From Rhodospirillaceae bacterium (GTDB taxonomy: Bacteria; Pseudomonadota; Alphaproteobacteria; GCA-2731375): DNA of 45,302 nt. The notes under the pieces were generated by a model. The model saw only the letters and a program-made list of their open reading frames with translations. It was not told the origin of the DNA and did no database searches. The stretch lies in NCBI GenBank assembly GCA_018667855.1, contig JABIRL010000230.1, positions 1 through 45,302 on the forward strand. Reading direction: 5' to 3'. A program made the position numbers and the translations under genes. Numbering within the stretch: position 1 is the stretch's first letter; each line of letters opens with the position of its first letter. This document shows, piece by piece, positions 1 through 45,302 of the stretch.

Positions 1-513
1 CGCATTGTCGATGACAACGGCGAACTCGTGGCCTCGGGCCAGGCCGGAGAGATCATGCTGGCCGGCAAGAATCTCTTTCGGGAATATTGGCGTGATGACG
101 TCGGCACGGCCGAGGCTTATTCGGATGGCTGGTTCCATACCGGTGATATCGGCCACCAGGACGAAGACGGCTACTATTACGTGGATGAACGCAAGAAAGA
201 TGTTGTGATCTCGGGTGGTGAAAACATCTACCCGGCGGAGTTGGAAAACGTTCTGGCAGACTGCGCGGATCTGGCGGAAGCCGCCGTAATCGGCCGGCCC
301 GATGAACGCTGGGGCGAGATTCCCGTGGCCTGCGTGGTTCGCCAGGCCGATAGCGAGATCGGGGGTGCTGAAATCCTGGCCTTGTTCGAGGGGCGTTTGG
401 CCCGTTTCAAACATCCGCGTGGGGTCATCTTCATGGATGCCCTGCCGCGCAATGCCATGGGTAAGGTGGAAAAATTCACTCTGCGGGCGCAATTGGATGA
501 TGTGGAAAACTGA
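1..513 (+). CDS. Acyl-CoA synthetase (AMP-binding), C-terminal part
   Basis: The open frame enters from the left edge in frame 1 and stops with TGA at 511-513, so only the last 170 residues are present. They cover the end of the large domain and the mobile C-terminal domain of an ANL-superfamily acyl-CoA ligase. Visible core motifs are GWFHTGDIG (the adenylation motif with the ribose-binding Asp), the hinge RKKDVVISGGENIYPAELE, and near the end PRNAMGKVEKF, whose Lys is the catalytic lysine of the adenylation half-reaction. The family makes an acyl-adenylate from ATP and a carboxylate, then transfers the acyl group to CoA. Substrate specificity is set in the missing N-terminal part and cannot be assigned; a fatty, aromatic or malonyl-type acid would all fit. 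Confidence 0.9.
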   Translation, partial: RIVDDNGELVASGQAGEIMLAGKNLFREYWRDDVGTAEAYSDGWFHTGDIGHQDEDGYYYVDERKKDVVISGGENIYPAELENVLADCADLAEAAVIGRPDERWGEIPVACVVRQADSEIGGAEILALFEGRLARFKHPRGVIFMDALPRNAMGKVEKFTLRAQLDDVEN

Positions 514-515
514 GG

Positions 516-533
516 CGGAAAATTAATTTTCCG
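516..533. other. Perfect 18-bp palindrome
   Basis: CGGAAAATTAATTTTCCG is identical to its own reverse complement and starts two bases after the stop codon of the acyl-CoA synthetase. It could fold into a CGGAAAA/TTTTCCG hairpin that ends transcription in either direction, or it could be an operator for the following carboxypeptidase gene. No T-run follows on the plus strand, so a simple intrinsic terminator is not certain. Confidence 0.5.
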
Positions 534-608
534 ATCACCCCCATGTCCGCCACAAATTCGCTATATTTCATGGCTAGATTCGCCGGGATGATTGAGACCA
601 AGCGAGGC

Positions 609-1760
609 ATGGGTGTGAAGCAGATTATTTTGTGGCCTTTATTGATAGTGGCGTTTGCGCTCGGTGCCCACGGCGCGCGGGCCCAGGCCTTGATCGAAAC
701 GCCGGCCAAGCAGGCCATCCTGGTCGATCATGACACCGGCACCGTGCTGTTCGCCAAGAATTCCGAACAATCCATGCCACCGTCATCCATGTCGAAACTG
801 ATGACCCTGTACATCCTGTTCGACCGTCTGGCCGGCGGCGGCCTGGATATGGATGACACCTTTCCCGTCAGTAAGAAGGCCTGGCGCATGGGCGGCTCGA
901 AAATGTTCGTGCGGGTCAATACGCAGGTCAAGGTCGCCGATCTGATCCGGGGCATCATCATCCAATCGGGTAACGATGCCTGTATCGTCGTGGCGGAAGG
1001 TATCGGCGGGGACGAGGCCTCGTTCGCGACGCTGATGAACGAGACGGCGCGGAAAATCGGCATGCTGGACAGCCATTTCGTCAACGCCTCTGGCTGGCCC
1101 GATCCCGAACATGTCACCACGGCCAAGGATCTGTCCATACTGGCCCGTATGATGGTGGATAAATTCCCGCAATATTATCCCATCTTCGCCGAACGCAGCT
1201 TCACTTATTCCAAGATCCGCCAAGGCAATCGCAATCCTCTTCTGTATAAGAACATCGGCGCCGACGGGCTGAAGACCGGGCATACGGAGGCAGCCGGTTA
1301 CGGCCTGGTGGCGTCTGCCCATCGCAAGGGACGGCGTCTGGATCTGGTGGTCAATGGTTTGAACAGCGTCAATCAGCGAAGCCGGGAATCCCAACGGCTG
1401 CTGGCTTGGGGATTTCGCGAATTCGGCAACTATAACCTGTTCAAGGCGGGAGAAGAGGTTTCCGATGCCATCGTTTGGCTGGGTGATGAGGCAAAGGTAC
1501 CGCTGCTGATCGAACAGCCCTTGACCATTATTATTCCCCGCCGGGCGCGCCGCGCCATGAAAGTCAGCGTCAACTATATCGGCCCCCTGCCTGCGCCCAT
1601 CGCCAAGGGCGCAGCCGTGGCGACCCTGCGCATCGAGGCCCCGAATATGACCACCATCGAGCGACCCTTGGTCGCCGGCCTGGACGTCGCCCGCAAGGGT
1701 TTTGTCGGCCGCTTGGGTACGGCGTTCGAGCATCTGCTGTTTGGCAGCGTCGCTAAATAA
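609..1760 (+). CDS. dacC: D-alanyl-D-alanine carboxypeptidase (PBP5/6 family)
   Basis: A serine D,D-carboxypeptidase (peptidase S11) that trims the terminal D-Ala from peptidoglycan stem peptides in the periplasm. From the ATG at 609 the protein is 383 residues and begins with a signal peptide ending near GARA-QA; an ATG at 543 would add 22 residues before the signal peptide and is less likely. All three active-site motifs are present: SMSK (S60-K63), SGN (120-122) and KTG (222-224). The C-terminal part matches the beta-rich PBP5 domain and ends in a segment that could be the membrane-anchoring amphipathic helix (GFVGRLGTAFEHLLFG). Only 8 bases separate it from holB, so the two are probably co-transcribed. 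In many alphaproteobacteria tmk lies between them; here it does not. Confidence 0.93.
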   Translation: MGVKQIILWPLLIVAFALGAHGARAQALIETPAKQAILVDHDTGTVLFAKNSEQSMPPSSMSKLMTLYILFDRLAGGGLDMDDTFPVSKKAWRMGGSKMFVRVNTQVKVADLIRGIIIQSGNDACIVVAEGIGGDEASFATLMNETARKIGMLDSHFVNASGWPDPEHVTTAKDLSILARMMVDKFPQYYPIFAERSFTYSKIRQGNRNPLLYKNIGADGLKTGHTEAAGYGLVASAHRKGRRLDLVVNGLNSVNQRSRESQRLLAWGFREFGNYNLFKAGEEVSDAIVWLGDEAKVPLLIEQPLTIIIPRRARRAMKVSVNYIGPLPAPIAKGAAVATLRIEAPNMTTIERPLVAGLDVARKGFVGRLGTAFEHLLFGSVAK

Positions 1761-1768
1761 TCGCGATC

Positions 1769-2872
1769 ATGGCCGCGGAAACAGAGCACGACGCACAAGC
1801 CAGGGGCCCCATCGCCACCGCCGCGCTGATCGGCCATGACGGTGCGGAACGGGCATTTCTGGATACCTCCGCCGCGCAACGGATGCCCCATGCCTGGCTG
1901 ATATCCGGGCCCCGGGGCATCGGCAAGATGACCCTGGCCTACCGCATGGCCCGCTTTCAACTATCCGAAGCGGGCGGCGGCGGGTTGTTCGGTCCGCCCG
2001 ATACTTTGTTCATGGATCCCGACGATGCCATCTTCCGCCGCATTCTGGCGGGGGGGCACGGCGATTTAAGGGTTATTGAGCGGGTCGTGAATGAGCGCAC
2101 CAAGAAGCTGCGTGGCGATATCATAGTTGATCAAATTCGCGGCCTGAGCCGTTTTTACACCATGACATCGGCCGAGGGGGGCTGGCGTATCGCCATCATC
2201 GATGGGGCGGAGGAAATGAACCCCAACGCCGCCAACGCCTTGCTGAAGTTGTTGGAAGAACCTCCCGAAAACAGCCTGTTACTGTTGGTTTGCCATGCGC
2301 CGGGCCGGCTGCTGCCAACCATCCGCTCCCGCTGCCGGCATCTGGTTCTGCGCCCCTTGGGGGAAGACGACGCCATGGCGGTGCTGGAACAACAGGCGCC
2401 GGAATTGGAGGTGGACGAACGTCTGGGTCTGGTTCGCCTGACCGAGGGCAGCCCCGGCCGCGCCATGGCCATGGCGGAAGAGGGCGGCCTGGAAGCCTAT
2501 GGCGAGCTGCTTGGCATGGTTCGCGGTCTGCCTGATGTGGATTTCGCCGCCGTGCATGCCCTGGGCGACAAACTGAACCGCGCCAATAATGAAAGCGCCT
2601 ATCGGGTTTGGGTCGATCTGGTCCGCTTGTGGCTGTCGCGCCTGGCCCGTGGCAGTGCTGGGGGCGGCGCCGGAGACGGAGCCATGAGCGAAGCCGTGGC
2701 CGGCGAGTCTGAACTGGCCCAACGCCTGACCGGCGCGGTTGGCCTTGATCACTGGGTCGAGCTATGGGAAAAGATCGGCGGTTTGGCCATGCGGGCCGAA
2801 CGGGTCAATCTGGATCGAAAGCAGGTGGTGATCAGCGCCTTCATGGCACTGCAAAGCACCGCGCGCCAGTAA
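1769..2872 (+). CDS. holB: DNA polymerase III delta' subunit
   Basis: Delta' is an AAA+ subunit of the clamp loader that places the beta sliding clamp on DNA. The 367-residue product has a Walker A-like SGPRGIGKMT near residues 48-57, the segment IIDGAEEMNPNAANALLKLLEEPP with the Walker B region and the highly conserved sensor helix, and the arginine-finger region PTIRSRCRHL. The zinc-binding cysteines found in many delta' and gamma/tau proteins are not seen in the GLFGPPDTLFMDP stretch, which is common in alphaproteobacterial delta'. It sits between the carboxypeptidase and metG, as in related genomes, and is probably part of one operon running to tatD. Confidence 0.92.
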   Translation: MAAETEHDAQARGPIATAALIGHDGAERAFLDTSAAQRMPHAWLISGPRGIGKMTLAYRMARFQLSEAGGGGLFGPPDTLFMDPDDAIFRRILAGGHGDLRVIERVVNERTKKLRGDIIVDQIRGLSRFYTMTSAEGGWRIAIIDGAEEMNPNAANALLKLLEEPPENSLLLLVCHAPGRLLPTIRSRCRHLVLRPLGEDDAMAVLEQQAPELEVDERLGLVRLTEGSPGRAMAMAEEGGLEAYGELLGMVRGLPDVDFAAVHALGDKLNRANNESAYRVWVDLVRLWLSRLARGSAGGGAGDGAMSEAVAGESELAQRLTGAVGLDHWVELWEKIGGLAMRAERVNLDRKQVVISAFMALQSTARQ

Positions 2873-2902
2873 ACCCAAATTTGCAAAGTTAGGAATTTCG
2901 CG

Positions 2903-4462
2903 ATGGCCGAGGCCAAAGCCTATTACATCACGACGCCGATCTATTACGTCAACGACAAGCCCCATATCGGCCATGCCTATACCACGCTGGCCTGCGACGT
3001 GATCGCCCGCTTCATGCGCCTGGATGGCCGCGACGTGATGTTCATGACCGGCACCGATGAACACGGCCAGAAGGTGGAGAAATCGGCCCAGGCGGCGGGT
3101 ATCGAGCCCTTGGCCTTTTGCGATGGCGTCAGCCAGAATTTTCGCGATCTGTCGCCACTGCTGAATTTCTCCAACGACGGATTTATCCGTACCACCGAAG
3201 ACCGTCATACGGCTGCCAGCCAGGCTATTTGGAAGGCCATGGCGGATAGTGGAGATATTTATCTGGACAGCTATGCCGGCTGGTATTCCGTGCGGGATGA
3301 AGCCTATTACGCCGAGGACGAATTGCAGGACTGCCCGGGCGGCGAGAAGTTGTCGCCCTTTGGCGGGCCCGTGGAATGGGTGGAGGAGCCGAGCTATTTC
3401 TTCCGTCTCTCGCAGTGGCAGGACCGGCTGCTGGCCTATTATGAAGAAGATCCCGGCCGCGTGTTGCCGACAAGCAGGCGCAACGAAGTTATCAGTTTCG
3501 TCAAAAGCGGCCTGCGGGATCTGTCGATCTCCCGCACCTCGTTCAAATGGGGCGTGCCGGTGCCGGGCGATGACGACCACATCATGTATGTCTGGGTCGA
3601 TGCCCTGACCAATTACCTGACCGCCGTGGGCTACCCCGATACGGAGGCCGAGAGTTTCAAGACCTACTGGCCGGCCGATGTACACATGGTGGGCAAGGAT
3701 ATCCTGCGCTTTCACGCGGTCTATTGGCCGGCTTTCCTGATGGCCGCCGGCCTGGAGCCGCCAAAGCGAATCTTCGCCCATGGCTGGTGGACCGTGGAAG
3801 GGCAGAAGATGTCCAAATCATTGGGCAACTTTATTCCGCCCGATGAAATCGTCGAAAAATACGGCCTGGACCAAACCCGCTATTTCATGATGCGGGAGCT
3901 GCCGTTCGGCAACGACGGCAATTTCTCTCATACGGCCATGGTCAACCGCATGAACAGCGACCTGGCGAATGATTTTGGCAATCTGGCCCAGCGCGTATTG
4001 TCCATGATCAACAAAAACTGCGATGGCATGGTGCCGACGCCGGGCTTGCTGACAGTGGATGATTCCGCCCTGTTGGTTCCGGCCCGTGAATTGCTGGTCA
4101 CAATGCGTGAACATATAGATGTTCAAGCCATCCATCACTCTCTCGCCGCGTTGTGGGATGTGGTGGGCGAGGCGAACCGCTATGTGGATAGCCAGGCGCC
4201 CTGGGCCCTGAAGAAGACAGACCCCGAACGCATGGCGACCGTGCTGTACGTTCTGGCGGAAGTGATCCGCCATCTGGCGATCCTGGCCCAACCGGTGGTG
4301 CCGGAGGCGGCGGGGAAAATGCTGGATCAATTGGCGATCGCGGAGGATCAGCGAAGTTTTGCCGCCCTGGCCGAAGACGGGATGTTGCGGCCCGACACGC
4401 CGTTGCCGAAGCCGCAGGGCGTCTTTCCCCGCTATGCCGGCGCGGAGGAGGCTGACGCTTGA
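2903..4462 (+). CDS. metG: Methionyl-tRNA synthetase
   Basis: Class I aminoacyl-tRNA synthetase that charges tRNA-Met with methionine in the cytoplasm. The 519-residue protein has the HIGH-type signature PHIGHAYTT at residues 19-27 and the KMSKS loop (GQKMSKSLGNFIPPDE) near residue 302. The connective insertion contains the WYSVRDEAYYAEDEL segment typical of alphaproteobacterial MetG. The C-terminal part is the helical anticodon-binding domain. The length fits the short form lacking the C-terminal tRNA-binding (EMAP-like) extension. The stop codon overlaps the TTG start of tatD by four bases, indicating translational coupling. Confidence 0.97.
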   Translation: MAEAKAYYITTPIYYVNDKPHIGHAYTTLACDVIARFMRLDGRDVMFMTGTDEHGQKVEKSAQAAGIEPLAFCDGVSQNFRDLSPLLNFSNDGFIRTTEDRHTAASQAIWKAMADSGDIYLDSYAGWYSVRDEAYYAEDELQDCPGGEKLSPFGGPVEWVEEPSYFFRLSQWQDRLLAYYEEDPGRVLPTSRRNEVISFVKSGLRDLSISRTSFKWGVPVPGDDDHIMYVWVDALTNYLTAVGYPDTEAESFKTYWPADVHMVGKDILRFHAVYWPAFLMAAGLEPPKRIFAHGWWTVEGQKMSKSLGNFIPPDEIVEKYGLDQTRYFMMRELPFGNDGNFSHTAMVNRMNSDLANDFGNLAQRVLSMINKNCDGMVPTPGLLTVDDSALLVPARELLVTMREHIDVQAIHHSLAALWDVVGEANRYVDSQAPWALKKTDPERMATVLYVLAEVIRHLAILAQPVVPEAAGKMLDQLAIAEDQRSFAALAEDGMLRPDTPLPKPQGVFPRYAGAEEADA

Positions 4463-5238
4463 GCCATCTGGTCGATAGCCACTGCCATCTGGATTTTCCC
4501 AGCCTGGCCGAAGATCTGGACGGCGTGATGGACCGCGCGGCGGCGGCCGGGATTGGCACGATGGTGACCATCTGCACCCGGGTGGATCGCTTTGCCGGCA
4601 TTCTGGAAATCGCCGAGCGGTTCGCCCATGTCTATTGTTCGGTCGGTCTGCATCCTCACGATGCGGCCCAGGAACCGGACCTGACCACGGATCGTCTGGT
4701 CGAGTTGAGCCGCCATGACAAAGTCGTTGGCATCGGCGAGACGGGTTTGGATTTCCACTATGATCAAAGCCCGCGCCAGACCCAGGCGGAATTATTCCGC
4801 CGCCATATCGCCGCGTCGCGGGAGACGGGCCTGCCGCTGATTGTCCATAGCCGGGCGGCGGATGAAGAGATGATCGATATTCTGCGGGATGAGTTCGCCA
4901 AGGGCGCCTTCCCCGGCGTCATGCATTGTTTTTCGTCCGGCCTGGAACTGGCCCGCGCCGCGCTGGAAATCGGTTTTTATATTTCCTTCAGCGGCATCCT
5001 GACCTTCAAGAACGCCGACGAGGTCAGGGACGTGGCGGCCGAGGTGCCCCTGGATCGCTTGTTGGTGGAGACCGATGCGCCCTATCTCGCACCCGTGCCC
5101 CATCGGGGTAAGGACAATGAACCGGCATTTGTCGCCCATACCGCCGCCAAACTGGCGGAAATGCGCGGACTGGGCAGCCGCGAGGTTGCCGAACTGACTT
5201 CCGCCAACTTCCGCAGGCTTTTCAGCAAAGCCGCTTGA
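4459..5238 (+). CDS. tatD: TatD family metal-dependent hydrolase
   Basis: A TIM-barrel metallo-hydrolase of the TatD/YcfH group, whose known members are 3'-5' DNA/RNA exonucleases. The 259-residue product shows the metal-site motifs of the family: DSHCHLDF at the N terminus, GIGETGLDFHY, PLIVHSRAADEE, MHCFSSG and LLVETDAPYLAP. The start is a TTG that overlaps the metG stop; a strong GGAGGAGG ribosome-binding site at 4445-4452 lies at the right distance and supports it. In many alphaproteobacteria an MBL-fold hydrolase follows this gene, but here the gene meets the convergent bc1 operon after 32 bases. Confidence 0.94.
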   Translation: MSHLVDSHCHLDFPSLAEDLDGVMDRAAAAGIGTMVTICTRVDRFAGILEIAERFAHVYCSVGLHPHDAAQEPDLTTDRLVELSRHDKVVGIGETGLDFHYDQSPRQTQAELFRRHIAASRETGLPLIVHSRAADEEMIDILRDEFAKGAFPGVMHCFSSGLELARAALEIGFYISFSGILTFKNADEVRDVAAEVPLDRLLVETDAPYLAPVPHRGKDNEPAFVAHTAAKLAEMRGLGSREVAELTSANFRRLFSKAA

Positions 5239-5270
5239 ACTATCTTTTGTGCCGGTGACGGCTGCTATTC

Positions 5271-6041
5271 TTAATGGACGTCGGCCCAGACCTTGCGTTT
5301 CACCAGATACAGCACGAAGGTCAGGATGAGCAGATACAGCACCACCTTGACGCCCATGCGCTTGCGCGCTTCCAGGGTGGGTTCCGCAGCCCAGGCCAGG
5401 AAGGTCACCACATCCTTGGCGATCTGTTCCTTGGAATTCTTGGTGCCGTCGATGTAATCCACCGCTTCATCATCCACGGGCGGTGCCATGGCGATTTGAT
5501 GACCCGGGAAATAAGGGTTGTAATTCATCCCCTCGGCCACGGTCACGCCGTCGGGCGCGTCGGAATAACCCACCAACAGGGAATAGAGATAATTCTCCGC
5601 GCCGGCCCGCGCCTTGACCATCAGGGACAGATCGGGAGGCAGAGCGCCGTTGTTTGAAGCCCGTGCCGCCATTTCATTGTCGAAGGGCGAGGGCAGGTAA
5701 TCGGACAGCTTGCCCGGGCGCTCGAACATCTCGCCTTCATTGTCGGGGCCGTCGATCATGGTGTATTCAGCGGCGATGGCCTTGGCCTGATCTTCATTCA
5801 GGCCGATCTCCAGCAGATTGCGGAAGGCGATGTATTTCAGGCCGTGACAGCCGCTGCAAACTTCGCGATAGACCTGCAACCCACGCTGCACAGCGGCGCG
5901 GTCAAAGGTGCCGAAGACACCCCCATGGTTCCATTTGATTTCCAGAGGATGTTCCACGTCGCCGGCGGCCAAAGCGACAGGCGTTGCGAGGGGCGATGCG
6001 AAGAGGGCCGTGAAAGCCGCGATAAGGAAAAATTTACGCAT
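5271..6041 (-). CDS. petC: Cytochrome c1 of the bc1 complex
   Basis: Membrane-anchored c-type cytochrome that carries electrons from the Rieske protein to soluble or membrane cytochrome c. The 256-residue precursor has a signal peptide (RKFFLIAAFTALFASPLATPVALA), one covalent heme motif CSGCH, the AMAPPVDDEAV segment with the Met axial ligand, and a C-terminal transmembrane helix (VVLYLLILTFVLYLV) followed by KRKVWADVH. Its ATG overlaps the TGA stop of the cytochrome b gene by one base (TGATG), so translation is coupled. It is the last gene of the Rieske-cytochrome b-cytochrome c1 operon. Confidence 0.97.
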   Translation of the reverse strand: MRKFFLIAAFTALFASPLATPVALAAGDVEHPLEIKWNHGGVFGTFDRAAVQRGLQVYREVCSGCHGLKYIAFRNLLEIGLNEDQAKAIAAEYTMIDGPDNEGEMFERPGKLSDYLPSPFDNEMAARASNNGALPPDLSLMVKARAGAENYLYSLLVGYSDAPDGVTVAEGMNYNPYFPGHQIAMAPPVDDEAVDYIDGTKNSKEQIAKDVVTFLAWAAEPTLEARKRMGVKVVLYLLILTFVLYLVKRKVWADVH

Positions 6042-7309
6042 CAGCCACGATCCTCCGCCTTGGCCGCCGCGCCATCGGGCGCGCCGCCTCCGCCGCTATC
6101 CAAGACCGCCGTGGATATGGAATCGGGCAGTTTCTTGGGCCGTTCGAACCAACCGATGAACGGCAATACCAGGAAGAACAGGAAATACAACGCCGTGGCC
6201 AGACGACCGGCGACGATGAAAATACCCTCGGGCGGCTTGCCGCCGATATAGCCCAGCACCAGACAATCGATAAAGAAAGCCCAGAACAGCATCTTGTAAA
6301 CCGGACGGAACCGCGCCGACCGCACCTTGGAGGTATCAAGCCAGGGCAGCACAAAGAGGATCAGCAAAGAGCCGAACATGGCAACGACACCAAACAGTTT
6401 GTCGGGAATGGCCCGCAGAATGGCGTAGAACGGCAGGAAATACCATTCCGGCACGATGTGGGCCGGCGTCACCAGAGGATTGGCGGGGATATAGTTGTCC
6501 GGATGGCCCATATAGTTCGGCGCGAAAAACAGCACCACGGCGAAAATGGTACCGAACACGCCCATGCCATACAGATCCTTTACCGTGTAATAGGGATGGA
6601 AGGGAATGCTGTCCTGGGGGCCCTTGCGGTCGATGCCCAGGGGGTTGTTCGAACCATGATGATGCAAGGCCCACAGATGCACGAATACGACGCCGAAAAT
6701 CACGAACGGCATCAGATAATGCAGGCTGTAGAACCGGTTCAAGGTTGGTTGATCAACGGAATAACCGCCCCACAGGAAGGTCACGATGGAATCACCCACA
6801 ATCGGCACGGCCGAGAACAGGCTGGTGATGACCGTGGCGCCCCAAAAGCTCATCTGGCCCCAGGGCAGTACATAACCCATGAAGGCCGTGGCCATCATCA
6901 GAATGAAGATGATGATGCCCATCCACCACAAAATCTCCCGCGGCGCCTTATACGAGCCGTAGTACATGCCACGTAAAATATGGATGTAAACCACGATAAA
7001 GAACATGGATCCGCCGTTGGCATGCATATAGCGCAACAGCCAGCCATAGTTCACATCGCGCATGATATGTTCGGTACTGGCGAACGCCAGATCCGCATGG
7101 GGCGTATAATGCATGGCCAGAATGATGCCGGTGACGATCTGCAATACCAACATGACACCGGCAAGGGAGCCCATGTTCCACCAGTAATTCAGGTTCTTCG
7201 GCGTCGGGTAAACCACGGCCGAGCTGTGGATGAAGCTGAAGATCGGCAGCCGATATTCAATCCACTTAACGATGGCGTTGTTGGATTCGAAACTTGAATG
7301 ACCTGACAT
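6041..7309 (-). CDS. petB: Cytochrome b of the bc1 complex
   Basis: Core integral-membrane subunit that oxidises quinol at the Qo site and reduces quinone at Qi through two b hemes. The 422-residue protein has the expected eight hydrophobic helices, helix-borne histidines in [11 protein letters not shown] and [17 protein letters not shown], and the Qo-site PEWY motif ([15 protein letters not shown]). It ends in a short soluble tail rich in Gly and Ala ([17 protein letters not shown]) that is unlikely to be conserved. It begins 9 bases after the Rieske gene and overlaps the cytochrome c1 gene by one base. Confidence 0.97.
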
Positions 7310-7318
7310 GGCTGCCCC

Positions 7319-7846
7319 CTAGCCGATCTTGATGTTGTTATCGTCCAGGTAGACATAGTCCGGCACCGGCAAATTCAGCGGCGCCGGTCCCTTGCGGATC
7401 CGTCCCGAGGTATCATAGTGGGAACCGTGACAAGGGCAGAACCAGCCGTTGTATTCGCCCTGCTGGCCCAAAGGCACGCAGCCCAGATGGGTGCAGACAC
7501 CGACCAGGATCAGCCATTCCGGCTTTTCCGCGCGGGCGGCGTCGGATTCGGGATCCGGTAAATCTGCCATGGATACGTCGGCGGCCTCGGATATTTCAGC
7601 CGCCGTGCGATGGCGAATAAAAACCGGTTTGCCGCGCCAGCTTACGGTGATCGACTGGCCTTCCTCGATGCCGGATAAATCCACCTCGATCGAGGACAGT
7701 GCCAACACGTCCTGAGAGGGATTCATCTGATCAATCATGGGCCAAACCGCGCCCGCGACGCCAACCACGCCCAAACCGCCTGCCGCGACATAAAGGAAAT
7801 CCCGGCGGCTAGGGTCGTGTCCGTCCCCGCCTGTGCTATCCGCCAT
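7319..7846 (-). CDS. petA: Rieske iron-sulfur protein of the bc1 complex
   Basis: Carries the 2Fe-2S cluster that takes the first electron from quinol at the Qo site. The 175-residue protein starts with a twin-arginine-type signal anchor ([20 protein letters not shown]), which stays as the membrane helix. The two cluster-binding loops CTHLGC and CPCHGSHYD are intact, each supplying one Cys and one His ligand plus a disulfide Cys. First gene of the bc1 operon; its promoter should lie in the 169-base region it shares with the divergent trmL gene, where I see no clear boxes. Confidence 0.97.
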
Positions 7847-8015
7847 GGTTCGATTACCTATCTTTTTGAATCTATCCGGAAATTAACAGGCTCCTATTTG
7901 TCATGCCGCCGCCCATTTGTCCAGCCATGGCGGGCCGGTGAGGCGGGTAGATCATTGCGAAGCCGGCCTTTTCCCGGGGACTGGTCAGATCAAGTCGAAT
8001 AGGCGATGGTGGGAT

Positions 8016-8477
8016 ATGCGCCTCGCCCTTTATCAACCCGATATTCCCCAGAACACGGGCACTCTGATTCGCCTTTGCGCCTGTCTTGGCATACCGCTGG
8101 ATATTGTCGAACCCTGCGGCTTTACTTTTACCGACAAGCAGTTGCGGCGTGCGGCCATGGACTATGCCGACAGTGTGGATCTGGCCCGTCACGATTCGTG
8201 GGCGCATTTCCTGCCCACGGTTGCCGGCCGTCTGATCCTCGCCACCACGAAAAGCGACAAGCCCTACACGGCCTTTGCGTTTGAACCCCATGACATCATC
8301 CTGTTGGGGCAGGAACAGGCCGGCGTGCCCACCGATGTGCACGATCGCGCCGACGCCCGCCTGTATATTCCCATGCAAAAGGGTGCCCGGTCGTTGAATA
8401 TCGCCGTGGCTGGCGCAATGATACTGGGTGAGGCCTTGCGTCAGACCAATGGCTTTGCTACCGCCATATGGGAATAG
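8016..8477 (+). CDS. trmL: tRNA (cytidine(34)-2'-O)-methyltransferase TrmL
   Basis: SPOUT-class methyltransferase that adds a 2'-O-methyl group at the wobble base of certain leucine tRNAs, using S-adenosylmethionine. From the ATG at 8016 the protein is 153 residues, the normal short length of the family, and begins MRLALYQPDIPQNTGTLIR, the standard TrmL N terminus. The trefoil-knot AdoMet site is visible as ILLGQEQAGVP and LNIAVAGAMILGEALRQ. The frame stays open upstream to a TTG at 7917, but that extension has no family resemblance. The gene for a small exported protein begins 23 bases after its stop codon. Confidence 0.92.
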   Translation: MRLALYQPDIPQNTGTLIRLCACLGIPLDIVEPCGFTFTDKQLRRAAMDYADSVDLARHDSWAHFLPTVAGRLILATTKSDKPYTAFAFEPHDIILLGQEQAGVPTDVHDRADARLYIPMQKGARSLNIAVAGAMILGEALRQTNGFATAIWE

Positions 8478-8500
8478 AATTTGCTTTGAAAGGTTTGCTC

Positions 8501-9040
8501 ATGCCCCGTTTTCTTTCGCGCCTATGTGTCTTGTTGCTGTTCTGGTCCGGCAGCGCCATCGCCGCGGACCTGGACCTTGCCGCCTTCGAAGGTGTCTGGC
8601 AGGGCAATGCGGTTTCCGAAAGCGCCGTCAGCGCCAATTTTCAGCTGACCAGCCGGGATATCGACGTCACGGTGCGCGCCGATGGCCAGGGCGGCTTCGG
8701 CATTGTTTGGAACACCGTGCAGCGGCAAAAGGGCGATCCTAGCAACCCGCGTTCAAAATTGAAAAGCACGACCATGCAATTCACCCCCGTGCGCGCCGGC
8801 GTCTGGCGCAGCACCAATAACGGCGAGCCCCTGACATCGCCGACCCCCTATGCCTGGGCCTATGTGATGGAGCGTACCCTGCAGATCGTTACCTTGCAGA
8901 TTTATGCCGATGGCCGCCATGAAACGCAAATTTACCGACGCACCCTTTCGGGTACCGGCATGGCCCTGGAATTCGCCCGCAACGTGGATGGTGAACAGGT
9001 GCGCCAAGCCAGCGGCCGTTTGATCAAGGTGGCGAAATAG
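8501..9040 (+). CDS. Small exported protein of unknown function
   Basis: I do not recognise a named family. From the ATG at 8501, preceded by an AAAGG ribosome-binding site, the product is 179 residues: a clear signal peptide (RFLSRLCVLLLFWSGSAIAA) and a mature part of about 155 residues that is predicted mainly beta (FEGVWQGNAV, DIDVTVRADGQGGFGIVW, RTLQIVTLQIYADGRHETQIYRRTL). The opening FEGVWQG resembles the start of small beta-barrel ligand-binding or lipocalin-like domains, and a similar FQGRWVG start is seen in the repeats of the caspase protein at 16182-19676, but no homology is claimed. An ATG at 8468 inside trmL would extend it by 11 residues. The stop codon shares one base with the GTG of the HAD gene. 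Confidence 0.75.
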   Translation: MPRFLSRLCVLLLFWSGSAIAADLDLAAFEGVWQGNAVSESAVSANFQLTSRDIDVTVRADGQGGFGIVWNTVQRQKGDPSNPRSKLKSTTMQFTPVRAGVWRSTNNGEPLTSPTPYAWAYVMERTLQIVTLQIYADGRHETQIYRRTLSGTGMALEFARNVDGEQVRQASGRLIKVAK

Positions 9041-9669
9041 TGGCCACGAATACGGCAACAGGCGAAATCGATACGGTTATTTTCGATTTGGGCGGCGTGT
9101 TGATCGATTGGAGTCCCTACCACCTATATCGAAAGTTTTTCGACAGTGACGAGGAGATTTCCCGTTTTCTCGAAGAAATCGATTTATTCAACTGGTTGCG
9201 CGGCGTCGATGCCGATCTAGGTTTTCAACGCGGCGTTGAGGAATTGTCGGCCCGACTGCCCCATCATGCGGAGCTGATCGAGGCTTATTGGCACCGCTGG
9301 TCGGAGACCCTGAACGGCAGCCTGGACGACAGTCTTGCGATCGTTTCGGAATTGAAAGTCCGGGACATCCCGTTATATGTGATCTCCAACTGGGCTTCGG
9401 AAACCTGGCATCATGCCACCGAGCGATTTGAGTTTCTGGATTGGTTCGACGGTGTCGTGGTATCCGGCCTGGAGGGCGTGGCGAAGCCGGAGCCTCGGAT
9501 CTTTCACCTGACGTGCGCGCGTTACGACCTGCGGCCGGAACGCTGCGTCTTTATCGATGATATGGCCAACAACGTTGAAAGTGCCGCCGCCCTGGGCTTT
9601 CACGCTATTCAGTTCAACAATGCGCCGGCTTTAAGAGCGCAATTAACAGGCTTGGGACTACTGACATGA
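9040..9669 (+). CDS. HAD family hydrolase (YihX/haloacid dehalogenase-like)
   Basis: A 209-residue HAD-superfamily phosphatase or dehalogenase. Motif I is VIFDLGGVLIDW with the nucleophilic Asp, motif II is the Ser in YVISNWAS, motif III is the Lys in GVAKPEPRIF and motif IV is VFIDDMANNVE. The DLGGVL form of motif I is typical of the YihX/HAD-IA sugar-phosphate and FMN phosphatase group, which have an alpha-helical cap between motifs I and II. The start is a GTG sharing one base with the preceding stop, and the stop overlaps the next gene by four bases (ATGA). The overlaps suggest it acts in the same pathway as the PdxA-like enzyme, perhaps as a phosphatase for a four-carbon sugar-acid phosphate; that is inference. 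Confidence 0.88.
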   Translation: MATNTATGEIDTVIFDLGGVLIDWSPYHLYRKFFDSDEEISRFLEEIDLFNWLRGVDADLGFQRGVEELSARLPHHAELIEAYWHRWSETLNGSLDDSLAIVSELKVRDIPLYVISNWASETWHHATERFEFLDWFDGVVVSGLEGVAKPEPRIFHLTCARYDLRPERCVFIDDMANNVESAAALGFHAIQFNNAPALRAQLTGLGLLT

Positions 9670-10619
9670 AACCGAAAATTATTTTGCTGATGGGTGATCG
9701 TAACGGCATCGGCCCCGAGATCGCCGTCAAGCTTCTGGCTGACCCTGAAAGCCATGCCATGGCGGAACTGGAATTGATGGGCGACCCAAAGGTATTGACC
9801 GCCGGCGGCGGGACGCCGGATCAGGCGATCGAAACCTTTTGTCCAGAGCCCGACGCGCCCGTGGAACCGGGCAAGGCCACCGCCGCTGCCGGGCGGGAAG
9901 TCTTGGCCGGATTGGCCGAGGCGGCCCGACGCGTGGCCGCCGGTCAGGCCCAGGGCTTGGTTTTTGCACCCCTGAACAAGGAAGCCATGCACCTTGGCGG
10001 TCTGCAACAAGAGGACGAGATGCGTTACCTGGCGAGGGAGCTGGATTACGGAGGCGATTTCGGCGAATTGAACGTGCTGGATGGTTTATGGACCACCCGC
10101 GTTACATCCCACGTGCCTCTATCCCAGGTCGCCGGCCACATCAGCGGCGAAAGCATCGGACAGTCCATTCGCTTCGCCCACCATACCCTGACCAACGCCG
10201 GCTATGAGACGCCTCGCATCGCCGTCGCCGCGTTGAACCCCCATGCGGGCGATGGCGGCAATTTCGGGCGAGAAGAGATTGAGATTATTGAACCGGCCGT
10301 GGCCGCGGCGCGGAACAGCGGTATCGCGGCGGAGGGGCCGTTTCCATCTGACACCGTCTTCGTACGCGCCCAGCGCGGCGAGTTCGATTGCGTGGTCACC
10401 ATGTTTCATGATCAGGGTCAGATCGCCATGAAGCTTATGGGATTTGGCCGCGGCGTCACGGTGTTGGGTGGCCTGCCCATCCCCGTCGCCACCTGCGGCC
10501 ACGGCACCGCATATGATATCGTCGGCACCGGTCAGGCCACGCCGGAAGCGTTGAAGAATGCCCTGCGCCTGTGTGTGGACATGGCCAAGGGCAAAGCAAA
10601 CACAGGTACGGACGCATGA
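9666..10619 (+). CDS. pdxA: PdxA family 4-phospho-hydroxythreonine/threonate dehydrogenase
   Basis: NAD-dependent metal enzyme of the PdxA family, which oxidises and decarboxylates 4-phosphohydroxy-L-threonine in vitamin B6 synthesis. Paralogues (PdxA2) do the same with 4-phospho-threonate in sugar-acid breakdown. The 317-residue protein has the family start MGDRNGIGPEIAVKLL, where the usual GDPAGIGPE has become GDRNGIGPE. The three metal-ligand histidine segments are present: TSHVPLSQV, MFHDQGQIAMK and CGHGTAYDI. ATGA overlaps with both neighbours make a three-gene unit. A 3-hydroxyisobutyrate-dehydrogenase-family partner downstream is what is found with PdxA2-type enzymes, so a catabolic role is at least as likely as B6 synthesis. 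The sugar-acid kinase (DUF1537) expected in that pathway is not in the window. Confidence 0.85.
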   Translation: MKPKIILLMGDRNGIGPEIAVKLLADPESHAMAELELMGDPKVLTAGGGTPDQAIETFCPEPDAPVEPGKATAAAGREVLAGLAEAARRVAAGQAQGLVFAPLNKEAMHLGGLQQEDEMRYLARELDYGGDFGELNVLDGLWTTRVTSHVPLSQVAGHISGESIGQSIRFAHHTLTNAGYETPRIAVAALNPHAGDGGNFGREEIEIIEPAVAAARNSGIAAEGPFPSDTVFVRAQRGEFDCVVTMFHDQGQIAMKLMGFGRGVTVLGGLPIPVATCGHGTAYDIVGTGQATPEALKNALRLCVDMAKGKANTGTDA

Positions 10620-11506
10620 ACCAGGATAATCCCACCATCGGTTTCATCGGCCTTGGCCTCATGGGTCAGGCCTTCACCAAGCGGCTATGCGGGGTCGGCT
10701 ACAGCGTGATCGGCTATGATCTGGCGGCGGAGAAAATCGAACAGGCGGCCGAACATGGGGTTGCGCCCGCGACCTCGCCGGCCGATCTGGCGGCCCGGGC
10801 GGATCTGATCCAGCTCTGTGTCACCTCCACCGACGGCGTGCGGGCGGCGGTATTCGGCCCCGGCGGCGTGGTCGAGGCGGCCAGCGGTGATAAGCTGTTG
10901 GTGGATCATTCAACCTCTATCGTGCAGGCCACCAAGGACATGGCGGCGGAGTTGCGGGAGAGAACCGCCATGGGCTGGGTCGATGCGCCGGTTTCTGGCG
11001 GCCCGCCGGCGGCGGCTACCGGCAGCCTGGCCATCATGGCGGGCGGCGGCGACGATGATATCGCCCGGGCCATGCCGGTGATGGACAATCTGGCGGCGCA
11101 ATTTACCCATATGGGCCCAGTGGGCGCCGGTCAGGTCACGAAAATGATCAACCAGGTTCTGGTCCTGAACAATTACGCGGTTCTGGCCGAGGCCCTGGCC
11201 CTGGCCGAGGCGGGCGGTATCGACGCCGCCAAGATACCGGAAGCTTTGGGGGCCGGCCATGCGGGCAGCAATATGCTGGCGTCGATGTACCCGCGCATGG
11301 TGGCCCGGGACTTCGTGCCCGCCGGTTTCGCCCGGCAGGTCCTCAAGGATCTGGATATGGTGCACGATCTGGCCAAGGAACTGGCCGTGCCCACGCCCAT
11401 GTCGAGCCAGACCGCCAATCTGTACCGCATTCTCAATTCCAAGGGCCACGGCGAGTTGGACGGCATCGCCGTGCTGAAACTGTTCGATCCCAAGGACGGC
11501 ATCTGA
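10616..11506 (+). CDS. 3-hydroxyisobutyrate dehydrogenase family oxidoreductase (threonate dehydrogenase-like)
   Basis: A 296-residue beta-hydroxyacid dehydrogenase. It has the N-terminal Rossmann motif GFIGLGLMG, the substrate-binding signature VDAPVSGGPPAAATGSL and the catalytic-lysine helix GAGQVTKMINQVLVLNNYA. The family oxidises 3-hydroxy acids such as 3-hydroxyisobutyrate, tartronate semialdehyde (as a reductase) or L-threonate with NAD(P). The ATG at 10616 overlaps the pdxA stop (ATGA) and is preferred over an upstream start. Co-transcription with a PdxA-like enzyme favours a threonate/erythronate-type role, but the substrate cannot be read from the sequence. No terminator with a T-run follows. 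Confidence 0.85.
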   Translation: MNQDNPTIGFIGLGLMGQAFTKRLCGVGYSVIGYDLAAEKIEQAAEHGVAPATSPADLAARADLIQLCVTSTDGVRAAVFGPGGVVEAASGDKLLVDHSTSIVQATKDMAAELRERTAMGWVDAPVSGGPPAAATGSLAIMAGGGDDDIARAMPVMDNLAAQFTHMGPVGAGQVTKMINQVLVLNNYAVLAEALALAEAGGIDAAKIPEALGAGHAGSNMLASMYPRMVARDFVPAGFARQVLKDLDMVHDLAKELAVPTPMSSQTANLYRILNSKGHGELDGIAVLKLFDPKDGI

Positions 11507-11524
11507 GTACTTCGGCATTGATGC

Positions 11525-11548
11525 CCCAGTTGGCGCCCCAGTTAGCGC
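11525..11548 (+). repeat. Tandem 12-bp repeat with short hairpin
   Basis: Two adjacent copies of CCCAGTTGGCGC (the second with A for the fifth-last G) follow the oxidoreductase gene. They place GGCGC and GCGCC on either side of an 8-base loop (11532-11549), so the transcript could form a short hairpin. An outer inverted pair TTCGGCA (11511-11517) and TGCCGAA (11610-11616) flanks it. No T-run follows. Function unknown. Confidence 0.45.
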
Positions 11549-11692
11549 CTGGTGGGACAAATTGCCACGCCATGTGTTAGAAAGCACCGAATTGCAATGG
11601 TTTTGCCCGTGCCGAAGAATTGGAAGTGACCACCGTTCGTTGAATCAAGTTGACAGCCCTTCGGGGTCTAATTAAGTATCATATGAGGTTAT

Positions 11693-11707
11693 TGATAATC
11701 AGTCGCA
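11693..11707 (+). promoter_or_regulatory. Possible Fur box before the iron transporter
   Basis: TGATAATCAGTCGCA matches the 7-1-7 Fur consensus TGATAAT-N-ATTATCA perfectly in the left arm and in 4 of 7 positions in the right arm. It lies 41 bases before the ATG of the ferric-iron binding protein, where a repressor would block transcription. A TTGACA at 11650-11655 could be the -35 element; no convincing -10 was found at the normal spacing. Alphaproteobacteria also use RirA and Irr for iron control, so the regulator is uncertain. Confidence 0.4.
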
Positions 11708-11748
11708 ATTGCAATTACCCCGCAAACCGCGAATTGTCCCAGGAGTAA

Positions 11749-12804
11749 ATGAACGTGAAGTGTAAAAATAGTTTGGTGCCTCTTACCCGTGCGGCCCTGA
11801 TCGGCGCGGCACTCGTTACCGCGGCCGCGGCCCAGGCACAGGCCCAGGCGGGGGAAGTAAACCTCTATTCCTCGCGTCAGCCTTTCCTGATGAAACCCCT
11901 GTTGGAAGCCTTTACGGACGAGACCGGCATCAAGGTCAACATGGTGTACATGAAAAAAGGCATGTTGGAACGCCTGAAGTCCGAGGGCCGAAACAGCCCC
12001 GCCGATCTGATCCTGGCGTCCGACATCGGCAATTTGCACAACCACGACAAGGCCGGCCTGCTGCAGCCCATCGAATCCGCCATCCTGTCGGCCAATATTC
12101 CCGCCCAATACCGCCACCCCAGCGGCAACTGGTTCGGCCTGACGGCGCGCGCGCGGATCATCTATGCCTCCAAGACACGGGTTAAGCCGGGTGAAGTGAC
12201 CACTTACGAAGATCTGGCGGATCCCAAGATGAAGGGTCGGGTCTGCATCCGCTCCGGCAAGCACGTCTATAACATCTCGCTGCTGGCCTCCATCGTGGTC
12301 GCCAAGGGCACGGAGGGCGCGGCCGCCTGGGCCAAGGGCCTGAAGGCCAATCTGGCGCGCAAACCTCAAGGCAACGACCGGGCCCAGGTCAAGGCGGTTT
12401 TCCAGGGCGAATGCGACGTGGCCGTGGGCAACACCTATTACATGGGCAAGATGGCGACGAACGAAAAAGACCCCGTGCAGAAAAAATGGGCCCAATCGGT
12501 CAATATCATTTTCCCCAATCAGCAGGACCGGGGCACGCACGTGAACATCTCCGGCGCCGCCGTCACGACAGCCGCCAAGAACAAGGCCAACGCGGTGCAG
12601 TTGATTGAATTTCTAAGCGGCGATGCGGCGCAAAAGATCTATGCCGAGGCTAATTTCGAATATCCGGTCAAGGCGGGCGTCGCGCTCCACCCAATGGTCG
12701 CATCCTGGGGTACCTTCAAGGCGGACAAGGCCTATTTGTCCAGGATCGCGAACCAGCGCATCGTGGCCAGCAAACTGGTGGATCAAGTCTCCTTTAACAA
12801 CTAG
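11749..12804 (+). CDS. fbpA: Ferric-iron ABC transporter, periplasmic binding protein
   Basis: Binds Fe3+ in the periplasm and delivers it to the membrane permease. The 351-residue precursor has a signal peptide ending at AAAQAQAQA, followed by the FbpA/FutA opening EVNLYSSRQPFLMKPLLEAF. The paired tyrosines Y230-Y231 (GNTYYMGKM) match the iron-ligand pair of the class, and RGTHVNISGAAVTTAAKN is also family-typical. A ribosome-binding site AGGAG at 11741-11745 precedes the start. It heads a transporter operon of binding protein, fused permease and ATPase, with a stem-loop after this first gene. A possible Fur box upstream agrees with iron control. Confidence 0.92.
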   Translation: MNVKCKNSLVPLTRAALIGAALVTAAAAQAQAQAGEVNLYSSRQPFLMKPLLEAFTDETGIKVNMVYMKKGMLERLKSEGRNSPADLILASDIGNLHNHDKAGLLQPIESAILSANIPAQYRHPSGNWFGLTARARIIYASKTRVKPGEVTTYEDLADPKMKGRVCIRSGKHVYNISLLASIVVAKGTEGAAAWAKGLKANLARKPQGNDRAQVKAVFQGECDVAVGNTYYMGKMATNEKDPVQKKWAQSVNIIFPNQQDRGTHVNISGAAVTTAAKNKANAVQLIEFLSGDAAQKIYAEANFEYPVKAGVALHPMVASWGTFKADKAYLSRIANQRIVASKLVDQVSFNN

Positions 12805-12843
12805 ACGATCCGCCCCATAATAGGCGCGGTAATTCGCGCGGAA

Positions 12844-12878
12844 AAAGGCTGGTTTGCGTAGCAGGTAAACCAGCCTTT
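12844..12878 (+). terminator. Strong stem-loop between binding-protein and permease genes
   Basis: AAAGGCTGGTTT (12844-12855) and AAACCAGCCTTT (12867-12878) are perfect inverted copies of 12 bases separated by an 11-base loop. The structure lies in the 118-136 bases between the binding protein and the permease. Such hairpins commonly end part of the transcripts or protect the upstream message, giving more binding protein than membrane parts. Only three T residues follow, so it is better seen as an attenuator or RNA-stabilising stem than a full terminator. Confidence 0.7.
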
Positions 12879-12940
12879 CCCTATGCCGGGGCATTCCCTC
12901 CCGGCGGCAACGAGCAACTTGGTTGGGCACGGCAGGCACA

Positions 12941-14668
12941 GTGACATCCAGAGCGGCAGCAGCGGGCGTGACCAAACCATGGCGGCAGTCGTGGGGGCGG
13001 CTGGATTTATGGGCCGTCGGCACCGTGGTTTTTGCCGTCATTTCGGCCGTGCCGGTCATGGCCGTGATCTATCTGGCCCTGACACCCGGCGACAACATCT
13101 GGCCGCATCTGGTGTCCACGGTTCTGGGCGGCTATATCGCGACCACGATCACCCTGATGGTGGGGGTGGGGAGCGGCACTCTGGTGCTTGGTGTGGGCAG
13201 CGCCTGGCTGGTGACCATGTGCCGGTTCCCGGGCCGCCGGCTGTTCGAATGGGGCATGTTGCTGCCCATGGCCATGCCCGCCTATATCGTGGCCTATGTC
13301 TATACGGATATTCTGGAATTCGCCGGCCCGGTACAGGGCGCCCTGCGGGAGGTTTTCGGGTGGAGCAGTAAACGAGACTATTGGTTTCCCGAAATCCGCT
13401 CCCTGGGCGGCGCCATTACCATGATGACCCTGGTGCTGTACCCCTATGTTTATCTGCTGTCCCGGGCCGCGTTTCTGGAACAATCGGTCGGCGTGTTCGA
13501 AGCCAGCCGTTCCCTGGGACGGGGCCCCTGGCGCAGTTTTTTCACTGTCGCCCTGCCGCTGGCCCGTCCCGCCATCATTATTGGCCTGTATCTGGTCCTG
13601 ATGGAAACCCTGAACGACTACGGAACGGTGGACTTCTTCGCCGTCAATACCTTCTCCCTTGGCATCTTCGATGTCTGGATGAATATGAACAATGTCTCGG
13701 GCGCGGCCCAGCTGGCCACCGTGATGCTGGTCTTCGTGGCCGTACTTGTCCTGGGGGAACGTTATGCCCGGCGCAAACAGAGGTTCCATAATACCTCGAC
13801 CAAGATGCAGCCCCTGCCTGGCTTCCCGTTGAGCGGCGCCCTGCGCTATCTTGCCACCGCCGGCTGTTTGCTGCCGATCCTGCTTGGCTTCGTACTGCCG
13901 ACCCTGGTTCTGCTCGCCTATGCCCATCGTCATTACGATGCCGAATTGACCGCTGAAATACTTGGTCATGCGGGCAACTCCGTCAAGCTGTCGGTCCTGG
14001 CGGGCGCCATCGCCGTGGTCATCGCCATTGTCATGACCTATGGCGCCCGGATCAAAGGCGGGCCGTTGCTGACGGCCGCGAACCGGATCGCGGCCATGGG
14101 TTACGCCATTCCGGGCGCGGTGTTGGCGGTTGGTGTGCTGGTGGTGCTGGGCGGTCTGGACAACAGCATCGACGATTTTGCCCGGCGGCATTTCGGGCTG
14201 TCCACGGGTTTGCTGTTTTCGGGCACCATCGCCGCTGTGACCTTTGGCTATCTGGTACGTTTCCTGGCCCTGTCCCTGGGTACGGTGGAAGCCAGCCTGG
14301 GCAAGGTCACGCCCTCCATGGACGGCGCCTCCCGCAGTTTGGGGCGGGGTGCCTTCGCCACCATGCGGCTGGTACATCTGCCCTTGATCCGGGCCAGTGT
14401 GCTGACGGCGGTGTTGCTGGTGTTCGTGGATTGCATGAAGGAACTGCCCATGACGGTCATTCTGCGGCCGTTCAATTTTCAGACCCTGGCCACTTTCGTG
14501 CATCAGTATGCTTCCGACGAGCAATTGGGCGAGGCGGCCCTGGCGGCCCTGTCCATTGTCGGCGTTGGCGTGTTGCCGGTAATCCTGTTGTCTCTGACCA
14601 TTGCCCGATCGCGCCCGGGACACGGCGCCGAACCCGCGGCCGCTCAGCCTATCGGACGGGAGGCCTAG
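12941..14668 (+). CDS. fbpB: Ferric-iron ABC transporter, fused permease
   Basis: Inner-membrane channel of the iron transporter. The product of about 575 residues is a head-to-tail duplication of two binding-protein-dependent permease domains, as in FbpB/AfuB. Each half carries the ATPase-contacting EAA loop: FEASRSLGRGPWRSFFTVALP in the first and MDGASRSLGRGAFATMRLVHLP in the second. About twelve hydrophobic helices are visible. The start is unclear: a GTG at 12941 preceded by GGCAGG is used here, and a TTG at 12923 would add six residues. The ATPase gene follows after four bases. Confidence 0.92.
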   Translation: MTSRAAAAGVTKPWRQSWGRLDLWAVGTVVFAVISAVPVMAVIYLALTPGDNIWPHLVSTVLGGYIATTITLMVGVGSGTLVLGVGSAWLVTMCRFPGRRLFEWGMLLPMAMPAYIVAYVYTDILEFAGPVQGALREVFGWSSKRDYWFPEIRSLGGAITMMTLVLYPYVYLLSRAAFLEQSVGVFEASRSLGRGPWRSFFTVALPLARPAIIIGLYLVLMETLNDYGTVDFFAVNTFSLGIFDVWMNMNNVSGAAQLATVMLVFVAVLVLGERYARRKQRFHNTSTKMQPLPGFPLSGALRYLATAGCLLPILLGFVLPTLVLLAYAHRHYDAELTAEILGHAGNSVKLSVLAGAIAVVIAIVMTYGARIKGGPLLTAANRIAAMGYAIPGAVLAVGVLVVLGGLDNSIDDFARRHFGLSTGLLFSGTIAAVTFGYLVRFLALSLGTVEASLGKVTPSMDGASRSLGRGAFATMRLVHLPLIRASVLTAVLLVFVDCMKELPMTVILRPFNFQTLATFVHQYASDEQLGEAALAALSIVGVGVLPVILLSLTIARSRPGHGAEPAAAQPIGREA

Positions 14669-14672
14669 GGCC

Positions 14673-15734
14673 ATGCAGGGCTTGCATATGGTTGGCGTCC
14701 GCCATGCTTATGGCCGAACCCAGGTGCTGAACGATATATCCCTGACCGTGCCGGCGGGCGAACTGGTCTGCCTGTTGGGGCCCTCGGGCTGCGGCAAGAC
14801 CACGCTGTTGCGTATTGCCGCCGGCATGGAGCGGCTGCAGGGGGGCAGCGTCACCATCGATGAGCAAGTGGTCGCCGCGCCGAACGTGCAGGTGCCGCCC
14901 GAAGAGCGCCAGATCGGCTTCATGTTCCAGGATTATGCCCTGTTTCCCCATCTGAGCGTTTTCGACAACGTGGCCTTCGGCCTGTTCCGCCTGGACCAGG
15001 GTGCCGCCCGGACCCGCGCCATGGAAGTGTTGGAGCAGGTCGGCATGACCCACCATGCGGACAAGCACCCCCACCTGCTGTCGGGCGGGCAGCAGCAGCG
15101 CGTCGCCCTGGCCCGCGCCCTGGCCCCGAAACCACGCCTGGTGCTGCTGGATGAACCGTTCGCCGGGCTGGATACCAACATGCGCGCCCGCGTGCGCCAA
15201 CAGACCCTCTCGGTTCTGAAACAGACCAACGTCGCCACCCTGATGGTGACCCATGACCCGCGTGAGGCCATGTTCATGGCGGACCGGATCAAGGTGATGG
15301 GCGAAAACGGCCAGATCCTGCAATCGGGCCGGCCCGAGGACATCTACTACAACCCGGTCGAGGAATATGTCGCCCGCCTATTCGGGCCCATGAACATGAT
15401 CAAGGGCACGGTCCGGAACGGCGCGTTGGAAACCTCCTTCGGCGTCCTGTCGGTGAATGGTCAGGATGATGGCGCCGCCGTGCGCCTGCTGATCAGGCCC
15501 GAAGGTATAAATTTATCCAGCAACGGCGATCAGCCCGGCGACACCCCGGTCGAGGTCATCTCCGCTCATCTTCTGGGCGATAGCTCCATCGTGCGGATCA
15601 GAATTCGCGATGGCATCAACTCAGGCGCCGAATTTCAGGCCCGCATTCCCGGCGCCTTTGACCTGATGGGCGGCGGCCGGACCTGGGCCCGCGTGGACCC
15701 GGCCCATGTTTTCCCCTATCCTCAAGAACAATAA
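14673..15734 (+). CDS. fbpC: Ferric-iron ABC transporter, ATP-binding protein
   Basis: Cytoplasmic ATPase that powers the FbpAB importer. From the ATG at 14673 it has 353 residues. The nucleotide-binding domain shows Walker A GPSGCGKTT, the Q-loop FMFQDYALFPHLSV, signature LSGGQQQR, Walker B RLVLLDEPFAGLD and the switch histidine in MVTHDPREAM. The last 120 residues form a regulatory TOBE-type domain (ARLFGPMNMIKGTV, VRLLIRPEGINL), usual in the FbpC/PotA/CysA class. The in-frame extension to 14601 overlaps the permease gene and is rejected. Confidence 0.94.
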   Translation: MQGLHMVGVRHAYGRTQVLNDISLTVPAGELVCLLGPSGCGKTTLLRIAAGMERLQGGSVTIDEQVVAAPNVQVPPEERQIGFMFQDYALFPHLSVFDNVAFGLFRLDQGAARTRAMEVLEQVGMTHHADKHPHLLSGGQQQRVALARALAPKPRLVLLDEPFAGLDTNMRARVRQQTLSVLKQTNVATLMVTHDPREAMFMADRIKVMGENGQILQSGRPEDIYYNPVEEYVARLFGPMNMIKGTVRNGALETSFGVLSVNGQDDGAAVRLLIRPEGINLSSNGDQPGDTPVEVISAHLLGDSSIVRIRIRDGINSGAEFQARIPGAFDLMGGGRTWARVDPAHVFPYPQEQ

Positions 15735-15753
15735 GCCGACAGAGAGCTTTGAC

Positions 15754-16170
15754 ATGGTGGAAATAACGCAATCGTTCAAAATCGAGGTCGAGGCGATCGA
15801 CGCCGACCACCGCCGCCTGGTGGAGATCATCAACGAGATTACCGATGCCATCGACGATGGCCGGGCCGAGGAATGCGTCGCCCTGGTGCCCAACTTCGTG
15901 GAATTCTCGCAACAGCATTTCGAGCGGGAGGAGGCCCTTTTGACCAAGCACGCCTACCCCCTGGCCGAAAAACACCGCCAGCACCACGTCGGCCTGACCG
16001 ACAAGATGAAGACCATCCAGGCCCTCTCCGAACGCGCCGCCCATAGCCAACCGGCCGCCGACGCCCTGCGCAAGGAACTGGTCTTCATCCTTATGGACGA
16101 CGTCATCAACGAAGACTTGGCCTTCAAGTCATTCCTGGTAAAGGCCGAGGCGGAAGGCGGCGCGGGGTAG
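15754..16170 (+). CDS. Hemerythrin-like protein lacking one iron-ligand histidine
   Basis: A 138-residue single-domain four-helix protein of the bacteriohemerythrin family, whose members bind O2, NO or iron at a di-iron site. Most ligands are visible: H19 (DADHRRLVEIIN), H55 and E59 (FSQQHFEREEALL), H74 and H78 (EKHRQHHVGL) and D121. The final HxxxxD motif is D116-VINE-D121, so the usual His is replaced by Asp. That could give an altered di-iron or mononuclear site. The ATG at 15754 is preferred over 15706, which overlaps the ATPase gene. It lies 19 bases after the iron-transport ATPase and is probably co-transcribed, suggesting a link to iron handling or sensing. Confidence 0.85.
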   Translation: MVEITQSFKIEVEAIDADHRRLVEIINEITDAIDDGRAEECVALVPNFVEFSQQHFEREEALLTKHAYPLAEKHRQHHVGLTDKMKTIQALSERAAHSQPAADALRKELVFILMDDVINEDLAFKSFLVKAEAEGGAG

Positions 16171-16181
16171 TTATCCCGCCC

Positions 16182-19100
16182 CTACTGTAACGTCACCAGC
16201 ACGCTGTCCGGGTTGCCCTGGATGGAGGCGTTTTGGTCGCGGGACCAGCGGCGGCGGGCCTGGTAGGTCATTTCGTCGTCCAGGTAGGCGTGCAGCTCCG
16301 CCAGGGTGACGCGGCCGTCGCCGTTGCCGAAGCCTTCGCCGTCGGCGGTGCCGCTCAGGGCTTCCAGCAGATGTTTGGTGAACAGGCCCTGTTTGGCGTC
16401 CTCGTCCCAGGAGGCGAACTGGTCGTTCCGGGCCGCGGTGACGACCACCATGCCTTTCGATGATTCGGGCATCACGGCCTTGACCGTCAGGCCGGAGGTG
16501 GCGCGGACCAGCATGCCCTTTTCGCTTTCGCCCGAAAAACATGCATCGAGATAGACCGACATGGAGCGGGCCGGAATTTTACCCAGGTTGCCCAGTAGGG
16601 TATCGAGAGGATAGCCGTTCAGCTCCACCCGGTTGGGATCGGCATCGACCGGCAGCAGATAGCCCTTGCGGTCGCGCAGGCCCGGCACCCCGTGGCCGGA
16701 GTAAAACACGACAACATCGGACTTGCCGGCGCGGACATAGTCGAACAGGCGGCCGCGATGATTTCCGGCGGTGCCGAAGGTGGCGTTCAACTGGGTCAGG
16801 GTGGCATCGCGCAGATCGATGATATTGCCCTTGCGGTAGCCGAGTTTGTCGATCACGAAACGGCGCACCGCGTCGGCATCATTCCTGGCGAAGGCAACAT
16901 CCGGTGTGCGGCCGCCGTAGTCCCGATTGCCGACAATCACGGCAACGGCATATTTATGCTTCAGCCGCAGGGCGCGCAGGGCGGTTTGTTTTGCCTGGCT
17001 CCGCTTGTCTTTCGCGGCCTTGGCGGCCGCGACTTTGCGTTCCTGGGCGGCCTTGGTGGCCGCGACCATACGTTCCTTTTCGGCCTTGGCTTCCGCCAGC
17101 TTTCGCGCCTTTTTGGCCTTGGCTTCCGCGACCTTACGCTCCTTGGCAGCCTTGGCCTCCGCCAGCTTTCGCGCCTTTTCGGCCCTCGCGGCCGCCAGTT
17201 TACGCTCTTTCTCGGCCTTGGCTGCCAGGCGGGCGGCCTTAAGCTTGCGTTCGTGCGCGGCCTCGGCCGCCAGGCGTGCGTCCTCCTCCAGCCTTTTTTG
17301 CTTGGCCGCGATGGCGTCCATGCCGGTTTCGATCACGTGGGTCGTCTGCGCCATGGTCAGATAACCGGTTTCCAGGGCCTGGATGGACTTCTGATAGGCG
17401 GCGACGGCGCGGCGGGTTCCACTGCCAAGAATCCCATCGACCGTCCCTTTATGAAAGCCCAGCTCCGCCAGGCCGTGTTGAATTTGCCGCCGCTCCTCCG
17501 CTCCAAGGCCCTTTTGCAGGCGCTGGCCTTCCAGCTTGGCGGTTTCCAGTTTGATGCGCGCCTGTTCCGCCGCCTTGCGCCGTTGCAATTCCGCCTGCTG
17601 CCGGCGCTTGGCCGCGGCGGCAAGACGGGCACGCTTAAGCTTTTGCGCCTTGTTCGGGCCGGGTGGATCCAATTGTCGTGCCGCGGCATAACGCTGCTTG
17701 GCCGTGGCTCTTGCCGCCGGTCGATCCTTGACGCGCCGGTCCTGGACGACCCGTTTTCGTTTCCGTTCGTTTGCCGCCGTTCGAACCCTGGGCTCACGGG
17801 GCCCACCGTCGCGCTTCAGTGCGATTGTGCAGTCATCCATCTTGGCGGTTACGGCGCCCGTGTCATTGTCGAAACTGAAGGTCACGGGGACATTGTCGAA
17901 CACTGCAAACCGCAGAAATCCTCCACTGGGAATGGTGCGGCTGTATTTTCGGTGCGCGGTGTCGTAGCTGATGCTGCGCTGAATTTCCATATCCATGCGC
18001 TGACCGGCGACGGAAACCGTCATGTCGTAACTGATTTCGTAGCCGCCGCCGCTCCACCCACAAGCACCCACAAAACCCTTCCATCGGCCCTCGAAGGCGT
18101 CGGAATCGTTAAATGCGACAAATTTGCGGGTGCTGTCCGGCGCCGCTTTCGCTTGTTCGCGCCGTGGGCTTTCAGCCGCCGCTACCGCCGTAGTCCCAGG
18201 CCCGGGCCCGCCTTCCCGCGCCAGTGCGAAGGAGCACGCATCCGTGCTCGCAACAACCGAACCGTTAGCTGGGTCAAATTTGAAGGACATCTGTACGTCG
18301 CTACGCGCCGTAACTTGCAACGAGCCGTTTTGCGGAAATTTTTTTTCATGTTCCGTGCGTTCTCTCCCCAATTTATTGGAGCTGACTATTTCCAAGTTCA
18401 TATTCGAGCCACGAACAAGAATCACCGTTTCATAATTCAGGTCGTAGCCGCCCGTGCTAAATCCGCACGAAATTGCCTCGCCGACCCATTTGCCCTGAAA
18501 GGCATCGGTATCGCGCAATGAAACGAGTTGGCGTGTGCTGGCCGATGCACTTTCCGGCTGCCGTGCTTGTGCCGTTCCGGTTTGCCCACGCCGTGGGTTT
18601 TCAGCCGCCGCGACAGCCGTAGTTCCAGGCCCGGGCCCGCCTTCCCGCGCCAGTGCGAAGGAGCAGTCGTCTGTGTTCGCCACCACGGTGCCCGACGGCG
18701 CGTCGAATTTGAAGGTCATTTCGACGTCGCTGAAGGGGGTCATTCTCAAGCGGCCATTTTTTGGAAATTTCCTGGCAAACGTTTTAGCTTCACCATTGGT
18801 GCTGGGGTGACGCAGGATATCCAGCCTCAGATCCGTACCGGAAACCGAGACCGTCGCTTCGTAACCGACCTCGAAAGTGCCCGCGCCCCATCCGCAGGAT
18901 ATCTCCCGCCCCACCCATCGGCCCTGAAAAGCACCGGCATTGCCGGCGGTGGCGACATTGCGGACATTCGAATTTTGATTGCCCGAAGGTTTCTTTTGGG
19001 CCGATTGTGTAGGCTTCGCCGCCGCCTGCCGCGCCTGGGCGTCTATTTTACGTTTGTCGGCCAGGCGCAAATGTTTCCAGCAGCCCTTGGGTGAAAATCC

Positions 19101-19676
19101 CCTGGCCTTAGCCTTTCGGACCGCGCCCTTGGAAAATTGCGACCACGAAAACGTTGTCGGCTGGCCATTCGTAATGCCGCCCGCGACCAGAGCGTCCAGG
19201 CAGACCTTGTCATCGGTGTTCTTGGCGGCGGCGGCGCGCATAGATTTTTTATCGGTTTTCTTGGGCAGGAAACTTATGGCCATGACGCAGTAGGAATTCA
19301 CATTGCCCGGGATCGCCGTGAGTTTTACTTTCAGGTTGGTGCCGATCGTGCGGCCCTGAAACCGCGCCCGCGTCGGCATGGACTGCTCAAGCACTTTCCA
19401 TTCGCCCCAGACGTCGAAATTTCCATGCGACGAAATTTCACCTCTAAATGTTTGAGATTCCGATCCCTGGGGTATCACGGCCTCGAACCTGCCATTCACG
19501 ATCCGCATATGGGGATCATCGCCGCCAAGCAGACAATCGCCTTCTTCGGAGCTAACGGAGCCAACCCATTCACCGTCGGCTGTCTTGGCGGCAGCTGGCG
19601 CTATCGCATAAAGGGCAAGGAAAAGGGCCGGGGCCAGCAGCGCCGGAAACAACTTGATCGGACTGGTAATTCCCAT
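16182..19676 (-). CDS. Exported multidomain caspase-like (peptidase C14) protein
   Basis: A 1164-residue protein with a signal peptide (ATG at 19676, cleavage near IAPAAA-K). Order: an N-terminal beta-rich domain; a KGAVRKAKARGFSPKGCWKH segment; three copies of an unrecognised domain of about 110-125 residues (about 249-372, 390-502, 527-625), each starting F-[QE]-G-[RK]-W-x-G and ending D-[DA]-C-[ST]-[FI]-AL; an Arg/Lys/Ala-rich helical region; a peptidoglycan_binding_1-type module (about 729-766); a long Ala/Lys/Glu stalk; and a C-terminal caspase fold from about 907. The catalytic dyad is H995 (YSGHG) and C1046 (DACFSGE), as in bacterial orthocaspases. GNGDGRVTLAEL near the end resembles an EF-hand loop, and calcium control is known in metacaspases. 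The gene converges on the hemerythrin gene. Substrate and role are unknown. Confidence 0.88.
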   Translation of the reverse strand: MGITSPIKLFPALLAPALFLALYAIAPAAAKTADGEWVGSVSSEEGDCLLGGDDPHMRIVNGRFEAVIPQGSESQTFRGEISSHGNFDVWGEWKVLEQSMPTRARFQGRTIGTNLKVKLTAIPGNVNSYCVMAISFLPKKTDKKSMRAAAAKNTDDKVCLDALVAGGITNGQPTTFSWSQFSKGAVRKAKARGFSPKGCWKHLRLADKRKIDAQARQAAAKPTQSAQKKPSGNQNSNVRNVATAGNAGAFQGRWVGREISCGWGAGTFEVGYEATVSVSGTDLRLDILRHPSTNGEAKTFARKFPKNGRLRMTPFSDVEMTFKFDAPSGTVVANTDDCSFALAREGGPGPGTTAVAAAENPRRGQTGTAQARQPESASASTRQLVSLRDTDAFQGKWVGEAISCGFSTGGYDLNYETVILVRGSNMNLEIVSSNKLGRERTEHEKKFPQNGSLQVTARSDVQMSFKFDPANGSVVASTDACSFALAREGGPGPGTTAVAAAESPRREQAKAAPDSTRKFVAFNDSDAFEGRWKGFVGACGWSGGGYEISYDMTVSVAGQRMDMEIQRSISYDTAHRKYSRTIPSGGFLRFAVFDNVPVTFSFDNDTGAVTAKMDDCTIALKRDGGPREPRVRTAANERKRKRVVQDRRVKDRPAARATAKQRYAAARQLDPPGPNKAQKLKRARLAAAAKRRQQAELQRRKAAEQARIKLETAKLEGQRLQKGLGAEERRQIQHGLAELGFHKGTVDGILGSGTRRAVAAYQKSIQALETGYLTMAQTTHVIETGMDAIAAKQKRLEEDARLAAEAAHERKLKAARLAAKAEKERKLAAARAEKARKLAEAKAAKERKVAEAKAKKARKLAEAKAEKERMVAATKAAQERKVAAAKAAKDKRSQAKQTALRALRLKHKYAVAVIVGNRDYGGRTPDVAFARNDADAVRRFVIDKLGYRKGNIIDLRDATLTQLNATFGTAGNHRGRLFDYVRAGKSDVVVFYSGHGVPGLRDRKGYLLPVDADPNRVELNGYPLDTLLGNLGKIPARSMSVYLDACFSGESEKGMLVRATSGLTVKAVMPESSKGMVVVTAARNDQFASWDEDAKQGLFTKHLLEALSGTADGEGFGNGDGRVTLAELHAYLDDEMTYQARRRWSRDQNASIQGNPDSVLVTLQ
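18196..18236 (-). repeat. 41-bp exact repeat, copy 1 (inside caspase gene)
   Basis: Identical over 41 bases to 18625-18665. It encodes the junction at the end of the second repeated domain (CSFALAREGGPGPG) and part of the linker. Similarity continues more loosely on both sides. The nucleotide identity shows a recent duplication or gene conversion between the repeats, since the protein copies elsewhere are only moderately alike. Confidence 0.85.
18625..18665 (-). repeat. 41-bp exact repeat, copy 2 (inside caspase gene)
   Basis: Second copy of the 41-base identity described at 18196-18236, encoding the same CSFALAREGGPGPG junction at the end of the first repeated domain. The two copies lie 429 bases (143 codons) apart in the same frame, which equals the period of the protein repeat including its linker. 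Confidence 0.85.
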
Positions 19677-19780
19677 AAAGACCCCCGACCGGCGCGGCCT
19701 GGTCCCACCCACCGTGGAAACCGAATTGCCGGCGACCGCCACTGTCTGTTGAAATCCAGCCCTATCTTGCCCACGCCGAC

Positions 19781-19796
19781 GTTAATTAATTGTTAT
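19781..19796 (-). promoter_or_regulatory. Weak CtrA-like site before the caspase gene
   Basis: Read on the minus strand, ATAA-N7-TTAAC lies about 105 bases before the caspase start. It differs from the CtrA consensus TTAA-N7-TTAAC at one base, but the stretch is AT-rich (TTAATTAATT) so a chance match is easy. The 188-base interval from 19677 to 19864 holds no other feature I can support. Confidence 0.2.
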
Positions 19797-19864
19797 GGAA
19801 TTTATTCAAATCGGCCGCCTGTTTGGCGATCTGTTGAAGCACGGAAGCCTGGCGGGTTTGCCCA

Positions 19865-20746
19865 TCAAGGGCCGATGATCAATCCTAGATACCAATTGGC
19901 CAGCCCTTGGCCAAAAAAAATGGCGATGATACCGCCACAGGCAAGAAACGGGCCGAACGGAACGGCCGAACGCCGGTCCCGGGAAAAAAACAGCATCATC
20001 GCCAGACCAACCAGGCTGCCTGTCAGAAAGGCGACGATCAGGGATCCGATCAGGCCCTGCAGCCCAAGCCAGGCACCAATCACGGCGGCCAACTTCCAAT
20101 CACCCCGCCCAATGCCTTGGCGGTGGGTCAGGATAAGATAGACCGCATTGATCAGCGCCAAAATTCCGTAACCGCAGACGGCACCGAGAATGGCGCGGTC
20201 CGCCGTAACCGGGCCGCCGATGGCGCTGGCCGCCAAGCCGACCCAGATTGCAGGCAAGGTCAGCATATCGGGGATAGTCATCAATTCGGCATCGATGAAG
20301 GCGATGACGAGCAACAGGCACGCCAGCCCAAAACCAATAGCGGCCCCGGCGGTAAAGCCAAACCGCCACAGGGCTAACAACGCCAAGGCGCCGGTCAGCG
20401 CCTCGACCATCGGATAGCGCAGGGATATGGCGGTACGGCAGGCGGAACATTTCCCGGCCAGGGCAAGGTAACTCAGCAGCGGAACATTTTCATACCAGGC
20501 CAGCCGATGACTGCAGCCGGGACAATGGGACGGCGGTGAGATAAGGAGCCATTTGGAAAATTGAGCGGCTACGCTAGTGCCTGCGGTACTTTCAGTGTTG
20601 TCTTCCGTGTCTTCAAGTAGCTGGGGCAATCTGACGATGACAACGTTCAGAAAGCTGCCGAACAACGTCCCAAACAAGGCGCCGATGGCCAGACTTAATC
20701 CCTGTTGTTGTTCGAAGAACCGAACCGCCAACTCAGAAATGCTCAT
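19865..20746 (-). CDS. pilD: Prepilin peptidase (PilD/GspO family)
   Basis: Inner-membrane aspartyl protease that cleaves and N-methylates type IV prepilins and pseudopilins. The 293-residue protein begins with a hydrophobic helix (IGALFGTLFGSFLNVVIVRLP, the family's GSFLNVVIxRLP motif). It then has the cytoplasmic zinc domain with two CxxC pairs (CPGC and CSAC) found in bifunctional PilD enzymes, followed by several helices. The two catalytic Asp motifs are IAFIDAELMTIPD and GRGDWKLAAVIGAWLG. It faces away from the major pilin gene across a 335-base intergenic region and should process the pilin and the four minor pilins of this locus. Confidence 0.94.
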   Translation of the reverse strand: MSISELAVRFFEQQQGLSLAIGALFGTLFGSFLNVVIVRLPQLLEDTEDNTESTAGTSVAAQFSKWLLISPPSHCPGCSHRLAWYENVPLLSYLALAGKCSACRTAISLRYPMVEALTGALALLALWRFGFTAGAAIGFGLACLLLVIAFIDAELMTIPDMLTLPAIWVGLAASAIGGPVTADRAILGAVCGYGILALINAVYLILTHRQGIGRGDWKLAAVIGAWLGLQGLIGSLIVAFLTGSLVGLAMMLFFSRDRRSAVPFGPFLACGGIIAIFFGQGLANWYLGLIIGP

Positions 20747-20970
20747 GTAGACGTCCCAACGCCGACGCAGCCCGACGTCGCTGCATCGTCACCTTCGGCG
20801 ACCGGTCGATGAAAAGTCAAACGCAACTTTGTTTCCCCTTCTAGCTTTTGCCAGGCTGGTTCCCTTCAATACACCCGACAAAAAGGCGTCGTACAACTGC
20901 TGCCAGTTCCAACGAAGACGATAGATCAAAGTGCCTCGGGCCGAGTCAGATCAACGGCTTGGAATATTCA

Positions 20971-20989
20971 TTAAGAGTAATTTTACCAT
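20971..20989 (+). promoter_or_regulatory. CtrA-like box before the major pilin
   Basis: TTAA-N7-TTTACCAT matches the extended CtrA site TTAA-N7-TTAACCAT at 11 of 12 defined positions and lies 93 bases before the pilin ATG. CtrA directly activates the pilin gene in Caulobacter, so a pilin target is plausible. No clear -10 element is visible downstream. Confidence 0.5.
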
Positions 20990-21028
20990 TGCAAACTAGG
21001 TTGCAGGTTGAAGTTCCAATTTTTTCTT

Positions 21029-21053
21029 AGGTTGGTGTGTGGATAGCCAACCT
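21029..21053 (+). repeat. Inverted repeat in the pilin leader
   Basis: AGGTTGG and CCAACCT form a 7-base stem around an 11-base loop, ending 28 bases before the pilin start. Two further AGGTTG copies lie just upstream. The hairpin could affect message stability or translation of the abundant pilin, or the repeats could bind a regulator. Confidence 0.4.
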
Positions 21054-21081
21054 GAATATGCAACCGGCAAGAAGGTGCGAG

Positions 21082-21678
21082 ATGATGTTTCAAATCAGCA
21101 AGAGTCAGAAGACCCGCCAGAGCGGTTTTACCCTGGTAGAACTCATGGTTGTCGTAACGATTATCGGTATTTTGGCCGCCATCGGCGTTCCAAGAGTGTT
21201 TGCCTACGTTCGGGCTAGTGAAACAGCCGAGGTTTCCCAGGGCGGCGGCCGTATATCGGCGGCGATTAAGGCCTATGGGGATTCCCAGTTGAAAGCCGCT
21301 GCGGCGGTTGTCACGGATTTGGACGCCACCACTTTGACCCCCGATGGTTCGGGCGCGAGTGAAATAACCGCGATACTGCCCATTCTGAAATTGCCCCAGG
21401 ATGGCAAATTCGACTATGCCATCAGCGCCGCTGTCGGTGCCGCGGGAACGCCCCAGGCGGGCGAGACGGTCTTTTGCATTACCGCCACCGGCCGAACCAA
21501 TGCCGGTGTGGTCGGCGGAAAGCTGCTGTATTCCAGCGTCGAAACCACGGCGACGGGCTGGGATGGCCGGGTCAATCGCATACCGTTCGTTAATGGCGAC
21601 ACGGATCTGACATCGGCCACCGCGGGCGGTTATTGCGCCGCGACCGGCACGGCCCAAGCTACGTGCACGAGCTGTTAA
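21082..21678 (+). CDS. Type IV pilin / major pseudopilin
   Basis: A 198-residue prepilin with a short basic leader (MMFQISKSQKTRQSG) and the class III signal G|FTLVELMVVVTIIGILAAIGVPRV, with Glu at mature position 5. The mature protein is about 183 residues. Two cysteines near the C terminus (GGYC and CTSC) could form the D-region disulfide loop typical of type IV pilins; the calcium-binding C-terminal loop of GspG was not recognised. The ATG at 21082 follows GAAGG (21071-21075) at a suitable distance; starts at 21037 or 21058 would lengthen the leader. As the only pilin in the main operon it is probably the major subunit of the fibre. Confidence 0.9.
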   Translation: MMFQISKSQKTRQSGFTLVELMVVVTIIGILAAIGVPRVFAYVRASETAEVSQGGGRISAAIKAYGDSQLKAAAAVVTDLDATTLTPDGSGASEITAILPILKLPQDGKFDYAISAAVGAAGTPQAGETVFCITATGRTNAGVVGGKLLYSSVETTATGWDGRVNRIPFVNGDTDLTSATAGGYCAATGTAQATCTSC

Positions 21679-21734
21679 GAAAACGAACAAACATGCCGGG
21701 CGCTTAGTCCGATCCAGGCAAGGAAGTCGCGCAC

Positions 21735-23399
21735 ATGCCAACCGGCCCTCAGTCTATCGACCAGGCGGCGGATAGCGTAGGCCGGCCCGAAACGAGCCCC
21801 CGCCCCAACGGGCGGGGATCGTCGGGTGGATCAGAGACCGCAACATCCGAACTGCCGGGCAGCGAACGCTATGTGGATTGGCACCTGATCGGTAAGGGCG
21901 GATTCTCTCACGTTTACCGTGTCTGGGACAGGGAACTCGAGATCAACCTGGCCATAAAACTCCTCCGCCAGGGTGATAAAAACACCGGCCCGGTTCAAAA
22001 GCTGCGAAACGAGGTCTTGGTTTCCCGGGCCCTGCGCCATCCTTGCATTTGTCCGGTGCACGACATCTACGAAGGCAATTCGGGCTTCGGCGTGGTCATG
22101 GACTTGCTGCAAGGCTGCGATCTTAAAACCTGGCTGCAAAGCCACAAGGATCAGGTGCGCGACACGTATGAGGAACGCTTCCAACTGCTGATCCAGTTAA
22201 GCGACGCGCTGTCCCTGGCGCATGCCCGCATAGTTCATCGCGACCTGAAGCCGTCAAACATATTTCTCCGCGACAATGATATCGAACACCCCTTGATCCT
22301 GGACTTCGGGTTGTCGGCGCTGGACCAGGATCAAACGAAGTTGAGCCGTTCGGGAACGCCCAAATATATGGCGCCGGAACAACTGGACGGCAGGGCGGAT
22401 GCGCGATCGGACCTGTTCGCCATGGGTATCATCGCCTATGAAGTGATGACGGGTGGGCGACATCCCCACCGCACCGGCAAACAAGATTCCGCGGACCTGG
22501 AAAACCCAACTGGTGATCAAGAGCCAACGGCACCCAGCACCTACTGCGATCTGATCACGGAATCTCTGGACCGTCTCATTCTGCAACTTATCCGCCATGA
22601 TCCCGCCGAACGGCCACAGGCCGCCGGCGAGGTGCACGCGGCGTTGCTGGCCATTGCACGGGAACCCAAGGCAGCGCCGGCGAAGGCGACGGCGATAGTG
22701 GCAAATTCCGAAAATACCAATCGCGTGCTGATCCCCGGCGGTTTCTATCACATCGGCTCGCAGGCATCCTGCCGCTTCGATGCCGAGAAACCCCTGCGCC
22801 GCATAGAGCTCTCCGACTTCCATCTATCGGTCTACCCGGTGACTAACAAGGAATACCGTGACTACACCCAGGCAACGGGACGACCGCTGCCGCCCCTTGG
22901 CGCTGATCCTGTATATGGGCGCGACGATCATCCGGTGGTGATGGTTTCCTGGCAGGATGCGACCGACTATGCCGCCTGGATCGGCGGCCGACTGCCGACA
23001 GAACTTGAATGGGAGGTCGCCGCGAAGAGCGGCCAAAAATTCGTGGACTATCCGTGGGGTGGCGATCAGCCCACCACGCAGCACGCGAACCATGACAACA
23101 TCGTCGGAACGACGACTCCGGTAACGGCGTACCCTCTTGGACGCAATGCGTTAGGGCTTTCCGAGATGGCCGGGAATACATGGGAATGGTGTCTCGACAG
23201 CTGGAACCAGCACTATTACCGCAGCCTGTCGGACGGGGACCAGGATCCGAAGTTCGTCAGCGGCAATGACGAATTCAAGGCGATCAGGGGCGGCAGCTTC
23301 GAGGCGTTTCCGAACATGTGCCGTTGCACGTTTCGGCACCGGGCCGAGGGGTCGGAACGTCGACCCGACATTGGCTTCCGAATGGCGTTCGACGAATGA
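21735..23399 (+). CDS. Ser/Thr protein kinase fused to an FGE-sulfatase-like domain
   Basis: A soluble 554-residue Hanks-type kinase. After a disordered start, the kinase domain (about 45-310) has the glycine loop GKGGFSHVY, K75, catalytic HRDLKPSN (D170), DFGLS (190-194) and APEQ, so it looks active. The C-terminal part (about 331-553) is an FGE-sulfatase/SUMF1-like fold (GGRLPTELEWEVAA, MAGNTWEWC, IRGGSFEA, RPDIGFRM). The first active-site Cys of true FGE is not at its expected place, so this half is more likely a binding module. No membrane helix joins the halves, unlike many PpkA-type kinases. It sits between the pilin and the assembly ATPase, so phosphorylation of pilus parts or of an FHA partner is the natural hypothesis. 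Confidence 0.9.
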   Translation: MPTGPQSIDQAADSVGRPETSPRPNGRGSSGGSETATSELPGSERYVDWHLIGKGGFSHVYRVWDRELEINLAIKLLRQGDKNTGPVQKLRNEVLVSRALRHPCICPVHDIYEGNSGFGVVMDLLQGCDLKTWLQSHKDQVRDTYEERFQLLIQLSDALSLAHARIVHRDLKPSNIFLRDNDIEHPLILDFGLSALDQDQTKLSRSGTPKYMAPEQLDGRADARSDLFAMGIIAYEVMTGGRHPHRTGKQDSADLENPTGDQEPTAPSTYCDLITESLDRLILQLIRHDPAERPQAAGEVHAALLAIAREPKAAPAKATAIVANSENTNRVLIPGGFYHIGSQASCRFDAEKPLRRIELSDFHLSVYPVTNKEYRDYTQATGRPLPPLGADPVYGRDDHPVVMVSWQDATDYAAWIGGRLPTELEWEVAAKSGQKFVDYPWGGDQPTTQHANHDNIVGTTTPVTAYPLGRNALGLSEMAGNTWEWCLDSWNQHYYRSLSDGDQDPKFVSGNDEFKAIRGGSFEAFPNMCRCTFRHRAEGSERRPDIGFRMAFDE

Positions 23400-23487
23400 C
23401 AGTACCATCGGTGCCGGCTTTTGGGATTGGCCGCCGGTGCCGTGAATTCAAGCGTATCCCTGCCAACCAGGGAACCGAGGCGTAAAA

Positions 23488-25605
23488 ATGACAGTTGAAA
23501 ATCGCGCAGTACCTGCAGGCGGCGGCCAAAAACCCGGATTAAATCCCGACGGACGCAGCTTGAATATTGATGAGCCAACGATCGATCTGGAAGCCGACGA
23601 AACCTTGTTGGTGCCGGACAATCCTTTGCCTGCCGACCAGGAATGGGAAAATCCCGTCGTTGAGGGTCTTCTGGGCTCAAAAACCGACCTATTGGACGGC
23701 ATATCCGACCCGCAATTCGACGAAACGGAAGAGACCCGCGGCGACCCGGATTGGCCGGTCGATGACAATTCCCGCTCATCCACCATCGACAATGAACAGG
23801 AAGCCCGGGCGGCACGGCAACGGGCGGCGCGGCTAAGAATTGATGCCAATCTTGGCGGCTCCGGCACGGCGGCGGCGAAGAAGAATAGCATTCTAAAGGG
23901 CTTCCCCCTCGAACTCATGGAGCGGCGCCTGATTAATGAACGCAAGGCCGTATCGATCGCACTGCAGACCCGCGCCTCCGGCAAGACGTTCTTCCGCACC
24001 CTCGCGCAGGAACGCGGAATGGGCAATCTGGAGGATATTTACCGGGCCCTGGGCGAGCGGGTCGGACAGCAACCGATCGAAGCGAAGGGCGAATTGTTTG
24101 ATCGCCTCTATCATGCGGATTGGCTATCAGCCGGCCAAGCCGAGCAACGAGCGATCCTGCCCCTGATTTCGCCGGACCCGGACGTGACGGCCTTTGCCGC
24201 GATTGATCCGCTTGATGTCGTCGATCAGGACTGGGTTCAGCGGCAATCAAAACAGTCTACGGTCGTGGTGCCGATCCTGCCTGATCTATTTTGGGAAGGG
24301 TTGAGCCGGTACAAGAAACTCGACCTCGATAATGTGAAGGAGTCAGAGCTTTTTATTCCCATTGATATCTCGTGGTCGAAGGAAGAAGAAGTGCAGGCGG
24401 ATTTCGCCGATTGGGATATTCCGGTCGTCGTCAACTACATTATTCACCGCTCGTTCGAGCAGGGCGCATCCGACGTTCATGTGGAGCCGACGGGTGATGA
24501 TCTGACCATCCGATACCGGGTTGACGGTATGTTGCACGAACAAGCCCGGTTGCCGGCTTCCATGCATGCGCCGGTCACGTCGCGCATCAAGGTACTGGCG
24601 GATCTTGATGTCGCCGAAACCCGTCGCCCCCAGGATGGCCGTATGAGCGTCGCGATCCGCGACCGGCCGATCGATATCCGGGTTTCGACCCTGCCCATGG
24701 TGGCGGGCGAAAAGGTCGTGATGCGGCTGCTTGATGAAAGTGCCCTTCGGCCACGGCCGGAACGCCTCGGCTTGAGCGATCGTGATCTGCAACTGCTGCT
24801 GGACAAGGTCTCGGCTCCGCTGGGAATGATCCTGCTCAGCGGGCCGACGGGATCGGGCAAGACCACAACTCTTTATTCCTGCCTGTCGGCGATTGATAGG
24901 ATCAGCCGGAATGTCGTTACCGTCGAGGACCCGGTGGAATACCGCCTCAAGGGCGTTCATCAGATGCAGGTCAATGAAGCCATCGGCATGACGTTTGCCA
25001 CCGGCTTGCGGACCATGCTGCGGCAGGATCCCGATGTGATCATGGTCGGCGAGTGCCGGGATGTGGAGACTTCGGCAATGGCGATCCAGGCCGCGCTTAC
25101 CGGTCATTTGGTGTTCACCACAATTCATTCGAACAGTGCCATCGGCGCGGTTGGCCGCCTGGTCGACATGAAGATCGATCGCTTTCTGATCGCCAACGCG
25201 CTGTCTTTATCGATTGCCCAACGCCTGTTGCGCTGCACGTGCAAACATTGCCAGACCACGGTTGATGGGCGGGAAATCATCGCCGGTCTTCGGTCCGAGG
25301 GGATTTCGGTCGAAAAGTTGGCGCATCTTGGTATCGACATCGACCCGGACCAGCCTTGCCCGACGACGACGGGTTGTCCGCGGTGCCGGCATACCGGGTT
25401 TAGCGGCCGGCAGGCGGTGTTCGAGATGTTTTCGATGACCGATGAAGCCCGTCTGTGCCTTGTCTCTGATCGCTTCGATCTGGCCGAGTTCCGGCAGATC
25501 ACCAAGGATCAGGGCATGAGCACCATGCTGCGATCGGGCATGGCGCTGGTCGATGAAGGACGGACATCCTATTCCGAAGTGGTTCGGGTGCTGGGCGAAA
25601 TGTGA
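23488..25605 (+). CDS. gspE: Type II secretion/type IV pilus assembly ATPase (GspE/PilB)
   Basis: Cytoplasmic hexameric ATPase that drives pilin assembly. The 705-residue protein has an unusual acidic, probably disordered start of about 110 residues, then a GspE/MshE N-terminal-type domain, then the ATPase core. Visible motifs are GASDVHVEPTGDDLTIRYR, Walker A SGPTGSGKTTT (about 451-461), the Asp box VEDPVEYRL, the Walker B region RQDPDVIMVGECRD and the His box TGHLVFTTIHSNSA. The usual GEIRD is GECRD here. The zinc-binding tetracysteine motif CTCKHC...CPRC is present. It overlaps the GspF gene. It is the only assembly ATPase in the window; no PilT retraction ATPase was found. Confidence 0.95.
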   Translation: MTVENRAVPAGGGQKPGLNPDGRSLNIDEPTIDLEADETLLVPDNPLPADQEWENPVVEGLLGSKTDLLDGISDPQFDETEETRGDPDWPVDDNSRSSTIDNEQEARAARQRAARLRIDANLGGSGTAAAKKNSILKGFPLELMERRLINERKAVSIALQTRASGKTFFRTLAQERGMGNLEDIYRALGERVGQQPIEAKGELFDRLYHADWLSAGQAEQRAILPLISPDPDVTAFAAIDPLDVVDQDWVQRQSKQSTVVVPILPDLFWEGLSRYKKLDLDNVKESELFIPIDISWSKEEEVQADFADWDIPVVVNYIIHRSFEQGASDVHVEPTGDDLTIRYRVDGMLHEQARLPASMHAPVTSRIKVLADLDVAETRRPQDGRMSVAIRDRPIDIRVSTLPMVAGEKVVMRLLDESALRPRPERLGLSDRDLQLLLDKVSAPLGMILLSGPTGSGKTTTLYSCLSAIDRISRNVVTVEDPVEYRLKGVHQMQVNEAIGMTFATGLRTMLRQDPDVIMVGECRDVETSAMAIQAALTGHLVFTTIHSNSAIGAVGRLVDMKIDRFLIANALSLSIAQRLLRCTCKHCQTTVDGREIIAGLRSEGISVEKLAHLGIDIDPDQPCPTTTGCPRCRHTGFSGRQAVFEMFSMTDEARLCLVSDRFDLAEFRQITKDQGMSTMLRSGMALVDEGRTSYSEVVRVLGEM

Positions 25606-26648
25606 TGCTGGCCTCGGACAAGACGGCGCATTTATATATCTTCACCCAGCAATTCGCATCAATGATGGCCAGCGGTTTGCGGCTGGTTTCCGTGCTCTCC
25701 AATCTGGCCAGGGAAATGCCCAGCCGGCGGCTTCGCAACGTGGTCGAGGATATCACCGAGGATGTCTATTCCGGGATCAACCTTGCCGACGCCATGGAGA
25801 AGCACCCCAAGGTATTCAATAATATTTACGTAAACATGGTTCGCTCGGGACTAAACGCCGGCAAACTATCCGAAGCGTTGGAACAATTATCTGAATACCT
25901 GGAAAAAGCGGACAACGTAAAAAAGAAAATACAGACCGCATGCCTGTATCCGGCATTCATTTTTATCGCGTTTGTCATCGTTTTCCACGTTATGAGTTTT
26001 ATTATACTTCCAAGATTTCAGGTTTTGTTTGAAACCATGGGAAGAAAACTTCCGGACATGACCCTTTTGGTGATGAATATCGGTGTATTCTATGCGGACA
26101 ACTGGCCGTTTCTGCTCGGCGGTCTAATCTTCATAATCGCGCTTTCCTTTGTCTGGGTCACCAGCACGGACGGACGTTTGATCTGGGACGAGATGAAATT
26201 GCGCCTGCCCCTGGTTGGAACCGTATGGCGGGCCGCCGCCGTGTCGCGTTTTCTGAGAACGTTCGCGGTCCAACTGCGAAATCACATACCCGCCGTACAG
26301 GCACTTCGATTGGCGGCCGATGCCACCGCCAATGCCTATCTGGCGGAGATCGTGTGGCAAGTGGCCGAGCGGGTGGAATCCGGCGAAACGCTCGCGGCTT
26401 CCTTTGGCCGTGAGGAGATATTTGAAGGTATCGTTGTGCAGATGGTGGCCTCGGGTGAAGAAGCCGGGACCATGGATCGACTACTGCTGTCGGCGGCCAA
26501 CTATTTCGACACCCTGTTGTTTCAACGCATCAACAGCCTGACGGCGATGGTCAACCCATTGCTGACGGCCATCGTTGGCGCCGGCATCGCCGGCATGCTG
26601 GTGGCTTCGTTCCTGCCGGTTTTCGAGATGTCAGGCGGCGCTTATTAG
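25605..26648 (+). CDS. gspF: Inner-membrane platform protein (GspF/PilC)
   Basis: Polytopic platform that couples the ATPase to pilin extraction from the membrane. The 347-residue protein contains two T2SSF domains (roughly residues 12-135 and 210-335), each followed by helices (ACLYPAFIFIAFVIVFHVMSFIILP, PFLLGGLIFIIALSFVWV, LLTAIVGAGIAGMLVASFLPVF). The motif MVRSGLNAGKLSEALEQLSEYLEK and its counterpart MVASGEEAGTMDRLLLSAANYF are typical of the family. The ATG at 25605 shares one base with the ATPase stop; a GTG at 25602 is the alternative. A gap of about 80 bases with a CtrA-like site follows. Confidence 0.94.
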   Translation: MLASDKTAHLYIFTQQFASMMASGLRLVSVLSNLAREMPSRRLRNVVEDITEDVYSGINLADAMEKHPKVFNNIYVNMVRSGLNAGKLSEALEQLSEYLEKADNVKKKIQTACLYPAFIFIAFVIVFHVMSFIILPRFQVLFETMGRKLPDMTLLVMNIGVFYADNWPFLLGGLIFIIALSFVWVTSTDGRLIWDEMKLRLPLVGTVWRAAAVSRFLRTFAVQLRNHIPAVQALRLAADATANAYLAEIVWQVAERVESGETLAASFGREEIFEGIVVQMVASGEEAGTMDRLLLSAANYFDTLLFQRINSLTAMVNPLLTAIVGAGIAGMLVASFLPVFEMSGGAY

Positions 26649-26677
26649 TAGCAAGGTGCGGCAAGGCCCGGCAAATC

Positions 26678-26696
26678 TTAGTCAAGGGTTAACCAT
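26678..26696 (+). promoter_or_regulatory. CtrA-like box before the PilM-PilN gene
   Basis: TTAG-N7-TTAACCAT matches the extended CtrA site at 11 of 12 defined positions, including the whole TTAACCAT half. It ends only 24-33 bases before the proposed start codons, close for an activator site, so it may repress, or the true start may be further downstream. Confidence 0.5.
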
Positions 26697-26729
26697 ACTG
26701 GACTAATTTGGTGCCGGTCCGTGAAGTCT

Positions 26730-28712
26730 ATGGTTTTGGGTGGAGCCGCATTGTCAATCCTGCACACTGCTTCCCTGCAAAAGGTCCAAACCCTTGCGCA
26801 AGACCTGCTGAAAGGCCGGTCCCGGCGAGGCGGCCTTCGGCTGTCTTCCAGTTCGGAGGCGGTCTACGGCATTAATATTTTCGCCTCGGAAACCGACTGG
26901 AGGGTCTCGGTTTTCGATCTGCAAAGTGCCGCCATCCTGCGCACCGTCGAAGCCGACCCCGAGAGCATGCGGGCAGGCGGCGGCGATCCTTTGCTCGACA
27001 ATCTCGGTGAGGCCTTCGCCGCCCTGAAAAACGCCGAGAGGGAGCTCTGCGGCGGTGTCTATCTTTGTGTCGAAGATCCCAGGGTCGACTTCCTCGATAA
27101 CAGGATGCTGCAGTTTCCCAATCCGGATGACCCTCGGATTACCGAATTTGTGCAGGATCTGACCGGCGAGGAACAATGTGCTTTCGACCGGGCCCCATTC
27201 GGAATTTCGAGCGGGGATGAAATCCAACGAAGCGTCTACGCGGTCATTTCCCTAACGCGGCTGAAACAGATCCTGTCAGTTACCGACCGGCTTGCCATCA
27301 AGGTGCGGTCGATCTCTCCGGCGGGCGCCAGCCTTCTCCGCACGGCGCAGCGTCATGAGGGGATTCCCCATGGCGCCCTTTATCTCGGCGCCACCACGTC
27401 GACCATCCTGATCGCGGATGCGGTCGCCGGTTCCGTGATACAGCGTGTCATCCCGGCCGGTACGTCGACCCTGGCGGCCGCGCTGGCGGAGGCCAATTCC
27501 GTTCCCCAGGACGAAGCCGCGAATGCGCTGCATCGACGCAACCTGATCGCCAAAATTCCACCACCGCCGAAATCAACCGACAATCCGAGCCTGCCAAGCG
27601 GCAGCGCCACGCAGAACGCATTGCTGCCGGTGGTATGGAAAATCCGCCAGACAATCGACCAGTCCTTGGATTACTTTTCCGCCCTGCGGTTGGTCGAGCC
27701 GCCGCATCAAATAGAAGTACATGGTAATTTCCATACCGTAACCGGTTTGGTGGATTGGCTGGGACATAACCAGACTGTGTCCTTCGTAAAACCCCAACAC
27801 AGGATCTTCGACGAGTTCATTGCACAAGGTACCGAGAAAAGCATCAATCTGCTGCAGGGCACCGACCAGCCATTGATCATCGAAGGTCGCACCAGGTACT
27901 TTTTCAAAAACGGCCAATTTGAACCGCAGGAAACCAAAACCGCCGTCGAACCGCGAAAGATAGGGCCGAAACAGCGGACAAAGAAAAAATCATCGAATGA
28001 CCGGCACGGGTCAAACGAGCCGGAAAATAAGCAAAAACGATTTCTGCTGCTGGGCGCGGTCGCCCTGGCCGGTCTGGCGTTTCTGATTCTTGACAGCGAT
28101 TTCGGGTCATTTCAAAAACAGGGCGCCGCGAAATTCCAGGCCTTGAGTACCGCGTTGGCGAAAAATTCCAACCTTCGGAGTCGTAGCCTGGCGTTGCGCG
28201 ATCACCAGGAAACGCGACCCAAGACGCCCACATCGGCACAGAAAATCCTCTGGACGGAGAAGTTTTTCGCCATATCGAGCAATATTCCAAACGGCCTTTG
28301 GATTTCGGATGCCTATCTGGTGCACAGCAAAAGAATGATCAGCGATGTCGAGGTGGTCACCACTAAATTTGTTCTGAAGGGTGGCTCCGGCGCGGCGACA
28401 CAGGAAAGGCTGAAGGAAATTGCCATGTTCATCGCGCGCCTGGAAGCGGACGAAGTCTTCATGCGCGATTTTCGCCGCCTGACATTCGAGGGTACGGAAG
28501 CCCTGCACGACGAACCGAATTCAATTATTAAGTACGAGATCCATGCCTGGTATGACAAAAACAAAAGGGGGCCGGGCGGTGGCGGAAAAGGAAAGAACAA
28601 AGGCAAGAAGTCCGGCGTTCTGGGCCAAATGCAGAATACTGTCGGTGACCGGCAGCAGCAGCAACAGAATTTTCTTGAAAATCCGAACGCCAACAAAGGC
28701 GGGGGCTCTTAG
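26730..28712 (+). CDS. PilM-PilN fusion (GspL-like inner-membrane assembly protein)
   Basis: A 660-residue protein joining two parts usually made separately. Residues 1 to about 400 resemble the actin-like fold of PilM/GspL (VYGINIFASETDWRVSVFDL, GALYLGATTSTILIAD, the helix ALLPVVWKIRQTIDQSLDYF). The phosphate-loop Asp of ATP-binding PilM seems replaced (YLGATT instead of DIGxxxT), so ATP binding is doubtful. After a Lys-rich stretch comes one transmembrane helix (about 437-455), then a PilN-like periplasmic part with coiled coil and a ferredoxin-like fold (LWISDAYLVH, VVTTKFVLKGGSG, FEGTEALHDE). The Gly/Lys/Gln-rich tail is probably disordered. This is the layout of GspL. The start is uncertain: ATG 26730 or GTG 26721. 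Confidence 0.82.
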   Translation: MVLGGAALSILHTASLQKVQTLAQDLLKGRSRRGGLRLSSSSEAVYGINIFASETDWRVSVFDLQSAAILRTVEADPESMRAGGGDPLLDNLGEAFAALKNAERELCGGVYLCVEDPRVDFLDNRMLQFPNPDDPRITEFVQDLTGEEQCAFDRAPFGISSGDEIQRSVYAVISLTRLKQILSVTDRLAIKVRSISPAGASLLRTAQRHEGIPHGALYLGATTSTILIADAVAGSVIQRVIPAGTSTLAAALAEANSVPQDEAANALHRRNLIAKIPPPPKSTDNPSLPSGSATQNALLPVVWKIRQTIDQSLDYFSALRLVEPPHQIEVHGNFHTVTGLVDWLGHNQTVSFVKPQHRIFDEFIAQGTEKSINLLQGTDQPLIIEGRTRYFFKNGQFEPQETKTAVEPRKIGPKQRTKKKSSNDRHGSNEPENKQKRFLLLGAVALAGLAFLILDSDFGSFQKQGAAKFQALSTALAKNSNLRSRSLALRDHQETRPKTPTSAQKILWTEKFFAISSNIPNGLWISDAYLVHSKRMISDVEVVTTKFVLKGGSGAATQERLKEIAMFIARLEADEVFMRDFRRLTFEGTEALHDEPNSIIKYEIHAWYDKNKRGPGGGGKGKNKGKKSGVLGQMQNTVGDRQQQQQNFLENPNANKGGGS

Positions 28713-28715
28713 AGC

Positions 28716-29549
28716 ATGGGTCCGGGCGCAAAACCGCAACGGAAACTGGCTCTGTCGCTTGGATTCCTGATCCTGTCCCTGGCCGCATTCGTCTGGACGA
28801 ATATCATTTCGAGCTACCAGAACATCGTTGAGTCTACCAGAACAGTCATACAATCCACCGCGACGGAAAACGCAGATTATGCGAACAAGATTTCCAGAAT
28901 AGAAAAAATAAAGAACCAATCCAAAACGAAGAAAAAGAAAACAATCAAGTTGACGTCGCTGCCAGAGTTCTTGATCAAGATCGATAGCATCGCACTTCAA
29001 AATGATATTCATATCAACAATTTGCGGCCGGATGAAAAACAAAAAGGCGTGTTTCATTTGGAATTTTATTCCGACTATGCGCGCTTCGAGAGCTTTATTT
29101 CTTCGTTGGAATTGCTCGATGTCGATATCGTTGACCTTCAGATCCATCCCTATAATCAGAAACTGGCGCAACCGATACAGTTACATGTCATCTCGTTGAT
29201 ACCGCGCAATAACGCGGCCTCGCTAAAGATCCCGCAGCTGACTGAAATACGCGCGCGCTTGGGCCAGGTGGGGCGGCGCAACCCCTTCCAGCGGCTGCGC
29301 GCCAATAGTCTGCAAAGTGCGAAAGAAGCCCGTATCGATTTAACCTGGGTTCATCACCTGACGGCTGTAACGGCAATCAACGATAATCGTTTTGCCACCA
29401 TAAATGACCATGACTACGCGATCGGTGATCTGTTCCAGGGCAAAACCGTGACCGAGGTATTGTCGGACCATGTCTTCCTCGAGCAGAAAAACAAAAAACG
29501 GCTGGATTTGTACGTCCTCAATTTTCGGGATTCCAAGAACGAACAATAG
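28716..29549 (+). CDS. PilO-PilP-like fusion
   Basis: A 277-residue protein. It begins with a short cytoplasmic tail and one transmembrane helix (LALSLGFLILSLAAFVWTNII), then a coiled coil with a Lys-rich patch and a PilO-like ferredoxin fold (about 80-170; SLPEFLIKIDSIALQNDIHINNL, FHLEFYSDYARFESFISSLELL). The last 90 residues start with GRRNPFQRL, the hallmark of PilP/GspC/MshK homology regions. They continue as a small beta domain (LTAVTAINDNRFATINDHDYAIGDLFQGKTVTEV) expected to bind the secretin N-domains. So one chain seems to cover both PilO and PilP, or a GspM/GspC equivalent. The gene starts three bases after the PilMN gene and is visibly more A-rich than its neighbours. Confidence 0.8.
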   Translation: MGPGAKPQRKLALSLGFLILSLAAFVWTNIISSYQNIVESTRTVIQSTATENADYANKISRIEKIKNQSKTKKKKTIKLTSLPEFLIKIDSIALQNDIHINNLRPDEKQKGVFHLEFYSDYARFESFISSLELLDVDIVDLQIHPYNQKLAQPIQLHVISLIPRNNAASLKIPQLTEIRARLGQVGRRNPFQRLRANSLQSAKEARIDLTWVHHLTAVTAINDNRFATINDHDYAIGDLFQGKTVTEVLSDHVFLEQKNKKRLDLYVLNFRDSKNEQ

Positions 29550-29689
29550 ACTGTTAATCGCGGTAATCAGCCATCGCCATAGTTCATGCTTAATTAATTT
29601 TTTTTTTAGATACTTGTCCCGGAGGAGTTCCGAGCAACTCCGATTGCTATCGAATGGCGGCGGGATGCGTCTTGGCGAAGGTCGACGAG

Positions 29690-31723
29690 ATGAGCGTTAT
29701 GGGTGTACCAAATCAGGGCCTGCCGGCCCGTCTGGCGACATGGCTGCGTACTCTCGGTAACAAATCCGGCAGCAATTCTATAATCGGCCCGATGTGGGCT
29801 TTCGTGATCGTCGCTATCTTAGGCGGATCGACCATACTGGTTGTCAGGGATATCAGATTCACGGAACTGGCGGATAGCGCCCGCAAACAGATTGTTCTGA
29901 TAGAGACAGCCCGGTACATAGACCAAAAAGACAAAACCACGGACGCCGGTGGTTATTTCCACCCAACGCCCGCATCGATGCCGGTGCGAAAATCGCCACC
30001 AGTGCATCGAGCGACTTCGACGGGCGGTTATCGAGTATTTTCCCGCACGGCAGGCGCCGGCCGATTGCTTGCGCCACAGGGAATGAAAGATCACAACCTG
30101 TTCGAATCGTTGACCAAGCCGCCATATCAAAGCGTTATCGCGACCGAAACCACCCTGGCCGGGCCGGCATTGACTTATGCTTCCGCGATCGTCCTGGAAG
30201 AAAGATGTCAAAGTTGCCACGTCGCGAGGAACGTGATGATTTCCGCCGACCGACGGCCGGGCCAGATAACGGCGATCGAAATCCTGACGATCAAGGGCGA
30301 ATGGGCAATTTGGGCTGCCTTGGGTGATTTGAAATTCATCTTGGCGGCGGTCTTACTGGCCCTTCTGGCGATGCTGGTCCTGCTGCTGCGGGCGCGTGGC
30401 GAGACGGTGGAGGCAGCGAAGCAGCTGCGCGTCCAACAGAAGGACGCCGCCGACTTGCAACGGGAATACAGGATCCGGACCGAGGAACAACAGGCGGCAA
30501 AAGAAAAAGCGGAGGCCGCCAATAAAGCGAAGTCGCAATTCCTGTCGATCATGAGTCACGAACTCAGAACGCCCCTGAACGCTATTATTGGTTTTTCGGA
30601 AACCATCGCCGACGAGCCGTTTGGCCCCCTGGGCCACGAAAAATACAATGAATACCTCGGCGACGTTTTGAACAGCGGGCAGCACCTCCTATCGTTGGTC
30701 AATGACCTGCTGGATATGAGCCGGGTTGAATCCGGCAAGATGAACTTAAAGAATGAGCAAATTGAAATCGAAACCCTGATCAGCTCGGTCATTCGCCTGA
30801 TGTCGCCGGAAGCCCGCATGCATCAGGTGCGCCTGGATGCCCGCGTTTCGCCTGGGTTGGGCAAGGTTTGGGGCGATGAACGGGCCTTGCGGCAGGTGCT
30901 GATCAATGTGGTCAACAATGCGGTGAAGTTCACCGATGCCGACGGCCACGTCACCATTACCGCCGATGAAAGCCAGTCGGGCAGCATGTTGATCCAGGTG
31001 GTGGATACCGGTTGCGGCATTGACCCGGAAAAATCGAAACTGGTTTTCGAGACGTTTGAGCAAGGCGCCGACGGCTATGCCCGAACCCATGAAGGCGCCG
31101 GACTGGGCCTTAGCATCGCCAAAGCGCTGGTCGAGCAGCACGACGGCACCATCAGCCTTGAAAGCTCGCCCGGCATCGGCACCGTTGTCACCCTGGTACT
31201 GCCGCCCAGCCGCGTGCTGCCTGACGAAGACGATGATGTCACGATCCTGGACGAAGAAGACTTATCCGATGACCCGGATTTCGCATCCGTCCTGGTGCTG
31301 GAATATGCGGGTGTCACGAAGCAGTTTTTCAAAGGCAGCGGTGAATTTATAATCGGCCGTAATAACCAGAAGAAACTCACTCAGACGTGTGATTTTGTCG
31401 TCGATGATCGCCATGTTTCCCGGCCCCACGCCCGCATCATCTACGATGCCGGCAGTTTCTATCTGGTCGATGAAAGTCGATTGGGCACGTATGTCTATTT
31501 CGAAGATGCCGATCCTGAATTCATCCATAAGAACGTCAGTTCGCCGCTGACGCTCTGTGGCTGGATATCGCTTGGTGCGCCGTTGAACGAAAACCCCGAT
31601 CACCAGATCGCGTTCGAACGGGTCTTACCAGATAGCAATGCCCATGCCGGGGCTGATGATGGCGATGGTTCCGACGACTCACTGTCCGAAAGGGATGTGG
31701 CTCCACCCGCGTCCGCGGCCTGA
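29690..31723 (+). CDS. Membrane histidine kinase with periplasmic CxxCH sensor and C-terminal FHA domain
   Basis: A 677-residue hybrid signalling protein. Two transmembrane helices (about 31-52 and 215-235) flank a periplasmic domain of the DUF3365/Tll0287 type that contains C173-QS-C-H177, a covalent c-heme motif, so redox or gas sensing is likely. A coiled coil leads to the HisKA domain (SHELRTP, H290) and the HATPase domain (NNAVKFTD, DTGCGID, GAGLGLSI). An acidic linker then leads to an FHA domain from about 545 (FIIGRNN, VSRPHARI, SRLGTYV), which normally binds phosphothreonine; the conserved Asn of SxNGTxV is Leu here. No receiver domain is present. The ATG at 29690 with GAAGG upstream is preferred to 29654. 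Placed between pilus genes and followed by a PP2C phosphatase. Confidence 0.9.
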   Translation: MSVMGVPNQGLPARLATWLRTLGNKSGSNSIIGPMWAFVIVAILGGSTILVVRDIRFTELADSARKQIVLIETARYIDQKDKTTDAGGYFHPTPASMPVRKSPPVHRATSTGGYRVFSRTAGAGRLLAPQGMKDHNLFESLTKPPYQSVIATETTLAGPALTYASAIVLEERCQSCHVARNVMISADRRPGQITAIEILTIKGEWAIWAALGDLKFILAAVLLALLAMLVLLLRARGETVEAAKQLRVQQKDAADLQREYRIRTEEQQAAKEKAEAANKAKSQFLSIMSHELRTPLNAIIGFSETIADEPFGPLGHEKYNEYLGDVLNSGQHLLSLVNDLLDMSRVESGKMNLKNEQIEIETLISSVIRLMSPEARMHQVRLDARVSPGLGKVWGDERALRQVLINVVNNAVKFTDADGHVTITADESQSGSMLIQVVDTGCGIDPEKSKLVFETFEQGADGYARTHEGAGLGLSIAKALVEQHDGTISLESSPGIGTVVTLVLPPSRVLPDEDDDVTILDEEDLSDDPDFASVLVLEYAGVTKQFFKGSGEFIIGRNNQKKLTQTCDFVVDDRHVSRPHARIIYDAGSFYLVDESRLGTYVYFEDADPEFIHKNVSSPLTLCGWISLGAPLNENPDHQIAFERVLPDSNAHAGADDGDGSDDSLSERDVAPPASAA

Positions 31724-31747
31724 CATCGCGGTTGGTGAGAATTTTCC

Positions 31748-32545
31748 ATGTTAATTTCAAACCTTTCGGCCGGTGTCGTCGAACACCACCAATCCGACGC
31801 CGCGCCGTGGCGGGCTGAAAGCCTTGCCCTGTCGCAAAAAGGACAGCGCCACGACAGTAATGGTGATCGCTATCTGGTAAGCCGGCGGATCGAATTATTT
31901 GCCGTCGCCGACGGCATCGGCAGCGCAGCCAAGGGTGAGGAAACGGCCGATCTTTGCCTGAGCTACCTTGATGATCACTTATCGGGGGCGCTGGAGAGAG
32001 CTCCTCTCTCGACCGCGATAATCGAGGATGCATTGCGGGCCACCAATGGGCGGTTGCTGTCCGGGGTGCGGAACTATGACGGCTCTCTCCGCATGCGCGG
32101 CGGTTGTTGTATCGCCGGTATGATATTTGCCCCGGGCCCGGAACCCATGGTGCATGTCTTTCACGTGGGCGACGTCAGGATTTATGGCGGCACGGCGGCG
32201 GGCTTATCCCCACTTACCGAGGACCATGTGGTGCCGGCAAAAAAAGCTACGGCATCGGGCGATCAAGCGCGAACGCGGCCCAAGGGCCGTGTTACCAAAG
32301 CTCTTGGCGTCCGCCCGAGCCTTAAGGCGACGTTCCGCAAGGTGGCGCTCGATGATTTCTCGTTTTTTCTTATTTGTTCGGATGGCGTGGTGAGGAGCCT
32401 TGGCGATAGGCGTATCGACACGATATTTTGCGGCCGCGCACAGTCCTTGGAACAAAGTTTTGCCGATTTCGCCTTCGAATTGGAACGTAGCAAGCCGGAA
32501 GACGATGCAACGGCGCTATTGATCGCCCCGCGCGGCAATTCATAG
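31748..32545 (+). CDS. PP2C family Ser/Thr protein phosphatase
   Basis: A 265-residue soluble metal-dependent phosphatase of the PppA/PrpC/Stp1 type, which removes phosphate from Ser and Thr residues. The metal-site motifs are all visible: GQRHDSNGDRYLV, AVADGIGSAAKG, HVGDVRIYG, LTEDHV, LICSDGVV and PEDDATALL. The first motif has NGD where most members have NED. It lies 24 bases after the FHA histidine kinase and, with the kinase at 21735, completes a phosphorylation/dephosphorylation pair inside the pilus locus. The natural inference is that it reverses the kinase's marks. Confidence 0.92.
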   Translation: MLISNLSAGVVEHHQSDAAPWRAESLALSQKGQRHDSNGDRYLVSRRIELFAVADGIGSAAKGEETADLCLSYLDDHLSGALERAPLSTAIIEDALRATNGRLLSGVRNYDGSLRMRGGCCIAGMIFAPGPEPMVHVFHVGDVRIYGGTAAGLSPLTEDHVVPAKKATASGDQARTRPKGRVTKALGVRPSLKATFRKVALDDFSFFLICSDGVVRSLGDRRIDTIFCGRAQSLEQSFADFAFELERSKPEDDATALLIAPRGNS

Positions 32546-32562
32546 CCGTAATTCATAGCCGT
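32537..32562 (+). repeat. Perfect 13-bp tandem duplication over a stop codon
   Basis: AATTCATAGCCGT occurs twice back to back. The first copy contains the TAG stop of the phosphatase gene (32543-32545), so the second copy lies just outside the reading frame. This looks like a replication-slippage duplication. It does not change the protein. Confidence 0.8.
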
Positions 32563-32596
32563 TGAGTTCGCCCGGACGGCTCCCAAACAGATATGG

Positions 32597-32611
32597 TTAA
32601 GCGTTTTTTAA
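32597..32611 (+). promoter_or_regulatory. CtrA-like box before the secretin gene
   Basis: TTAA-N7-TTAA is an exact match to the core CtrA site. Both halves extend to TTAAGC, giving direct repeats 11 bases apart, and an inverted GCTTAAC follows at 32626-32632, pairing with GTTAAGC at 32596-32602. The site is 62 bases before the ATG at 32673, which supports that start over the GTG at 32634, only 23 bases away. Confidence 0.55.
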
Positions 32612-32672
32612 GCTAAATTCGTCATGCTTAACGGTGTCGAATTCATTGGATAATGCGCCGCCGGCGAAAGAA

Positions 32673-34643
32673 ATGACGATCCATCAGCCGATAACAACAA
32701 GACCCGTCAGTCCCGGCCGTATTGCGCGGGGGCGAGCCGTTGGCTTTATTGCGACGTGCGTGTTGGCCGTCATGCTAACCGTGGGGTTGGCAACGTCGGC
32801 GCTGGCGCAGGAACAGAAAAAGAATATTCCATGGCAACCGGGCGGCAGCATTAGCCGTACGTCCGTTGATGACGATATCCGCAGCGTCCTGAGGAGTCTG
32901 CTGCAGGCCAGCGATCTCTCCACCATTTTTCGCCCCGGCGTGTCGGGCACGATTTCCCTGCGTCTGGATAATGTTGTGCCCCGAGAAATATTCAATCAGA
33001 TCATCGTCGAACGAGGTCTCGATTACGAATACAATCCGGCTTCGCGTACGGTGACGATATTTCCCGCCGACGCCAAACTGACCGCCGAGCCGGACCGGGC
33101 CTTTATCACCCTGGAAAATATCACCGTTGCTACCGTCAGGCGCGCCGTGCGCGGCTTCGGGATGGAGATCGCGAGCATTTCCTATGACCAACAGTCAAAC
33201 ACCATTTCGGTTATCGATGTGCCCGATAAGGTCACGGAATTCACCAAGCTGATCAAGACATTGGAAGGAGCGGCCACGCGCCGCCGCCAACGGACCGTCC
33301 AGGACGAGCAGGACGAACGGCAGAAGCGCCGCGCCAAGGTCGAGGCACAGCTGTACGAAGATCTGCTGAGCGGTGATGTGAAGGTTATTCCACTGCGCTA
33401 TGCGTCCGTGGGTGCGACGACACGGGAGTTTCATGGCCGCACGGTGACAGTGCCCGGGATCGGCGAGACATTGAAAGCCATATTGGGCAATCTGAATATC
33501 AATCGACCGGGCCCTGGTGGCCGCCCCCCGCCTCGGCGGGGTGGAAAACGCGGCGAGGGTGGCGAGAGCGAAGAGCAGTTTTTGTTGCGCGTTCAGGAAC
33601 TCTCGCGGCCATTCGTCTCCATCGACCCGCGCACTAATTCGGTGATCGTCCGGGGCACGCCTAAAGCCATCGCCGGGGTTGAAAGGGTTCTTCGTGACCT
33701 CGACCAGCCCCTGCGCATGATCGAGATAGAGGTTATCATCGCGACGGCCCAGCTTGGCGTGGCCGAGGAGCTTGGCATCCGTTGGCGCGGCGCGCAGTTC
33801 TCGGAAAGCGGCGATCCCAAAGCGGGCGCCATCGACACCGGTACCGGCAACGGCCAGGTAAGTACCGATGACGACGGCATCAGCACCAACGGTCTGGATG
33901 CGCTGTCCCTGCTGCCGGTCGCCGCCTCGCCCAGCGCCACTATCGCGGCCTTTGTCCTGCGGGGAACCCAAGGCATCATTCAGGCCCAGTTGCGCGCGCT
34001 GGCCGAAGAAAACAAAGCGCAGATCCTCTCCGCGCCGCGTATCGTGACGCTGCAGAATATTACCGCCCGCATAACCCGCAGCCAGGACCTTTTTGTCCAG
34101 GTTGATACAGGCGGTGACAACGGACAAGGATTGGAAACCATACAGACGGGTCTGACCCTGGAAATCACGCCGTCGATTATTCCCGCCCGTCAGAAAAACG
34201 GCACCCCGGAAATCCGGCTAAGCCTGACAGCCGTCAATTCCGCGCCGGGCGCGGGTTCCTTCGGACAGATTGATGTGCGGTCACAGGAGGTGCAGACGGA
34301 AGTCCTGGTCCCGAACGGCGGCACTTATGTCATTGGCGGCTTGTTCGACGACAATCGCATCGAGCAGGAAAGCGGCGTCCCCGGCTTGAAAGATCTGCCT
34401 CTGTTCGGCGCATTGTTCCGAACCAACGTTTCGCGCAACCAGCTTGGGGAAACGATTTTTTTCATCACCCCGCGGGTTATTGAAGACACCGCCTCCTATG
34501 CCGGCGATATCGCCGTGCGCATGGGATCGGCGGAGTATATTCGCCAACAGCGCCGGCGGTTGGACGAAGTCAGTCGCAGCGCCATGCAGGGGACCGGCGC
34601 CATCTTTCCCAACGCCCTCCACAACCTGGAAGAAGACGAATGA
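32673..34643 (+). CDS. Outer-membrane secretin (GspD/PilQ/MshL family)
   Basis: Forms the multimeric outer-membrane channel for the pilus or secreted fibre. From the ATG at 32673 the precursor is 656 residues, with a long basic N-region and a signal peptide (AVGFIATCVLAVMLTVGLATSALA). The periplasmic part has small N-domains (VSGTISLRLDNVVPREIF, VKVIPLRYASVGA, PFVSIDPRTNSVIVRGTP). A Gly/Pro/Arg-rich insert lies near the middle (about 295-305). The secretin domain follows (LRALAEENKAQILSAPRIVTLQNITARI, VLVPNGGTYVIGGLFDD, VPGLKDLPLFGALFRT, ETIFFITPRVIED). No S-domain for pilotin binding was recognised at the C terminus. The stop overlaps the next gene by four bases (ATGA). A GTG at 32634 is an alternative start. 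Confidence 0.94.
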   Translation: MTIHQPITTRPVSPGRIARGRAVGFIATCVLAVMLTVGLATSALAQEQKKNIPWQPGGSISRTSVDDDIRSVLRSLLQASDLSTIFRPGVSGTISLRLDNVVPREIFNQIIVERGLDYEYNPASRTVTIFPADAKLTAEPDRAFITLENITVATVRRAVRGFGMEIASISYDQQSNTISVIDVPDKVTEFTKLIKTLEGAATRRRQRTVQDEQDERQKRRAKVEAQLYEDLLSGDVKVIPLRYASVGATTREFHGRTVTVPGIGETLKAILGNLNINRPGPGGRPPPRRGGKRGEGGESEEQFLLRVQELSRPFVSIDPRTNSVIVRGTPKAIAGVERVLRDLDQPLRMIEIEVIIATAQLGVAEELGIRWRGAQFSESGDPKAGAIDTGTGNGQVSTDDDGISTNGLDALSLLPVAASPSATIAAFVLRGTQGIIQAQLRALAEENKAQILSAPRIVTLQNITARITRSQDLFVQVDTGGDNGQGLETIQTGLTLEITPSIIPARQKNGTPEIRLSLTAVNSAPGAGSFGQIDVRSQEVQTEVLVPNGGTYVIGGLFDDNRIEQESGVPGLKDLPLFGALFRTNVSRNQLGETIFFITPRVIEDTASYAGDIAVRMGSAEYIRQQRRRLDEVSRSAMQGTGAIFPNALHNLEEDE

Positions 34644-35089
34644 ACGACAAGCGATTGCTGCGTGCAATGCGTCTCGGCACCGCGTTCAGCTGGGTGATCG
34701 GGTCGGCGTTGCTGTTCCTGGCCCTGGTCGGACCATTTATATATGACAATTTCTACGTCGGCGCCTTTCGCGACGTTGTCAAGGAAGCCGCCGACAAGGT
34801 CATTGCCAGCGAGCGCAATGAATTGATCCTGCGCGAACGTTTCCTGGCGTTCGGCCACGCCGGTCAGCCGAGCCCCCGATTTGGCAATGCCTCCATCGCC
34901 AAAGCCGGTCTTTTCAACGAGCCGAGGTTCCGTCTGGATGGCATTCCGTTGGACAATGGGCATTTCCTGGTTCAGGCGACAAGCCGGCCGGAAGCCCTGC
35001 TATCCTACTGGATTCCGGCCCTCGTCTATCAGCACGAAATCGATGCCAACGGCGACACCGTTCGCGAAGGATGGAAGGATCAGTCATGA
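34640..35089 (+). CDS. Unknown single-helix membrane protein of the pilus operon
   Basis: I recognise no family. The 149-residue product has a basic start, one transmembrane helix (about residues 14-36, FSWVIGSALLFLALVGPFIYDNFYV) and a periplasmic part of roughly 110 residues with an amphipathic helix (DVVKEAADKVIASERNELILRERFLAF) and a small mixed domain. It lacks the Glu5/cleavage motif of prepilins. Its start overlaps the secretin stop and its stop overlaps the next gene (ATGA in both cases), so it is coupled to the secretin and the lipoprotein and probably belongs to the same envelope complex. Confidence 0.75.
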   Translation: MNDKRLLRAMRLGTAFSWVIGSALLFLALVGPFIYDNFYVGAFRDVVKEAADKVIASERNELILRERFLAFGHAGQPSPRFGNASIAKAGLFNEPRFRLDGIPLDNGHFLVQATSRPEALLSYWIPALVYQHEIDANGDTVREGWKDQS

Positions 35090-35916
35090 TCATGCGGCCC
35101 GGAATCCCCTATGTCCGCCCGGGGCGGTCCCGCATGCATTGCGGGGCGAGACAGGCCGTTATCGTGCTGTCGATGATCGCTGTGCTGTCAGCCTGTCAGA
35201 CCCTGGAAAAAACCCTCAAGCAGGCTTCCGAGCAGAGCACTGAAGTGGCTTCGGATCAGACCCTTGATTTAGTCCCGGAGGTTGATTTTGACGTAGCCCG
35301 GGTGGTGCAAATCAAAGCGCCGACGCCAGCTGTCAACAACGTCCCATCCATCAAGGATCCGGTCCCATCGACGGTACTGGCACAGGTCGAGATACCCGAC
35401 TGGCTGGTTGGCGATACCTGGCGCTACAGCGACGGCTACGCTTTGGCGGTGGAAAAGATCGACGGGCCCGTCACGCTGTTTCACCGTTTGGATCAGCCAG
35501 GGCAATGGTTCTCCCGCAACGGCTTTCTGCGGGAAGCGGCACAATCGGCGACCGCACATCGCCAGGTGGTCTATCGCTCCATCGATCCCAGGGATTTGCA
35601 TATTCTGCAAAAAGATCGGCCGGTCGTATTCACCAGGGAAACCATCTCGAACGGTCAGCAGCGTGTACATGCCACATCATGGCAGCTCGAAGGAAGGGAG
35701 CGCATACGTGTTCCGGCGGGAGAGTTCGATTGTTACGTCATCGTCATGCGGACCCGCAATCCCTTGACCAAGTGGACGGCCTTTGAACGCTGGTGGTACA
35801 GCCCGAAACTGCGCCACTATGTGCGCCTGGAATACCGCTATGGCCCCCAGCCGATCGGCAGTCGGGTGCTGACGGAATATGCCATCGATGCCCGTATCGC
35901 CGCGGTCGAGAGATAA
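35086..35916 (+). CDS. Unknown lipoprotein of the pilus operon
   Basis: A 276-residue predicted lipoprotein with lipobox LSAC at residue 37; a start at the ATG at 35134 would give a more usual 20-residue signal. After a low-complexity linker, the C-terminal part (about 95-270) is beta-rich (WLVGDTWRYSDGYALAVEKID, WFSRNGFLREAAQSATAH, IRVPAGEFDCYVIVMRT, WYSPKLRHYVRLEYRYG), somewhat like DUF3108-type domains. The position directly after a secretin and a small membrane protein suggests an assembly or stabilising factor for the channel, such as a pilotin; this is inference from position only. The next gene on this side is convergent. Confidence 0.75.
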   Translation: MIMRPGIPYVRPGRSRMHCGARQAVIVLSMIAVLSACQTLEKTLKQASEQSTEVASDQTLDLVPEVDFDVARVVQIKAPTPAVNNVPSIKDPVPSTVLAQVEIPDWLVGDTWRYSDGYALAVEKIDGPVTLFHRLDQPGQWFSRNGFLREAAQSATAHRQVVYRSIDPRDLHILQKDRPVVFTRETISNGQQRVHATSWQLEGRERIRVPAGEFDCYVIVMRTRNPLTKWTAFERWWYSPKLRHYVRLEYRYGPQPIGSRVLTEYAIDARIAAVER

Positions 35917-35944
35917 TACGATACCGCTGCGGGCGTCACTTTTA

Positions 35945-36319
35945 TCACCTCATGGCGCGGGCAAGTTTGTGTTGTTGCATCCATGATTTGATGGCTTCAC
36001 GGTGTTTGGCAGCGTCCAGAAACTGCACACCGCAAAAACTATCACCGACATAAACGACGACCGCCGGCAACTGGGAAAATTCACCAAATGACAATGTCAT
36101 TTGGGTGCCGGCTTCAATCGCCACGGCAAAATCGCCCTCAATCATGGTGCCGCCCAGGGACAGATCCGACATCACGCCCGTGGTCTCGATACCGGCGAAC
36201 CGGATGACAGCCACTTCGTCGGTCTGATAGCGCTGGTACCGGCGCTGTTCGTCGGTTGCGACCGGCGATGCCGCCCCGCTGATCGGTCCTTCCGTTCGCT
36301 CCCGCATGCCGTTACTCAC
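35945..36319 (-). CDS. PilZ domain protein (c-di-GMP receptor)
   Basis: A 124-residue single PilZ domain with the RxxxR c-di-GMP-binding motif (RRYQRYQ) followed by the conserved DLSLGG, then a beta barrel and a C-terminal helix (AIKSWMQQHKLARAMR). Both ligand-binding motifs are intact, so c-di-GMP binding is likely. It starts 15 bases after the minor-pilin gene at 36335 and is the last gene of that minus-strand operon. PilZ proteins are known to control type IV pilus assembly, and here the coupling is by operon. Confidence 0.88.
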   Translation of the reverse strand: MSNGMRERTEGPISGAASPVATDEQRRYQRYQTDEVAVIRFAGIETTGVMSDLSLGGTMIEGDFAVAIEAGTQMTLSFGEFSQLPAVVVYVGDSFCGVQFLDAAKHREAIKSWMQQHKLARAMR

Positions 36320-36334
36320 TCTCTATCCGTTCGT

Positions 36335-36931
36335 TCATTTGGTTCGGATCGTTTGGATCTTGGCCAGGCCACCGACGTCGCTGCTGCCCGTAACCGACGC
36401 GTCGATGCATTCGTCGGTCGTTGAAACCAGGCCCGTACAGAAGTAGACGTCGAGGTCCCGGATTTGCGGCCAGATCCCGGCGATCGCAATCATCGGACTG
36501 GTGTCGAGATCGACAAATGCAATATTCAGAATCAATTTGCCGGAATGGTTGGAACCTTCGTTCTGTACATCCGCCGCGCCGTCGATGTTGAGGTAGTAGT
36601 CGCTGCTGATCTCGTCATACCGCCAGCGCCGGTACGACACACCGCTGTCGCGCAGTTCGGTCAAATAGCCGATGTAGCTGTCGCGCCGCTTGTTGTCATT
36701 GTTACAGTTGCTGCCGCCGCACAAATCGCCTTCCCGGCCCCGGCTGAGGGCGTAGGCAACATGGCCCATGCCAGCCCAATGGGTTCGCAACCGGGCAAGG
36801 TCCTCTTCCACAGCGCGGCTTTCGTTGACCACATCGTGGTTGAACAGGGATGCCGCCCCCAACATGGCGACCAGGCCGATCATGGTGACCGACAGCATCG
36901 CATAGCCTTGCTGGTTTGATTTGCGGCTCAT
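36335..36931 (-). CDS. Minor pilin-like protein (PilX/MshP type)
   Basis: A 198-residue protein with an N-terminal hydrophobic helix after a short basic leader (MSRKSNQQGYAMLSVTMIGLVAMLGAASLF). The leader-Gly then aromatic residue resembles the prepilin site of PilX/MshP proteins, which often lack the Glu at position 5; here position 5 is Ser. The rest is mixed and contains two cysteine groups (CGGSNC and CTGLVSTTDEC). It overlaps the PilW-like gene by four bases and is followed by the PilZ gene. The position as fourth of four pilin-like genes matches the PilX place in pilE-V-W-X operons. Confidence 0.78.
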   Translation of the reverse strand: MSRKSNQQGYAMLSVTMIGLVAMLGAASLFNHDVVNESRAVEEDLARLRTHWAGMGHVAYALSRGREGDLCGGSNCNNDNKRRDSYIGYLTELRDSGVSYRRWRYDEISSDYYLNIDGAADVQNEGSNHSGKLILNIAFVDLDTSPMIAIAGIWPQIRDLDVYFCTGLVSTTDECIDASVTGSSDVGGLAKIQTIRTK

Positions 36932-37545
36932 GGATAATTCTTCGGTTTTTCCAGAACTTGATTGAAGATCGTCTGGTAGCGGTCAATTGTCTGGCTGTTC
37001 GCCACGCGGCGGCGCCGCACAAGATATGGATTGACCAGGGTAAATTCCGTCTCCACCGTGCGGTCCCAGACGCTGCGGGCATCGTTTTCCACTGTTACGT
37101 CCTCACCCAGCCAGCCCGTGACCGTTTCGCTGTCGGCGGCGCCGGTACAATCGGGCAAGGGGTCGGCGGTGCCGTTGCAATCCACGGTTACCGTGGCCAG
37201 GGTGTCGCCGTCCAGGGTCAGGCCGTTGTTGGCATAGTTCAGTCGATAATCCTGCCGAAAGCCACCCGCCGTCGCGGTCTGCCGCCGGCGCAGGCCATAG
37301 ACCTCGTTGGTGCCGTCGGTACCGCTGGCGGTGATATTACGGCCGCCGTCACTCAGCACCACGAAAACGCTACGGGCCTGGGCGTTGAGGCGCAACCGCC
37401 CCTCCATCTCCGCCGCCATTTCCAAACTTTGGTTGAGCAGTGTCAGGGCCACGGTCAGCAGCGTCATACCCAGCGTCGTGGCGATCATCAGCTCCATCAT
37501 GGTGAAGCCGGCCTGCCGCCGCTTTTGTCCCACCCGCCGGTTCAC
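36928..37545 (-). CDS. Minor pilin (PilW/GspJ/MshO type)
   Basis: A 205-residue prepilin with leader MNRRVGQKRRQAG and cleavage site G|FTMMELMIATTLGMTLLTVAL, Glu at mature position 5. The larger mature domain has the RSVFVVLSDGGRNI segment, similar to the region after the helix in PilW/GspJ proteins that cap pseudopili. It overlaps its neighbours by four bases on both sides. It probably forms part of the tip complex that starts fibre assembly. Confidence 0.85.
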   Translation of the reverse strand: MNRRVGQKRRQAGFTMMELMIATTLGMTLLTVALTLLNQSLEMAAEMEGRLRLNAQARSVFVVLSDGGRNITASGTDGTNEVYGLRRRQTATAGGFRQDYRLNYANNGLTLDGDTLATVTVDCNGTADPLPDCTGAADSETVTGWLGEDVTVENDARSVWDRTVETEFTLVNPYLVRRRRVANSQTIDRYQTIFNQVLEKPKNYP

Positions 37546-38249
37546 AGCAGTCGCCCCACAATGGTTTTCAGGGGAATGATCTCTAACCTGGTTGCCTGCT
37601 GCACCACCGCGCCGGAGACCCAGCGGAAGGGATATTCAAGATAAACACTGATTTCCCGGCAGCGCGTGCCGGGGCCGCTACCGGTCCAGGCCGGGCAATA
37701 ACAGGGAGAACTTCCGCTTTGGCTGTATTCACCGTTTCCGTCACAGCTGTCGATCACGACTTCGGTTTCAATCCAGCTGAGTCGACCGACCACATTGCGA
37801 TCCTTATCGATCCAGACGTAATTGCGGTCATCGTCGGTACCGCTGTTGTCGTCGAACAGTACCGGCAATCCCGGTGCGCCGGCAAAACCACCGGCGGCGA
37901 CCACGAAGTTGTCGGCGGCCCCGTTCGGCATGTAGTTAGGCAAATCATTGCGGAAGATGATGCGGTTATCGGGGTAGGCGGCGGCGGAACCATAATTCGT
38001 AGTATCAGTCGTGGTGAAGACGGCGAAATCAGTATGAAAATAAAGCGCCGTCAGCCGCTCCATCTGTCCGTTCAAAACGAAAATCGCCTTCTGTCGCATA
38101 GTCAGGCCATCGACCTCTCCGGCCACGGCGGTCCACAGATTGGCCAGGCCCAGCACCAGTATGGAGGTGATAACCGTCGCGGCCAGTACCTCGACCAGGG
38201 TGAAACCATCCTCTCTGGTGCGCCTGCGGTTGGTTGGTTTGGCTGCCAT
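37542..38249 (-). CDS. Minor pilin (PilV/GspI/MshD type)
   Basis: From the ATG at 38249 this is a 235-residue prepilin with leader MAAKPTNRRRTREDG and site G|FTLVEVLAATVITSILVLGLANLW, Glu at mature position 5. An in-frame start at 38300 overlaps the preceding gene and lengthens the leader, so it is rejected. Four cysteines near the C terminus (CDGNG, CYC and TRC) could form disulfides. It starts four bases after the PilE-like gene and overlaps the PilW-like gene. Confidence 0.85.
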   Translation of the reverse strand: MAAKPTNRRRTREDGFTLVEVLAATVITSILVLGLANLWTAVAGEVDGLTMRQKAIFVLNGQMERLTALYFHTDFAVFTTTDTTNYGSAAAYPDNRIIFRNDLPNYMPNGAADNFVVAAGGFAGAPGLPVLFDDNSGTDDDRNYVWIDKDRNVVGRLSWIETEVVIDSCDGNGEYSQSGSSPCYCPAWTGSGPGTRCREISVYLEYPFRWVSGAVVQQATRLEIIPLKTIVGRLL

Positions 38250-38253
38250 GATC

Positions 38254-38877
38254 TCAGGGCTGCATCGCGCTGGTGGCGCTGATGCCCTCGTTCCAGACAT
38301 ATTTCAGACTGCGGTCGCCGGCCGCCGCGTCGATGCCGTTGGGCGGCGGCGGATAGCGCAATACGATGGCCTGGCCTTCCCGGCCCGGGTCCGATGTACC
38401 CGAGGCCTGGACCCAATTGGTGGGCGGGCGCTTGGAAGCCGACATTTTGCATTGTGCCGATCTGGGCGCATTGATGGTGGTCGCGTTCTGTTGCCGCAGA
38501 ACGGCCCAGACCTCGAACTCGATCGCCGGATCACCGGCTTCCACTGGGGCAATAAAGGCGGTGGCTGTTGGGTTGTTGCATTTGCCGGCGTCGGAGCAGA
38601 CGAACGCAAAACAGAAATCCCCGGCATCCTCTACACTGAGACCCAGGCCCTGGTTCAACAGGTCTTCATCAAAATTGTCCGTGGTGCAGCAATATTTTCC
38701 TTCCCGCAGGAAAAACTGCCGCTGTTTGGTCGCTATTTGCATCAGATACGCCTTGGCGCCCATCACCCGGGAATCGAGTATCTGCATGCGAAAATGCGGT
38801 ATGGCGATGGCCGATAGTATGCCGATTATGGTCACGACGACCATCAGCTCTATCAGTGTAAATCCCCGCGTTTCCAT
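38254..38877 (-). CDS. Minor pilin (PilE/PilA-like), first of the operon
   Basis: A 207-residue prepilin with a very short leader (METRG) and site G|FTLIELMVVVTIIGILSAIAIPHFR, the classic type IV pilin start with Glu5. Mature segments such as AKAYLMQIATKQRQFFLREGKY match the PilE-type minor pilins (cf. ATLRQIQLLQERYRLDNGTY-like regions). Several cysteines follow (YCCTTD, FCFAFVC, GKC). It heads a minus-strand operon PilE-V-W-X-PilZ that converges on the secretin operon. Confidence 0.88.
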   Translation of the reverse strand: METRGFTLIELMVVVTIIGILSAIAIPHFRMQILDSRVMGAKAYLMQIATKQRQFFLREGKYCCTTDNFDEDLLNQGLGLSVEDAGDFCFAFVCSDAGKCNNPTATAFIAPVEAGDPAIEFEVWAVLRQQNATTINAPRSAQCKMSASKRPPTNWVQASGTSDPGREGQAIVLRYPPPPNGIDAAAGDRSLKYVWNEGISATSAMQP

Positions 38878-38982
38878 CTTCTGCTACAGCCTTCACCGGT
38901 TTCCGTGCGTGCGGGATTTGCAAATGGGCAGAAAATCGCCAATTTGCAGTCCTACGCGCGTTGCGTATGAATCTTGCAGAAT

Positions 38983-39001
38983 ATGGTTTCCGAACCGTAA
39001 A
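38983..39001 (-). promoter_or_regulatory. Degenerate CtrA-like box before the minor pilins
   Basis: On the minus strand TTTA-N7-GAAACCAT keeps the CtrA spacing and the AACCAT core but matches only 9 of 12 defined positions. It lies 106 bases before the PilE-like start. It is reported because three better sites occur in the same locus. Confidence 0.25.
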
Positions 39002-39079
39002 TTTGTCTTGCCCCCGGGTCCAGCCACGGCGTGCAAAATCAAGTAGATAAACTTTCCCCGGGCCGTGCTAATGTAATCG

Positions 39080-39111
39080 GGTTGTTACTAAAGATCGCAA
39101 CTCTAACAACC
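39080..39111. repeat. Inverted repeat between minor pilins and response regulator
   Basis: GGTTGTTA (39080-39087) and TAACAACC (39104-39111) are perfect inverted copies with a 16-base spacer, about two helical turns centre to centre. The arrangement suits a dimeric regulator upstream of the response-regulator gene. The 282-base divergent region 38878-39159 otherwise holds only the sites listed here. Confidence 0.4.
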
Positions 39112-39134
39112 GGCATCCGACTGAAAACTTAACG

Positions 39135-39148
39135 CTCCAGGCCTGGAG
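39135..39148 (+). promoter_or_regulatory. Palindrome overlapping the response-regulator ribosome-binding site
   Basis: CTCCAGGCCTGGAG is a perfect 14-base palindrome. Its right arm ends in GGAG (39145-39148), the only Shine-Dalgarno-like sequence before the ATG at 39160. It could bind a regulator or, as RNA, pair and reduce translation initiation, though a hairpin with no loop would be strained. Confidence 0.4.
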
Positions 39149-39159
39149 AATTATATTTC

Positions 39160-39522
39160 ATGGCGCATATACTCGTAATCGACGATGACAGTACCCAGCG
39201 ACGAATTATTCGGGAAATTCTCAATGTGAACGGCCACGACGTAACGGAAGCCGATAGCGGTCATGAAGGCATTCGTCTGCAAAGTGAGCATGATTTTGAT
39301 CTTGTCGTGACGGATATTCTGATGCCCGGCATGGACGGCATTGAAACCGTCCGCGAACTGGTCCGGCTCTATCCCCATATTAAAATTCTCGCAATCTCGG
39401 CCGCCAAGGACGGTTACCTCGAGGCCGCCGAGAAATTTGGCGCGATGGCGAAATTGGAAAAACCGATTGAACCGAACGAGCTGGCCGACTGCGTCGCGGC
39501 GTGCCTGCGGCGGGAACATTGA
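39160..39522 (+). CDS. Single-domain response regulator (CheY-like)
   Basis: A 120-residue receiver domain with no output domain. The acidic pocket D8-D10, the phospho-acceptor D52 (VVTDILMPGMDG), S80 (LAISA) and K101 (EKPI) are all in place, so it should be phosphorylated normally. It stands alone between the minor-pilin operon and a strong terminator. The histidine kinase in this locus has no receiver domain, so this protein is a reasonable partner, acting by protein contact as CheY, PilG or DivK do. Confidence 0.92.
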   Translation: MAHILVIDDDSTQRRIIREILNVNGHDVTEADSGHEGIRLQSEHDFDLVVTDILMPGMDGIETVRELVRLYPHIKILAISAAKDGYLEAAEKFGAMAKLEKPIEPNELADCVAACLRREH

Positions 39523-39563
39523 CCGGGCCCGCCCTATCTTGAAGTCAGTCTTGAAATCAATTG

Positions 39564-39608
39564 CGATATTTTCCCCGGACCGAACTGCCTGGGAAAGATA
39601 TCGTTTTC
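39564..39608 (+). terminator. Intrinsic terminator-like stem-loop after the response regulator
   Basis: CGATATTTTCCC (39564-39575) pairs with GGGAAAGATATCG (39591-39603) with one bulged base and a 15-base loop, followed by TTTT. It separates the signalling gene from the catabolic operon beginning at 39709. Confidence 0.65.
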
Positions 39609-39708
39609 TGGCATTTTGATCTAATTCAAAGACTTACGGCGACTTGTCTGCGTCGAATGCATGCCGTGGCTCTAACTGATCGCATGGTTGCGGGAAGGAG
39701 GACTTCGT

Positions 39709-41424
39709 TTGGCAATCGCTGCTCCAAATCTGTCGGATTTCTACGACGTGATCGTGCTTGGCGCGGGTGCGGGCGGTATGGCGGCGGCCATTGTCGCCGC
39801 CAATGAAGGCTTGAAAACACTGGTTATCGAGAAAACCAATTACGTTGGCGGCACCACCGCCCTGTCGGGCGGCATGGTCTGGATACCGAACAATGCCCTG
39901 ATGGCCGCGAATGGTCATGCTGACTCGGAAGAAGACGCCCGGACATATCTTGATGCCACTGCCGGCCGCGAAAATCAGAGCGGCGGCGGCCCGGAATTGC
40001 GGAACATCTTCCTGGCCGAGGCGCCAAGGGCAATTGAATACCTGGACCGCAACAGCCACGTTCACCTGACTCCGTTGGAATTTTACCCGGACTATTACCC
40101 GGATGAGCCCGGCGCCACCTTGGGCGGGCGAGTGATGGAGCCCCTGGCCCTGGACGCACGGGAACTGGGCGACGGGTTCAAGTTGTTGCGTCCGCCGCTG
40201 CCCGAATTCACTTTGTTCGGCGGCATGATGGTGGCGCGCCCGGATATTGCGCATTTTCGCGGCATGTTTCGGTCCGCCAGATCGGCCATGCGGGTGGCAC
40301 GGCTGATATTGTCTTACATCATTGATCGCACCAGGTTCCATCGCGGCGCCAATCTGGTGTTGGGAAATGCCTTGGCTGGGCGGTTGCTGAAATCCCTGCT
40401 GGTGCTGGAGGTGCCAATCCTGCGCAATACCATCACTCACCGTCTGTTGGAAGAAAACGGCCGCATCGTGGGCGTCGAGATCACGGGTCCGGCCGGCCCT
40501 GCCACCATTTCAGCCAGCCGCGGCGTGATCCTGGCGTCGGGTGGCTTTTCCCACAACCGTGAACTGCGCGCCCGGTTGTTGCCGGGCGAGGCCGGCCAGC
40601 ATTCGGCGGCGGCGGAAGGTAACAGCGGGGACGGCATCAATCTGGCTCTGGCCGCGGGTGGAGAGGTGCCAGAGGAAAACGCCTCGAACGCATTTTGGGC
40701 GCCTCTTTCGCGCTTTAGCCGGGCGGATGGCAGTGCAGGCGTCTACCCCCATACTGTGACCGATCGGGGCAAGCCCGGCATGCTGGCGGTCAATCACGAC
40801 GGGCGGCGGTTCACCAACGAGTCCAATTCGTATCACGAGTTCGTCCAGGCCATGTTCCGGACCCATAATCAAAGCCCCTCTATTCCCTGTCATTTGATCT
40901 GTGACCGGCGGTCGCTGTGGCAATATGGCCTTGGCGCGGTCAAGCCGATGACCATGCGGCTGGCGCCCTATCTGCGCAGCGGATATCTAATCGCCGCGCC
41001 AAGCTTGTCGGAACTGGCGGAAAAAATCGGTGTAGCGCCCGACCAGATTGCCGAAACCGTGGCCGGCTACAGCGCCGACGCCCGGAGTGGCGAAGACACG
41101 GCCTTTGGCCGGGGCAGCAATGCCTACCACAAATATGTCGGCGACCCGGCGAACCAGCCCAATCCCTGTATGCGCCCGGTGGAGACGCCGCCCTTTTATG
41201 CGGTTACCCTGTATCCGGGAGATCTGGGCACGGCGGCAGGCGCCCGAACGGGGGGCAACGGCGAAGTGCTGAACAAGGAAGGCGCACCAATTCCCGGGCT
41301 GTATGCCTGCGGCAACGATATGAATTCGGTCATGGGCGGCAACTATCCCGGACCCGGCATCACATTGGGTCCGGCACTGGTATTCGGTTACCTGGCCGCG
41401 ATGCATCTGGTACGGGGCGATTAA
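39709..41424 (+). CDS. FAD-dependent oxidoreductase (KstD/flavocytochrome c family)
   Basis: A 571-residue flavoprotein of the FAD_binding_2 family, which includes 3-ketosteroid dehydrogenases, fumarate reductases and urocanate reductases. The N terminus has the dinucleotide fold VIVLGAGAGGMAAAIVAA with VIEK at the end of the second strand. It continues with the family motif GGTTALSGGMVWIPNN and ends with NYPGPGITLGPALVFGYLAA. The start is a TTG at 39709 served by AAGGAGG (39695-39701); a TTG at 39688 is less well placed. It probably introduces or removes a double bond next to a carbonyl. It heads the operon with the cupin and thiamine-diphosphate enzyme. Confidence 0.88.
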   Translation: MAIAAPNLSDFYDVIVLGAGAGGMAAAIVAANEGLKTLVIEKTNYVGGTTALSGGMVWIPNNALMAANGHADSEEDARTYLDATAGRENQSGGGPELRNIFLAEAPRAIEYLDRNSHVHLTPLEFYPDYYPDEPGATLGGRVMEPLALDARELGDGFKLLRPPLPEFTLFGGMMVARPDIAHFRGMFRSARSAMRVARLILSYIIDRTRFHRGANLVLGNALAGRLLKSLLVLEVPILRNTITHRLLEENGRIVGVEITGPAGPATISASRGVILASGGFSHNRELRARLLPGEAGQHSAAAEGNSGDGINLALAAGGEVPEENASNAFWAPLSRFSRADGSAGVYPHTVTDRGKPGMLAVNHDGRRFTNESNSYHEFVQAMFRTHNQSPSIPCHLICDRRSLWQYGLGAVKPMTMRLAPYLRSGYLIAAPSLSELAEKIGVAPDQIAETVAGYSADARSGEDTAFGRGSNAYHKYVGDPANQPNPCMRPVETPPFYAVTLYPGDLGTAAGARTGGNGEVLNKEGAPIPGLYACGNDMNSVMGGNYPGPGITLGPALVFGYLAAMHLVRGD

Positions 41425-41448
41425 AGACGACAATAACAGGAGGAAATA

Positions 41449-41820
41449 ATGAGCAACAAGATTTGCAAGTCCGGCATCCGTAATATCGCCGAGGTGCCCT
41501 GGCAGCAATTCCCGGACCATTTCGGCGGCGCTCTATCGAAGGCATTGGTCGGTCCGGGCGATACGGATATCAAGCTGATCGACTACCGGATCTCCAGCTA
41601 TCAGCCCATGGCCCATGTTGCCGCGCACACCCACAAGATCCAGGAGCAAATCTACCATGTGCTTGAGGGGGAGGGTTTGATGGAAATCGATGGCGAGAAA
41701 ACGGTCGTGCGCCGTCATGATGTGATCCATATACCGCCGGGCATCGAACATGCCATTGCCAATTCCGGTCTGGACGATTTGGTTTTCCTGGTAATCACCG
41801 CGCCTGCGTCGGATGATTGA
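41449..41820 (+). CDS. Small cupin protein
   Basis: A 123-residue single-domain cupin. The metal-binding motif 1 is HTHKIQEQIYHVLEGEG (two His and one Glu ligand) and motif 2 is IPPGIEHAIANSG (one His), so it should hold a metal ion. Family members are dioxygenases, isomerases, decarboxylases or simple sensors. AGGAGG is well placed before the ATG. It lies 24 bases after the flavoprotein gene and 33 before the next enzyme gene and probably acts on an intermediate of the same pathway. Confidence 0.85.
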   Translation: MSNKICKSGIRNIAEVPWQQFPDHFGGALSKALVGPGDTDIKLIDYRISSYQPMAHVAAHTHKIQEQIYHVLEGEGLMEIDGEKTVVRRHDVIHIPPGIEHAIANSGLDDLVFLVITAPASDD

Positions 41821-41853
41821 GTTAATTCGGCTGATATTTTGAGGAGTTAAGAC

Positions 41854-43623
41854 ATGAAGGGTGGCGCGTTGATCGCCCAGTTTCTGGTGCAGGAGAAAAT
41901 CCCCTACGTGTTCGGCATTTGCGGCCATGGCAATGTGGGTCTGCTGGATGAACTTTACGATGTCCGGGATCAGGTCAAACTGATCTCGCCCCGCCATGAG
42001 CAGACCGCCGCGCATATGGCTGATGCCTATTTCAGGATCAAGCATCAACCGGTTGCGACCCTGACGTCGTGCGGGCCTGGTTCCGCCAATATCGTCATGG
42101 GGATCGCCAATGCCCTGGCGGATTCCTCCGCCATTCTGGCCTTGACCGCGAACGTGCCCACGCAGCAATTCAACCGGGGACCGTTTCAGGAAATCAACCG
42201 CCATTTCGCGGCCGATTTTCCGTCCGTTCTGAAACCTGTCGTGAAGCGCAGCTTTCAGCCGAGCCGCGTGGACATGCTGCCTTTGGCTCTGCGCCAGGCC
42301 ATTGATCTGGCGGTGTCCGGTCGGCCCGGCCCGGTACAGGTGGACATACCCTTCAATGTTTTTCAGGAGGAGGCGGATGTGGAGCTGGAGCCATCGGCCC
42401 GCTTCAAGACCCGCAAGCGGCCTGGCGCCGATCCGGCGGATATCGAACAGGCCCTGGCCATGGTGGATGCAGCGGAACGCCCAGCCTTGTTCATTGGTCA
42501 CGGCGTCACCCTGGCCGAGGCTTCCGCCGAATTGACGGAGCTGGCGGAGCGTCTGAACATACCGGTGATCAGTTCTCCCAATGGCATGGGCTGCATTCCC
42601 ATGGCGCATCCGTTGTCGCTGGGTTTCATCGGTCGCAATGGCACGTTCCCGGCCAACCAGGCCGGCCGCCATACGGATTTGGTGATCGCCGTTGGTGCCC
42701 GTTTCGACGACCGCTCTTCTTCGTCGTGGATTCCCGGTTATTCCTGGAATTTTCCAGGCACGAAACTGATCCACGTGGACATCGATGTGGACGAGATCGG
42801 CCGCAATTATGTCCCCGACCTGGGCATCACGGCGGATGCCGGGAGTTTCTTGCGGCAAATGCTGGGCGGGGCGGAGGCGGCGGGTGGCGAAGTTCCTGCG
42901 CGCGCCGCGTGGCTGGCCGAGATCGAAGGTTGGCGTGAAGAATGGCAGCGATTTGTCGAGCCGAATTTCGAACTTCGCACCTCGCCGCTGCGGCCTGAAC
43001 AAGTGGTTGCTGATATTCGCGCCGTACTGCCGGACGATGCCATCATCTCGCTCGATTCAGGGGTTCATCATAACTGGTTCATGCAGTTCTGGGAGGCGCG
43101 GGCGCCGCAAACCATGTTGAACGCCTGGGGCTTTTCCGGCATGGGTTTTGGCGTTTCGGGCATCCTGGGCGCCAAGCTGGCCGCACCCGATCGACCCTGC
43201 GTCGCGATCTGCGGCGATGGCGGCTTTACCATGACGCCGCATGTTCTGTGCACGGCGGTGGAATACAACATTCCCTGTGTCTGGGTGGTCTGGAACAATT
43301 TCGCCTGGGGCGCTATTCGCGATATTCAATACGGCATGTTCGGCGGCCGGGAGATCGGCACCGCTTTCTATAGCGGCGACAACCAGGAACCTTATAATCC
43401 CGATTTCGCCGCCCTGGCGCGGGCCTGCGGCGTGCATGGCGTGACGGTTACGAAATCCGAAGACTTCAAGGGCGCCTTGGAAGAGGCTGTCGCCTCCGGC
43501 AAACCGGCCTTGATCGATGTTCATGTTGATGCCGAGGTGCGGCCGCCCGCGACCGGCACCTGGCAATTGCCGCCAACGCCATTCGGGGAACCGGCCTTTG
43601 GCGGCCCCGTGTTGATGGAATAG
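41854..43623 (+). CDS. Thiamine-diphosphate enzyme of the acetolactate synthase family
   Basis: A 589-residue ThDP-dependent enzyme. The N-terminal pyrimidine domain has the activating Glu in ISPRHEQTAAHMADAY. The central domain has the DLVIAVGARFDDRSS segment typical of the acetolactate synthase/glyoxylate carboligase/oxalyl-CoA decarboxylase group. The C-terminal domain has the ThDP signature GDGGFTMTPHVLCTAVEYN ending in WNN. It may carboligate, decarboxylate or hydrolyse a 2-oxo acid or diketone. Biosynthetic acetolactate synthase is unlikely because the gene sits in a catabolic cluster without a small regulatory subunit gene. A start preceded by GAGGAG is well supported. Confidence 0.88.
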   Translation: MKGGALIAQFLVQEKIPYVFGICGHGNVGLLDELYDVRDQVKLISPRHEQTAAHMADAYFRIKHQPVATLTSCGPGSANIVMGIANALADSSAILALTANVPTQQFNRGPFQEINRHFAADFPSVLKPVVKRSFQPSRVDMLPLALRQAIDLAVSGRPGPVQVDIPFNVFQEEADVELEPSARFKTRKRPGADPADIEQALAMVDAAERPALFIGHGVTLAEASAELTELAERLNIPVISSPNGMGCIPMAHPLSLGFIGRNGTFPANQAGRHTDLVIAVGARFDDRSSSSWIPGYSWNFPGTKLIHVDIDVDEIGRNYVPDLGITADAGSFLRQMLGGAEAAGGEVPARAAWLAEIEGWREEWQRFVEPNFELRTSPLRPEQVVADIRAVLPDDAIISLDSGVHHNWFMQFWEARAPQTMLNAWGFSGMGFGVSGILGAKLAAPDRPCVAICGDGGFTMTPHVLCTAVEYNIPCVWVVWNNFAWGAIRDIQYGMFGGREIGTAFYSGDNQEPYNPDFAALARACGVHGVTVTKSEDFKGALEEAVASGKPALIDVHVDAEVRPPATGTWQLPPTPFGEPAFGGPVLME

Positions 43624-43631
43624 GACTTAAC

Positions 43632-45302
43632 ATGACCAAGTTCGGTATCGGCCAACCCGTCAAACGATATGAGGATCCCCGCCTGTTAACAGGCAAGGGA
43701 CGGTTCATCAACGATGTCAACCTGGCCGGACAGGCCCAGGCGGTGGTTGTGCGTTCGCCCCATGCCCATGCGCGCATCGTTTCCATAGATACCTCGTCGG
43801 CCCGGGCCGCGCCGGGCGTGCTTGCTGTGTATACGGGCGAGGACGTCGCCACCGACGGCCTGGGCACCATGGCGCCGACGGTGCAGCGCAAGCGCCCGGA
43901 CGGCGGGCCCATGTTCGCCCGCTCCCACCCCGGCCTGGCGTTGGGCTGGGTCCGCTATGTCGGCGATCCCTTTGCCTTGGTGGTCGCCGAAACCTTGATG
44001 CAGGCGAAGGATGCCGCCGAGTTGATCGAGGTTTCTTATGACGATCTGCCATCGGTGACGGATACGGCCCAGGCGGCGCGGGGCGAGACGGCGGTCTGGG
44101 AGGAATGCCCCGACAATATCTCCAATGTTTTCGAGGCTGGAGATGCGGCCGCGACCGCGGCGGCATTCGCCAAAGCGACGCACGTTGTCACCAGGCGCTA
44201 TGTGATCAGTCGGGTCTATGCCCATTTCATGGAACCGCGTGGCGTCATCGGCAGCTATGACCCGGGCGACGAACGCTACACCTTGTATGCCGACGTGCAA
44301 TATCCCCATCGGGTGCGGAATGCCCTGGCTAACAGGATCTTCAAAATTCCGGAGAACAAGATCCGCGTGATCGCCGGCGATGTGGGCGGCGGCTTCGGCA
44401 CGAAGGGCTGGCAGTATCCCGAACATCGCCTGATGCTGTGGGCCGCGCGCAAGCTGGGCCGGCCGGTAAAATGGTCCTGCGAACGAAGCGAGGCGATACT
44501 GGCCGACGAACATGCCAGGGACAATATAAGCGAGGCTGAATTGGCCCTCGATGCGGACAACAGGATCCTCGGTCTGCGGGTCCGGACATTGGCCAATGTG
44601 GGGGCTTATGTGTCGTCCGATCGTAATCTGCTGGCGACCTTCACCAACGTTTCTACTTTGGTCGGGGTCTATGACATCCCTGCGGCGCATGTGCATGTCT
44701 CCTGCGTCATGTCGAACAGCAACGGCACGGCGCCCTATCGCGGTGCCGGCCGGCCGGAGGCGATCTATGTGATCGAGCGGCTATTGGATGATGCGGCCCG
44801 GGAACTGGGCATCGATTGTCTGGCGCTGCGCCGCCGCAATATCATTCCCGCCGATGCCATGCCCTACCGCAACGCCTTTGGCCGCACCTATGACTGCGGC
44901 CAGTTCGGTGAGAACATGGATCGGGTCTTGGGGCTGGCTGATCACGACGGTTTTGCAGCCCGCCAACAGGATGCGCGCGCACGGGGCAAATTGCGTGGGC
45001 TGGGGTTCGCCAATGCCATTGAGCGCGCCGCTTCGCCGGGCCTGGAGTTCGCCGAAATCCGTTTCAACCCCTCGGGGGGTGCGACAATCCTGATGGGCAG
45101 CAAGAACCAGGGCCAGGGGCACGAAACAATATTTCGCCAGATCGCGGCCGAACGTCTTGGCATTGATCCCAGCGATATTCAGTATATCGACGGCGATACG
45201 GACCGGGTCGCCTTCGGCATCGGCACCAACGGCTCCCGCTCCACCGTGATCGGCGGCTCCGCCTTGTGGCAGGCGGCAGGTAAGATCATCGAGAAGGGCA
45301 AA
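43632..45302 (+). CDS. Molybdenum hydroxylase large subunit (CoxL/XdhB-like), 5' part
   Basis: The frame opens at the ATG at 43632, eight bases after the previous stop, and stays open for 557 codons to the right edge. It is the molybdopterin-binding subunit of the xanthine dehydrogenase/aerobic CO dehydrogenase family. Visible are the N-terminal IGQPVKRYEDPRLLTGKGRF opening, GDVGGGFGTKG, the active-site loop PYRGAGRPEA and the cofactor contact KNQGQGHET. True CO dehydrogenase has AYxCSFR at the loop; the PYRGAGR form matches the form II group of unknown substrate. The FAD and iron-sulfur subunits are not in the window and may follow. It probably hydroxylates an organic substrate of this operon. 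Confidence 0.92.
   Translation, partial: MTKFGIGQPVKRYEDPRLLTGKGRFINDVNLAGQAQAVVVRSPHAHARIVSIDTSSARAAPGVLAVYTGEDVATDGLGTMAPTVQRKRPDGGPMFARSHPGLALGWVRYVGDPFALVVAETLMQAKDAAELIEVSYDDLPSVTDTAQAARGETAVWEECPDNISNVFEAGDAAATAAAFAKATHVVTRRYVISRVYAHFMEPRGVIGSYDPGDERYTLYADVQYPHRVRNALANRIFKIPENKIRVIAGDVGGGFGTKGWQYPEHRLMLWAARKLGRPVKWSCERSEAILADEHARDNISEAELALDADNRILGLRVRTLANVGAYVSSDRNLLATFTNVSTLVGVYDIPAAHVHVSCVMSNSNGTAPYRGAGRPEAIYVIERLLDDAARELGIDCLALRRRNIIPADAMPYRNAFGRTYDCGQFGENMDRVLGLADHDGFAARQQDARARGKLRGLGFANAIERAASPGLEFAEIRFNPSGGATILMGSKNQGQGHETIFRQIAAERLGIDPSDIQYIDGDTDRVAFGIGTNGSRSTVIGGSALWQAAGKIIEKGK

Follow-up and report, generated by a model that had tools for sequence, protein, structure and literature searches.

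We analyzed a window of 45,302 nucleotides, positions 1-45,302 of contig JABIRL010000230.1 of a Rhodospirillaceae bacterium (assembly GCA_018667855.1), and found that a histidine kinase with a C-terminal FHA domain (hereafter HK-FHA) is encoded among genes for a T2SS/type IV pilus-like machine, together with a Ser/Thr kinase (STK) and a PP2C-type phosphatase. The genes of this locus are:

19865-20746, minus strand: prepilin peptidase (Pfam A24_N and Peptidase_A24)
21037-21678, plus strand: pilin or pseudopilin with an N-methylation motif
21735-23399, plus strand: STK fused to an FGE-sulfatase-like domain (Pkinase E-value 2.2e-37, FGE 6.2e-55)
23488-25605, plus strand: GspE/PilB-like ATPase without FHA, with the N-terminal Thr motifs DEPTID (T31) and ADETLL (T39)
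25602-26648, plus strand: GspF/PilC-like platform protein
26721-28712, plus strand: GspL-like protein without a Pfam match, its name taken from position and orthologues
28716-29549, plus strand: GspM/PilO-like protein (Pfam T2SSM E-value 2e-4, below the cut-off)
29690-31723, plus strand: HK-FHA, 677 residues (the open frame begins at 29654)
31748-32545, plus strand: PP2C-type phosphatase, immediately 3' of HK-FHA (PP2C_2 E-value 2.8e-11)
32634-34643, plus strand: secretin (GspD/PilQ-like)
36335-36931, 36928-37545, 37542-38300 and 38254-38877, all minus strand: four minor-pilin-like genes (N_methyl Pfam matches in three)

PilZ is also encoded in this locus. The NCBIfam equivalog scores for T2SS proteins were missed by GspE (453 versus 630 bits), GspF (267 versus 424) and GspD (164 versus 351), and we therefore named the locus T2SS/T4P-like; its secretin is nearer to PilQ. 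The STK with its fused FGE-like domain is conserved in the related loci described below, and the key residues of HK, STK and FHA are largely intact. The original prediction had correctly noted a Ser/Thr kinase near the histidine kinase, but it had overlooked that both lie in a filament or secretion locus, that PP2C is encoded there too and that GspE carries Thr motifs. Adjoining the prepilin peptidase gene is a gene for a 1186-residue protein with a caspase-like domain (Peptidase_C14) and a peptidoglycan-binding domain (16182-19742, minus strand). The window also encodes a hemerythrin-type protein (15706-16170, plus strand) beside an ABC transporter operon, which includes a solute-binding protein (11749-12804) and a permease (12923-14668).

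The HK-FHA gene contains the following features, all on the plus strand:

29789-29845: predicted transmembrane segment 1, residues 34-52 (hydropathy)
29960-30083: about 41 codons of poor in-frame usage inside the periplasmic domain (codon statistics)
30206-30220: CQSCH, residues 173-177, a candidate c-heme motif of the part predicted to be periplasmic
30329-30385: predicted transmembrane segment 2, residues 214-232 (hydropathy)
30527-30736: HisKA, residues 280-349, phosphoacceptor H290 (Pfam E-value 8.5e-20)
30872-31207: HATPase_c, residues 395-506 (Pfam E-value 7.1e-30)
31229-31261: acidic linker DDDVTILDEED with a candidate phosphoacceptor, Thr518 (codon at 31241)
31295-31609: FHA domain and C-terminal extension, the Pfam core being residues 554-603

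All three core domains scored above the Pfam curated cut-offs, FHA with an E-value of 5.8e-10 against PF00498 (39.9 bits versus a gathering score of 20.7). The catalytic residues H290, N410, D439, G441 and G469/471/473 are all kept, with intact N and G boxes, as are R557, S577 and H580 of the GR and SxxH core of FHA, which bears out the intact histidine kinase and the C-terminal FHA domain of the original prediction. The Leu that it had noticed in place of the Asn of the SxNGT motif is Leu598. This position is occupied by Arg or Ser in other HK-FHAs and, as judged from these sequences, Leu598 is part of a trait of the HK-FHA family; since the usual Asn is missing, the affinity of the window FHA may be altered. 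The structure model of HK-FHA was of moderate quality (pLDDT 65), with most FHA strands in blocks of 72-88, and the best Foldseek match of the histidine kinase was GacS (E-value 2e-18). Solved FHA structures matched by sequence were mostly GarA/OdhI. Pfam scans covering all but a few of the window ORFs gave no Response_reg match, and a literature search of open-licence texts on FHA histidine kinases returned no matching report.

When a sample of 385 genomes of the class was searched with the FHA region, two strong relatives emerged, G207 (43%) and G104 (37%), whose HK-FHAs are soluble proteins of 392 and 420 residues, respectively, with no predicted transmembrane segment and with a PP2C gene directly after their own. 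G104 is a distant alphaproteobacterium, and yet it keeps the window gene order from STK to secretin, the common order being STK-GspE-GspF-GspL-GspM-HK-FHA-PP2C-GspD. G207 and the closely related G754 (locus L036) have HK-FHA and PP2C on one contig and adjacent STK, GspE and GspF genes on another, and pieces of GspL and GspM were found at the ends of further contigs of G207. Strong matches to the window-type GspL among the 385 genomes were confined to the window genome, G104 and G207 (G045 gave a weak match), that is, the same three genomes that had strong matches to the HK-FHA-type FHA. A scan of genome contigs added one HK-FHA genome (L036) and two FHA proteins in other contexts; independent HK-FHA loci number three, in draft genomes. 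The R/S/H core of FHA is kept in all three. Ten other members of the genus to which the window belongs gave no match to the FHA-region profile. The shared synteny, the co-occurrence and the genus-mates without a match suggest that HK-FHA travels with the locus and is patchily distributed.

In related loci the FHA domain was found elsewhere. In G011, a member of the window's family, the gene after STK encodes a GspE whose N-terminus carries FHA (Pfam E-value 1.2e-15), and the FHA profile matched nothing else in this genome; the locus also encodes a cyclase-FHA protein and, close to the secretin, PP2C. An STK search in 398 genomes of the phylum identified seven more genomes, in all of which the STK gene was beside GspE, with other filament genes nearby where the contig allowed. 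Six loci among these genomes had FHA on GspE; no FHA was detected on the GspE of G414 or of a second locus of G491. Eight genomes have FHA-GspE or STK-linked loci. Of their matches to the HK-FHA-type FHA, several were cyclase-FHAs and six were left without an assigned ORF; none of the readable open frames contained the searched HK motif. Thus, the predicted STK, PP2C and filament genes form one conserved locus, whose putative reader FHA sits on GspE in the majority of the related lineages identified and, in the clade that includes the window, on a histidine kinase. A literature search of open-licence texts on FHA plus GspE gave no matching report.

In a midpoint-rooted tree of STK, GspE and GspF, the HK-FHA loci of the window, G104 and G207/G754 form a single clade, to which the FHA-GspE locus of G011 is sister (support 100). 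Most simply, FHA on GspE would be the older arrangement, GspE lost its FHA and HK-FHA arose once in the window clade, with the transmembrane segments and the periplasmic domain acquired later in the window lineage. We also considered a transfer of FHA from GspE to the histidine kinase, which is less likely: the window HK FHA scored 60 bits against a cyclase FHA and no more than 36 bits against GspE FHAs, and was therefore probably recruited anew rather than moved. Adenylate/guanylate cyclase-FHA proteins have the closest FHAs that we found outside the HK-FHA group and share the C-terminal extension with it, but their catalytic domain is a cyclase and they keep the SxNGT Asn. One such cyclase, with two FHA matches, lies inside the STK-linked filament locus of G011 (L043:158-1489).

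In most FHA-GspEs, acidic-x-Thr-hydrophobic motifs recur along the linker behind FHA, as in DTDATVVRPREEDATVMRP of G468; linkers of this kind after the N-terminal FHA were seen in L092 (G468), L042 (G011) and L094 (G437). Over all GspE N-terminal regions, the boundary of which was set crudely for G433 and G540, 45 Thr motifs were observed versus 5.8 expected in shuffled sequences, with none in G540 and one each in G491:C180 and G414. The GspEs of HK-FHA genomes, which have no FHA, contained 7 motifs versus 1.1 expected (P 1e-4), and each of the three HK-FHAs had one in the acidic linker before FHA (P 0.004). The P values come from composition shuffles. All these values are descriptive, because the motif was defined once the sequences had been viewed and, for the HK-lineage counts, was relaxed to allow Phe at its last position.

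The periplasmic part was more difficult to place. The DUF3365/Tll0287 family comprises Cache domains with c-type heme, and NO-sensor-like behaviour was seen in one member whose architecture is that of a signalling protein (PMC12889525). Histidine kinases with this domain (sCache_heme; PMC12889525) share with the window protein two transmembrane segments, a periplasmic CXXCH and a kinase output, whereas the window protein is below the family threshold, has lost conserved residues past CXXCH and carries FHA in addition. No match of HK-FHA to PF11845 was found even at an E-value of 10, while two other proteins of the window genome were matched in a genome-wide search. An hhalign comparison with an alignment of six DUF3365 domains gave a probability of 95% across residues ~92-205, owed for the most part to the half around CXXCH, with a less clear likeness in the first part. 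The DUF3365 residues following CXXCH (N, W and GDVRG) are not kept, a search for solved-structure relatives of the periplasmic part found none, and its AlphaFold model (pLDDT 44) was too low for use. The domain is missing from the HK-FHAs of G104 and G207. Of the periplasmic DUF3365-like c-heme sensor originally proposed, CQSCH between two transmembrane segments stood and the family assignment stayed below threshold; as the domain is also absent from both other HK-FHA lineages, sensing of redox state or gases outside the cell is no more than a possible function. Since DUF3365 domains bind c-type heme and CcmF is present in the genome, heme attachment is possible, and the domain is best read as a Cache-like addition in the window lineage that may bind heme.

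Codon usage in the first half of this domain was suspicious. Stretches as poor as 29960-30083 make up 0.2% of comparable stretches of the genome, another frame scores better, and codon statistics favour frames 0-2-1-0 over 29960-30074, so that a local, mutually compensating frameshift, natural or introduced by assembly, is possible. The composite-frame reading had a slightly worse hhalign score against DUF3365, with no gain over the annotated frame, and its search in the 385 genomes found no closer homologue. Profile comparison thus mildly prefers the annotated frame, and the periplasmic domain may be damaged or misassembled.

From the domains, neighbourhood, co-occurrence and motif counts observed, we infer a scheme of phosphorylation, binding and output. 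With slightly better than even confidence, we propose that HK-FHA is the phosphothreonine-reader subunit of a conserved, STK-controlled type IV filament machine of the T2SS/T4P-like kind, most readily understood as a replacement reader that would recognize marks set by STK on GspE, on its own linker or on both. STK would phosphorylate the acidic-x-Thr-hydrophobic motifs of the GspE N-terminus (T31 and T39) and of the HK linker (T518); the FHA domain would bind one marked Thr, bringing HK to the machine or folding it on itself; PP2C would reset the mark; and HK would relay the state of the machine to a putative response regulator. In the window lineage, the periplasmic domain would supply a further input, possibly through heme. 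The original prediction that His-Asp signalling is coupled to the reading of phosphothreonine made by the nearby kinase is well supported by the conserved neighbourhood and the co-occurrence: as a sensor kinase with FHA is encoded inside a locus that also encodes the matching kinase and phosphatase, two signalling languages, Ser/Thr and His-Asp, probably meet at one machine. More tentatively, and at somewhat less than even confidence, the related loci may represent a filament-machine lineage with a built-in phosphothreonine code, comprising acidic-x-Thr-hydrophobic motifs on the ATPase, often in arrays, a dedicated STK as writer, PP2C as eraser and an exchangeable FHA reader, on the ATPase or on HK, the latter passing the state of the machine into two-component signalling.

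Part of this scheme could operate alone. STK might mark Thr518, with the FHA of the same protein clamping onto it and shutting or opening the kinase without GspE, which would suit both the acidic-x-Thr-hydrophobic motif just before FHA in all three HK-FHAs and the sequence matches to GarA/OdhI structures. In GarA and OdhI, FHA binds a Thr motif near the N-terminus of its own chain, phosphorylated by an STK in a segment beside FHA, a layout that resembles the HK linker and its candidate Thr518, but these proteins are stand-alone metabolic regulators, not histidine kinases. GspEs of the same genomes, however, keep several Thr motifs without an FHA of their own, suggesting a reader in trans, and we regard a purely intramolecular switch as unlikely.

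A periplasmic heme-based redox or NO sensor kinase, for which FHA would be an accessory localisation tag, appears somewhat less likely still. CQSCH between the transmembrane segments, the hhalign likeness, the NO-sensor-like behaviour of a DUF3365 signalling member (PMC12889525) and CcmF all point in this direction, but they have to be set against the missing PF11845 match, the lost N, W and GDVRG, the codon anomaly and the absence of the domain in G104 and G207, where HK-FHA is nevertheless kept. We consider it very improbable that HK-FHA is a histidine kinase of the usual kind, unconnected to the neighbouring machine, whose FHA was joined to it by chance or is in decay. Such a protein might well have lost the FHA Asn, suffered a frameshift in its sensor part and be an orphan kinase, but it would hardly be expected at the same position, with the same neighbours, in a distant genome; the conserved synteny, the co-occurrence in the class sample and the R/S/H core conserved in all three HK-FHAs argue against it.

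The nearest known arrangement is that of T6SS, in which PpkA phosphorylates Fha, or a structural subunit (TssL) that is then bound by Fha; in A. tumefaciens the Fha protein binds the phosphorylated structural subunit, and in two species Fha is dephosphorylated by PppA (PMC10482370). In the window, too, a Ser/Thr kinase, a PP2C phosphatase and an FHA reader are encoded in one locus with an envelope-spanning secretion machine. The differences are that this machine is a T2SS/T4P-like filament, that FHA is on a histidine kinase or, in related loci, on the ATPase, and that the STK has an FGE domain and no predicted transmembrane segment, whereas a membrane-associated kinase characterizes PpkA-PppA-Fha-type systems. 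A literature search of open-licence papers found no description of a T2SS/T4P-like machine controlled in this way. If correct, our reading would extend control by threonine phosphorylation, described for T6SS, to T2SS/T4P-like machines, show how a motor ATPase and a histidine kinase can take turns as the carrier of a reader domain, and thereby connect Ser/Thr with His-Asp signalling physically.

Class III CpaF/TadA offers a parallel for the GspEs of the related loci: here, too, an ATPase of type IV filaments carries FHA at its N-terminus, joined by a disordered linker (PMC12019362). CpaF/TadA is a Tad ATPase, and the cited passages of PMC12019362 describe neither an STK/PP2C pair nor arrays of Thr motifs for it; the window GspE, for its part, has no FHA. 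At L091:12315-15493, just upstream of the secretin gene, G468 encodes another Ser/Thr kinase, this one bearing a cyclic-nucleotide-binding domain, as well as a separate FHA protein.
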